Positions 1-42,895 of a stretch of DNA of 42,895 nucleotides are shown piece by piece. A program made the position numbers and the translations under genes. The number at the start of each line of letters is the position of its first letter. Positions within the stretch are counted from its first letter, which is position 1. The notes under the pieces were generated by a model. The model did no database searches, was not told where the DNA came from, and saw nothing but the letters and a program-made list of their open reading frames with translations. Origin of the DNA: an uncultured bacterium (lineage in GTDB: Bacteria; Latescibacterota; UBA2968; UBA8231); contig CALDFW010000031.1 of NCBI GenBank assembly GCA_937942165.1, forward strand, positions 1 through 42,895, read 5' to 3'.

Positions 1-603
1 TACTCCATCAACGGCTGGCACCGACACTGCCGAGGCATATACGACCTGCTGCACGAAAAGCGCATTCTCGACTACGCGGAAGATCTGCTGGGCCCCAATT
101 TGGTGAGCATCATGACGCACTACTTCAGCAAAGAACCGGGAGATGGGAAACAGGTGAGCTGGCATCAGGACGCCTCGTACTGGCCGCTGACGCCGAGCAA
201 GGTCGTCACCGTATGGCTAGCCATCGATGACGTGGACGAAGAAAACGGCCCTATGACGGTGATACCGGGATCGCATCTGCACGGTCAGATCCCCTTTGAG
301 AAGAGCACTGACGAGGAAAATAACGTGCTCGGCCAGAGCGTGCTCAATCCGCTCGACTGGGGCGGAGAGCCCGTACCCTTTACCATGCGCGCCGGTCAAA
401 TATCCATGCATACCGACCTGCTCCTACACGGCTCAGAGCCCAACCGCTCCACGAGGCGGCGCTGCGGTCTGACGCTGCGCTATATGCCGCCCGACGTGCA
501 CACGCGCGAAGCGGAACACGCACACGGCTATCTGTGCAGAGGAGAAGATGAGAGTGGATATTGGATCAGCTGGCCCGTGCCCGAGGGCGACTCAATCCCC
601 TAA
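1..603 (+). CDS. Phytanoyl-CoA dioxygenase (PhyH) family protein, 5'-truncated by window edge
   Basis: The reading frame is open from base 1, so the gene begins outside the window; the ORF-track start at base 100 is only an internal GTG or later codon. The visible product is a non-haem Fe(II)/2-oxoglutarate oxygenase of the PhyH superfamily. It shows the metal motif SWHQDASYW (HxD), the core strand TVWLAIDD, the PGSHLHG segment, and the distal histidine plus 2-oxoglutarate arginine in LLHGSEPN...RRRCGLTLR. It aligns along its whole visible length with the complete paralogue at 26653-27462 and starts at about residue 74 of that protein, so roughly 70 residues are missing. The TAA stop at 601-603 overlaps the stop of the convergent gene on the minus strand, leaving no room for a terminator between them. 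Substrate unknown; small hydrophilic metabolites are as possible as phytanoyl-CoA. Confidence 0.9.
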   Translation, partial: YSINGWHRHCRGIYDLLHEKRILDYAEDLLGPNLVSIMTHYFSKEPGDGKQVSWHQDASYWPLTPSKVVTVWLAIDDVDEENGPMTVIPGSHLHGQIPFEKSTDEENNVLGQSVLNPLDWGGEPVPFTMRAGQISMHTDLLLHGSEPNRSTRRRCGLTLRYMPPDVHTREAEHAHGYLCRGEDESGYWISWPVPEGDSIP

Positions 604-2468
604 TAGACTACGTTGACGAGACCCTGGCGATAGAACGTGCCCGCATCGGCCTCAACTTCGATCTGGTAAATATAGACCCCTTGGGGCACCGTGTTACCAT
701 CGCGGTCGATACCATTCCAAATGCGGGCGAAGCGACCGCTCTGATCGGCGCCGGCAAAGCCGCGCTGCACGCGCTTTCCAGACAGGTCAAAGATCTCAAA
801 CAGCACCGGCGTCGGTTGGTTGAGTCGCAGGAGGTTGTAGGAAACGAGAAGATAGTCGTTGATCCCGTCGTCGTTGGGCGTAAAGACGCGCGTAGACGAG
901 CGAATATCGTCGACCAGCGGATCATTCTGAGACGACAGGCGCACGGCCAAGGTCGCTCCAGGCGAGCGCGGGTCCACATCGCCTGGCTGGGCAAACTGAT
1001 ATATCACTTCGCTCTCGGTCGGCGTAGCCCGTTCGTCGAGTGCCTGAACGCGGAAAGCGGTTCCGTCGGAAAAGACACGCGCGCGAAAAAAGACCTCCAC
1101 AAAACTCGCTTTGGGATCCACGCGATCCCAAAGATCAACGGAAAATCCCTCACCGGCGTTGATCCTCGAAGTGAAAAACGCTTCGCGATCTTTAACTAAA
1201 ACGCGATCGATGGCGGTAATTTCCGCCGCCGTCTGCACCTCTAGCTGACGAAAGCCCGACGTTGGCACGTTTGAATCTTCCAACTGCTGAACCTGCAGTG
1301 CCAGCACGAAATCCGTCTCACTCCCAGCATCAACTGTCGTCGGGCTAATCTCCGCTTCCATAACCTGCGCCAGCGGCCAGCTCGTATACTCAAAGTGCAT
1401 AGTTTCTATTTTAAAGCCCGGCTCGTTCCACTGCAGGCGGAACTGTATATAGTCCTTGGGAGAAGGAGAAATAATGATTCCATCGGTCACCGACTCCCAA
1501 GCGCTCCATTCGGGGTTGGGCAAAATGGGTCCCCGCTCGGCCTCTCCGCGCTCGACGTCGGTTAGATTCACGATATTCTCCCAGCCGCTCTTCCCCACTT
1601 CGCGCAGCGTTTGCGACTTGGTCAACCGCAGAAAGTACTGCACGGGCTTGGGGTCAGGTCCGGTGCGGGTCTGCACCGTAACGGGCAGTTCGTCGGGATC
1701 GCGACCGTTGATGCGCAGCCGCCCCCATACCGGAAATCCACCCGGAACCGTTAGAGGGCGCGAGATAAATTCGACCGGGGCAACGCTGCCGTTGGCAATG
1801 ATCTCCACTTCGGCAATTTCCCAAGGTCGTTCGTTCAGCGTCTCGATCCGAACGTGTCGCATCTCCTTATCGTCGCGCGGCTGATTGGGCAGCGGCCATA
1901 TGACGACACTCTGCGTATTGGGCGAATTGACGTTGGCATTAATAAGAAATGGATTGCCGAAGGGCGTGGCTACAATCGCGTCGGGAAACGGAAGTAACTC
2001 CGGATCCTTGCTATCGGATCCCAGCGCAAATGCCTGCACGTAGAGATCGCGATGATCGGAATCTAATCGCGGATAGAAGCGGATCTGCTGCACGCCGAAG
2101 TGACCGCCCAGATCAATGTAAAGCGACGACTGACGCGCAATGCCAATCTCGTCGGGATTGAACGCCGTATTTTCGTCCCCATCAACCGCCTTAGCCATAG
2201 CTGGACTCGCGGCAAAATCGAGCGTCGGCGTGCCAAAGGAAGTCGTGCCCTCGATCGTCGAAAACACCCGCCCTCCTCGCGCCAGCGCTCCGGGTGCCAA
2301 GTTCGCGCCCGCCTGCACGTTCCACGTCCAAATGGAATCGCGGTCGACGCCCATTTTAGTCGACTCTTCGATGACGGCGGTCCACGGTAAACCGCCTGGA
2401 CCAATAATCATCTCTTCTATCGACCAACTACCGGTTGCGCAAAGCGCTACGAGCAGGAGCACCTTCAT
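600..2468 (-). CDS. Secreted discoidin-like / FlgD-Ig C-terminal domain protein (module A4)
   Basis: 622 aa with a signal peptide (about residues 1-17, ending near GSWS). About residues 80-225 look like a discoidin/F5-8 C-type beta-sandwich (AVDGDENTAFNPDE, then LYIDLGGHFGVQQIRFYPR). A middle region has WSAWESVTDG and YIQFRLQWNEPG. The C-terminal ~95 residues are a FlgD-Ig/gliding-type domain: FTPNDDGINDYL, FEIFDLSGKRVQRG, WNGIDRDGNTVPQGVYIYQIE, ending NVVY. It is the last gene of the eight-gene minus-strand run; its ATG overlaps the stop of the LRR lipoprotein gene (ATGA). Paralogous to the products at 3815, 9890 and 14520. Such C-terminal domains in Bacteroidetes and relatives often act in surface sorting or attachment; a surface or secreted role here is inference. 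No catalytic motif seen. Confidence 0.85.
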   Translation of the reverse strand: MKVLLLVALCATGSWSIEEMIIGPGGLPWTAVIEESTKMGVDRDSIWTWNVQAGANLAPGALARGGRVFSTIEGTTSFGTPTLDFAASPAMAKAVDGDENTAFNPDEIGIARQSSLYIDLGGHFGVQQIRFYPRLDSDHRDLYVQAFALGSDSKDPELLPFPDAIVATPFGNPFLINANVNSPNTQSVVIWPLPNQPRDDKEMRHVRIETLNERPWEIAEVEIIANGSVAPVEFISRPLTVPGGFPVWGRLRINGRDPDELPVTVQTRTGPDPKPVQYFLRLTKSQTLREVGKSGWENIVNLTDVERGEAERGPILPNPEWSAWESVTDGIIISPSPKDYIQFRLQWNEPGFKIETMHFEYTSWPLAQVMEAEISPTTVDAGSETDFVLALQVQQLEDSNVPTSGFRQLEVQTAAEITAIDRVLVKDREAFFTSRINAGEGFSVDLWDRVDPKASFVEVFFRARVFSDGTAFRVQALDERATPTESEVIYQFAQPGDVDPRSPGATLAVRLSSQNDPLVDDIRSSTRVFTPNDDGINDYLLVSYNLLRLNQPTPVLFEIFDLSGKRVQRGFAGADQSGRFARIWNGIDRDGNTVPQGVYIYQIEVEADAGTFYRQGLVNVVY

Positions 2469-3757
2469 GGACCAATTACGTATGCGCCGCGATCACGCAG
2501 GATGGGAATGACGTTGTTTTGCGTGTCCTCAGAGAGCGTATTGCCGCGCACCCAAACGCTTTTAAGACCAGCCAGATCCAGTAGCGGAGACAGATCTGTT
2601 ACCTCGTTATTTGTCAGGTTAAGCGTGGTTAGCTGATCGAGATCGCGCAGCGGAGACAGGTCAACTACGCTGTTTTCTGCCAGGTTTAGAAATTTTAAGC
2701 GCCTCAGATTGGCCAGACTCTCCAGATCGGAGACACCCGCGTTCGGCAGGTTGAGCTCCTCGAGGAACAACATGCCACCGAGTGGCACTAAGCTTTCCAG
2801 CGGCGTGTCGCGCACCGTGAGCACTTTCAATTTTCTGAGAGATGACAGCGGCGTTATATCGCTGAATCCCTGCACGTCACCGGACGACGAAAAGCGAATA
2901 AAGAGGGCCTCCAAGTTGACCAAACGATCAATACCGCTGAGCGACTGAATAGCCCCCGTCGTGTTGAGAAAGGACAAGGTCTCCAACAGGTCGTTGGTGA
3001 TGGGCCCCTTGAGTCCGCCTAGGTGTGCGCGGATATCCTCTTCAAGCGCCGCATCAAAAGGGCTCTCAAAAGGCATGTAATAGTGCACCTGCACACCGCG
3101 CCGTTCAAGCGACTCGATCGCATCGATATCCGCTAATGGGTTGCCAGAAAGCTCTAGGTCTGTCAGCAGGCGCAGGGCCGAAAGCGGCTCGATATCGCGG
3201 ATCTGATTGTTGTCGAGATTAATCAGCCGCAGGCGCCGCAGACTGGCCAGCGGGCCGATGTCGACGATGGCATTGTTCTGCAGGTTTAAGTGGGTCAGCT
3301 GCCGCAGAGGACGCAGCGCCTCAATATCGACGATCTCGTTATCAGACAGACTCAGCGCGTTGAGCCCCTGCAGCTGGGAAAGCGGTCCAATATCGCGGAT
3401 ATCGTTGTCTGATAGATCTAACTGCTGCACGCCAGAGAGCACAGACAGCGGCGTCACATCACTGATCCGATTCGCACCCAGGTCCATCCTGCGCAGCCCC
3501 GTCAACCGTTCAATTCCAGCGAGGTCGACGATATTCCGCTGGGCGACTGAAAGCGTTTCAATCTCACCTAGCCGATCGACCGACAGCGGCCCGCGCGGCA
3601 GACCTAACGCCTCGCGCACAGCGCGCTCTAAGGCCAGGTCAGCAAACTCGGTGTGGTCTATTACACCGGCCGGATCAACGGCTACAGGAGGCGTGGGCGC
3701 CTCCTGACAGGCGAACAGGGCCAGTGTCAACAGGATGTATCCAACAGATATTTTCAT
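2465..3757 (-). CDS. Leucine-rich-repeat lipoprotein (module L2)
   Basis: The ORF track starts at 3790, but the internal ATG at 3757 begins a clean lipoprotein signal (MKISVGYILLTLALFAC, lipobox Cys17), giving 430 aa. The rest is an internalin-like LRR solenoid of ~22-residue units with the pattern LxxLxLxxNxIxDIxPL (for example DLSDNDIRDIGPLSQL). Two solenoid blocks are present. Each is preceded by a similar cap-like helix: ALERAVREALGLPRGPLS near the N terminus and ALEEDIRAHLGGLKGPIT about 200 residues later. No enzymatic motif is present; LRRs bind proteins or glycans. Its stop overlaps the start of the downstream FlgD-Ig gene by four bases (ATGA), the same coupling as in the L1-A3 pair, which suggests the two products work as partners. 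An A8 run (3776-3783) lies just upstream of the chosen start. Confidence 0.87.
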   Translation of the reverse strand: MKISVGYILLTLALFACQEAPTPPVAVDPAGVIDHTEFADLALERAVREALGLPRGPLSVDRLGEIETLSVAQRNIVDLAGIERLTGLRRMDLGANRISDVTPLSVLSGVQQLDLSDNDIRDIGPLSQLQGLNALSLSDNEIVDIEALRPLRQLTHLNLQNNAIVDIGPLASLRRLRLINLDNNQIRDIEPLSALRLLTDLELSGNPLADIDAIESLERRGVQVHYYMPFESPFDAALEEDIRAHLGGLKGPITNDLLETLSFLNTTGAIQSLSGIDRLVNLEALFIRFSSSGDVQGFSDITPLSSLRKLKVLTVRDTPLESLVPLGGMLFLEELNLPNAGVSDLESLANLRRLKFLNLAENSVVDLSPLRDLDQLTTLNLTNNEVTDLSPLLDLAGLKSVWVRGNTLSEDTQNNVIPILRDRGAYVIGP

Positions 3758-3814
3758 ATACTCGCACGTGGTTATAAAAAAAAGATACATCCTACTAAGA
3801 GCCCGTCAAACAGC

Positions 3815-5650
3815 CTAATACACAACGTTTACTACGCCGTGCAGAGTCGTTTTTTTTGCATCGGCATCGACTTCTAACCCGTAGAGATACGTGCCGGGCG
3901 GAACGAGTCGCCCCGAGAAGTCTAAACCGTCCCAAACCCTCAGGTACGAACCACTGGGATCGTCCGAGGCATAGCCCCGCCGCACGAGGCGCCCAGCCAA
4001 GTCGTATATACCAAAAGAGACAGAAGCCGACTGCGTTAGCCTGAGCACGCTGTACGTCAGGACGAAATACTCGCCGCGACCATCGCCGTTGGGCGTGAAG
4101 ACCGCGCTGCGCAGGCGCACATCGTCAAGCAATTCAACCCGCTCTGTCGCCAGCCGCACGCGCAGAGTCCCGCCCGGCGTGCGCGGATCGACGTCAGCGG
4201 CAACGGCCGTTTGATACGCGTCTTCGTCTCCCGCTCCGGTTGGTCGTCGGTCGCGCGCCCGAACCCTGAAATCCGTGCCATCGACAAAGACCCGTGCGCG
4301 AAAAAAGACCTGAATAAACGACCCCTGCGGATCGATCCGTTCGGCAAAGCGCAGCGATACCCCTCCGCTGGGCAGCGGCTCCGTGCTGTAAAACGCGGGG
4401 CGATCCTGCACGAACACGCTGTCGATAGCGACAATTTCGGCCTGCGTCTGTATTTCCACGTAGCGAAAGCCCGAGTCAACGCCGCCCGAGTCGACCAGGC
4501 GACGTGCGCGCAGGTCGATGGCGAAAGGCGTTTCTCTGCCCGGCGCGACCGATCTCGGATTAATCTCAGCCGCCAGCTCTTGTGCCAGCGGGCGGCTGGT
4601 GTATTCGATAGAGACCTGATCTATGCGCGTGCCGGGCTGCAGCAGCTGTATGCGAAACTGAATCACCGGCTGCGGCGGAGATGAGACCTGGCCGTCGTTG
4701 AGCGACTCCCAACGACTCCACAGCGGATTGTCCCGAGGCGGCGCCTGAATGCCGGGAATAGCCGTGGCCCAGTCATTCTTGCTAACCAGCACTAGATCAG
4801 CGCCCCGTTCAAGAAAATACTGCACCGGAGCTAAGTCGGGTCCGCTGCGCGTCTGCACAATAACGGGCAGCGTCTCGGGCGGCTGCCCGTTGATGAGCAG
4901 ACGTCCCCACACCGGACGCGCGTTGCGCACTTCCAGCGGCACGGACAGATACGCTCCAGGCGGCGCAGATCCGTCGGCTATAACTTCAAACTCTGCTATT
5001 TCCCAGTCCCGTTCGCTCAGCGTGCGCAGTCGCACGTGTCGCATCGGGCGCGGATCGTGCGGCTGATTTGGATGGGGCCACAGGACAATACTCTGGTTGT
5101 TGGGCGCATTGATGTGCGCATTGATCAGCGTCGGACTCCCACAGCACACGTCGAATATATCCGTCTCTATCTCGCTCGGATCCAACCCATCCGAGCCCAG
5201 CTGGAAAGCCTGCAGGTAGCGGTCGCGATGTCCCGCGTCGAGGCGGGGAAAAAAGCGGATCTGCTCAACGCCATAGTGTGCTCCCAAGTCGATATACACG
5301 TCTATTTGGCGCGGCAGGCCGTCTGCGGCAGGGTCAAAGGCGGTTCCCGCATCGCCGTCGAGCATGCGGGCTAAACTCGGCCTAGACAGCAGGGTCGGAT
5401 AGGCAAATCCCTGTGCGTCGACCTTTTCGGCGACCGCAAAAATGCGACCCCCGCGCTCCAATACGCGGGGAGCGATATTCTCTCCCCGCTCAGCCTCCCA
5501 AATCCACAGCGAATCAGCCGATACCGAGATGCGATGAGATGATTCCCTTACCTGTTCAAAAGATCGGCCTTCGCTTCCCACTACAAGCGATTCCACGGCC
5601 TCCGCGGCAATCGGCAACGCCAAAAGGAGAAAGACGAAAAGCGCGTTCAT
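3815..5650 (-). CDS. Secreted discoidin-like / FlgD-Ig C-terminal domain protein (module A3)
   Basis: 611 aa with signal peptide MNALFVFLLLALPIAAEA. Architecture matches A4: a discoidin-like N-terminal domain (MLDGDAGTAFDPAADG, VYIDLGAHYGVEQIRFFPR), a segment with LWSRWESLNDG and VIQFRIQLLQPG, a beta-rich middle (ARRLVDSGGVDSGFRYVEIQ, SFIQVFFRARVFVDGTDF), and a C-terminal FlgD-Ig domain (FTPNGDGRGEYF, FGIYDLAGRLVRRGY, VWDGLDFSGRLVPPGTYLYGLE, ending NVVY). The middle and C-terminal halves are clearly similar to A4, so these are recent duplicates. The ATG overlaps the stop of the upstream LRR lipoprotein gene by four bases. A run of eight A (coding strand; 3850-3857) sits close to the 3' end. 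Predicted exported or surface-located; function unknown. Confidence 0.85.
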   Translation of the reverse strand: MNALFVFLLLALPIAAEAVESLVVGSEGRSFEQVRESSHRISVSADSLWIWEAERGENIAPRVLERGGRIFAVAEKVDAQGFAYPTLLSRPSLARMLDGDAGTAFDPAADGLPRQIDVYIDLGAHYGVEQIRFFPRLDAGHRDRYLQAFQLGSDGLDPSEIETDIFDVCCGSPTLINAHINAPNNQSIVLWPHPNQPHDPRPMRHVRLRTLSERDWEIAEFEVIADGSAPPGAYLSVPLEVRNARPVWGRLLINGQPPETLPVIVQTRSGPDLAPVQYFLERGADLVLVSKNDWATAIPGIQAPPRDNPLWSRWESLNDGQVSSPPQPVIQFRIQLLQPGTRIDQVSIEYTSRPLAQELAAEINPRSVAPGRETPFAIDLRARRLVDSGGVDSGFRYVEIQTQAEIVAIDSVFVQDRPAFYSTEPLPSGGVSLRFAERIDPQGSFIQVFFRARVFVDGTDFRVRARDRRPTGAGDEDAYQTAVAADVDPRTPGGTLRVRLATERVELLDDVRLRSAVFTPNGDGRGEYFVLTYSVLRLTQSASVSFGIYDLAGRLVRRGYASDDPSGSYLRVWDGLDFSGRLVPPGTYLYGLEVDADAKKTTLHGVVNVVY

Positions 5651-7062
5651 CGCACCCCGAGAATGCTCACGCCGCGTGCGCGCAGTGCGGGAATATGCTC
5701 TTCGAGTGAATCGCGACTGAGCGGATTGTTACCCAGCGATACCACTTTGAGCCCGTCTAGTTCCAGCAGCGGAGAAATATCGACGATATCGTTGGCCGCC
5801 ATGCGCACATCTTCGAGCGAAACCATGCGCGCCAGAGGCGTAATATCGACAATCGAATTGGACGCAATATTGAGCTTCTTTATACCCCGCAGCGTCGTCA
5901 GCATGGCAATGTCTCGTATCTGATTGCTGGCCAGGTCAAGTTTCTGCAGGCGAAGCAACCTCCTGATCTCGTGAATCTCGCGTATTTGGTTTCCGGTGAG
6001 GATCAGCTCGCGCAGCTCGATCTGTCGCCCCAGCCCGTTGAGCGTCGTCAGCCGACCGATGCTCACGCGCAGCGACGTCAGCAGACTCAGGTCGCGCAGT
6101 GGACGCAGATCGGCGATCGGCGCACCGATAATGTTGATTGTGCGTAGGCGCTCCAACTCGGCCAGCGGCGTCAGGTCGTTGAGCAGCGCGCGGTTGCCGC
6201 GCACCGACAGCATTTCGAGGTTTTTCAGATGTTCGACCCCACCCAGCGTTTGGACCGCGCCCGATATGACGAGCTCCCGAATGCGGAGAAAATCGTCCTC
6301 ATCGAGCGGCCCCACGGGCCGATCCAACGCCTTGCGAATACTCGCCTCAACGCGCTCACTGCTGATGGTCATAGCCTCGGCGTAGAACGTGACCTCTACC
6401 CCGCGCTGACGCAGCGCGCTCAGCGTTGAACGGGCCAGCGGATTGCCCGAGAGCTCGACCCGGCGCAGCTGTGGCAGAGCCGTCAGAGGCGCGACGTCGC
6501 GCACGAGGTTGTTGTCCAGATTGAGCTGGCGCAGGCGGCGCAGCCCGCGCAGCGGACGCAGATCCGAGACGATATTGTCGCCCAAATCGAGAATCTCTAA
6601 TCCCGTGAGCGCAGCGAGCGGTGTGAGGTCCGTTATGGCATTGTCCGATAGGATCAGGACGCGCAGCGAACGCAGGGCAGCTAAGTGCGCCACTCGAGTC
6701 AAACCGTTACCCGCCACATCGAGCGTATCCAGGAGCGCGAGAGGCGCCAGCGCGGCCATCGCTTCATCCCCCAAGCTGTTGTCGGCCAAGTGCAGACGAC
6801 GCAGATTGGGCAATTGTTCGATGCCCGCTAGCTCCACGACACCCCGCTGGGATAGATCTAGGCGCGCAACCGACGCCAGGACCTCGGACGATAGCGCACC
6901 GCGCTCCTGCCCCGCGTGTTGACGCACCGCGCGCTCTAGAGCAGCATCGGCAAAGAGCGTGTGGTCAAAGAGCACATCCTCCTCTGGACCTGGCTGCAGC
7001 GGCACGTCGCGCGCGGTGCAGCCGGCTAGAAGGATCGCGTATAGGAGTAACGTTTTCTTCAT
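5647..7062 (-). CDS. Leucine-rich-repeat lipoprotein (module L1)
   Basis: The start at 7062 is chosen over the track start (7095) because it is preceded by an AGGTGGG Shine-Dalgarno sequence and begins a standard lipoprotein signal (MKKTLLLYAILLAGC, Cys15); length 471 aa. Internalin-like LRR units fill the rest (LILSDNAITDLTPLAALTGL, LDLASNQIRDIAMLTTLRGI). As in L2 there are two solenoid blocks, each introduced by a cap-like helix (ALERAVRQHAGQERGALS and VEASIRKALDRPVGPLD). Cap sequences of this kind recur in LRR proteins of Poribacteria-like genomes. The stop overlaps the next gene (A3) as ATGA, and the upstream B2 gene ends 13 bases before this start, so it sits inside the operon. Likely an outer-membrane-anchored binding protein; ligand unknown. 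Confidence 0.87.
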   Translation of the reverse strand: MKKTLLLYAILLAGCTARDVPLQPGPEEDVLFDHTLFADAALERAVRQHAGQERGALSSEVLASVARLDLSQRGVVELAGIEQLPNLRRLHLADNSLGDEAMAALAPLALLDTLDVAGNGLTRVAHLAALRSLRVLILSDNAITDLTPLAALTGLEILDLGDNIVSDLRPLRGLRRLRQLNLDNNLVRDVAPLTALPQLRRVELSGNPLARSTLSALRQRGVEVTFYAEAMTISSERVEASIRKALDRPVGPLDEDDFLRIRELVISGAVQTLGGVEHLKNLEMLSVRGNRALLNDLTPLAELERLRTINIIGAPIADLRPLRDLSLLTSLRVSIGRLTTLNGLGRQIELRELILTGNQIREIHEIRRLLRLQKLDLASNQIRDIAMLTTLRGIKKLNIASNSIVDITPLARMVSLEDVRMAANDIVDISPLLELDGLKVVSLGNNPLSRDSLEEHIPALRARGVSILGVR

Positions 7063-7075
7063 GCGCCCACCTGCG

Positions 7076-9775
7076 CTAGCGCTCAACTCCAGCATACACC
7101 GTGATAAAACCCCGCGTAGAAGTGCGCGGGCCTTCTACCTCAAAATCCTGCCGGCTCACTGAGAAGCCCAGCACGGTCGTCAGGCGATAGCCCTGATAGT
7201 CTGACACGTCGGTCATCTGAGCCAGCGCCGTCAGTTCAGTATAGCTGTCGTCGGCTCTGGGCGGCGTTGGATCCTGCATCTGCACAAACTTGTGGAACTC
7301 AAAGCCCGTTTCAAGGTACGTGGTGTACATAACGGGTAGGCGACCAATAATCATGCCAATCTGGCTCAGTTCGCGCCGCGTAGCTTCGGTGGCATTAAAC
7401 GAAGAGTAGCGCAGAAACTCGCTTTTCCAAGCGGGAATCAGCGTAAACCGTCCCGCGCTAATGCGATACTCGGCCTTGTTGATGACACCCAAAAAAGACG
7501 TCCGCTCGCTCATGTCGCGCAGATCGAGTTTTTTCGCACTATCGAGCTGATGATATAGCTGCCAGCGCAGCATATTTTTCACCTTCAGGCCGGACGTCGG
7601 CTCGAGATCAATACCGAGCCACGAAGTGTTGACCAGCGTATTGCGCGCCGGCAGTGGGTCGCGCACGGGTCGCAGCTCTCCGCGCGAATTGGGCGGCTGC
7701 ACCCACTGGATAAGATCGTCGCGGATCGTATCTTTCACTTTGCGCGCATCCTGAAAAATGCGCAGGCGTCCCCAAGAAAAGATGTGATCGCCGTTCAGCA
7801 TAAAATACGTCGCCAGGTTGCGTCGTTTGTCGGATATCTGGGCGATGCGCTGCTGCCCTAAGGTCATGCGCCAGTTGGGATGCAAATAGCGCCCCAGATA
7901 TAGGTTGTACCCCTTCTGATCTCGGCGGTACGGCAAATCGGCCAACTCGTCATTTTCAAAGCGATCAATGGTTCCGTTGTGGTTCATATCAACGCCGTAA
8001 AGGAACTCGGGACGGTCGGTGTGAAAGCGGAGAAAGGGCTCCTCGTAGTCGGGAATCCGGTTGGGGCTGTCGTTGTTATCGTTCTGGTTGAAATCGGAAA
8101 TAAAGTCGTTGTTCTCATCCCACCCGGGAAAGATGCTGATATCCCCACTGGTAAAGCCGCGACGGCGCCAGTCGGGATCGCGGTCTTGGTCGTCGTTGTC
8201 GTCGACGTATTCATACAGCTTCAGGTTGTCTCGGTAATCGACAATGCCCGTTTCCTGCACGGTGCGAAACGACGTGGCGTATTCCGGATCGGTCTGAAAT
8301 AGCTCCCCATAGGCAAAATAGGGGTGAGCCACGCGCGATACGTTAGCCATCCACGCCATAGACTTCTGACCGCTGGCGTGATGTTTTTCCAGACTTGGGT
8401 TGGGAAACTTACCCCAACGGTTGTTGACGTTGAGCTCAAAATAGCCGTCAAAGCCTTCCAAATCCGTAAGCTCTACTGTAAAACCGGCAATTTGGTTGGC
8501 CGTCGGCAGCCCGTAATCGAAGACCAGAACGCGCTGATTGGAAGAATCTCGAACGTTGCCGCGCGCGTTGGCCACGGGCACGAAGACCTGACGCAAAAAG
8601 ATGTCGGTCTGCAGATCAGAGCTCACTTCAATCGCGTAGTCGTTGGCCACGACGAGCTCTAGCTGGATCCGCTCAATTTCCGCGGGATCGGGGCCCGAGT
8701 ACGTGCGATCCAACAAATCGTAGCGCAGCAGAATCTCTTCGCTGCCGTCGGCAGCCAAGAAGCCCTTGCGCTGAAAGCCCCCCTCAATAACGGCGCGATA
8801 GCCGATCTCCGAACCGCGCGTCTGGTTGCCCTCGATATCCCACAGGAGAATATCGGCGTCAAAAAGGGCTCCACCACCAACCCCATCTTCGGGCGAGTCG
8901 TCTTTGATCTTAATCTCTATGAAGCTGAGGTTTTCCAGGTTCTGCGAGCCAGTTAGGCTACCCTTGAAAAAGTTGCCCGACAGCGCGTCGTTTTGCGTCT
9001 GCGAATGGTGCGAGTTGATAAAGGTGCCGCCCACTTTAACAAAATCCCCCACCTGCACCTCGACCCGACCTCCGACCAGATTGGTGTTGTCGGTGCGCGC
9101 GGCCGCCGTGATCTGACCCGGACTGGTCTGCGCTCCGTCCGGTTCGCTGATGCGCGAAAGCAGTATCGTACCCATGTACTTATCAGAGGCAAAGTCGAGC
9201 TGAATCCCGTTGAAACGCGGCTTGGAAAACGTCATCGGCGTCAGCGTCGTGCGAATCTGATTGCCGATCGTAATCGCGTAGTGATACTGCCCCTTATGGT
9301 CGGAGGCAATTACCACGTTGTTGAACCAAGATCCAAAGCGGCCGTCTTTAAACAGCGTCGAACCAAAGGGCTGCGGGTTCTCCTGGCGCCAGTCGAATAT
9401 GAGCCAGCCGCGATTGAGGAAGTTGCCAAATAGATCGTAAAAGTAAAATCCCTCGATTGAGGTCGATACATAGCGCTGATAGGTCTCGCGAGCGTAGTTG
9501 GAATACTCCCACTGTTTCCACCCGTATTCCGAGTAGAGTTCCTGCGGTATAAACCATTTGCGCACCGTGGGATCGAGTGCGTCAAAGAGCACGCCGGGCC
9601 CGGTGGGATCAAAGGAGACCTTGCCTCCTCGCTTAACCGTCCCCAACCGCGAACCGTAGGTCTGAGCATCGACCGACGCGGTCGACAGCAACAGAGAGGC
9701 CACCATCCAAAAGACGACGATACATCGCCTGTCGCCCTGTTTACGGTCTCTTGCCAAAGAGTTATTCATCACCAT
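7076..9775 (-). CDS. Large predicted outer-membrane protein with Ca-binding-like repeats (module B2)
   Basis: The track start (9790) is a GTG; the ATG at 9775 follows AAAAGG at good spacing and gives 899 aa. A signal peptide is followed by mature QTYGSRLG (cleavage after SVDA). Alternating aromatic/polar strands run throughout, and the last ~270 residues read like transmembrane beta-strands with periplasmic turns, ending in FITVYAGVER. Before that lies an Asp/Asn-rich stretch (DENNDFISDFNQNDNNDSPN, then GVDMNHNGTIDRFENDELAD) resembling thrombospondin-3/EF-hand calcium loops, around PDYEEPFLRFHTDRPE. Paralogous over its full length to the product at 11833-14517. No family recognised with confidence; outer-membrane location is inferred from composition. 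It lies 114 bases after A2's stop, the largest gap in the run, so an internal promoter is possible. Confidence 0.75.
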   Translation of the reverse strand: MVMNNSLARDRKQGDRRCIVVFWMVASLLLSTASVDAQTYGSRLGTVKRGGKVSFDPTGPGVLFDALDPTVRKWFIPQELYSEYGWKQWEYSNYARETYQRYVSTSIEGFYFYDLFGNFLNRGWLIFDWRQENPQPFGSTLFKDGRFGSWFNNVVIASDHKGQYHYAITIGNQIRTTLTPMTFSKPRFNGIQLDFASDKYMGTILLSRISEPDGAQTSPGQITAAARTDNTNLVGGRVEVQVGDFVKVGGTFINSHHSQTQNDALSGNFFKGSLTGSQNLENLSFIEIKIKDDSPEDGVGGGALFDADILLWDIEGNQTRGSEIGYRAVIEGGFQRKGFLAADGSEEILLRYDLLDRTYSGPDPAEIERIQLELVVANDYAIEVSSDLQTDIFLRQVFVPVANARGNVRDSSNQRVLVFDYGLPTANQIAGFTVELTDLEGFDGYFELNVNNRWGKFPNPSLEKHHASGQKSMAWMANVSRVAHPYFAYGELFQTDPEYATSFRTVQETGIVDYRDNLKLYEYVDDNDDQDRDPDWRRRGFTSGDISIFPGWDENNDFISDFNQNDNNDSPNRIPDYEEPFLRFHTDRPEFLYGVDMNHNGTIDRFENDELADLPYRRDQKGYNLYLGRYLHPNWRMTLGQQRIAQISDKRRNLATYFMLNGDHIFSWGRLRIFQDARKVKDTIRDDLIQWVQPPNSRGELRPVRDPLPARNTLVNTSWLGIDLEPTSGLKVKNMLRWQLYHQLDSAKKLDLRDMSERTSFLGVINKAEYRISAGRFTLIPAWKSEFLRYSSFNATEATRRELSQIGMIIGRLPVMYTTYLETGFEFHKFVQMQDPTPPRADDSYTELTALAQMTDVSDYQGYRLTTVLGFSVSRQDFEVEGPRTSTRGFITVYAGVER

Positions 9776-9889
9776 GTTTACCTTTTGCACTGTGCTTCTA
9801 TATCATCAAAATCAAACGAGGCTCCAGCAGAGGACGTAGTGTCGCTGTGGGAGCAAAAACCCACCCTTTGCCAGTTCACCACAACACGT

Positions 9890-11833
9890 CTAGTGAGCAA
9901 TTACAATGCTACCTGAGTGCACTTCTTCAAACGCATCCGACTCTACGCGCAGCACCCAAATGTATGAACCGGGCAAGAGCAGCGAACCGTCTCCCCCGCG
10001 TCCCTCCCACGAAAAATCCACGGGACCGATGCCCAGATCTGCCGCGAAAGCCGTGTGCACCCGACGACCGGCCAGGTCGTAAATCTCAAAGGACACCGGT
10101 GCCGGCTCAGTGATCTGAAGCACGTTAAAAAAGACGTCCAGCCGGTCGTTTATTCCGTCGCCGTTGGGCGTTATAAAACGAGTACTCGTGCGAATCTCCC
10201 CGATCAGCTTGCCGATCTGAGGCTTGGGAATAGAGACGGCTAAGTCCGAGAGCGCGTCGTCATCTCCCGGCCCAAAATCAACGGCGTTGCCGCCGACTAC
10301 GGCCTGCGGCACGCCCGCAGCCGCCCCGTTAAAAGCCCGGCTGCTAAACGTTGTTCCAAAGCGAAATATGGGTAAGTCAAACGTCAGTTCGAGCAGGGCC
10401 TGATCCTCGGTTATCAGCGGAAAGGAAAGACCAAATCCCTCTTCGCTAACAAAGTCAATTGAAAACTCAATCTCTTCGCCGTTAAGCTTGACCTCGCGCA
10501 CGTCCGTAGTAGCAACATTCGTGTCGACTTCGAGTCGATCAAAGCCATATATCGGCAGCAAATTGCCCTCTGCATCTGCGGTGCGCTCAAGGCGCACGGC
10601 ATAGCGAAAAGTCGCCGGTTCCTCGGCCTGCGTTAGGCGCGGAAAAACCTCGCCTACAAGTCTGTCGGCCAGCGGCGGGCTGAGGTAATCAAACTCAAAC
10701 TGATCGAGCGCCCGCGTGCGAAAGAGCTCCCCCTCAAACTGGAACTGGAACTGCGCATAGCGGCGCGGAGAGGGCGCGGTGATCAAATCGCCGTTGGCCA
10801 CCGGTCGCCAGGTGCTCCAATAGACGTCGTCTTCGCTTATGGGACCGCGATCAAACGGATCCAATGCGAAGTAGGCATCGGGACCAATATCGACCAATTC
10901 GCGCGTAGGGTTCCCCCCGGCGTCCGTGCCGCGTTCGACTCGATTGTAGCGCAGCGGCGTTGGATCGGTGCCCGTGCGCACGCGCGCACTCAGCGAAGAA
11001 AATTCGGCCTCTCCGAGCGCTTCTTCCACCCAGCGCACCGGACCGATCGTCGCCCGCTGTCCCAGATCGATGATGTCTGTCAGATACGTGGCCCGCTGCA
11101 GATAACCCGTTCCGTAGACCTCGATTTCATCGATTTCAAAGGGCACATTGGCCAACGACTTGAGTCGCAAAATCCGCACGTACTGCGGCGGCACGGCGAT
11201 GTCGACAATCGGTTCCTCGTTCTCCACATTGCGCTCGACGAGTATGTCGGGAGACGCGAGGCTCGTCCGTTCGGGGTTAATCCACAGTTCAAACGCCCGC
11301 AAGAAATCGTTTTGGAACGGATGCGTCGGCGTTGGCACCACCGTATTACGCGGATAGAAGCGCACGCGCTGCACGCCTATGGCTGTGCCAAAATCGAGAA
11401 TAACGCGCACGTTGCGCGCGTTTACTTCCGGTTCGAAGGCCGTCGGTTTGCGCGTGAAGGCCACGGTCGGACTGCCGTTGACGGTGCCGCGCAGTTCCGC
11501 TTCAAAACCGCGTCCCACGTCGGGTGAAGTAATGGACGCACCGCGCTCCAGAACGCGCGAAGCAACATTTTCTTGCTCTTCGAAAAAGAGCGGACTGATC
11601 CAACCAGATCGACGGTCAAATTCAATCGAGTTGTCCGGCGAATTTGTCGTATCGATCGAGACGCCGTTGCGCACTTTCGGATCAATACCCCTTCCACCAG
11701 ATCGCCAGGGCGTAGACGGCGAACCCAGTATAAAGGTCCGCGCGCGCTGGGCCTCTACCCCCTCTACAACAAGCAACCAAAGGAGCAAAAACCACGCACT
11801 CCGCATACGGATTTTTATTCTCAATCCCCCCAT
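9890..11833 (-). CDS. Secreted discoidin-like / FlgD-Ig C-terminal domain protein (module A2)
   Basis: 647 aa; hydrophobic signal segment after a short basic start (AWFLLLWLLVVEGVEAQ). The start overlaps the upstream TAA as TAATG; an internal ATG at 11806 would also give a workable signal peptide. The N-terminal half carries a discoidin-like region (VRVILDFGTAIGVQRVRFYPR and VPPQYVRILRLKSL). The middle has WSTWRPVANGDLI and YAQFQFQFEGEL. The C-terminal ~100 residues are FlgD-Ig: FITPNGDGINDRLDVFF, FEIYDLAGRRVHTAF, GSLLLPGSYIWVLRVE, ending IVIAH. It shares architecture with A1, A3 and A4 but is more diverged from A3/A4 than those two are from each other. Probably exported; role unknown. It directly follows the large predicted outer-membrane protein B1, suggesting a functional pair. 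Confidence 0.83.
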   Translation of the reverse strand: MGGLRIKIRMRSAWFLLLWLLVVEGVEAQRARTFILGSPSTPWRSGGRGIDPKVRNGVSIDTTNSPDNSIEFDRRSGWISPLFFEEQENVASRVLERGASITSPDVGRGFEAELRGTVNGSPTVAFTRKPTAFEPEVNARNVRVILDFGTAIGVQRVRFYPRNTVVPTPTHPFQNDFLRAFELWINPERTSLASPDILVERNVENEEPIVDIAVPPQYVRILRLKSLANVPFEIDEIEVYGTGYLQRATYLTDIIDLGQRATIGPVRWVEEALGEAEFSSLSARVRTGTDPTPLRYNRVERGTDAGGNPTRELVDIGPDAYFALDPFDRGPISEDDVYWSTWRPVANGDLITAPSPRRYAQFQFQFEGELFRTRALDQFEFDYLSPPLADRLVGEVFPRLTQAEEPATFRYAVRLERTADAEGNLLPIYGFDRLEVDTNVATTDVREVKLNGEEIEFSIDFVSEEGFGLSFPLITEDQALLELTFDLPIFRFGTTFSSRAFNGAAAGVPQAVVGGNAVDFGPGDDDALSDLAVSIPKPQIGKLIGEIRTSTRFITPNGDGINDRLDVFFNVLQITEPAPVSFEIYDLAGRRVHTAFAADLGIGPVDFSWEGRGGDGSLLLPGSYIWVLRVESDAFEEVHSGSIVIAH

Positions 11834-14517
11834 TAGTCGCCCAGCCCCGCGTTCACAGAGAGAAAGAGCATGCTTGCTCGTTCGGTCGGACGCTCGGCAA
11901 AGTGCTGGCGCTCAACCTGCACGCCGAGGCGAGTGACGAGCTGATAGCCCTGATAGGCAACGCGATTCGTTAGCTGCGTGAGCAGCGTCCACGAACTAAA
12001 GTCTTCAGCTATCTCCTCACGCGCGCCGTCGAGCATCCAAAACCAGGAACGCTCTAGACCTACCTGCAGCTGACTGTCAAAGAGCTGACGACCATAGCGC
12101 GGGAAGTACGAAACGCCGGCCGATTCGGCAAAGAGCGGCTGAGTCCACAGCAGAAACAGCGTCTCTTCGAGGCTTTCGGCCTTATCCGAACGCGTGGTAA
12201 AGGGTCGATCGCGGCGATATTCGCTTTTCCAACGCGGCTCAAAGACGGCCAGACCGACGGGCACGCTCCACTCAGCTCTGCTGATGGCTCCCATAAAGCC
12301 GCTGCGCTGCCGGGCGGGAAAGCCAAATAAGTCGGTGGTCTCGTCGACGCGCTGGTGCACGTCTTCCCACTTGAAGCGATGAGACAGGCGGATATCGGGA
12401 CCGAAGCGATGATTCAGATCCGCGTATAGCACGCCTTTCCAGGTGTCTTTGAAAGGGAGTTGGTCCAGCGTTTCACGCATGCGCCCGGGCGAGCCCAAGG
12501 GCTGAAACCACAGCCATAGATCGTCGGCGATATTGTCTTGGACCGATGCCCCGTGCACAAAGACGCGTAGGGCGCTGCCTCCCTGGAAGCGATAGCGCCA
12601 CCCCAGCAGCCCATACCACGCTTGAGTACGCCCATCTCCAGAAATCAGGCGCATATCCTGCCGTCCGAGCGTCAGAGAAAAACTGGGACCAATATTCGTT
12701 TTCACGTGGGCGTTGTATCCGCGGTGATCGGCCTTGTACGGATAGTCGGGCAGATCGTCGTTTTCAAATCGATCGATCGTCCCGTTGTAGTTCATATCGA
12801 GCCCAAAGAGATATTCCGGCCGGTCGGAGCGAAAGCGCAAAAAGGGCTCTTCATAGTCGGGAAAGGCATTCCCATTCTGATTGTGATCGTTGATAAAATC
12901 ACCGTTCTCATCAAATCCCGGCCAGACGATATCGTTCCAGCTGCGCGAGCGCACGATATTGCCCGCGCGGCGCTCTAAATCGGGACGCTGCCACTCGGGC
13001 AACGCGTTAAAATCGTCGTCGTCATCAACAAATTCCACAATTTGCGGAATGGGGTCTTTGTAGCGTATGCGTCCCTCTTTATCGACCAACCAATGACGGG
13101 TTGTGTACTCGTCCTCGATGTTAAATCCCTCGAAAAACACCGCCCATGGATAGGCGTCCCAACCGGCCTGCACGTAGGATGCCGTGCCGTCCAGATGAAA
13201 GCGCTGGTGCGTTTTTTCAACGGAGTTGGGATAGGAGAAAAAGCGGCGATTGAGCACGGCCTCGCCGCGAATGGAAAGACCGTGCCAGCCGTTGACTTCC
13301 CAGTTAGTCCCCAATAATTCGTTGGCCGTTGGAAGGCCATAGTCCACTTTGATGAATCCCGTGTTGCTGTTGTCCTGCACGTTGCCGCGCGCGCGCCGCA
13401 CCGGTAGAAAAATGATTTCCGGGTTAAACCGTTCGCCGTCCGTTTGCAGATTGGACGCCACTTCAATGCGATAGTCGTTGGCTACGGACAGCTCAAACGT
13501 AGCGCGCGTTATATCGGCCGACGTGATATCTTCATAGCGAAAGCGCGACAGGTCGTACTCCAGCACAATGTTTTCCGCATCGCGCGCGACGAGGCGCCCT
13601 CCCTCGTTGCCACCGCCCTTAATCTTGGGCAGCAGGTCGACCTCGCGACCCCGATATACGTTGCCCTCCCGATCCTCGATAACGATCTCATAATCGGCGA
13701 GTACAGCCGCCGCATCTCCCTGCCCCGGCGAATCGTCGCGCACGCGCACCCACAGTTTGTCCAGCGTGCGATTTTGCTGAGTCGACAGCGTACCGCGCAG
13801 CGGATTGCCCTCGTTAAACTCGAGTTCAGTCTGGGCATTGTGCGCATTGACATAGCTGAGGCCGAGCTTGCTGTAGTCACCGAGCTGAATTTCTGCGTGT
13901 CCGGCCAGCATCTGCGTCACATCCGTGCGCTCTTGGCCGTCGGGCGCCGAAGGCCGAGATGCCAGCAGCGTCGCCATCAGCACATCGTTGGCGTAGTCCA
14001 TGCGCACGCCGTTAAAACGCGGCTTGTACAGAGTGAGCGGGGTAAAGAAAGTGTAGATCTGATCGCCGATCATCAGACGGTAGTTACCACCCTCCCGACG
14101 ATCGCCAGCAACTACGAGACGGCCAAAGAAACGCTGATAGGCGTTTCCCCCCGTATCCTTGTCGATTCGGCTACCGCGCGGCAGAGGCTGCTCTTGGCTC
14201 CAGTTGTACACCATCCACCCACGACCCAAGTGCGTGCCAAACGTGTCGTAAAAATCACTTCCCTCAAGCAGGTTGTTCACGTAGCGCTCATAGTACTGAA
14301 CGGCGTAGCGCGTATCCGATTCGTACCACGGTTGCATATATGTTTCGGGCAGGTGGCGCAGACCGTACCAGCGGTGCACTGCAGGATTGGCGTAATCGAT
14401 TTCAAAGCGGTTACCGTGCGGATTTACCGTGGCAAGACCCCAGCGGCGCGGATCTTCAAGTCGACCCTGCGCTGCGGCGCAAATAGGCAATAGCAGTAAG
14501 AGAAGTATGCGTATCAT
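11833..14517 (-). CDS. Large predicted outer-membrane protein with Ca-binding-like repeats (module B1)
   Basis: 894 aa; signal peptide MIRILLLLLLPICAAAQ. It is a full-length paralogue of B2. Shared segments include KPRFNGVRMDYAND near residue 160, the DYGLPTANELLG segment near residue 400, the Asp-rich calcium-loop-like stretch (DENGDFINDHNQNGNAFPDY and GLDMNYNGTIDRFENDDLPD), and a C-terminal series of alternating beta-strands ending in FLSVNAGLGD. The likely reading is an outer-membrane barrel with a large extracytoplasmic N-terminal region, but no named family could be assigned from the sequence. Two bases separate its ATG from A1's stop and its TAA overlaps A2's ATG, so it is translated within a tight A1-B1-A2 block. 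A periplasmic or surface scaffold that is not a barrel remains possible. Confidence 0.77.
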   Translation of the reverse strand: MIRILLLLLLPICAAAQGRLEDPRRWGLATVNPHGNRFEIDYANPAVHRWYGLRHLPETYMQPWYESDTRYAVQYYERYVNNLLEGSDFYDTFGTHLGRGWMVYNWSQEQPLPRGSRIDKDTGGNAYQRFFGRLVVAGDRREGGNYRLMIGDQIYTFFTPLTLYKPRFNGVRMDYANDVLMATLLASRPSAPDGQERTDVTQMLAGHAEIQLGDYSKLGLSYVNAHNAQTELEFNEGNPLRGTLSTQQNRTLDKLWVRVRDDSPGQGDAAAVLADYEIVIEDREGNVYRGREVDLLPKIKGGGNEGGRLVARDAENIVLEYDLSRFRYEDITSADITRATFELSVANDYRIEVASNLQTDGERFNPEIIFLPVRRARGNVQDNSNTGFIKVDYGLPTANELLGTNWEVNGWHGLSIRGEAVLNRRFFSYPNSVEKTHQRFHLDGTASYVQAGWDAYPWAVFFEGFNIEDEYTTRHWLVDKEGRIRYKDPIPQIVEFVDDDDDFNALPEWQRPDLERRAGNIVRSRSWNDIVWPGFDENGDFINDHNQNGNAFPDYEEPFLRFRSDRPEYLFGLDMNYNGTIDRFENDDLPDYPYKADHRGYNAHVKTNIGPSFSLTLGRQDMRLISGDGRTQAWYGLLGWRYRFQGGSALRVFVHGASVQDNIADDLWLWFQPLGSPGRMRETLDQLPFKDTWKGVLYADLNHRFGPDIRLSHRFKWEDVHQRVDETTDLFGFPARQRSGFMGAISRAEWSVPVGLAVFEPRWKSEYRRDRPFTTRSDKAESLEETLFLLWTQPLFAESAGVSYFPRYGRQLFDSQLQVGLERSWFWMLDGAREEIAEDFSSWTLLTQLTNRVAYQGYQLVTRLGVQVERQHFAERPTERASMLFLSVNAGLGD

Positions 14518-14519
14518 GT

Positions 14520-17027
14520 TCAGTACGCCACGTGAAGCAGCCGCGCAGTCGACGTGCCTGCAGCGTCGCTATCCGTCGCTATGTCAATGCGCATAACGTA
14601 TAGGCCCGGAGGTACGATACGCGCCTCGTCATCGCGCCCGTCCCAGGTAAAAACGTGCTCTCCGCTGGGAAACGAACGCTGCACGCTCAGATCGCGCACG
14701 CGCCGTCCGGACAGGTCAAAGACTTCCACTCCCAGCGTCTTTTCGCGCTCCAGATGGTAGATACTAATGCGTATTTCGACGCGGTCGTTGATCCCATCGC
14801 CGTTGGGCGTAATTGCCCGGGGCTCTATCTGCACGTCTTCGAGCAGCGAGTTTTCCGTGAGCCGCGACACGACGGACAGGCTTTGCGTGGCAACGACCTG
14901 CGTGGCGTCGCCGCCAACTACTTCCTGTAGCAGGTCGGGCTGCTCTGAGCTCTGTAGCTGCACGCTAAAAACCGTGCTCTGCAAGAAAACGCGCGTGCGA
15001 AAGCGGAAGGCGTACACCCCGTTGCCGCCCGTGACCGGAGCCGGAAAGCGCACGGCAACGGCGCCCTCTTCACCGCGCGACACCTCGAGCTGTCCGCCGG
15101 GCCACAGGCGCGAACCCGCACCAAAGCGCAGCGCATCGTCATTTCCCACCTGCACCTCGCTAAGTTCCAACGGCTCAGAGGACGTAGAGCGCAGGGTAAT
15201 CTGATCAAAGCCGGGATTATCGAGACCAAACACGGGACGCACGTAGAGCACAAACTCTTGCTCAACGCCGGGCTCGATGCCTCCCGTGGGATAAATCTCA
15301 CCAAAAGCGGTATCGACCAGCGGAGGCACAAAGTGCAGCCGCAGCGAGCGCAGCCACGCGCGCTGCAGCGGCTCGCGCGAGAGTAGTCGCATCTGCACTT
15401 TGACCAGCGGACGCGGCGCCGGCGATTTGAAGGATGCACCCGAATCCGTATAGGGCTGACTCCAGTTGCTCCAGTCGGGACCGGTAATCTCCTCAAACAC
15501 GGGCGGCGGACGCGGCGTCTGCTCCGTGTCCGGAAGGCGTCTCCACAGATCCTCCGAAATCTCGCGCCCGTTCATAGTGAAGTAGTGAGGCTCCAGCGTG
15601 ACCTTCTCGCCCGTTCGCGTGCGCACCTCAATGCGCGTATTCGGAGGCGCTTCTCCCTCCCACGTCACGTGACTAAAGAGACGGGGACGATCCAACTGAA
15701 CAAAGGGCGACTCCATAGTGATCTCAGAGACGTAGCCCTCGCCGTATGCTTGAATCTCGCTGATGCGTCCCTTTTCAAAGTTAGATCCGCTAAACTCTAG
15801 CTGGCGAAACTCAATATAGCGCACCTCTTTCCGCGGAAAGGCTTCTTCGACGTGCAGGAGGCGCTCGAGGTTACGGCGTTCGTCAAACGTGGTCCAAACA
15901 AAGTTTCCGTTGGCGTCTACAGAACCGTCGGAGATGCGCATTTGGTATGCAAAGGGGGGGCGGTCGGGACTGAGCAACTTGATGCGATCCAACCAGTATT
16001 TCGCACCCAGATCGATTTCCACCTGGTTCTCGTCCTGCACCGCATCGTAAAAGAGCATGTCTTTGTTCGTGGCAAAGAGACCGTCCGTAAAGGTGCGGAA
16101 GAGCAGGAAGTCGTACTGGCCAATTGACAGCGCCTCGCGCTCGCGCTCGGCTTGCGTAATGGCAATGATATTCTCGCCCAGCGCAAACACCTCGACCTCG
16201 CTCAGGCGCGGTCGCTCGCGTCGGTGGTAGCGAATGGGACCGCGCTCCTCTTGGACCAAGTCGGCATACGTATTCTGGCTGACGGCGATCAGGCGACCGC
16301 TCGACGTCTGCAGGAAGTAGTCGACGTCGCCGCGATCCTCTTCGGCGAGCAGGGCATATTCTTCGGGGGAAACCTCCTCTGCGCGCCCTCCCGCCGTAGA
16401 GAGCACGTCGATGCGCACCTTCTGCACGATGGCCCCCTCAATACCCTCGGCCACCTTGCGCTGCGGCGTCAGTTCAAAGGTGAATTCGCGCTGGCCCGAT
16501 AGATTGCGCACGAGTCCCACGCGCGAGAAGATCTCGCCGGCCCGACCCGAGGCAACTAAGCCATCTGACGTCAGGACGCGAAACTGGCGAAAAGGGTCCC
16601 CCTCCCCTTCGTCTGCAAAGCGAATAACGATTCGATTGACAATGAGCGTGCGCTGTAAATCGAGTTCAAACGTCCACGTAGAGATATCGTCCAGACCGCT
16701 GGGCTCCCAGTGCGTGGTCGGATCGCCATCTACCGCCAGCATCGCATTTTCTGGATTGCTGTCGGCAACCGCCAGCGCGACAACGGAGTCGTCTTCGGCG
16801 CTGTAGACGGCGTTGACGTTGCCGCGCAGCAAGCGCGGGATCACCGTTCCATCATCGCGAATAATCCGGGCCCCCGTAGGTGCTTCCCACACGGCCCAGT
16901 CCTCCGGCGCCTCAATCAGGATGCGGTCTTCCAACACCTCGTATCCCACCGGCCCCTCTTCTTCTTCCTGCGCGAAGAGAAGCGGCGTATACAGCACGAG
17001 CAGCGTGTATGTGAGTAACTGGATCAA
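14520..17027 (-). CDS. Secreted discoidin-like / FlgD-Ig C-terminal domain protein, largest copy (module A1)
   Basis: 835 aa, first gene of the eight-gene minus-strand run. The only usable start near the signal peptide is a TTG at 17027, because an in-frame TAA lies just upstream; the signal is hydrophobic (LLTYTLLVLYTPLLFAQ). Two discoidin-like segments can be seen: AVDGDPTTHWEPSGLDD with TWTFELDLQRTLIVNRIVIRF near residues 90-130, and a second set (FYDAVQDENQVEIDLGAKYW) near 330. There follow WSNWSQPYTDSG, a beta-rich middle, and a C-terminal FlgD-Ig domain (ITPNGDGINDRVEIRI, VEVFDLSGRRVRDL, WDGRDDEARIVPPGLYVMRI, ending LLHVAY). Longer than its paralogues because of the extra N-terminal domain. 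Likely surface or secreted adhesin-type protein; no catalytic motif. Confidence 0.83.
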   Translation of the reverse strand: MIQLLTYTLLVLYTPLLFAQEEEEGPVGYEVLEDRILIEAPEDWAVWEAPTGARIIRDDGTVIPRLLRGNVNAVYSAEDDSVVALAVADSNPENAMLAVDGDPTTHWEPSGLDDISTWTFELDLQRTLIVNRIVIRFADEGEGDPFRQFRVLTSDGLVASGRAGEIFSRVGLVRNLSGQREFTFELTPQRKVAEGIEGAIVQKVRIDVLSTAGGRAEEVSPEEYALLAEEDRGDVDYFLQTSSGRLIAVSQNTYADLVQEERGPIRYHRRERPRLSEVEVFALGENIIAITQAEREREALSIGQYDFLLFRTFTDGLFATNKDMLFYDAVQDENQVEIDLGAKYWLDRIKLLSPDRPPFAYQMRISDGSVDANGNFVWTTFDERRNLERLLHVEEAFPRKEVRYIEFRQLEFSGSNFEKGRISEIQAYGEGYVSEITMESPFVQLDRPRLFSHVTWEGEAPPNTRIEVRTRTGEKVTLEPHYFTMNGREISEDLWRRLPDTEQTPRPPPVFEEITGPDWSNWSQPYTDSGASFKSPAPRPLVKVQMRLLSREPLQRAWLRSLRLHFVPPLVDTAFGEIYPTGGIEPGVEQEFVLYVRPVFGLDNPGFDQITLRSTSSEPLELSEVQVGNDDALRFGAGSRLWPGGQLEVSRGEEGAVAVRFPAPVTGGNGVYAFRFRTRVFLQSTVFSVQLQSSEQPDLLQEVVGGDATQVVATQSLSVVSRLTENSLLEDVQIEPRAITPNGDGINDRVEIRISIYHLEREKTLGVEVFDLSGRRVRDLSVQRSFPSGEHVFTWDGRDDEARIVPPGLYVMRIDIATDSDAAGTSTARLLHVAY

Positions 17028-17329
17028 TGAATTTTAGAGCCCATATGATGAGTTAATCAATAGATAAAAAAGCATACGAGGTGAACCCGTGCAACAGGAT
17101 ACATGCGCAGTAAAAAACCGCGGTATTCCTTGGAATTATCCCTCGTTAAAGAACATACGGTCTTCGACCCGAGCGCGCGCGAAACGGTGCGCGTTGACAC
17201 GGTGCCCCCTAGGCGCTACCTTGCCGAGAAAGAGGGCTCGTTGGCGGCTACATTGCACGCATTTTAGTTGATCCTTGTGCGCCAGCGAACGACCCACTTC
17301 GCATTCTAACCACACCGCAAAACGGCCCT
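17028..17329. other. Divergent intergenic region
   Basis: About 300 bases between the eight-gene minus-strand run and the plus-strand RNA methyltransferase. It must hold promoters for both directions. I see one reasonable plus-strand promoter (separate entry). On the minus strand, TTGATT and TAAAAT with 18-base spacing lie so close to the TTG start of A1 that the expected transcript would begin inside the gene, so I do not call it. The small ORF of the track (17089-17271) shows no recognisable protein. No RNA gene or riboswitch was recognised. Confidence 0.5.
17194..17222 (+). promoter_or_regulatory. Possible sigma70-type promoter for the RNA methyltransferase gene
   Basis: A perfect -35 box TTGACA (17194-17199) is followed after 17 bases by TACCTT (17217-17222), a weak -10. 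The expected start of transcription lies about 100 bases upstream of the ATG at 17330. The spacing is ideal but the -10 matches only partly. Confidence 0.35.
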
Positions 17330-18304
17330 ATGAACGATAGCACATCGCCCGGCGCGCTGCCGGAGGAATTTGCCCAAAGACTGCAACAGATCATACCCTG
17401 CGAGCGCTTTGCGGACTGCTGGAAGAGCTTTACGCGCCCCATGGCAACCTCGTTCCGCATCAATTCGCTCAGAGGACGGACAGAGGACGTAGCCGCCGAA
17501 CTGACTCGAGCTGGGTTTGATCTGCTGCCGCTAGCGTGGAATGCCGACGCTTTTAGCGTGCCCGACGATCAGCGACGTGCGCTGACGGAGAGCGCCGCCT
17601 GCACAGAGGGGCGCATCTACATTCAGAACCCGTCCAGCATGATTCCCCCCTTCGCACTCGACCCGCAGCCCGGCGAAGAGGTGCTCGACCTAGCAGCGGC
17701 CCCCGGCGGCAAGACGCTACACATGGCAGCGCTGATGAAAAATAGGGGGCGGATCGGCGCCGTAGAGGTCGTGCGCAACCGCTTTTTCCGCCTGCGCAGC
17801 ACGCTAGAGCGCGGCAATGCCCAGATCGTGCAGACGTATATGAAAGACGGAACACGCGTATGGCGGCAGTGCCCCGAACGCTTTGATCGCGTCCTTCTGG
17901 ATGCCCCCTGCTCGGGCGAGGGCCTATTCCAGATAGACCAGCCGCAGAGCTTTGCCTACTGGGGTAAAAAGAAAAGGGCCGAAATGGTGCGAAAACAGCG
18001 CAGACTGCTCTACTCGGCCGTCCGATCGCTCAAGCCCGGTGGCACCCTGGTCTATTCGACCTGCACGTTTGCTCCAGAGGAAAATGAAGCCGTTGTCCAG
18101 CACGCGTTGGAGCAGTTTGGCGACGCACTCGCTGTGAGAGACATTGAACTCCATTTAGACGCGATGCAACCGGGTCTATCTGAGTGGCAGGGGGCGGCAT
18201 TCTGTCCGCCGCTACGCGCGGCTCGGCGCATTGTCCCCAACGGCGTCATGGAGGGCTTCTTTATATGCAAGCTTTACAAGAGAGAATCGACTCGAGACAT
18301 GTAA
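17330..18304 (+). CDS. RNA (cytosine-5) methyltransferase, NOL1/NOP2/Sun (RsmB/RsmF-like) family
   Basis: 324 aa. It would transfer a methyl group from S-adenosylmethionine to C5 of a cytosine in RNA, acting in the cytoplasm. The SAM-binding motif I is DLAAAPGGKT (residues ~120-129), preceded by the family segment IQNPSSMIPP. Motif IV DAPCSGEG holds Cys194 and motif VI STCTFAPEENE holds the catalytic Cys245; the two-cysteine arrangement is diagnostic for the family. It lacks the N-terminal NusB-like domain of RsmB and the long C-terminal RNA-binding domain of RsmF, so it is the short, single-domain form and the target base (rRNA or tRNA) cannot be decided. No clear Shine-Dalgarno sequence precedes the ATG. 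It converges with the TonB receptor gene, 28 bases apart, and has no operon partners. Confidence 0.92.
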   Translation: MNDSTSPGALPEEFAQRLQQIIPCERFADCWKSFTRPMATSFRINSLRGRTEDVAAELTRAGFDLLPLAWNADAFSVPDDQRRALTESAACTEGRIYIQNPSSMIPPFALDPQPGEEVLDLAAAPGGKTLHMAALMKNRGRIGAVEVVRNRFFRLRSTLERGNAQIVQTYMKDGTRVWRQCPERFDRVLLDAPCSGEGLFQIDQPQSFAYWGKKKRAEMVRKQRRLLYSAVRSLKPGGTLVYSTCTFAPEENEAVVQHALEQFGDALAVRDIELHLDAMQPGLSEWQGAAFCPPLRAARRIVPNGVMEGFFICKLYKRESTRDM

Positions 18305-18332
18305 AAAGCGGCACGAGGCCGGCCGATAGCAC

Positions 18333-20447
18333 CTACTCGCGCACAATACCATCCCACGTACAGCCTGCATAGAGCGTCCGCCCCGATGCCGGTTCAAAAA
18401 AGCGATTACCAAAGGCATTGGGCACGATTGAGCCGCTATACCGCTGGTCCAAAATGTTGTCGAGACCTGCAAAAACGGTCCAGCCAGAACGCTTCCAGCC
18501 CAGGCGCCCATCCACGCGCATATAGCCACCGTTGATAAAGTCTGCGCGCACCCCATCGCTGCCGGGCGACGGGCCGTTGTAATCATTGGCGAAGTAATCC
18601 GAGACGGCCTCAACGTCGAGGCCGACAAACGCAGAGCGAAATGGATAGGTGCGCACGGAGGCAAACGTCCGATGAGCCGGCAGTCCGGGCACCTCATTGT
18701 CGGCTAACTGCACGCCGTCAACTACGTAGTCGACGAAGGTGAACTGGCTATATGTATACGCCAGCTGCACGTCGATTCGAGCAGATGGATGGGCGCTGAG
18801 CGCCAGCTCCAGACCGCGATTGCGCGCTCGCCCAGCATTGCGATAGTACGTCTCCTCGCTCGCGCTGCTCTCGGACTGGAACGGCAGTAGCATATCTTTT
18901 ATCTCAAGCTGATAGATGCTCATTTCCCCCTCTGCAGGCCAGCGCGAATGACGCGCGCGCAGGCCCCCTTCCACACTGCGAATGCGTTCGGGATCGAGCG
19001 CTGGGTTAAACCCACCCAATCCATCGGCGCGGTTACTCAGCTCGTTCGTGGTGGGCGTTTGAAAGGCCGTGGCCCAATTTGCATAGAGAGCCAGCAGCGG
19101 ATGGGGACGGAAGTTCATCCCGACAAACGGACTAAATTCTCCCAGCGACCGCGCTCCCGAATCGTCGCCGTCCTGGATATGGCGGTCGTCTGCGGCCAGA
19201 CGATAGCGATCGTAGCGTCCGCTCACGCTGAGCGTCCAACGACGGCTCAGCGGCACGTCGAGCGAGAGAAAGGGACCTGTGCTGCGCACCGTTTCGCGCT
19301 GATCGAGCCGGCGTTCCCCGTACTGAACTCGATCGAATATGCACGCATCGTCCAGCTGGCCCACATCGTCCTGGGGCAGTCCATCGTTGCCAAATTCGTC
19401 GCGCTGGTCGCGCTGCCAGTCGGCGTCTACACCTCCCGTATAGCGCAGTGTCCGCCAGCGGCCGCTGCGCACGTAGCGCACTCCGCCACCGCTGCGATCG
19501 AGCTCAACAATGCGACCCGGGATGGGGTTTTGCAGAGATCGACGAATGCCGTATAGGACCAGCTGAGACACGTCTTGCGCCCCGTGCTGGTAGCGCAGCG
19601 ATAGGCCACCCTGCGTTTGGCGCACCTTTTTCGAAGCACCCTGCCGCACGACAAAAGAACGCGCACTGCGTGGCGCGGCCTCTGCCGTAGCACGATCCAG
19701 CGAACTGGGATTGAACAGATAGGGCGCGTCGTGTGCGTTGAGCAAGAAGCTCAGTTCGGCTTTTTCGCCTATTCGCCGATGGATCAATGCGTTTAATCCG
19801 CGCATTTTTGCGTAGGCGTGATCGCGGTAGCCGTCGCTCTGGACCTGGTGCACGCCGACGGCGTAGCGATGTGCCGCGCCGCGACCGGACGCCTGCAGCT
19901 GCACGCGCCTAAATCCGTCACTTCCCACGAGCAGTCGCGGCGCCAGGCGGAGTCCAGCATCGGCGGGCTGACGCGTGCGGATCGACAGAACGCCTCCACC
20001 GGCATTACCGTAAAGCGCCGAGCTGGGCCCGCGCAGGATTTCGATGCGGCCAACCGAACCCAGGTCCAAATTATTCAGCTGCGTCTGTCCATCGGCCGTC
20101 GTCAGCGGTATGCCGTCGAGCACGACCTTCAAACCGCGCACGCCAAAGGCCGACCGCACGCCCAGACCACGCACACTCAGGCGATCTCCCTGAGAGAGGT
20201 TATGGCGATTGTCGACGGATATTCCGGGCACGACGCGCAGCATTTCTTCTAGTGATACAGCCGGTCGCGGTGCGCCCAGCGTATCTGCATCGACCACGCT
20301 CAGCGCATAGGGCAATCCGGCCGCCGGCTGCGCGCTGCGCGTGGCGCTAACGACGGTAGTAGGAAACGCATAGCGAATAGAGTCCGGCTGTGCTGTGGCG
20401 GATATCGCCCAGAGAGAGGCAACCGCAACTAAATAGAGATTGAGCAT
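18333..20447 (-). CDS. TonB-dependent outer-membrane receptor
   Basis: 704 aa. Signal peptide about residues 1-19 (ending ISATAQ). The plug domain follows: TTVVSATRSAQPAAGLP, then SLEEMLRVVPGISVDNRHN, DRLSVRGLGVRSAFGVRGLK and VGRIEILRGPSSALYGNAGG. The rest is a 22-strand-type barrel with the usual late motifs (NWATAFQTPTTNELSNR, RNRGLELALS, GLDNILDQRYSG). It would import a ligand across the outer membrane using TonB/ExbBD energy. The plug's VVLDGIPLTTADGQTQLNNLD is typical of siderophore/metal or vitamin receptors, but the substrate cannot be told from sequence and no ABC importer or riboswitch is next to it. The C terminus does not end in the usual aromatic residue. A small DUF2721-like membrane-protein gene lies 70 bases upstream on the same strand. 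Confidence 0.93.
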   Translation of the reverse strand: MLNLYLVAVASLWAISATAQPDSIRYAFPTTVVSATRSAQPAAGLPYALSVVDADTLGAPRPAVSLEEMLRVVPGISVDNRHNLSQGDRLSVRGLGVRSAFGVRGLKVVLDGIPLTTADGQTQLNNLDLGSVGRIEILRGPSSALYGNAGGGVLSIRTRQPADAGLRLAPRLLVGSDGFRRVQLQASGRGAAHRYAVGVHQVQSDGYRDHAYAKMRGLNALIHRRIGEKAELSFLLNAHDAPYLFNPSSLDRATAEAAPRSARSFVVRQGASKKVRQTQGGLSLRYQHGAQDVSQLVLYGIRRSLQNPIPGRIVELDRSGGGVRYVRSGRWRTLRYTGGVDADWQRDQRDEFGNDGLPQDDVGQLDDACIFDRVQYGERRLDQRETVRSTGPFLSLDVPLSRRWTLSVSGRYDRYRLAADDRHIQDGDDSGARSLGEFSPFVGMNFRPHPLLALYANWATAFQTPTTNELSNRADGLGGFNPALDPERIRSVEGGLRARHSRWPAEGEMSIYQLEIKDMLLPFQSESSASEETYYRNAGRARNRGLELALSAHPSARIDVQLAYTYSQFTFVDYVVDGVQLADNEVPGLPAHRTFASVRTYPFRSAFVGLDVEAVSDYFANDYNGPSPGSDGVRADFINGGYMRVDGRLGWKRSGWTVFAGLDNILDQRYSGSIVPNAFGNRFFEPASGRTLYAGCTWDGIVRE

Positions 20448-20478
20448 AATAATATGTATCTGAGCTGGTATGATGTGT

Positions 20479-20502
20479 CTGTGAATAGGGTCCGTCTCAC
20501 AG
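20479..20502. promoter_or_regulatory. Inverted repeat upstream of the TonB receptor gene
   Basis: CTGTGA and TCACAG form a perfect 6-base inverted repeat with a 12-base spacer, about 32-55 bases upstream of the receptor's ATG. It may be an operator, or a hairpin in the leader of a transcript from the upstream DUF2721-like gene. The half-sites resemble CRP half-sites but the spacer is too long for CRP. Confidence 0.3.
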
Positions 20503-20517
20503 CGCGGCGTCGGTTTT

Positions 20518-20871
20518 CTAATGGCCGTTTGTAGGCGGACTCGTCTCGATTAGCGCTTCGCGCAGGAGCTGGGCATTGGCCACGAGTAGGATGAGTACTC
20601 CGATGCCCGTGCAGAGCGAAAGCGCTGAGGTATACGTATATTGGGCCGATCGAATAGTCAGCGCCAAACCAACGGAACCTACAAAAATTGCCATGCTCGC
20701 ATAGAGCCACGTTACGGCGCTGCGGCACAGCGCAATACGGCGACTCTGAACGGGGTCTGACGCAGACGCATCGGCGCTCAGCGCGCGATAGCGGCGCTGC
20801 GTGGACAGGGCCAATACGGCGACTGCAGCGGTCAGTAGAAGAGGTACTATCCAGAGCGTTGCTTCTTGCAT
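20518..20871 (-). CDS. Small membrane protein, DUF2721-like
   Basis: 117 aa from the ATG at 20871; the track's start at 20886 is a GTG. It shows three hydrophobic spans, roughly residues 7-24, 54-75 and 82-102, with a polar Arg-rich segment between the first two (STQRRYRALSADASASD, QSRRIALCRS). That pattern, with the first helix followed by an R-rich loop and the last helix followed by an amphipathic tail (NAQLLREALIE), resembles the DUF2721 family of uncharacterised inner-membrane proteins. Its 5' end is divergent from the small lipoprotein gene at 20926, only 54 bases away, and it lies upstream of the TonB receptor on the same strand. Function unknown. Confidence 0.65.
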   Translation of the reverse strand: MQEATLWIVPLLLTAAVAVLALSTQRRYRALSADASASDPVQSRRIALCRSAVTWLYASMAIFVGSVGLALTIRSAQYTYTSALSLCTGIGVLILLVANAQLLREALIETSPPTNGH

Positions 20872-20925
20872 ACACAGAACATGCACAGCGAGTATGACCT
20901 GCGCAAACAGAAGGGGAACGATGGA

Positions 20926-21402
20926 ATGATCAGCGACCTACGTGCCGCACTGCAAGGCACCCTCATATACGGACTCCTAATGACGGGATGCGGCTTGGTC
21001 GGAGATACAACTCGCCCGCGCGACGTTGAGCGCACTAGCGAAGTCGTATTTCAGACGGTGGCGGATGGACTGGCCGGCTACGTGGCGATAGACAGTCTAG
21101 AGTGGGTGCCTTTTCTGCCCCTACCCCTATCAAATGGCACCTTTGAGATAGCCGGTGGCTTTGCCGCCGTCTTTCGCAACAGTGGACCAGATTCCGTTGG
21201 GGTGCGCTACGACCTGCGCTTCTTTGACGACGAAGAGACTCTCGTCGACGCGTTTATTCCCTTCGGCCAGCCGGTCGTGCTCGCGTCTGGGCAGCGCCGC
21301 GTCGTGCAGGGCGAGTTTATCCTGCGCACGGGCGACCTTTACCAAACGGAACACCTGGCGCACATGCAGCTAGTGGCTCGGGTACGCAATCCCGAGGAAT
21401 AA
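20926..21402 (+). CDS. Small lipoprotein of unknown function, possible FxLyD-like domain
   Basis: 158 aa from the ATG at 20926, preceded by AAGGGG nine bases upstream; the track start at 20866 would add a polar extension that spoils the signal peptide and would overlap the divergent gene. The lipobox is LMTGC with Cys22. The mature part is a single beta-rich domain; the stretch FAAVFRNSGPDSVGVRYDLR followed by FFDDEETLVD and a proline/gly turn (PFGQPVVLASGQRR) resembles the FxLyD-type sandwich seen in many bacterial lipoproteins that lack assigned roles. Convergent with the aldo/keto reductase gene, 32 bases away. Confidence 0.7.
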   Translation: MISDLRAALQGTLIYGLLMTGCGLVGDTTRPRDVERTSEVVFQTVADGLAGYVAIDSLEWVPFLPLPLSNGTFEIAGGFAAVFRNSGPDSVGVRYDLRFFDDEETLVDAFIPFGQPVVLASGQRRVVQGEFILRTGDLYQTEHLAHMQLVARVRNPEE

Positions 21403-21434
21403 ACCATCTCTCCGCCAGCTGTTGGGCCGTTTAA

Positions 21435-22289
21435 TTAGGCTGCATGCAGGCGAAAAAGGGGCTCGGCCGCTTCCGAACGCTGGCGCAGCAGGGCGATCTC
21501 TTCGTCACTTACCGGACGAAACTCTGCGGCAATATCGAGCGCCATATCAAAAAACTTGGCATCTCCCGGTGGAATAGCGGCCGTAATCGGCTGCGACAGC
21601 GTAAACCGCAGCGCCAAGTCAGCCAGTTCGCGATCTTCGATCGGGTGGTACCAGCACTTGGCGTATTTCTTCTCCTCCCCCTGAGCAATCTTTCCGTACG
21701 CCAGCGCCTTGAGAGCCAGCCTAGCCGCGCCCGTCTCCTCGGCCTTTGCCACGACTTCTGGCCCAAAATTGGCCTGAAAATAGTGCGTCCAGTTGATCGG
21801 AAAGAGCACGGAGTCAAAGGCGAAGTAATCGAGCAGTTGAACGGCAATCTCCGAAGAATGTGCAGAAAAGCCGATGTGGCGAATCAATCCCTTATCACGC
21901 GCTTCAATCAGGAAGGGCAACGCTCCATCAGACGCCGTAGCCGCGTCGAAATCCTCCTGCGTAGTCATGGCGTGTAGCTGATACAGATCAAAGTGTTCGC
22001 TGCGCATATTCTTCAGCGACTGCAGCATCTCTCGCTCCGCCCCCTGCCGGCTGCGCTCGGTCGTCTTACAGGCCAAGAACACGTCATTGCGATAGGGCTC
22101 CAGCGCCGGGCCGAGACATTCTTCGGCATTGCCATAGGAAGGCGCTACGTCAAAGTAGTTGATGCCGTGGTCAACGGCGCGCGCTACGAGACGACTCGAC
22201 TCAGACGCTTCGGTATCGGTAACGAGAATAGCGCCAAAGCCAATGATAGACAGATCGATTTCCGTACAGCCGTAGGGACGTTTTTGCAT
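21435..22289 (-). CDS. Aldo/keto reductase
   Basis: 284 aa from the ATG at 22289, which follows AGGAG at 7 bases; the track's longer start has no ribosome binding site and an unlikely N terminus. NAD(P)H-dependent oxidoreductase of the AKR superfamily, cytoplasmic. The catalytic tetrad is visible: Asp47 and Tyr52 in FDVAPSYGNAEE, Lys75 in LACKT, His106 in YQLHAM. The late cofactor segment appears as TLSQPITAAIPPGDAKFFD. Family members reduce sugar aldehydes, ketosteroids or act in inositol/sugar-acid pathways; the substrate is not determined. It is transcribed divergently from the SASA esterase gene, and a palindrome covers the shared promoter region, suggesting joint control. Confidence 0.93.
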   Translation of the reverse strand: MQKRPYGCTEIDLSIIGFGAILVTDTEASESSRLVARAVDHGINYFDVAPSYGNAEECLGPALEPYRNDVFLACKTTERSRQGAEREMLQSLKNMRSEHFDLYQLHAMTTQEDFDAATASDGALPFLIEARDKGLIRHIGFSAHSSEIAVQLLDYFAFDSVLFPINWTHYFQANFGPEVVAKAEETGAARLALKALAYGKIAQGEEKKYAKCWYHPIEDRELADLALRFTLSQPITAAIPPGDAKFFDMALDIAAEFRPVSDEEIALLRQRSEAAEPLFRLHAA

Positions 22290-22319
22290 GCGAAAACTCC
22301 TATTGTGGTATGATGCCAG

Positions 22320-22348
22320 AATATATTGATTAGCGCAGTGCCTTCCAA
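22320..22348 (-). promoter_or_regulatory. Probable sigma70-type promoter for the aldo/keto reductase gene
   Basis: On the minus strand, TTGGAA (22348-22343) and TATATT (22325-22320) are separated by 17 bases. This gives a leader of about 25 bases before the AGGAG and ATG of the reductase gene. The -35 lies inside the palindrome at 22338-22355. Confidence 0.5.
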
Positions 22349-22355
22349 CAGGCAC
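22338..22355. promoter_or_regulatory. Palindrome between divergent genes, candidate operator
   Basis: GTGCCT-TCCAAC-AGGCAC is a perfect 6+6 inverted repeat with a 6-base spacer. It covers the -35 box of the reductase promoter on the minus strand and ends one base before TATACT (22357-22362), a possible -10 for the esterase gene on the plus strand. A dimeric repressor bound here could shut both genes. Confidence 0.4.
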
Positions 22356-22394
22356 GTATACTGAACAGCACACGGAATTGCGGAGAGATACTAC

Positions 22395-23765
22395 ATGAGC
22401 GAACAGGTGGGAGCAATTATTGAAGCGGGGTTAGACGACTGGCAAATCGTGCAGCAAGACGAGCAAGGCGTGGGCACCCTCAACCTGAAAGGCCGCTGGG
22501 TCGGCGCGCCAGATTGTGAAGTCGAGATCCGCGTCGCCGCGGCCGATACCGGCGTATCGGTCGTCGACTGGCGAGTTGCAGACGTGCACGGAAATGGAAC
22601 GTGGACGGCTGCACTGAGCGTGCCGGCGGGCGGACTCTATCGGTTGGAAACGCGCCTGCGCGCGCCGGCTAATGCCGCGGGTGAGTGGTCGCCGCGGGGC
22701 GATATGCGCCACTTCTGGGGCGTGGGCGACCTCTGGGTCATAGCCGGGCAGAGCAATTCAGCTGGCTACGGACGCGGCCCCTACGAAGATCCGCCCGAAA
22801 TAGGCGTGCACCTCTTTCGCAACAGCGAAACGTGGGCGCTGGCGAGTCACCCCATGAACGAGTCGACGCAGACACAGCACCCGGTCAACCGCGAAGGGGG
22901 CAATCCCGGTCACTCCCCCTATCTGCAGTTTGGCCGCCTGCTGCAGCGCGCCCTCCACTATCCAATCGGACTGGTGCAAACGTCGCTAGGCGGCTCGCCG
23001 CTGGCCCGCTGGAATCCGCGCGAAGAGGGCCCGGCCGATCTCTTCGACAATATGGTGCAGTGCGTACAAAAAGTAGGGGGCGCACGCGGCGTGCTGTGGT
23101 ATCAGGGCGAAACCGATGCGGGCAACCAAGCCGATGCCGACACCTATGCCGAACGCTTTGGAAACGCGTTGACCGCCTGGCGGGAGGCGCTCAACGATGC
23201 GCACCTCCCCGTTCTGACCGTGCAGCTCAACCGAGTCTACGGACGAGATGAGACGGCCCCCAACGCCTGGTGGACGCAGGTTCGTCAGGCGCAGCGCAGG
23301 GTCGCACAAACCACAGATAACGTCGCGGTAGTCCCCACTCTAGACCTACCGCTATCCGATGGAATTCACACCAGTCCCGCCGGCAATATGCTGCTGGGCG
23401 AGCGCCTGGCGCGCGCGGCATTGGACGCGGTTTATAGCTGTGGTCCCGATCACCGCGCACCAGATATCGAACGCGCAGAGCGCACGGCAGACGGACGTAT
23501 CGTCCTGCACTTTGCCAACGTGCAAAGCCGAATGGATTCCATTGATGAAAACGCCAACTGTTTTCGCGTGGAGGACGACGAGGGCGAAGTGGGCGTGGAA
23601 GCCGTCCACAGACCTATGGACGCCACCTTAGCGCTCGTGTTGAGCAGACCGCTGGTCGGCGGCGCGCTCGTGCACGGGGCCTGGGGCACCAACCCCGAAA
23701 CGGCGCCCATGGACATGGAACGCTTTATACCCATGCTGGGATTTTACGGCGTGGAAGTGCAGTAA
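22395..23765 (+). CDS. SGNH/SASA-domain carbohydrate esterase (sialate O-acetylesterase-like)
   Basis: 456 aa. It would hydrolyse ester (usually acetyl) groups on sugars. The N-terminal ~105 residues are a beta-sandwich. The catalytic domain begins with DLWVIAGQSNSAGYG (nucleophile Ser120), has the block II/III-like TSLGGSPLARW and WYQGETDAG segments, and the catalytic Asp322/His325 in DGIHTSPAGN. A C-terminal beta-rich domain ends the protein. These are hallmarks of the SASA family (CE6-related). Unusually no signal peptide is present from the chosen ATG, which has GGAG upstream, so it may act inside the cell on imported oligosaccharides. It is divergent from the aldo/keto reductase and followed after 29 bases by a small membrane-protein gene. 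Confidence 0.9.
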   Translation: MSEQVGAIIEAGLDDWQIVQQDEQGVGTLNLKGRWVGAPDCEVEIRVAAADTGVSVVDWRVADVHGNGTWTAALSVPAGGLYRLETRLRAPANAAGEWSPRGDMRHFWGVGDLWVIAGQSNSAGYGRGPYEDPPEIGVHLFRNSETWALASHPMNESTQTQHPVNREGGNPGHSPYLQFGRLLQRALHYPIGLVQTSLGGSPLARWNPREEGPADLFDNMVQCVQKVGGARGVLWYQGETDAGNQADADTYAERFGNALTAWREALNDAHLPVLTVQLNRVYGRDETAPNAWWTQVRQAQRRVAQTTDNVAVVPTLDLPLSDGIHTSPAGNMLLGERLARAALDAVYSCGPDHRAPDIERAERTADGRIVLHFANVQSRMDSIDENANCFRVEDDEGEVGVEAVHRPMDATLALVLSRPLVGGALVHGAWGTNPETAPMDMERFIPMLGFYGVEVQ

Positions 23766-23794
23766 AGCACCCTATCTAACGAAGGCAGGTTTCC

Positions 23795-24178
23795 ATGTTC
23801 TTTACGCTCTTGGCGACGACCTTTGCCCTGGCCTCGATCGTGTCTTTTCTAGCCGTGCGCTTTTTCGATCGACCTATAGGAGCCATTTTTGAGCGCATTA
23901 TTGGCGACGAGATAAGTTCGGCGTGGCATCGCTACGTAAAGTTTGCCGCCTACGTAGTCGGCGTATCAGGCGGCGTGCGTATATACAACCTAGAGCGCTA
24001 TATCAGCGCGTCCGACCTGCATCCTGAAGAGCAGAAGGTACTCGAACTGACGAGCGAGCGCTGGGTCTTAGAGCTCTATCGCACGATCATAGAAACGCTG
24101 CAGAGTATTGCCTGGATGCTGCTGATCGTATTCGTCGCGACGCTAATTGCCTATGTCCTCGTGCGCCGAAGCGACTAG
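23795..24178 (+). CDS. Small membrane protein of unknown function
   Basis: 127 aa; AGGCAGG precedes the ATG. A hydrophobic helix spans about residues 3-24, a second weak one about 48-62 (KFAAYVVGVSGGVRIYN), and a strong C-terminal one about 104-122 (SIAWMLLIVFVATLIAYVLV) followed by RRSD. Between them lies a soluble helical segment (PEEQKVLELTSERWVLELYR). No family recognised. It probably shares a transcript with the upstream esterase. Its stop overlaps the convergent sulfatase stop by four bases. Confidence 0.75.
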   Translation: MFFTLLATTFALASIVSFLAVRFFDRPIGAIFERIIGDEISSAWHRYVKFAAYVVGVSGGVRIYNLERYISASDLHPEEQKVLELTSERWVLELYRTIIETLQSIAWMLLIVFVATLIAYVLVRRSD

Positions 24179-25617
24179 AGCGGTTTTGGGTAGGTGCGCT
24201 GCCAGCCGCTGCGCCCAAAATCGACGTCGCCCGACAGGTCGACATCATATACCAGTTTGTCGTGGTGCGAGGCCATCGTCGATCGCATAATCTCTTCGGT
24301 TAGGGCTCGATCCAGACGCAGATACGTATCGCCGCACGCGCCGTCATTGAGCAGGTTTCGCTCTTCGGTAGGATCTTCAATCAGGTCAAAGAGCATGTGT
24401 TCACCGGTGCTGTATTTGCACAACTTCCAGCGGCCGTCAAAGCACATCCAACCGCCGCCCATCATTCCGTATAGATAGTCGCGACGGGCGCGCGGCAGGC
24501 CTAGCTCAGGCAGCGGCATAAAGTCCATGTAGTCGGGTACTTCCGCACCCGCGAGCGCCAGCATCGTAGGCGTCACGTCTGCCAGCGCGACGAGCTCCCT
24601 ATTAGACTGGCCCTGCGGCCCGCCGGGCATCCGAGCAATCAGCGGCACGTGACAGCTCGCTTCAAAAAACTGGCCTTTGCCGATCAGGCCGTGATCGCCC
24701 AGATAGTCCCCGTGATCGGACGAAAACAGGATCACCGTATTGTCCAGCTGACCGCTCTCGCGCAGCGCCTGTAAAATACGTCCGGTGATATCGTCAATCT
24801 GCTTGACCAGCGCAGCGTAGTGCGCGCGAATCTTCTTTTTGTGGTCCTCTGTAAACTCGCTGTAGTCTACTCCGTTCCACGGCCGCTTATTACCCGCAAT
24901 ATTTTGCTGACGCAGCAGGGGATGTGCTCCTGCAACCTCTGGAATCGAATCGGGCATATCCTCGGGCCGATAGCGATCGGCGTATTCTGGCGAAGGATCG
25001 TACGGACAGTGTGGCCCAGGAAAGCCAACCATCATGGCGAAAGGACGCTCATCGCTGTAGGTGCGGATATATTCAGCGGCCGCATCGCCCACAAAATAGT
25101 CCCAAGAATCTTTAAACGCGTGCTGGTGAACAATTGCACCGCGGTTTTCGAGATAGCCCTCGTGTTCATTCCCGTGCAGCTTGTGCAACCCTCGCTCAGC
25201 CAGATAGTCCGCGTAGTCATCCTGGATGTGCAGCCAGCGCTTGTCCTCGCAGATCACGCGATCGTCAAAGCCCATACTCGCATCCCAGGGATAGAAGTGC
25301 ATCTTGCCGATGGCGGCGCTGCGGTAGCCGACGCGAGCAATCAGCTCTGGCCACGTATGCAGGCCGCAGGCCGCGTAGTCGGGACGCAGAAACTGCCCGT
25401 TGCCCAGCACGCCCGTGCGAATAGAATTGAGCCCCGTAAGCAGGTTGTGGCGCGCCGCCACGCAGACGGGCGACGTGCTGTAGGCGCAGTCGTAGCGAAG
25501 GCCCTCAGCCGCCAGAGAATCGATATGCGGCGTGTCGATAAAAGATGCGCCGTAGCAGGAGAGAAAATCGTGGCGCAGCTGATCGGGCATGAGAAAGAGA
25601 AGGTTCGGCTTGGACAT
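24175..25617 (-). CDS. Sulfatase (formylglycine-dependent, alkaline phosphatase superfamily)
   Basis: 480 aa from the ATG at 25617, which follows GAGGTG; the track start at 25767 adds 50 residues with no homology to the family. The N terminus NLLFLMPDQLRHDFLSCYG is the sulfatase metal-binding strand. The modification site is Cys52 in PVCVAARHNLLTG (C-x-A-x-R), where an anaerobic or aerobic sulfatase-maturating enzyme would make formylglycine. The metal/histidine block HGDYLGDHGLIGKGQFFEAS is also present. It removes sulfate from sulfated sugars or related esters; phosphonate/phosphodiester hydrolysis is a possible alternative in this superfamily. No signal peptide is apparent, so it may act in the cytoplasm. 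No maturation enzyme gene is next to it. Divergent from the SCO1-like gene. Confidence 0.92.
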   Translation of the reverse strand: MSKPNLLFLMPDQLRHDFLSCYGASFIDTPHIDSLAAEGLRYDCAYSTSPVCVAARHNLLTGLNSIRTGVLGNGQFLRPDYAACGLHTWPELIARVGYRSAAIGKMHFYPWDASMGFDDRVICEDKRWLHIQDDYADYLAERGLHKLHGNEHEGYLENRGAIVHQHAFKDSWDYFVGDAAAEYIRTYSDERPFAMMVGFPGPHCPYDPSPEYADRYRPEDMPDSIPEVAGAHPLLRQQNIAGNKRPWNGVDYSEFTEDHKKKIRAHYAALVKQIDDITGRILQALRESGQLDNTVILFSSDHGDYLGDHGLIGKGQFFEASCHVPLIARMPGGPQGQSNRELVALADVTPTMLALAGAEVPDYMDFMPLPELGLPRARRDYLYGMMGGGWMCFDGRWKLCKYSTGEHMLFDLIEDPTEERNLLNDGACGDTYLRLDRALTEEIMRSTMASHHDKLVYDVDLSGDVDFGRSGWQRTYPKPL

Positions 25618-25771
25618 AAACACCTCATTCGCAGATATAAACAATCCTAAACACGTAGTTTGCGTTAGAAATCCTTGCTCGGGGTCGTAAACTCTTATAG
25701 TCCCCGAACCCGCCTCAATTAGCATACTACATAGCCGACGCCCACACCAGCACAGCGGACCACTCACTCAA

Positions 25772-25800
25772 TTGTCCCAGCGCGATTCGACGCGTACATT
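25772..25800 (+). promoter_or_regulatory. Possible promoter for the SCO1-like gene, giving a leaderless transcript
   Basis: TTGTCC (25772-25777) and TACATT (25795-25800) are separated by exactly 17 bases. The expected start, about seven bases past the -10, falls on the A of the ATG at 25807. The gene also lacks a Shine-Dalgarno sequence, consistent with leaderless translation. Confidence 0.35.
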
Positions 25801-25806
25801 TCACGC

Positions 25807-26643
25807 ATGCGCACACTGAAAACTCACGCTCTCTTACCCTTTTCTCTGCTGCTCTGTCTCTTGCTGAGCTGTGCCGAGGAGTCGCCAGAGAACGTTTCCA
25901 CCGATATCATCCCCACGCGCACCGATCGCCCCCGCCCACCCGTAGAGGACGTGCGCCCCTTTATCGATTTGGGTGGACGTTTTTCTCTGGTCGACCAACG
26001 GGGTGAAGAAGTTATCCTGGGAGCAGCTCAGCAGCGTGCCTCCCTGCTCTTTTTCGGCTACACCTACTGTCCCGACTTTTGTCCGACCACCCTGTCTCGT
26101 CTCGTGCACGTCAAAGAAAGGCTGGGTGCCGATGCCGATAGCGTCGATATCGCCTTTGTCAGCGTCGATCCCCAGCGCGATACGCCCGACGTCTTGGCAT
26201 CCTACTTGGCCTACTTTCCCATACGGGTGCATGGTATGACCGGTTCGCGGGCTGTCATAGATCAAATAACGGCTTCCTATCAGGCTGAATACGCGCTGGA
26301 CGAACCCAACGAGCGAGGCGATTATACCGTTGATCACAGCACGTCGATATACCTATTAGACACCTTTGGCCGCGTGCGCCACGTATTTAACCACGACGCC
26401 ACGCCCGACGAGATTGTCGACGTCCTGCACCTGCTGTGGCAGAGTCCGATCAGCCAATTAGAGCGCTCAGTAGAGGACGATCCGCTGCTGGCAGCGCGCG
26501 ATTTGGGCACCTACGGATGTGCCCTGCTTGGCGCAGATACCGCCGATGACTATCGCATTTGGAGCAGGCGTGCAGCCCGTGAGACTTCATCGCAGCACGA
26601 CCCGTCGCTGCAGCCAACCTATGAATACGGTTTAGATCGCTAA
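25807..26643 (+). CDS. SCO1/SenC-family lipoprotein (copper chaperone / thiol-redox)
   Basis: 278 aa. Lipoprotein signal with Cys22 (LLCLLLSCAEE), so it is anchored facing the periplasm. The thioredoxin-fold SCO domain covers residues ~50-215: LVDQRGEEV, LLFFGYTYCPDFCPTTLSRL with Cys88 and Cys92, VSVDPQRDTP, and the metal-binding His177 in VDHSTSIYLLD. Known SCO proteins deliver copper to the CuA centre of cytochrome c oxidase or keep its cysteines reduced. No oxidase genes are near. A ~60-residue C-terminal extension (SVEDDPLLAARDLGTYG and on) is not part of the fold. The downstream PhyH gene begins nine bases after its stop, so the two are probably co-transcribed. Confidence 0.92.
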   Translation: MRTLKTHALLPFSLLLCLLLSCAEESPENVSTDIIPTRTDRPRPPVEDVRPFIDLGGRFSLVDQRGEEVILGAAQQRASLLFFGYTYCPDFCPTTLSRLVHVKERLGADADSVDIAFVSVDPQRDTPDVLASYLAYFPIRVHGMTGSRAVIDQITASYQAEYALDEPNERGDYTVDHSTSIYLLDTFGRVRHVFNHDATPDEIVDVLHLLWQSPISQLERSVEDDPLLAARDLGTYGCALLGADTADDYRIWSRRAARETSSQHDPSLQPTYEYGLDR

Positions 26644-26652
26644 GGAGAGACC

Positions 26653-27462
26653 ATGGCCGAAATCGATGCCTATCCCGAACTCGCGCGCGACCTGCGCTTT
26701 TTTCCCGTTCAAAACGACGCGCCCACGACGCTGACGCCGGCCCAGATTGAACAGTTTAACGCCCGCGGCTATATCGCTCCCCTAGACGTTTACTCGCCCG
26801 AAGAAATGAGCGTCCATCGGGCGGCGTTTGATGAGCTGATGGAGGAAGCCAGCACCGGCGGCGGAAACGGCTATTCGATCAACGGCTGGCATAGGACACA
26901 CGCCGTCGTCCACGACATGGTAACTGAGGCGCGCATCCTGGACTACCTGCAGGATCTACTGGGCGAGGATCTAGTCTGTTGGGGAACGCACTACTTTTGC
27001 AAAATGCCGGGCGACGGCAAGAGGGTGAGCTGGCACCAAGACGCTTCCTATTGGCCCCTGACGCCGAGCAAAACAGTCACCGTCTGGCTAGCAATCGACG
27101 ATGCCGATGCGGAAAACGGGGCCATGCAGATCGTGCCGGGATCGCATCTACACGGGCAAATCGCGTTTGAGCAAAGTCGCGCCGAAGAGAACAACGTGCT
27201 CAACCAAACGGTCGTCGACCCACTCGACTACGGAGAGGAGCCCGTGCTGCTAGCCCTGCGCGCAGGACAGATGTCCCTGCACACCGACCTGCTCCTGCAC
27301 GGCTCAGAGCCCAACGCGTCTAATCGGCGGCGCTGCGGTTTGACCCTGCGCTTTGTTCCGGCAGAAGTGCGAGCACTTAACGGATGGAATGGGAACGCCG
27401 TCGTCTGTCGCGGCATCGATGCAGAAGGACACTGGCAGCACTGTCCGCGACCGCAGAGCTAA
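26653..27462 (+). CDS. Phytanoyl-CoA dioxygenase (PhyH) family protein
   Basis: 269 aa; AAGGAGAG lies just before the ATG. Fe(II)/2-oxoglutarate-dependent oxygenase, cytoplasmic. Iron ligands His128 and Asp130 are in SWHQDASYW, the distal His216 in LLHGSEPN, and the 2-oxoglutarate arginine is in RRRCGLTLRF. Other core segments are YSINGWHRTH, TVWLAIDDADAENG and PGSHLHGQ. It is the full-length paralogue of the truncated gene at the left edge of the window. Family members hydroxylate diverse small molecules; the substrate is unknown. It starts nine bases after the SCO1-like gene and its TAA directly abuts the stop of the convergent rhodanese gene. Confidence 0.93.
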   Translation: MAEIDAYPELARDLRFFPVQNDAPTTLTPAQIEQFNARGYIAPLDVYSPEEMSVHRAAFDELMEEASTGGGNGYSINGWHRTHAVVHDMVTEARILDYLQDLLGEDLVCWGTHYFCKMPGDGKRVSWHQDASYWPLTPSKTVTVWLAIDDADAENGAMQIVPGSHLHGQIAFEQSRAEENNVLNQTVVDPLDYGEEPVLLALRAGQMSLHTDLLLHGSEPNASNRRRCGLTLRFVPAEVRALNGWNGNAVVCRGIDAEGHWQHCPRPQS

Positions 27463-27972
27463 TTATTCAACGGGCTCTTTTTTTCGCAGGAAACGACCCC
27501 ACTGGGCGTCGTAGGGATGCACGGTGTCGACCGGCGCATCGCGAAAGAGCGATCGATCTTCGTTGTACCAGCGAAAGAGGCCTCCGCGCAGGTTGGACAC
27601 CGAACGCGCGCCCCTCTCTTGGGCCGCGCGGATGACGCGTTGAACAACGCCCGAAGAGCGATAGCCCACCGAGCAATAGAAAATAAGATCCCGGCCCGAC
27701 AGCCCCTCTCCATAAGCGGCAATAAACTCTTCGACGCCCAGATCGGGATCAATGCGGATGGCATCGCGCAGGCGGCTGACGTCGTATTCCTCAACCGGCC
27801 GCGTATCAAACACCAGCAGCGTTGAATCGCCGCGCGTCATGCGCACCGCGAGGCTGTCGCCGCTGATTTGCGGCACTGGATACTTCAGCTCAATGGCCTT
27901 TTCCAAGGCCCACATAGCCGGCTGAGCGCGCGCGCTGACCGGCAGCAGCGCTAGCAGTAAAAGCCAGTTCAT
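27463..27972 (-). CDS. Periplasmic rhodanese-domain protein
   Basis: 169 aa from the ATG at 27972 (GGAAATAGC upstream); the track start at 28089 lies inside the preceding gene. A signal peptide (MNWLLLLALLPVSARAQ) sends it to the periplasm. The rhodanese domain has VFDTRPVEEYDVSRL, the active-site loop CSVGYRSSG with Cys100, and a final NLRGGLFRWYNEDR. Rhodaneses transfer sulfane sulfur or bind thiols; the six-residue loop size fits sulfur chemistry. The start is one base after the stop of the fatty-acid-hydroxylase-superfamily gene, so they form an operon. Its stop abuts that of the convergent PhyH gene with no bases between. Confidence 0.9.
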   Translation of the reverse strand: MNWLLLLALLPVSARAQPAMWALEKAIELKYPVPQISGDSLAVRMTRGDSTLLVFDTRPVEEYDVSRLRDAIRIDPDLGVEEFIAAYGEGLSGRDLIFYCSVGYRSSGVVQRVIRAAQERGARSVSNLRGGLFRWYNEDRSLFRDAPVDTVHPYDAQWGRFLRKKEPVE

Positions 27973-27973
27973 G

Positions 27974-28780
27974 CTATTTCCAAAATGGATACAGGAAGCG
28001 ACGCAGCAGACCGCGCGGAAAGTGCCGCTGGTCGGCAAATCCCAACCGGGCCGGTCTTTCGCGATCGGCGGGCAAATACGCCGTGCCAAACACCCAGTCC
28101 CACAGGCTAAAAATCACGGCAAAGTTCTGTCCGTGACGACCGTGCAGCTCGACGTCGTGATGCCAGACGTGCATTCTCGAAGAGTTGAGCACGTAGCGCA
28201 AGGGTCCCCAGTCGATACGCACGTTGGCGTGGTTTAGGTGACCTATTAAGGTGCCGACAATGGCCACCCAAAGCACGACGCGCCCATCGACGCCCAGCGC
28301 AATAAGCGGGAAATACGTCAGTCCCTGATACAGGGCAATCTCCATCCAGTGGAAGCGAAAGTTACCGATCCAATCGAGCTCTTCAATACTGTGATGCAGC
28401 TTGTGAAACTGCCATAGAGCAGGCACGGAGTGTAGCAGGTTGTGTATCAGCCACTCCAGCAGATCCTTGGCCACGATAAAAACGACAAACTGGACCCACA
28501 GGGGCTCTCCGAGCAGACCCTGCAGCGCAGTCGGCCAAGTAAACGGCCAACCGCCGACGGCCCGCTCGACCCAGCCCAACGACCAGGCCGCTATACTCGC
28601 CACGAGAATACCGGCGTAGTGTCCGTTAAAGACCAGCCAAAATAGATCTTGCCCAATGCCGACGCGCAGCGCCTTCTGCTCGCGCCGCCACGGGGCGATA
28701 CGCTCGATACAAAAGCACAGCAGCGAGACCAGGACGAGCCAGAAAAAGTAGTTTCGCGTGTCCCAAAGCACGCTGAGCAT
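27974..28780 (-). CDS. Sterol desaturase / fatty acid hydroxylase superfamily membrane protein
   Basis: 268 aa integral membrane protein with hydrophobic spans near residues 10-27, 48-70, 95-112 and 150-182. The di-iron histidine boxes are intact: His113-x3-His117 (HNLLH), His126-xx-His129-His130 (HKLHH), and His204-xx-His207-His208 (HVWHH), with an additional HLNHAN. This arrangement defines the superfamily of oxygen-dependent hydroxylases/desaturases acting on lipids, sterols or carotenoids. The substrate is not determined. It is followed one base later by a periplasmic rhodanese gene and is divergent from the polysaccharide-lyase-like gene. Confidence 0.92.
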   Translation of the reverse strand: MLSVLWDTRNYFFWLVLVSLLCFCIERIAPWRREQKALRVGIGQDLFWLVFNGHYAGILVASIAAWSLGWVERAVGGWPFTWPTALQGLLGEPLWVQFVVFIVAKDLLEWLIHNLLHSVPALWQFHKLHHSIEELDWIGNFRFHWMEIALYQGLTYFPLIALGVDGRVVLWVAIVGTLIGHLNHANVRIDWGPLRYVLNSSRMHVWHHDVELHGRHGQNFAVIFSLWDWVFGTAYLPADRERPARLGFADQRHFPRGLLRRFLYPFWK

Positions 28781-28901
28781 AGCCGTTTTCCGATCCGATG
28801 AGTTAGAAGCAATTTACGCTTTAGAACATAACTCTTTTCCCACCGATTTGAATCCCCATCTAATTTTGTTCACTTGCCCGAATATCCGTATTAATTAGCA
28901 C

Positions 28902-29891
28902 ATGACCTTTTCCCGAGAGCGCATTGTGCGCGGAGCGTTGTACATCGCATGGCTATGCCTGGCCGCCTGTTCGGAGAAGAGAGGCACGGAACCCTCTTCC
29001 CCCCTGCTCGAAGAAACGGTCGAGTACTGGTCCAACGGCTATCTGCGCAGCGTGTATCAGCACTATACCAACGCCCGGGGACACACCGTTCTACACGGAT
29101 CGTATCGCACCTATTCCGAGCGCGCGCAAAACCTGCTGTGGAGCGAACGCACGTTTTTCAACGGCCAGGCCATCGCGCTGCGCTACGAGCGCTGTGGCCC
29201 GACAGAAGATCTCCCGATCGCCAACGGCGATTTTGAGCTGGGCGACTTTACGGCATGGCGTCTTGAAGGCGCAAGGTCGACGTCGATTCAGCTGGTGCCC
29301 AGCGACGATCCGCAGCGCGGCCTGCACTCGGCCAAGCTAACGCTCCACTCGGGCGATATCGTGCGCAACGGCAACCGCGTCGAGCTCGTGCGAGCCGACT
29401 CGGGCCGCTACCAACGGACGCATATCTACGGTTGGAGTTTCAAAATCCCGATCGACTACGTGGAAGAGCCCTACTGGCAGGCCCTGTGCCAGTTTCACAG
29501 CCAGCCCGATTTTGCCGCGGGCGAAGACTGGAATACCTACCCCGAGCACAAGCCCCCCATCTCCATACTGTACGGACAGAGCCGCTGCCGTCTGATCTAC
29601 CACGACGCCGAGCAAGTGCAGCATGAGATCGGCGCCTTTACCATAGAGAAAGGCGCGTGGTCCAGCGTATTTTTTCAGATTGGATGGTCGATGAATGGAG
29701 ACGGCTATATCGAGATGTATGCAGACGGGCAGCCCGTGACGGCCTTTAACGGCACGGACTACAAATCCTACGGATCCAACATGTACAACGAGACGGGCAA
29801 CTACCTAAAAATAGGCCTCTACCGCGATAAGCAAGCAGAGGCCATCAATTCGGTTTACGTCGACAACGCCTATATCGAGGCGTGTCCCTAA
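28902..29891 (+). CDS. Polysaccharide-lyase-like lipoprotein (heparin-lyase-I-type fold)
   Basis: 329 aa. Lipoprotein signal with Cys23 (YIAWLCLAACSEK). After a short MORN/YwqK-like stretch (VEYWSNGYLRSVYQHYTN and VLHGSYRTY), residues ~100-329 show the jelly-roll lyase pattern: NGDFELGDF, HSAKLTLHSGD, WSFKIPIDYVEEPYWQALCQ, FHSQPDF and near the end GNYLKIGLYRDKQ. These resemble the Polysacc_lyase (heparin lyase I / alginate lyase) group that cleaves uronic-acid-containing chains by beta-elimination. Catalytic residues cannot be fixed without alignment, so a carbohydrate-binding role alone is possible. It would sit on the outer side of a membrane. No Shine-Dalgarno sequence is evident. Convergent with selD, 12 bases apart. 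Confidence 0.75.
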   Translation: MTFSRERIVRGALYIAWLCLAACSEKRGTEPSSPLLEETVEYWSNGYLRSVYQHYTNARGHTVLHGSYRTYSERAQNLLWSERTFFNGQAIALRYERCGPTEDLPIANGDFELGDFTAWRLEGARSTSIQLVPSDDPQRGLHSAKLTLHSGDIVRNGNRVELVRADSGRYQRTHIYGWSFKIPIDYVEEPYWQALCQFHSQPDFAAGEDWNTYPEHKPPISILYGQSRCRLIYHDAEQVQHEIGAFTIEKGAWSSVFFQIGWSMNGDGYIEMYADGQPVTAFNGTDYKSYGSNMYNETGNYLKIGLYRDKQAEAINSVYVDNAYIEACP

Positions 29892-29903
29892 AACGGCCGC
29901 ACG

Positions 29904-30968
29904 TTAGTCGACGTGTACGTAGCGGTCACCGCTGTGCGCTTCGACGACGCCAATGCGACGCGCCCCTTCTACGCCGCGTGCGTGCAGCGCATCCAGCGCA
30001 TCAACCGCTTCGGTTTCGGGCACGGCAACCAGTAAACCACCGCTGGTCTGCGGATCTACGAATAACTCGCGCTGCGCCGCACTCACTCCGCTGGCAAAGT
30101 CCGCATGCCCTTCTATCATTCCTCGATTGGCTCCGTTGACGCCCGTGCTAATGCCGCGCTCGTACATAGCCAAGGCCTCGGGCAGCGTTGGCACATCCGC
30201 GGCTACTATACGCAGGTTCACATCGGAACCGCGCGCCATTTCACAGGCGTGGCCGGCCAAACCAAACCCCGTCACATCCGTCGCTGCGTGTACGCTAAAA
30301 CCCTGCAGCACCTCACAGGCCGTCTTGTTCAGTTCGACGAGCACGTCGATGCACGCGCGCATCGCCTCCTGCGAAACGAACCCGCGTAAATTGCCGTTGA
30401 ACAACACGCCGCTGCCAATCGGCTTGCTCAACAAGAGCACGTCGCCCACCTGCGCACCGCTGTTGCGCCAGCATCGCTCAGGGTGCACGATCCCAGTCAC
30501 GGACAGGCCAAATTTGGGCTCGTCGTCGTCGGTGGTATGGCCACCGGCCAGAACCGCGCCGGCCTCGGTGATTTTACTCAGCGCTCCCTCGACGATACCG
30601 TGCATGACCTCCGGGCCTAGGTGCTGACTTGGAAAGGCCATAAGGTTGAGACACGTCAGCGGCCGTCCCCCCATCGCGTAGACGTCACTCAGCGAATTAG
30701 CCGCACCAATCTGACCAAACACAAAGGGGTCGTCCACCGGTGGCGTAATAAAATCAGCCGTAACGACGATAGCCTGCTCGTCGTTGAGCCGATATACCCC
30801 GGCGTCGTCGCTGGTCTCAAAGCCGACCAGCAGGTTGCCATCCCCGTTGGGGGGCAGCGAAGAAAGCAGTTTTTCCAATCCGACCGGACTGGCTTTAGCC
30901 GCTCACCCGCAGGTCTTTGCCAAACTCGTTAGCGTTTTGTCGCGTGCGAAAATACTCTTTAGGTCCAT
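29904..30968 (-). CDS. selD: Selenide, water dikinase (SelD), itself a selenoprotein with in-frame UGA
   Basis: The ORF track gives 324 aa starting at an internal TTG (30878). Reading further upstream in the same frame gives MDLKSIFARDKTLTSLAKTCG, then UGA (30905-30903), then AAKASPVGLEKLLSSLPP, starting at the ATG at 30968. This is the normal SelD N terminus with selenocysteine 22 where other SelD proteins have the catalytic Cys; Lys25 at +3 matches the catalytic C17/K20 spacing of E. coli SelD. The full product is 354 aa. SelD makes selenophosphate from selenide and ATP for selenocysteine and selenouridine synthesis. Downstream motifs: LVGFETSDDAGVY, GGRPLTCLNLMAFP, LAGGHTTDDDEPKFGLSVTG, DVTGFGLAGHA, VDPQTSGGLL. 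A SECIS-like hairpin follows the UGA. No selA/selB/selC is in the window. Confidence 0.93.
30877..30905 (-). promoter_or_regulatory. Bacterial SECIS element for UGA recoding in selD
   Basis: Directly after the UGA (30905-30903) the mRNA can form a hairpin: AGUCC (30890-30886) and GGAUU (30881-30877) pair over five base pairs around the loop GGUC (30885-30882). The GGUC loop is the same as in the E. coli fdhF SECIS apical loop, and it starts 17 bases after the UGA here against 18 in fdhF. This supports selenocysteine insertion rather than termination. Confidence 0.8.
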
Positions 30969-31143
30969 AGGTCTATACGAGTGTGTAAATGAGATGGAGT
31001 GCTGTTTAAGTATAGGCACTATTGCACTCGGGCAACACACCCACCTAGCGATCGGCGCAGGCTTTCTACGCCGGCTCAGAATGTGTTACCTTATGCTCAA
31101 TATTCTTATCACTGAAACGCATTAAAAACAGGAGGTCGCCCTT

Positions 31144-31746
31144 ATGAGCAAAGCGCGTTCTTTAACGCTTGTCCTGATTTGCGCACTCGTGGTTTTACCA
31201 ACCGATGGTGAAGGTGCACAAAACAAAAGGGAGAAATGGTACACCTACTGGGGGCTGGGAGGCGCAGATCCAACCTACCCAAGTGAAGTGGGATCTTTGC
31301 TCGACCTAATGGGCGCCCTACCTGGCGTAGATCGCACGCGCATGAGCATGGATCTACTCGGTTTTTACGTGCCCATGAGTAGCAAAATGCTAGCAGGCGT
31401 TGTCGTTAATGCGAGTGCGGACCGCCTAGACTACGGCGACGAAGACTGGATGCAGGTCAACCTTTACACCTATGCCGCTAGCGCCCAGTACTACGCGCGC
31501 CAAGTTGGACAGGGCCTATTTGGTCGTCTCGATATCGGCCTAGCGGCCGCCAATGTATCCTACGATATTGAGGGAGACACCGAAGACGAAACCTCCGATT
31601 CGGGCATCGGCATGCTCGTAGGAATTGGCTACGCCTATCCAATACTGTCTGGAACGCGCATTGCGTTCAACCTTAACTACGCCATGCGAACCATCGAAGA
31701 GGAAGCCTACTCCACCGTCGGCTTTTCCGTCGGCGGACTCTTTTAA
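31144..31746 (+). CDS. Small outer-membrane beta-barrel-like protein
   Basis: 200 aa; strong GGAGG precedes the ATG. Signal peptide about residues 1-25 (LVLICALVVLPTDGEGAQ). The rest alternates short aromatic beta-strands and turns: YTYWGLGGADP, RMSMDLLGFYVP, LAGVVVNASADRLDYG, NLYTYAASAQYYAR, GIGMLVGIGYAYPIL, IAFNLNYAMR, and a final STVGFSVGGLF ending in Phe, the classical outer-membrane barrel C terminus. It would form an 8-strand barrel similar in size to OmpW/OmpX-type proteins; no family assigned. It starts 16 bases before the GH20-like gene, so they are co-transcribed. Confidence 0.75.
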   Translation: MSKARSLTLVLICALVVLPTDGEGAQNKREKWYTYWGLGGADPTYPSEVGSLLDLMGALPGVDRTRMSMDLLGFYVPMSSKMLAGVVVNASADRLDYGDEDWMQVNLYTYAASAQYYARQVGQGLFGRLDIGLAAANVSYDIEGDTEDETSDSGIGMLVGIGYAYPILSGTRIAFNLNYAMRTIEEEAYSTVGFSVGGLF

Positions 31747-31761
31747 AGGAAGATCTCTTCT

Positions 31762-33729
31762 ATGGATACCGTAGAGTGGCTCAGCCATCTGCTTCCCTGC
31801 CCCAAAGAGCTAAGCGTTGACGACAGCATAGAGATTGAACGGGCCCATCTGGCCATCGAAATTGCAGGCGCTGCAAATACGCTAGTCGAACAGGCCGCAG
31901 CCGAACTGCGCGACCTGCTGCCTTCCCAAGGTGAAACGGCCCGGCGCGACCCATCCTTTGTCGTCACGCTCGGCATACCCAATTCCCAAGGTCGTCTGGG
32001 ATCCATATCCATCGACGTCGACTTCCTGCGCTCATGTCCCAACGCAGAGCAGGCTTATTTGATCCAACCCGTCGGCCGAGACGGACTAGCCATCGCGGCC
32101 CTAGACGGGCGCGGCCTCTATTACGGTGCATCTACGCTGCGCCAGCTGCTCAACGTTTCGCTCTCTGCCGAGCGAATTCTCGTCCCCCTCGTGCACGTGC
32201 GCGACTGGCCCGATCTATCCGAACGCGGCCTGTGGAACTTTCCAGACGAGCAGAACTGGATCCCCTGGATGGCCGATATGAAGCTCAACTTCGGCAAGAT
32301 GGTCGCCACGCAGCTGGCCCCCATCCAGCGCGGACAGCCCAATTCGGCCACCATCGATCGCGATCTCATGCTCGAAAGTCGGCGGCGGGCCTTCAACTAT
32401 TCGCCGTTTATCCTACACCTCAACTTTTTGCACGGCTACGGTCTCTACCAAGCCTACCCCGAGCTGGCCGGACGCGGGGACAGCGCCCTGACGGGCCGCT
32501 ACTTTGCCCATAAAGAAGGCAACCAGCACCGCGCCCCCTGCGCTTCGCAGCCGGTGCTCGTCGACATTCTCTGCGAGTGGATGGAATCCATCGCCGCTCA
32601 AGACGGACTCGACATCAGCTGCTGGCTCAGCGAACGACCGGGTCAGTGCGCCTGCCAAGCGTGCACGGCCGAGGGCCAGTTTGTCCTCGAGGCGCGCGCC
32701 TTTGTCCGCGCCTGGGAGCGCGCGCGCCAGACCTACCCGGATTTGGAGATCCGCATTTTCCTTTCGACGACTACGCTCGAGCGCGACTGGCGCGTGCTGG
32801 CCGAGCTGCCGCCCGAAGTGAAAATCGAGCGGGCCTGCGCCATGGGTCTCGAACGCGTTACGCACGCCCCTCGCGACCTCTTTGCCAACCCGCTCTACGA
32901 TAGCTACGCGCGCCAAGGGCGCTGGATTGCCAGCTACGACGTGCCCGTGGGCGTTAACGGCGACGTCGACACGCCAGAATTTAAGCTACCCCAGCACGCC
33001 GCCCACCGCGTGCACGACTACGTGGAACAAATGCACGAACGCGGCTATCAGGGTGCCTACGGCATGATTGCCTGGGCCCACTTTGCGCGCGAAACCGACG
33101 GGTTCAATATTGCCGCACTGGCCGAGTGGTCGTGGAACCGACGCGGCCGCACGACGCGTCAGCTCGCCGTGGCATGGGCCACGCGCATCGGCCTGCAAAA
33201 AGCCGACGCCTTTGCCGACTGGTCGGAAATAATGGGTCCCATCGCCTTCGACGTATACGACTCGGACTTTCCCGTAGCCTATTCTCAGGACCGGATGATC
33301 GAACTCGTGCATCAGCGCCAGCGGCCCTACTTGGGCGAAGGCCTCTTTCGCTACTACGCCACGCCGGACGCGTTCTCGGAAAAGCGCGCTCAACTGGCGC
33401 AGGCCGAGCAGATCGCAGCCGACCTGCCCGAAGCCTACGGCTTGGAGACCTCTATCTTAGCCAGCTATATCGATCTGGCCGAGACCATCTGGCACATTGC
33501 CGAATGGGTGGCAACAAAGGAACTGGCCGACGTTGAGGAACAGCAGGTGTTGGGAGAGTACGTCACCGCGCTCAAGGCAAGCGGGGCGCGCAACGTAGAG
33601 GCTATTGGCGCCTGGCGTTTACACCTAGGACCCGAACCCTGGCACCAGCGCGTATACGACGCCATCGGGGGAACCAAGCGCACCGTGCAAGAGATTACAC
33701 GCTTTGTCGAAGAGCGCTACGCGTATTGA
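31762..33729 (+). CDS. Glycoside-hydrolase-family-20-like protein (N-terminal GH20b domain)
   Basis: 655 aa, no signal peptide. The first ~130 residues resemble the GH20b/alpha-glucuronidase-N zincin-like domain that precedes many hexosaminidases (LPCPKELSVDDSIEIE, then GLAIAALDGRGLYYGASTLRQLL). The middle begins VRDWPDLSERGLWNFPDEQN like a TIM barrel; it contains GLDISCWLSERPGQCACQAC, where C296-x-C298-xx-C301 could bind a metal. Later segments such as VKIERACAMGLERVTHAP and GYQGAYGMIAWAHFARETDG look like barrel strands. The Asp-Glu catalytic pair of GH20 could not be placed by eye, so the enzyme class is tentative; DUF4838-type or GH84-like relatives are alternatives. It probably acts on amino-sugar or uronic-acid chains. 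Co-transcribed with the small barrel-like protein gene. Confidence 0.72.
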   Translation: MDTVEWLSHLLPCPKELSVDDSIEIERAHLAIEIAGAANTLVEQAAAELRDLLPSQGETARRDPSFVVTLGIPNSQGRLGSISIDVDFLRSCPNAEQAYLIQPVGRDGLAIAALDGRGLYYGASTLRQLLNVSLSAERILVPLVHVRDWPDLSERGLWNFPDEQNWIPWMADMKLNFGKMVATQLAPIQRGQPNSATIDRDLMLESRRRAFNYSPFILHLNFLHGYGLYQAYPELAGRGDSALTGRYFAHKEGNQHRAPCASQPVLVDILCEWMESIAAQDGLDISCWLSERPGQCACQACTAEGQFVLEARAFVRAWERARQTYPDLEIRIFLSTTTLERDWRVLAELPPEVKIERACAMGLERVTHAPRDLFANPLYDSYARQGRWIASYDVPVGVNGDVDTPEFKLPQHAAHRVHDYVEQMHERGYQGAYGMIAWAHFARETDGFNIAALAEWSWNRRGRTTRQLAVAWATRIGLQKADAFADWSEIMGPIAFDVYDSDFPVAYSQDRMIELVHQRQRPYLGEGLFRYYATPDAFSEKRAQLAQAEQIAADLPEAYGLETSILASYIDLAETIWHIAEWVATKELADVEEQQVLGEYVTALKASGARNVEAIGAWRLHLGPEPWHQRVYDAIGGTKRTVQEITRFVEERYAY

Positions 33730-33845
33730 ACCATGGAAACGCTATGAACAAAATGCACATAACGCCGGATGATTCGTCCATTGTCGTAAACGAAGATGAG
33801 TAAGAGACCAAGAAACTATAAACGGAACAAACGTTGAGTTGAATA

Positions 33846-34604
33846 ATGGATAATACACTGCTCGATAAAGGCTTTACACCACAACCACTAAATGCAACAC
33901 ACTATCGGGAGCTAGACGATAACGGTTTCACTATACTAGAAAACGTTATCGACACAGCGTGGCTACACCAACTGCGCGAGAGGTTCGAAGATCTCGTCAA
34001 ATCGGAAGGTGAAAGGGGGGGCATAGAGGCTGGACAGATGAAAGGGGTCCGTCGCCTCGCCGACTTGGTTAACAAAGGCGAAGTCTTTGACGATATCTAC
34101 GTACACCCCTCCCTATTGACCGCAGCTTTACACATATTCCAACAGCCGTTTAAACTCGGCTCGCTCAACGGCCACGATCCCTTGCCCAACGATGGTTTGC
34201 AGGTTCTACACGGTGACGGCCCGCCTCCCGCGACCCCTGATGGTCCTTTTACTGTGGTTAATTCAATGTGGATGCTCGACGACTTTACTCGGGAAAATGG
34301 AGCCACGCGCATTGTACCCGGAACACATCGCAAAACAGAGAATATTGACGATTGTATTGACGACCGCATGGCCGATCATCCCAAACAGATTCACTTAGAA
34401 GGACCGGCAGGATCCGTCGCCGTGTTTAACGGCAGCATTTGGCACGGTTCGTACATCAATCGTTCAAGTCGTCCTCGCCGCACGTTGCATTGTGCATTCT
34501 TCTCGCGCGAACGCAAACAGCAAACCGACCAACGCGCGCATTTGCGTCCTGAAACAGCCGATCGCCTCTCTCCCCTAGCTCGCTATATTCTCGACGTTGA
34601 TTAG
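33846..34604 (+). CDS. Phytanoyl-CoA dioxygenase (PhyH) family protein, divergent copy
   Basis: 252 aa. PhyH-family Fe(II)/2-oxoglutarate oxygenase of a different subgroup from the two long paralogues. Iron ligands are probably His122 and Asp124 in LQVLHGDGP and the distal His200 in IWHGSYINRS, followed by a basic segment RPRRTLHCAF for 2-oxoglutarate. Core strands include FTVVNSMWMLDDFTRENG and RIVPGTHRK. The N-terminal helix FTILENVIDTAWLHQLRERF is typical. Substrate unknown. A GTTGAG lies upstream of the ATG as a weak ribosome binding site. The preceding 116-base gap contains only a 19-codon ORF and the gene may have its own promoter. About 260 bases without recognised features follow before the ABC transporter operon. 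Confidence 0.9.
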   Translation: MDNTLLDKGFTPQPLNATHYRELDDNGFTILENVIDTAWLHQLRERFEDLVKSEGERGGIEAGQMKGVRRLADLVNKGEVFDDIYVHPSLLTAALHIFQQPFKLGSLNGHDPLPNDGLQVLHGDGPPPATPDGPFTVVNSMWMLDDFTRENGATRIVPGTHRKTENIDDCIDDRMADHPKQIHLEGPAGSVAVFNGSIWHGSYINRSSRPRRTLHCAFFSRERKQQTDQRAHLRPETADRLSPLARYILDVD

Positions 34605-34866
34605 CTAAAAGACGTTCGTTAATAGCGACGTCAAGAGATACGCTTAGCAGAATAATCTAATCCGCTTTAAGGGCATTGAGTACAACAAACATCTACGCCC
34701 AGACGCCTTCGCGCGATTGGCTAAAATTTCGCGTGTAAATGGTCACCCCCATCATCCCCAATTCCAAACAACCTTGTTGAAGACGACAGTTTATCATCTC
34801 AGTTGAATAAATGGTAATAGTCTATACGTTCTGCTGGGCTTTATTCATTCTCTTTGGGACGGAAAG

Positions 34867-35550
34867 ATGACTACTACTCAGTCTGAAAATGCTCAGTATG
34901 CGCTCAGCATCTCCTCGGCGAGAAAATCCTTCGGGACCGTGCAGGTGCTCAAGGGTGTGGATTTGGGTATTGAACCAGGTGAAAGAATTGCCCTGATGGG
35001 CCCAAGCGGAAGCGGTAAATCCACTCTATTAAATTGCATTTCTGGTATTGAGAAGCTGGATTCTGGCACTATTACACTGCACGGTCAGGTAATAAGCGAC
35101 CTTGACGGAGGTGGCTTAGAGAAGTTGCGACGAGAATCCATTGGCTACGTATTCCAGTCTTTTCACCTATTACCTACTCTGACCGCTTTTGAGAATATTG
35201 AACTACCGGCCCAGCTCATCAATATGCCCAAAGACGAGCGCAGAGAAAAAGTCTATCACATGCTCAAATCAGTCGGGCTCTCTCATCGATCAGATCACAA
35301 ACCCGATGCCCTGAGCGGAGGCGAGCGTCAGAGGGTGGCCATTGGCCGTGCATTGATTCACAGCCCAGGCCTCGTTCTGGCCGATGAACCGACCGGCAGT
35401 TTGGATACTCAGAGCGGCGAGGACGTGCTCGCTTTATTGGAGAAGCTGTCCGTTGATCAGGGCGTGGCTCTCCTAATGGTTACCCATGATCGTTCCTCCG
35501 CCCGTATTTGCAATCGGGTGATATCGATCCAAGACGGTCTGTTGATCTAG
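34867..35550 (+). CDS. ABC transporter ATP-binding protein (LolD/MacB/FtsE type)
   Basis: 227 aa. Walker A GPSGSGKS at residues 45-52, Q-loop Gln97 in YVFQSFHLLPTLTAFEN, signature LSGGERQR (149-156), Walker B LVLADEPTG with Glu174, D-loop GSLDTQSG, H-loop MVTHDRS. The FHLLPTLTAFENIELP stretch is typical of the type VII (LolCDE/MacAB/FtsEX) group that works by mechanotransmission on periplasmic substrates such as lipoproteins. It pairs with the FtsX-type permease that begins 17 bases later and with an AttH/CrtC-like protein. Confidence 0.95.
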   Translation: MTTTQSENAQYALSISSARKSFGTVQVLKGVDLGIEPGERIALMGPSGSGKSTLLNCISGIEKLDSGTITLHGQVISDLDGGGLEKLRRESIGYVFQSFHLLPTLTAFENIELPAQLINMPKDERREKVYHMLKSVGLSHRSDHKPDALSGGERQRVAIGRALIHSPGLVLADEPTGSLDTQSGEDVLALLEKLSVDQGVALLMVTHDRSSARICNRVISIQDGLLI

Positions 35551-35567
35551 GAAATACAAGTCTCTCT

Positions 35568-38144
35568 ATGCTCTACCTTCGACTCGCAGCACTTATCCTT
35601 GTCCGAACGACCGTCAGACACTGGCGGGAGAAAATAGGAAGTTATCTATTGCTCCTAGCTATCGTCGCAGTTGGCGTCGGTGCATTCAATGGAATACGGC
35701 AGGCCAGTCGATCTGCATCCGCTAATTTTGGATTGTTCAACCAGGCCATCTCGGGGCAGAGTGATTTCCTGATTGAATCCCCCACCAAGACGCTGAGTGC
35801 GGACGTCCTTTACAGTCTCGGGCCCTTATCCGGTGATCCAGATTGGCATCTCGTGCCGGTAATCGAAGGTTCAATCACATCGTTAGATGGAGACGGAGAG
35901 CCACAGCAGCAGCTCAGATTGGTTGGACTCGACCTAATGGGTCTGGCCAACTTGCCCAATCTGAGCGAAGCGAAGTTTGATTTTGGCGAGGATGAGCTGA
36001 CCTGGTACGATTGGCTGGGCAGCGAGAACTCGGTTTGGATCGGCCGCAAAACCGCAGAAAAGCTGGGATTTGATGAAGGAGAAGCAATCAAGTTCATTGC
36101 CAGTGGACGGATGCGAGAAATGGTGGTCCGAAAAATAATCGGGGTGGAATCTTCCTCTTTTCCCGATGATCTGGTCATTGCCGACCTTCCAACGGCCCAG
36201 CTCTTACTCAGTCGCCCCAATGAGCTCAGCCGGATCGAGGTCATTATCGACCGGCCTGAGTTACGAGAGAACGTCGATTATCTGGAGACAATAAAAAGTC
36301 GGATAGCTCGTTATTTACCCGAAAACCTTGCGGTTCAGCCCACCCAAAACCGGGCGGCCGACCGGGCGGCCATCACCGCGGCATTTCGCCTAAACCTTAC
36401 CATACTCTCTCTGATTGCCATTCTAGTCGGGGCTTATCTCATTCTCCAAGCGCTAGATGCTGCCGTTGTGCGCCGACGTTCCGAAGTGGCCACGCTCATA
36501 TCCTTAGGGGTTAGCCGTGGCGTCCTTTTTCTGACGTTTCTATTGGAATCTGCGGTGATTGGATCCATTGGCTCCGTCATCGGCATAGGGGTCGGCTGGC
36601 TTTTCGCCTACCTCTCCGCTCAGATGCTGGCAGATACGGTAAATGCCCTTTACTTCGCGACCACGATCGAGGCCATTTCTCTTACCTGGATGGACTGTGT
36701 CTTCGGGCTGTGTCTGGGGTTTTCGTTCACCCTGCTAGCCGGTTGGCTACCTGCAAGGGATGCTATGCAAACACCGCCTGCACAGGTGCTTTCCCGCGGC
36801 GACTGGTCTCCCGGTTTTTCGTGGCTGCGCAACCGTTGGATCGGAACAGTTCTCTTGGTCCTAGGTAGCCTTTTGCTACTGCTTCCTCCCTTTCCTCTAG
36901 AGGCCGGTGGAAAGATGGCCGTGGGGGGCTTTCTTGCCGCTGGATGTTGGATACTGGGAGCGGCCCTTCTGTCCGGTCATCTATTGGTCGGACTGGCCGG
37001 TCTTTTGCGGTCTTTTTCTTCAAGTCCAACGAGCCGTCTGGCCTGCAGTCGATTACACGACGGCTCGAGCCGGCATCGACTAGCCGTTGCCGGCCTAGTC
37101 GTCGCGGTGGGTATGGTGACGGGCATGTTTCAAATGGTAGACAGCTTCAGAGGTACGATTGAGCAATGGTTTAACGTCCGTTTCCAAGCAGAACTCTACA
37201 TCTCGGAGCGAGGCGTAACGGGTGCGGGAACAATCAACGGCATAGACCCCTCCGTTATGAGTGAACTCGTTCAAGACGAAACTATCGCCTATGCCGATAT
37301 CGTATACGTATCCTACGCGAATCCTCCAGAGGGGATTACCGTACTATCCGGAGTGGACATGGAGGCTTGGAGCACAACGATCCGACAGCTTTGGTTAAAG
37401 CCACCCGGCTCACTCGAGCCCGTTGAGGGATCCGAGCCTGCGCTAATCAGCGAGACCTTTGCTCGGCGCTTTGGCTTGCTTGAAGGGGGCTCCATAGAGC
37501 TAGAGACCACAACGGGTAAAAAGAGCGTTTCTCCGATCGGCATCTATTCAGACTATGGGAACGAATTCGGCACGGCGGCCGTAGATATTTCAACATGGAA
37601 AGAGTGGACCCAGTCCGAACGCCCCATTAATGTCAGTCTCTACCTAAACGAAGGGAGCGATATAAACGGCGTGAGGGATCGCCTGCGCCTGTCATATCCC
37701 GGGCTCGATGTGCGCAATGCCGCTGAACTGCGCGGTGTGGCGCTGGACATTTTTGAGCAGACGTTCAAAGCAACTTCAGCACTCAACGGAATTGGTTTGG
37801 TCGTCGCATTTGCCGGGTTGCTCTTGGGTTTACTCGCCATTTTTGATGAATCTTCCCGTACCTGGCTCACGCTTCGTCATCTCGGTTTCAGCAAAAATCA
37901 GTTTTTACTCTCTGCCGGCCTCGAAGGAGCGGGTATTGGTCTTGGAGCTTGGATAAGCGGCTCTCTCGTCGGGCTGGCGCTTGGATGGCTGCTGATATTT
38001 GTGATCAACGTGCAGAGCTTTGGCTGGACTCTGCGGTGGCAGGTTCCAATGGCCGATTTTTTAACCTTTGGTAGCCTGCTCGTCATCGCCGGATTCTTGT
38101 CCGGACTCCTCGCGGCCACGTATTGGAGTCATAAGAACAAATGA
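35568..38144 (+). CDS. FtsX/MacB-type ABC transporter permease with two FtsX domains
   Basis: 858 aa from the ATG at 35568; the track start (35508) lies inside the ATPase gene, so the later start is preferred. The N terminus has a membrane helix (SYLLLLAIVAVGVGAFNGIRQ) followed by a large periplasmic domain (~residues 45-270). Then come several helices around 275-430 (LTILSLIAILVGAYLILQAL, VIGSIGSVIGIGVGWLFAYL), two more near 440-490, a second periplasmic domain, and a C-terminal helix set (LVVAFAGLLLGLLAIFDESS, GSLVGLALGWLLIFVI). This is the ~10-helix, two-FtsX-domain permease layout. It would transmit ATP hydrolysis to periplasmic lipid or lipoprotein handling. Its stop overlaps the next gene by ATGA. 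Arg-rich cytoplasmic loop RRRSEVATLISLGVSRG contacts the ATPase. Confidence 0.92.
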   Translation: MLYLRLAALILVRTTVRHWREKIGSYLLLLAIVAVGVGAFNGIRQASRSASANFGLFNQAISGQSDFLIESPTKTLSADVLYSLGPLSGDPDWHLVPVIEGSITSLDGDGEPQQQLRLVGLDLMGLANLPNLSEAKFDFGEDELTWYDWLGSENSVWIGRKTAEKLGFDEGEAIKFIASGRMREMVVRKIIGVESSSFPDDLVIADLPTAQLLLSRPNELSRIEVIIDRPELRENVDYLETIKSRIARYLPENLAVQPTQNRAADRAAITAAFRLNLTILSLIAILVGAYLILQALDAAVVRRRSEVATLISLGVSRGVLFLTFLLESAVIGSIGSVIGIGVGWLFAYLSAQMLADTVNALYFATTIEAISLTWMDCVFGLCLGFSFTLLAGWLPARDAMQTPPAQVLSRGDWSPGFSWLRNRWIGTVLLVLGSLLLLLPPFPLEAGGKMAVGGFLAAGCWILGAALLSGHLLVGLAGLLRSFSSSPTSRLACSRLHDGSSRHRLAVAGLVVAVGMVTGMFQMVDSFRGTIEQWFNVRFQAELYISERGVTGAGTINGIDPSVMSELVQDETIAYADIVYVSYANPPEGITVLSGVDMEAWSTTIRQLWLKPPGSLEPVEGSEPALISETFARRFGLLEGGSIELETTTGKKSVSPIGIYSDYGNEFGTAAVDISTWKEWTQSERPINVSLYLNEGSDINGVRDRLRLSYPGLDVRNAAELRGVALDIFEQTFKATSALNGIGLVVAFAGLLLGLLAIFDESSRTWLTLRHLGFSKNQFLLSAGLEGAGIGLGAWISGSLVGLALGWLLIFVINVQSFGWTLRWQVPMADFLTFGSLLVIAGFLSGLLAATYWSHKNK

Positions 38145-39271
38145 ACGTCTCTATTCTAATCTTACTCTCCTGTCCCTTGCTCGCATTTGCCGAGTGGATC
38201 GAAACGCCCGCTCAATCGTCGAAAGGCCATCTCGTTCCTGCCCCCGATTATGCGCCCAACTTTCCCAGAGACCATGGTTCCCATCCCGAGTACGGGATAG
38301 AGTGGTGGTACTGGGTTGGACACTTACAGTCTGCTGACGAGCAAAAAACGTTTGGATTTCAGTTCACCGTCTTCAGGATTGCCGGAGATGCTGAGAAGGC
38401 AGAAAATCAATTTGATGGGTTCTTTGGGAACCAAAATTTATTCCTCGTTCATTCCGCTCTCAGTGATCTGGAAAGCGGAGAATACCTCCATCTTGAGCGA
38501 GTTTACCGCGAGGGGTGGCAGGCAAGGGCCTCTTCCCAGACCCTCAATCTGAGCGTGGGAGGCATCCAAGCCCATTTGCTTTCAGGAGAAGAGGGTCAGC
38601 GAGTCGTTGCCCGATATAAAGAGGCAAATCGGTTGGAGCTGAGTTTTCGCCCGACTAAACCCTTGGTCCCCTTTGGGGATCGCGGCCTAAGCCGTAAGGG
38701 AGCAGACCCCGCCGCGGTCAGCTGGTACTGGTCCTATACCCGCTTACAGGCAGAGGGTATCCTCATTAGAGATGGAGTCGAGATTCCCGTCAAAGGAACT
38801 GCCTGGATGGATCATGAGATCTCTTCAAGCCAATTGGGTGGTGGATTAGAAGGCTGGGATTGGACGTGCATGCAGCTGGATGACGGAACCGAAATCAAAG
38901 CGTACCGGCTGAGAACAGGAGCAGGAGAGAGTGACCCATGGTCGGCCGTATACTGGATCGACGGCGAGGGTGGGACAGAACGCGTGTACGCGGACGGGTT
39001 TTCCTGGGAAGCGGAAGATTCATGGACCAGTCCCAATACCGGATTAGAATATCCAACGAGTGTAAAAGTTACCGCCGAGCATCCAGTTAGGGGAAAACAG
39101 ATTTTCCGTCTTCGCCCCTTATTAGACGGGCAGGAATTCACGGGTAATAGATCGGACAACGCATATTGGGAAGGCGCCTGTGAGGTGCTGAATGAACGGG
39201 GAGACCGGATCGGTAAAGCCTATCTCGAGCTTGCAGGCTATGGAGGCGGACTGGGGGCAAGGCTGAATTGA
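38141..39271 (+). CDS. AttH/CrtC-like secreted lipocalin-type protein of the ABC operon
   Basis: 376 aa; signal peptide about residues 1-17 (LILLSCPLLAFA). The family hallmark is the N-terminal EWWYWVGHLQ after HGSHPEYGIEW; further family segments are FGFQFTVFRIAG, VSWYWSYTRLQAEG, GTAWMDHEISSSQL, WDWTCMQLDDGTEIKAYRLR and NAYWEGACEV. It matches the AttH / carotenoid 1,2-hydratase (CrtC)-related group, a two-lipocalin fold. In known attEFGH-type operons this protein is encoded with an ABC ATPase and FtsX permeases, as here. Hydration of a carotenoid or other lipid is possible but catalytic function outside CrtC is not established. The ATG overlaps the permease's stop, so translation is coupled. 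Confidence 0.88.
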   Translation: MNVSILILLSCPLLAFAEWIETPAQSSKGHLVPAPDYAPNFPRDHGSHPEYGIEWWYWVGHLQSADEQKTFGFQFTVFRIAGDAEKAENQFDGFFGNQNLFLVHSALSDLESGEYLHLERVYREGWQARASSQTLNLSVGGIQAHLLSGEEGQRVVARYKEANRLELSFRPTKPLVPFGDRGLSRKGADPAAVSWYWSYTRLQAEGILIRDGVEIPVKGTAWMDHEISSSQLGGGLEGWDWTCMQLDDGTEIKAYRLRTGAGESDPWSAVYWIDGEGGTERVYADGFSWEAEDSWTSPNTGLEYPTSVKVTAEHPVRGKQIFRLRPLLDGQEFTGNRSDNAYWEGACEVLNERGDRIGKAYLELAGYGGGLGARLN

Positions 39272-39301
39272 CCCGTCTTGAGCCGACGAGTTAGAGGTTT
39301 T

Positions 39302-40216
39302 TTAGTGAGTGTGATCCCGAAACTCTCCCGCAAGGTCCATAAACAAATCACAAAATGCGTCGACCGTGTGCTCTATGGGCCTTGAGTAACCGCCCCCCAT
39401 AAAGATGAGCATGGGACAACCCATTGCCCGTCTCCACTGAATGACCTTTTGATTTCTAATTTTCATGCCGGATCGACTCAGCGCGAGTGTCCCTAGATGA
39501 TCCGTTGCCAAAGCATCGACACCAGCTTGAAAAAAGATCAGGTCGAAGCGCTCGCCCCTCAACTGATTCAAAACACCTTCGAGAGTCGCGATATAGTCGT
39601 CGTCTCCTGCATCTCTTTCAAACTCTACGTCCCAGTCACTCTTGGCTTTTTTAAAGGGAAAATTGCGTTTCCCGTGCAACGATACGGTGAATACTCTTTG
39701 ATCATCCTTAAAGATCTCAGCCGTTCCGTCTCCTTGATGAACATCGAGATCCAGAATGAGTATCCTGGAGATGGTATCCCTACGCAGAGCAGCTTCAGCA
39801 CAGATCGCTAGATCGTTGAAGATGCAATAACCCGAACCTTCACCGCGAAATGCATGATGCGTACCGCCTCCCAGATTCGCAGAGAAAAGGTCGCCGCTCA
39901 AGACAGAATTCAGCGCCTCTAACGATCCACCCGTCAGTCGCAAGGTCCGCTCAACCATTTCCCTTTTCCACGGTGATAGACCAATGCGCTTTATTTCTGA
40001 TTTGCTGAGGTCGTGATCTAAAAACCGCTGAACGTACGTTTCGTCATGCGCTAGCATGAGCTCCTCTGGACTGGCAAGCCTAGGCTTCTTCCAACGGATA
40101 AGGCACTGATGATCCAGGTATTTGATTGCTTCGTGAAGCTTGAGATATCGTTCGACTGGGAAATTGGCAGAAGGATCTAGTCCATCGGAGTAAATCGCAT
40201 CGTAATAGATATTCAA
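39302..40216 (-). CDS. Histone deacetylase superfamily hydrolase
   Basis: 304 aa. Zinc-dependent amidohydrolase related to acetylpolyamine and acetoin deacetylases. The active site is intact: His120/His121 in GGGTHHAFRGEGSGYC, zinc ligands Asp158 and His160 in LDLDVHQGDGTAEIF, Asp234 in QAGVDALATDHLG, and the transition-state region MGGGYSRP. The start is a TTG at 40216 with GAGAG upstream; no in-frame ATG lies near and the sequence NIYYDAIYSDG matches the first strand of the family. In bacteria the usual substrates are acetylated polyamines or small amides, not histones. The base composition looks lower in GC than the glycan-gene region. The DUF4345 gene on the same strand ends 49 bases upstream. 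Confidence 0.92.
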   Translation of the reverse strand: MNIYYDAIYSDGLDPSANFPVERYLKLHEAIKYLDHQCLIRWKKPRLASPEELMLAHDETYVQRFLDHDLSKSEIKRIGLSPWKREMVERTLRLTGGSLEALNSVLSGDLFSANLGGGTHHAFRGEGSGYCIFNDLAICAEAALRRDTISRILILDLDVHQGDGTAEIFKDDQRVFTVSLHGKRNFPFKKAKSDWDVEFERDAGDDDYIATLEGVLNQLRGERFDLIFFQAGVDALATDHLGTLALSRSGMKIRNQKVIQWRRAMGCPMLIFMGGGYSRPIEHTVDAFCDLFMDLAGEFRDHTH

Positions 40217-40265
40217 TATGATATTAGCTCTCTGAGTACATTGAACGCTTACGGACCATTCGGGA

Positions 40266-40676
40266 TTATTTCAACTCTGGGACAGAAACAACGCTCAGGC
40301 TTTTGAGCATAATAAAGCACGTCGCTGCCGCTATCATTTCAGAAATAGCAAAGATAATTTGCCATACATCGGCATTGAAGAACAAACATCCGCAGGATCG
40401 AACTATTCCAACCCCTAAGAACACCCATGCCGTCGCCCATACGGCGTTTTCTGTGCGCCTGGGGCTTAACGCACCGAGTAGATTGATTATGCCCAAGCCA
40501 CCAATAAGGCCGCCGTACATCGTTCTCAGCTCGGTTTCAGCATTTCCATTTAGAGCGCTCAAACCAACAAATGCTGCGGTTTTAAAAGGGTAGAAAAACA
40601 CCCAAATCATAAACCCCAAGTTCATAAGAGCTAGGAGTAGCATGAACGGGCGAGCGAGTTTTTTTATATAGAGCAT
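40266..40676 (-). CDS. DUF4345-like small membrane protein
   Basis: 136 aa with four hydrophobic spans, near residues 10-30, 50-68, 78-98 and 103-125. The segment AAFVGLSALNGNAETELRTMYGGLIGGLGIINLLGAL matches the typical DUF4345 pattern, where a conserved ELRAMYGG motif lies between helices one and two. Function unknown. It appears to be lower in GC than its neighbours on the right. It lies on the same strand as, and upstream of, the histone-deacetylase-family gene, with a 49-base gap. Confidence 0.75.
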   Translation of the reverse strand: MLYIKKLARPFMLLLALMNLGFMIWVFFYPFKTAAFVGLSALNGNAETELRTMYGGLIGGLGIINLLGALSPRRTENAVWATAWVFLGVGIVRSCGCLFFNADVWQIIFAISEMIAAATCFIMLKSLSVVSVPELK

Positions 40677-40751
40677 GGCATAGGTTCATTTCTTTGTTCA
40701 GTAAACGGATTACCGGTAAATCAGGACGCCATAGCCCCTCAAGGGCGCATA

Positions 40752-42485
40752 TTATTTGCCCTTCCGAACCACAGGTCCAGCCGGCGCCTCTCTGCTGTAG
40801 AGCGATCCACCGCGCTCGTACGAAACCGCTACTTCACCGTCGACCACATCCAGCCGCGGCACATTGTTCTGGAACACGTCGCGATCTGGACCGCGCATGA
40901 CTGCCAACTGCGCGTCACTCATGCCCTCGACTTCGGTTCCCCAACGATTTTCCGAATGCACCATCTCACCGCCAGAGCGGTTAAAGTTCTTCGACGAATA
41001 CTTGATCAGGATACCTCGTCGCGATACTTCGCTCTTCCACGCCAAGGCTCCGTGGGTCGTGCCGCCGTCGCCAAAGAAGAGCACATCGCCCGCCCGCATC
41101 TCCACGTGCTTAACCAAGCCCATATCGTCGTCGCAGGTGCGAATTCCCTGCGGCATTTTGTAATACGCCTTGTGGCTGCCCGGCACGCAGGCGAAGCCCC
41201 CGTCGCTAGCGGTGACATCGCGCAACTGCCAGGTTACCGTCACCGCCTCACAGTAGCTGCGACCGTTCTGGTAAATGTAGCCGCGGCCGGGATTGAGCGG
41301 CTCGTTGGCATCGTGCAGCGCGTGACCACTGGTCCCTTTGACGGCTACAAAACCCGTAGCGCCTCCCATACGCCCACCGCTGGCGCCCATCCAGTTGAGC
41401 CGGTGCTCGACCGCGGGGTGAGCCACCATCTTGCGGAAGGGGTTGCAATAGGGCTCGGGCAATTCCAGCAAACCGTCCAACAGCGGCCTTCCCGTGCCCG
41501 CCAAGGCTTGAGACCCCCGCGCCAGTTCCTCACCGACTTTAATCCGATCCTCAAAGCGATCAACCGCTTCGTTGGCCGCCTGCAGCCACTCCTCATTCAT
41601 CACTCCGCGCAGTACCAGATAGCCGTTGAGATCCCAGAAGTAGAATTCCTCGTGGTCAATACCGCTCTCGGGATCGACCTTCATGAAAGAAGGATGAAAG
41701 GTCTGGCGCGACGGATCGACTGCCGCCGTCTTGCCATCGGTGACAATAGCCGGCGGCGGGGTCGTCGCAGCATAGCCCGGCTTGTAGAGCGACGCTCTCT
41801 GCTCTTGGGAAAGTTCGGCGTGCCAGTCCGGCCGCGGCTCCTTTTGCACCCTATCCCCGCTACCCGCACTGCGGATCACGCCTCGCCCGACAAACTCATA
41901 GCTTAGCAACCGCTGTCTCCCCGAGCGCATACCCTGCAACGCAGCCAGCGCCACGATCAACAGATCGCCTGCCTTGAGCGGTGGACGATAGACCAGCCCC
42001 ATATCCGCTTCCCCCGTCGCCACGCCCTCTGGCGTCGGCACATAGCCTTTGTGGCTGCACGGCACCAGCGCGAAGCCGCTCTCTTCCGCGTCTTCGAGTG
42101 CCCACAGCACCCTCACCCCTTCGCTAAAACGCCGGCCATTCTGGTAGTAATAGGCCACTCCCGGATCGCGCGGCTCATTGCCGCCTAGTAACGGCGCGAT
42201 TGCATCGCAGGTTTCATCGCTCCAAATCTCCGGCGGCCGGTCGAGAATAAATCCCTGACCCACCAGCTGATTCAAATACCACACCAGCGTCGGGTGCACC
42301 AGCAGATCGCGGAAAGGCTCCCTCGTCCCACCGGGCCAAGCCAGCATGCCCTCACGTTGCCCGACTTCGGCGATCGACCCATTGAGTTGATCAACCTCTT
42401 CCGGGGTCAGCGCCCCAGATACGTGCAAATATCCGGCTACGTCAAAGCAGTAATTCTCTTCGTTGGTCATCGCTTCGCGGTCCAT
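40752..42485 (-). CDS. Tandem two-domain PhyH-family protein, N-terminal half apparently degenerate
   Basis: 577 aa from the ATG at 42485, preceded by AAGGGGG at seven bases; the track's longer start (42572) has no ribosome binding site. Two PhyH-like domains are visible, about residues 8-205 and 280-500. They align with each other: YYYQNGRRFSEGVRVLWAL and GYIYQNGRSYCEAVTVTWQL, then VPCSHKGY and VPGSHKAY, then DMGLVYRPPLKAGD and DMGLVKHVEMRAGD. The C-terminal half has a possible metal set, His391-Asp392 (ALHDANEP) and distal His478 (TTHGALAWKSEVSRRG), but the N-terminal half has ALQGMRSGRQR at the distal site and no histidine in the HxD region. The first domain is therefore probably structural or regulatory. 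Substrate unknown. About 75 bases separate it from DUF4345. Confidence 0.85.
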   Translation of the reverse strand: MDREAMTNEENYCFDVAGYLHVSGALTPEEVDQLNGSIAEVGQREGMLAWPGGTREPFRDLLVHPTLVWYLNQLVGQGFILDRPPEIWSDETCDAIAPLLGGNEPRDPGVAYYYQNGRRFSEGVRVLWALEDAEESGFALVPCSHKGYVPTPEGVATGEADMGLVYRPPLKAGDLLIVALAALQGMRSGRQRLLSYEFVGRGVIRSAGSGDRVQKEPRPDWHAELSQEQRASLYKPGYAATTPPPAIVTDGKTAAVDPSRQTFHPSFMKVDPESGIDHEEFYFWDLNGYLVLRGVMNEEWLQAANEAVDRFEDRIKVGEELARGSQALAGTGRPLLDGLLELPEPYCNPFRKMVAHPAVEHRLNWMGASGGRMGGATGFVAVKGTSGHALHDANEPLNPGRGYIYQNGRSYCEAVTVTWQLRDVTASDGGFACVPGSHKAYYKMPQGIRTCDDDMGLVKHVEMRAGDVLFFGDGGTTHGALAWKSEVSRRGILIKYSSKNFNRSGGEMVHSENRWGTEVEGMSDAQLAVMRGPDRDVFQNNVPRLDVVDGEVAVSYERGGSLYSREAPAGPVVRKGK

Positions 42486-42530
42486 ACCGCACCCCCTTGT
42501 GAAGATATATCTCCGCCAAACCAAGTCATC

Positions 42531-42640
42531 TCTATTGGGTGACAACATACAAAAGGGGGTATTCAGAACCAAGAAGGTTAGAAGAACATACTATTGGCCA
42601 CCCACTCTGTTCTATGAGAACATAAATCGATCTATTGGGT
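42531..42640. repeat. Pair of direct repeats upstream of the tandem PhyH gene
   Basis: TCTATTGGGT occurs at 42531-42540 and again at 42631-42640, exactly 100 bases apart, and the related GGGTATTCA occurs at 42557-42565 and 42637-42645. They lie in the divergent region between the tandem PhyH gene and the DUF2237 gene. They could be binding sites or remnants of a duplication; no function can be assigned. Confidence 0.4.
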
Positions 42641-42743
42641 ATTCAACTGCTTACTGGACTGGACTCAAGAGAATAAGAAAGTATCATCAGATGGATAGCG
42701 AATTGACATCGTGCTAACGCGTGAAAAAACAGAGAGGATAGCG

Positions 42744-42895
42744 GTGAAGGGGTTAAATGTCTTTGGACGTGAATTATTGGTGTGCGGCACGGATCCCATA
42801 ACGGGGTTTTACAGGGATGGCTGCTGCAACACGGGATTAAATGACGCAGGGACGCACACAGTATGTGCCATTGTCGACGAGAGATTTCTGAATTT
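42744..42895 (+). CDS. DUF2237 family protein, truncated by window edge
   Basis: Not in the ORF track because it runs off the right edge. From a GTG at 42744, preceded by AGAGAGG at six bases, the frame reads VKGLNVFGRELLVCGTDPIT and continues GFYRDGCCNTG, DAGTHTVCAIV, DERFLN. This is the conserved N-terminal pattern of DUF2237 (NVLG...L..C..DP.TGF.RDGCC.TG..D.G.H.VCA.V...FL). The family is about 120 aa and of unknown function, so about 50 residues are visible. The cysteines (GCC, VC) are family-conserved. Confidence 0.85.
   Translation, partial: MKGLNVFGRELLVCGTDPITGFYRDGCCNTGLNDAGTHTVCAIVDERFLN

Follow-up and report, generated by a model that had tools for sequence, protein, structure and literature searches.

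Recurrent pairs of putative T9SS-sorted surface proteins and predicted outer-membrane barrels in uncultured Latescibacterota

In the Bacteroidota, type-A substrates of the T9SS use PorV, while type-B substrates have a dedicated PorP/SprF carrier, which is often encoded adjacent to the substrate and stays bound to it (PMC9143113, PMC12618676, PMC12635249). The system is described as exclusive to the Bacteroidota in a recent paper (PMC12618676) and is placed in the FCB superphylum by a review (PMC11205867). Our literature search found no paper on T9SS in Latescibacterota, and the Latescibacterota genome papers that were searched for secretion terms do not mention it. The window analyzed here is a stretch of 42,895 nucleotides from an uncultured bacterium of this phylum (assembly GCA_937942165.1, contig CALDFW010000031.1). 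It carries a putative operon of three protein types, A, B and L, in which A and B genes are arranged like sprB and sprF of Flavobacterium johnsoniae, that is, a substrate gene followed directly by the gene of an outer-membrane barrel, here a predicted one. As in PorP/SprF systems, the genome holds several paralogous pairs together with orphan substrate genes, and as in type-B T9SS systems a PNGDG-type C-terminal domain stands against a type-A domain in the presence of SprA and PorV.

The operon occupies positions 600-17027 of the window, where a check of the open reading frames gives eight minus-strand genes in the order A1-B1-A2-B2-L1-A3-L2-A4. A1 (14520-17027, 835 aa, TTG start) is composed of a Sec signal, an F5/8C discoidin-like domain, middle beta domains and a C-terminal domain that resembles T9SS type-B domains and ends in VAY, and A2 (9890-11833, 647 aa) is an A-type protein in which the TPNGDGIND motif is present and the last residue is His, not Tyr. 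B2 (7076-9790, 904 aa) is predicted, from AlphaFold2 and Foldseek, to form an outer-membrane beta-barrel with about 22 strands, into which a beta domain is inserted, and B1 (11833-14517, 894 aa), which belongs to the first subfamily, is assigned as a barrel by its homology to the modelled B2. The leucine-rich-repeat lipoproteins L1 (5647-7095, 482 aa) and L2 (2465-3790, 441 aa) both match Pfam LRR_4, and each is paired with an A-type protein, A3 (3815-5650, 611 aa) and A4 (600-2468, 622 aa), respectively. The likelier start of L1 lies 11 codons inside its open reading frame, at MKKTLLLYAILLAGC, and gives an LAGC lipobox.

Both L-A joints show an ATGA start-stop overlap and the stop codon of B1 overlaps the start codon of A2 in TAATG, as read on the sequence; A1 and B1 are 2 bp apart, and the only large intergenic gap, 99 bp, separates A2 from B2. 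A3 and A4 share 48% identity, A2 and A4 29%, and A1 is 24-26% identical to the other A proteins over its C-terminal part; B1 and B2 share 36% over their full length, and L1 and L2 35%. A preliminary description of this DNA had given the same gene order, strand, three protein types and start-stop overlaps, all of which agree with the open reading frames, identities and domains found here. No link to the operon is seen for the neighbouring genes in the window, which code for an RsmB/F methyltransferase, a TonB receptor, a sulfatase and PhyH proteins. Genes of PhyH-type dioxygenases are repeated along the window (1-603, 26653-27462, 33846-34604 and 40752-42572), and the one at 1-603, truncated at the edge of the window, bears a weak resemblance to chlorinating enzymes.

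The operon is a single member of an extensive gene family that is repeated in this uncultured phylum. The genome of origin comprises 3.46 Mb in 221 contigs and is 74% complete; with gene counts that rest on searches and on retrieved sequence stretches, its 25 matches to B2 correspond to about 22 B genes, some of them cut by contig ends, and at least 40 A genes are present. Contigs C62, where L and A are found as well, and C180 repeat the order A1-B1-A2-B2, and C172 and C154 repeat part of it. Scanning species genomes yielded at least 79 loci, mostly titled Candidatus Latescibacterota or Gemmatimonadetes; among them A-B-A-B, with or without L-A, was seen at L043, L044, L045, L089 and L096, and locus L042 has B-L-A-L-A in exactly the order of that part of the window operon. 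This recurrence on further contigs and in other genomes shows that the arrangement is not due to chance. In the trees, A1, A2 and the L-linked A proteins cluster by operon position, with the A2 orthologues forming a clade, and B1 groups with B genes at the same position elsewhere. L2 groups with the second L of L042, the window A3 pairs with the first L-linked A of that locus and A4 with the second one, which indicates that the doubling of L-A predates that split.

The upstream side could be read for 117 B genes. In 83 of them an A gene immediately precedes B on the same strand, at a distance of no more than 300 bp, and in 17 another B does. Of 64 genomes of the phylum, 39 have both A and B and 25 have neither, a presence pattern that follows families and so reflects few independent gains or losses. 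Distances between adjacent A and B proteins correlate (r = 0.72, 80 pairs), and within the genome of origin the correlation is stronger (r = 0.93, 12 pairs); no permutation reached the observed correlation. The A sequences are highly diverged (median 27% identity), and for distant pairs the correlation is weak and the A C-terminal domain does not track B (r = -0.09). These correlations imply that A and B were inherited and duplicated together, and the co-divergence is read as shared inheritance, not as contact. A genes are about twice as many as B genes, so many A lack an adjacent B. Three diverged tandem B genes without an adjacent A were observed at L118:1-8488, and at L021 two diverged B genes of about 1000 aa, from a distant branch of the family, lie near a large TPR-like protein.

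The preliminary description had also proposed an A-B-L system and had suggested looking for this gene order in related genomes, where it does exist. The recurring unit is A-B, in many copies. L was found only in operons of the A-B-A-B type, and at L010 and L044 other proteins stand in its place; a three-part system of A, B and L was considered and rejected on these grounds, and L is regarded as an accessory specific to that one type of operon.

In A proteins, a signal peptide and a discoidin-like domain are followed by beta domains in the middle and an Ig-like domain at the C-terminus. The discoidin-like domain is over the Pfam cut-off in A1 only (F5_F8_type_C_2 and F5_F8_type_C) and below it in A4, and a profile of A matches solved domains of the discoidin/CBM32 type with E-values down to 8e-8. 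At the C-terminus, all four window A pass the Pfam cut-offs of FlgD_ig and CHU_C, the latter with scores of 27.2-36.4 against a cut-off of 27. The FlgD-Ig end claimed previously stands as a Pfam match, and the domain reads instead as a type-B-like T9SS sorting domain. The TPNGDGxND motif is a hallmark of T9SS type-B C-terminal domains. In 40 A proteins sampled from other contigs of the same genome, PNxDG is present in 36 and the full [TS]PNGDGxND in 29, and every one ends in Tyr. Neither motif occurs in 28 non-A secreted proteins of that genome, which have other N-terminal parts; nearly all of these carry PNP(F) and 26 of the 28 end in Arg or Lys. The type-B model TIGR04131 matches 15 of 23 scanned A proteins (best E = 2.5e-8) and the type-A model TIGR04183 matches six, against 23 of 23 scanned non-A proteins for the latter. 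Two C-terminal classes, TPNGDGIND... in A and the type-A PNPFN... in the other secreted proteins, are therefore exclusive in this genome.

From sequence, then, the A C-terminal domain appears type-B-like, yet the window A proteins all fall below the curated TIGR04131 cut-off of 35 bits, A4 scoring 22 bits. Tyr is the last residue of A1, A3 and A4, and His that of A2. Tyr is also terminal in 149 of 154 A proteins from other genomes, and the 83 A encoded immediately before B all close with Tyr, Phe or His; a final Tyr is a feature of this group. The earlier idea that A is a surface-exposed binding protein looks correct as a prediction; attachment to a host or to particles is a guess.

The B members tested matched no family of Pfam or NCBIfam better than chance, and a sequence-based search of solved structures returned nothing of note. 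With 98 sequences, AlphaFold2 models B2 confidently as a barrel (pLDDT 85.8, pTM 0.85); this model replaced a mediocre first one from 18 sequences (pLDDT 72). About 22 barrel strands can be counted; the inserted beta domain follows the fifth strand, and strands nine and ten flank an acidic region. The top Foldseek matches are outer-membrane barrels (MtrB, SlpA, LptD, ushers) with TM-scores of at most 0.32, normalized to B, from which the class of B is clear and its exact fold is without a close solved match; this fits the outer-membrane location put forward before, as a predicted barrel. The acidic region of B2 (7907-8227, minus strand, approximately residues 522-628) holds three conserved loops that resemble calcium sites and are near-invariant over the 98 sequences. 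One of them has EF-hand-like spacing (B2 residues 601-612, D-x-N-x-N-x-x-x-D-x-x-E), its D, N, N, D and E being conserved in 100, 99, 100, 95 and 100% of the sequences, respectively. The calcium-loop-like repeats noted earlier are thus real, and calcium binding by them is putative. A relationship of B to SprA was considered and rejected, as the profile comparison matched only a 21-residue acidic loop at a probability of 2%.

The genome of origin encodes SprA (643 bits against a cut-off of 200), which was detected in 63 of 64 phylum genomes, including every genome with A and B. It also has seven matches to the PorV family (PorV_fam, 263 bits) and a PorU-like C25 protease (Peptidase_C25, 268 bits). 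The porU-like frame reaches the end of contig C61 and seems to be completed at the beginning of C40, immediately ahead of a PorV gene (L041, L122); the two contigs probably join. At L121 (contig C26), a gene for a protein with a type-A C-terminal domain is followed by two PorV-family genes. PorP/SprF (PF11751) was not found in this genome or in two single-contig relatives with A and B. Two relatives that lack B give weak PF11751 matches, but these coincide with hits to the PorV family and are not taken as PorP/SprF. GldM gave no match in five genomes, with a GldM control that was equally silent, and GldK matches were all under the cut-off, so a complete T9SS motor and energy chain is putative.

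Taken together, we consider it somewhat more probable than not that A is a surface binding protein exported by the T9SS, that B is its dedicated outer-membrane carrier and anchor in place of SprF, and that L serves operons of this type as an accessory lipoprotein. The A proteins would be carried across the inner membrane by Sec, and the SprA translocon would read their type-B-like C-terminal domain. On the cell surface, the discoidin-like and other beta domains would be exposed and probably bind glycans or other ligands. Each B barrel may collect one A, or a small set of them, and hold it at the surface, which would be the role of the unrelated and much smaller PorP/SprF for type-B substrates in the Bacteroidota, and L1 and L2 may act as accessory binding partners of A3 and A4. 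We infer the export of A, its contact with B and the roles of B and L; for B, the carrier and anchor role is suggested by an A-B arrangement that matches the type-B logic of the Bacteroidota, with B in the place of PorP/SprF. The two exclusive C-terminal classes, the presence of SprA, PorV and a PorU-like protease where PorP/SprF was not found, the position of B downstream of A, their co-occurrence and co-divergence, and the confident barrel model all argue for a carrier.

Against it, B shows no homology to PorP/SprF in any test run: none of 18 B matched PF11751, so the B family is not PorP/SprF, and B, with about 860 aa and about 22 strands, differs from the 14-stranded, much smaller PorP/SprF. 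A likewise departs from the Bacteroidota type-B substrates in its final Tyr, which is group-specific, in scores below the TIGR04131 cut-off, as for A4, in its higher copy number and in belonging to another phylum. The excess of A over B, the GldM and GldK results, the few independent gains or losses and a co-divergence that does not speak for contact weigh on the same side.

A different function would apply if A and B worked as SusD and SusC do in nutrient capture, with A binding a surface polymer, B as the import pore and the downstream genes processing the product. SusC-type barrels are also 22-stranded, SusC/SusD likewise combine a surface binding protein with a large barrel in repeated paralogous pairs, A has its discoidin/CBM32-like domain, and sulfatases, DUF6785 membrane proteins or CBM9-like proteins are encoded downstream at a few B loci. 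We nevertheless judge such an importer unlikely, since 18 B gave no match to Plug or TonB-dependent receptor families, A has no SusD family match and its distinct, secretion-type C-terminal domain would be left unexplained, and the window operon is without a catabolic gene. The commonest families downstream of B are moreover TPR (about 23 of 97) and PpiC (16 of 97), not catabolic enzymes. These same genes, which recur directly downstream of B, could be periplasmic helpers if B were instead an export pore for A that is independent of SprA, in an undescribed form of two-partner secretion and anchoring, and the size of B, far beyond that of PorP/SprF, would suit such a pore. The T9SS translocon, for its part, includes a PPI and the TPR lipoprotein SprE (PMC10994853), which the PpiC and TPR proteins downstream of B recall. 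With SprA in every genome that has A and B, a recognizable T9SS-type sorting domain on A and no known secretion domain found in B, an independent pore is quite improbable.

B might finally be a structural tether like Deinococcus SlpA, holding A as an abundant coat protein. SlpA, a large outer-membrane barrel of the SDBC complex, is among the best Foldseek matches (E = 5e-7), and the conserved acidic loops and many paralogues of B would agree with this. The TM-scores are low, about 0.2-0.3, no sequence relation was found, and A, at its median identity of 27%, is too diverged for a single coat protein, which makes the tether highly unlikely. If B is instead the carrier and anchor of A, the two-class T9SS logic, with type-A substrates served by PorV and type-B substrates by a carrier of their own, exists beyond the Bacteroidota, and the type-B carrier there is a different and much larger barrel. 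A barrel family that has no entry in Pfam or NCBIfam would thereby gain a function, and a sizeable group of surface genes of uncultured bacteria would be accounted for. A further step, that B represents a carrier or pore class of the outer membrane that is new and has no relation to PorP/SprF, which evolved with type-B-like T9SS substrates in this phylum and, expanded to tens of copies per genome, would give the cell dozens of barrel-held surface binding proteins, is a tentative proposal with slightly less than an even chance in our estimate.

The genes downstream of B vary and L was found only in A-B-A-B operons, a pattern that points to A-B as a surface module of general use whose accessories can be exchanged. 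At L010 and L044 the position of L is occupied by a CBM9-like protein and a small lipoprotein, and other B operons continue with TPR proteins, PpiC-type PPIases, UnbV/ASPIC, CBM9-like or DUF6785 membrane proteins, among others. The A-B operons at L012, L056, L074 and L078 are followed by genes for membrane proteins of the DUF6785/DUF6784 type, sometimes with sulfatases. At L017, L094 and L115, B is followed by a TPR protein and two tandem FG-GAP/UnbV-ASPIC proteins, a cassette that is repeated across genomes.

Follow-up and report, generated by a model that had tools for sequence, protein, structure and literature searches.

A tandem PhyH protein of Latescibacterota with an N-terminal half that lacks the metal ligands and a putative two-histidine oxygenase half

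Ofd1/Tpa1/OGFOD1-type prolyl hydroxylases contain two double-stranded beta-helix domains, one of which is without metal ligands, as in the protein described here; they are eukaryotic, belong to a different branch of the 2-oxoglutarate oxygenases, and have the live domain first and the dead domain second. AspH and engineered FIH function with two histidine ligands. SyrB2-type halogenases carry an H-x-A/G signature, and chloride occupies the position of the missing Asp. For HygX, variation in metal coordination was reportedly described in the paper on its structure. This Streptomyces hygroscopicus protein (PDB entries 4xc9, 4xca, 4xcb, and 4zpi) is an oxidative-cyclization enzyme with a role in hygromycin B biosynthesis; it consists of a single domain (i.e., it has no fused dead domain) and carries an LHGG proximal motif without the HxD Asp. 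The titles of its PDB entries indicate structures with nickel or iron plus 2-oxoglutarate.

Pairing of a dead and a live oxygenase is described in fungi, where TlxI and TlxJ are Fe(II)/2-oxoglutarate oxygenases of talaromyolide biosynthesis (PMC12141560, PMC11880133). TlxI is catalytically incompetent and forms a strong dimer with TlxJ, whose kcat/Km is 0.02 per min per uM alone and 1.63 per min per uM with TlxI; loop B' of TlxI is required in substrate binding by TlxI-TlxJ (PMC12141560). TalA is a natural fusion in which the TlxI-like helper half is N-terminal and the catalytic half is C-terminal (PMC12141560). Together with TalA, the TlxI/TlxJ and TlxA/TlxC oxygenase heterodimers set a precedent for such pairing (PMC12141560, PMC11880133).

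Here, we describe a tandem PhyH gene in a 42,895-nucleotide stretch of Latescibacterota DNA (the window, i.e., the whole stretch that was analyzed; contig C31 of genome G000). A first-pass annotation had placed a fused tandem PhyH protein at positions 40752 to 42485, which is correct, and did not give the strand, which is minus. The gene and its parts are as follows.

40752..42485, minus strand: tandem PhyH gene (P0001), 577 aa, with ATG at 42485 and stop codon at 40752-40754
42492..42497, minus strand: Shine-Dalgarno-like AGGGGG, 6 bases upstream of the ATG
41691..42485, minus strand: N-terminal half (residues 1-265), a pseudoenzyme with a confidently modeled PhyH fold and no metal ligands
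40755..41681, minus strand: C-terminal half, residues 269-577, PhyH domain of the H-x-A type with two His and Arg, and a C-terminal tail

The start at ATG 42485 is backed by MDREAMTNEENY, which is conserved in relatives from residue 1, and by the Shine-Dalgarno-like sequence. Open reading frames that overlap the gene on the plus strand are shadow frames and show no evidence of coding.

The PhyH family (PF05721) matches the 577-aa protein in two stretches (E = 4.9e-21; 76.4 bits versus a gathering score of 22), the stronger of which spans residues 284-491; the two homologous halves reported earlier are two PhyH domains. In a full-length fold model built on 57 related sequences (mean pLDDT, 86.2; pTM, 0.86; a single-sequence prediction reached a pLDDT of 31), the secondary-structure elements fall into two similar sets, with a linker near residues 236-270 between them; confidence is low in the tail, from about residue 557. 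These scores lend fair confidence to the way in which the halves are predicted to sit relative to each other. HygX, SnoK, AndA, and EctD were among the best PDB matches, as expected of the PhyH/2-oxoglutarate oxygenase superfamily fold. HygX ranked best both by fold (4xcb/4xca/4xc9; E = 4.2e-14) and by sequence (E = 1e-5; E = 1.3e-15 with a profile), at about 20% identity.

We cut 46 distinct fused proteins into halves, aligned them with 26 single-domain relatives, and counted residues per column. The positions that bear on catalysis are listed below.

42186..42188, minus strand: Leu100, in the proximal metal His column (His in 0/46 N halves)
41934..41936, minus strand: Gln184, in the distal metal His column (Q in 39/46 N halves)
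41913..41915, minus strand: Gln191, in the column of Arg489 (R in 5/46 N halves)
41307..41315, minus strand: His391-Asp392-Ala393, the invariant proximal metal His, with Ala replacing the HxD Asp
41052..41054, minus strand: His478, the distal metal His, invariant in C halves and relatives
41016..41021, minus strand: Arg489-Arg490, of which Arg489 aligns with the 2-oxoglutarate Arg275 of human PHYH (profile alignment, 2a1x)

In these counts, which are drawn from related genomes and are not independent, the proximal column (His391) is His in 46/46 C halves and 0/46 N halves, the distal column (His478) is His in 46/46 and 1/46, and the 2-oxoglutarate column (Arg489) is Arg in 46/46 and 5/46, respectively. 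Since the ligand pattern holds in 46 distinct fused proteins, chance is excluded. The first-pass annotation had reported that the N half lost the distal His (ALQGMRSGRQR in place of TTHGALAWKSEVSRRG) and has no His at the HxD position; the alignment agrees, with His478 opposite Gln184 and His391 opposite Leu100, and adds the loss of the 2-oxoglutarate Arg (Gln191). The proximal column varies freely among the N halves (V, I, Q, E, S, T, A, L, and others). Arg192, directly after Gln191, is kept in 46/46 N halves, and the Arg490 column is retained in both halves. Having lost both His and the Arg, the N half cannot be an ordinary oxygenase, and the earlier view, in which the first domain is inactive and the one fused to it is putatively active, is well supported by the sequence. 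What had been named as speaking against that view, a complete metal site formed by other residues of the N half, was not seen at the sequence level: the only His residues invariant among the 46 N halves are His145 (in a GSHK motif common to the C half) and His264 (in the linker), and His64, kept in 43/46, is likewise common to the C half.

The second half had been assumed to carry an ordinary HxD motif, which is wrong, because it reads H-x-A (Ala393). At this position, the C halves have A or G in 28/46, N in 9, S in 7, and P in 2. Neither D nor E occurs there among the 46 C halves or their close single-domain relatives, the unfused alpha and beta PhyH proteins of the same class (separate proteins of about 285 to 300 aa). 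The C half therefore lacks the HxD carboxylate. Alpha and beta singles read HG[A/G/N/S] at the proximal motif, N or S being found also in the beta singles. The canonical HxD...H facial triad is thus present neither in the C half (no Asp/Glu) nor in the N half (His in 0/46 and 1/46). The C half instead resembles the HygX-like two-His PhyH group, with LH-x-[small], the distal His, the Arg, and its closest kinship to HygX, whose LHGG motif likewise has no HxD Asp.

Our preferred reading, to which we assign a probability of roughly 0.6, is a two-domain non-heme iron 2-oxoglutarate oxygenase formed by alpha-beta fusion, in which catalysis falls to the C half and the N half serves as its structural partner. 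The C half (beta) would use only His391 and His478 to bind Fe(II), as seems to be the case in HygX-like enzymes carrying HGG, and would hold 2-oxoglutarate with Arg489. We infer this putative binding of metal and 2-oxoglutarate, and we assume activity by analogy with HygX and other two-His oxygenases. The N half (alpha) would stabilize the C half and, in a putative pocket-building role, would help to build or gate the substrate pocket, as TlxI does for TlxJ.

The absence of Asp/Glu at the HxD position from every C half, alpha, and beta protein would also be compatible with neither half being an oxygenase, the C half then being a noncatalytic or differently acting binding protein. We consider this improbable, as the two His and Arg489 never vary, whether in C halves or in singles (46/46, 8/8, and 14/14), HygX with the same HGG signature has been solved with iron or nickel plus 2-oxoglutarate, and AspH and engineered FIH are known to work with two His. 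The prospects of a halogenase-like C half, holding chloride in the place of the missing Asp as SyrB2 does, are slimmer still. The window copy has Ala, and H-x-A/G in 28/46 C halves matches SyrB2-type halogenases, but the Ala/Gly of their signature would have to be kept across the family and halogenases need a small residue there, whereas 18/46 C halves have N, S, or P and beta singles have N or S. Moreover, the nearest solved relative, HygX, is an oxidative-cyclization enzyme.

Several conserved residues are specific to the N half, Arg106, Tyr70, and Gln73 among them. Three others show its former active-site region to be remodeled rather than randomized: Gln184 (39/46), Arg187 (44/46, where most C halves have Leu), and Arg119 (45/46, where most C halves have Ser). 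Glu104 and Arg192 are retained in that region. Such remodeling would suit an N half that is ligand sensing (allosteric) or substrate capturing, with a small and perhaps anionic molecule occupying the old active site and the N half then signaling to the C half or feeding it. We regard this role as possible but on the unlikely side, since the conserved polar residues may instead serve folding or the interface, and the proximal His column varies freely. The allosteric or substrate-binding duty proposed for the N half by the first-pass annotation is nonetheless plausible and close to our best model, in which the N half is the partner of a catalytic C half. The window copy reads MRSGRQR (41909-41936), with a small deletion after Gln184 that is common only to its nearest relative (L045), while most relatives read MRPWKGKGRQR or similar. 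A Trp in this loop is kept in 42/46 N halves and is missing in the window copy.

TlxI-TlxJ and TalA belong to the same superfamily, also combine a helper with a catalytic partner, and, in TalA, have the halves in the order seen here; judged from its residues, the window protein likewise joins an incompetent to a competent PhyH partner. They differ in what the helper has lost, reportedly the Arg and loop A in TlxI but both His and the Arg in the N half, and in that the C half is H-x-A without the HxD carboxylate. In a profile search, TlxI aligned to the N half and TlxJ to the C half, both weakly (E = 0.056 to 0.059). Because the match is weak (E of about 0.06), we treat the fungal system as the closest parallel in function and not as kin, and an origin of the fused bacterial protein independent of TlxI/TlxJ is more likely. 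It is conceivable, although we hold it doubtful, that the bacterial architecture evolved apart from TalA into one in which a ligand-binding dead PhyH domain, its pocket remodeled and conserved (Gln184, Arg187, and Arg119), exerts control over a two-histidine catalytic partner that lacks the carboxylate.

In a rooted tree of 65 sequences, the N halves form one clade and the C halves another; support is 100/100 for the grouping of the C halves with the beta singles and 90/69 for that of the N halves with the alpha singles. A larger quick tree supported the grouping of C with beta at 99.6 and that of N with alpha weakly, at 45. As the stem branch of the N halves is long (1.29) and the support joining them to alpha is moderate, a long-branch error is possible there. 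The C half descends from beta genes; for the N half, an alpha ancestry has moderate support. The C half is 42 to 52% identical to the unfused alpha and beta proteins, which carry all His and Arg ligands, unlike the N half. In-place duplication (i.e., N and C halves constrained to one clade) was rejected (p-AU = 0.013). Alpha and beta genes are adjacent and codirectional in 8/8 loci examined, a count biased by the picking of these loci as matches to the C half; three of the eight have the alpha-beta order, with gaps of 1, 41, and 43 bases. Since alpha and beta still lie side by side in relatives, the protein resembles one ancient gene-pair fusion, and the simplest history is that an alpha-beta pair fused and the alpha ligands were lost afterwards. 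At locus L085, several adjacent beta-type PhyH genes form a run with one alpha-type gene at its end.

In pairwise comparisons of fused genes (Nei-Gojobori method), dN/dS was 0.06 to 0.18 for the N half versus 0.02 to 0.10 for the C half. The N half is therefore constrained, less tightly than the C half, and this purifying selection indicates a kept pseudoenzyme and not decay. That the first half is decaying junk left by in-place duplication of one gene deserves hardly any credence: the N half evolves about twice as fast as the C half in most comparisons, but dN/dS is far below 1 in every pair, a fusion of single origin has been retained through 35/47 genomes of the class, and the duplication itself is rejected by the constrained tree.

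The distribution of fused copies was assessed with a protein-level search across 64 genomes of the phylum Latescibacterota (cutoff, E = 1e-150). Fused copies occur in 35 of the 47 genomes of the window's class, at up to six per genome, and at this cutoff in none of the 17 genomes outside the class. The fusion had been called uncommon in the family, which is only partly right, given that it is common in this class and has fungal precedents; our literature search found no reports on fused PhyH proteins of Latescibacterota. Fused proteins of about 500 aa, a more divergent group (40 to 48% identity), have the same pattern of a dead N half and a live C half; in one of its members (L081), the N half retains the distal His. 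When a species-level collection of bacteria and archaea (one genome per species) was scanned for close relatives only, the loci were all labeled Gemmatimonadetes or Latescibacterota, and some of them are class genomes already counted. Among plasmid sequences there were just two matches, both weak, covering 20% of the query. Four fused copies have one in-frame stop each (G034:C135, TAA; G029:C87, TAG; G002:C98, TAG; G036:C695, TGA) and may be pseudogenes or assembly errors. Two fused copies adjoin in some genomes (e.g., G028:C49 and G042:C427).

The window's genome contains 114 PhyH matches in 3.46 Mb, a very large expansion, and as the genome is 73.7% complete, its copy numbers are minimal. 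Three further matches lie in the window (37-462, 26758-27333, and 33915-34481). Most of the PhyH genes sampled in this genome are of the HQD type, with HxD/E in 25/37 frames (a rough pattern, some frames being counted twice). Frames with two PhyH matches on contigs C94 and C213 were considered as other tandem fusions, and they resolved into separate genes or were unconfirmed. In several longer PhyH frames, PhyH is followed by a repeat-like C-terminal region. The genome also contains a second architecture, recognized by eye, in which an HKD/HQD-type PhyH domain precedes apparent HEAT-type repeats, at the following loci.

L096, 1331-2821: PhyH plus HEAT-like repeats
L097, 1071-2525: PhyH plus HEAT-like repeats
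L098, 1334-2848: PhyH plus HEAT-like repeats
L099, 1008-2438: PhyH plus HEAT-like repeats
L100, 484-1815: PhyH plus HEAT-like repeats

No gene neighborhood of the fused copies is conserved beyond close relatives. Their neighbors (elongation factor G, DUF1028, a mandelate-racemase-type enzyme, GFO/IDH/MocA oxidoreductases, and a 2-hydroxyacid dehydrogenase) are too varied to fix a pathway. Enzymes of sugar or sugar-acid type near some copies, together with the kinship to HygX, weakly hint at a carbohydrate substrate.

These genes can be arranged by phylogeny into a series that begins with two neighboring oxygenase genes, both intact, and ends with a single fused protein, one half of it dead, that was kept across the class. 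With this series, it becomes testable why the dead copy of an enzyme comes to be required by a live one. The results also draw attention to a set of H-x-[A/G/N/S] oxygenases that lack the customary metal carboxylate, in a phylum that has received little study and is rich in PhyH genes.
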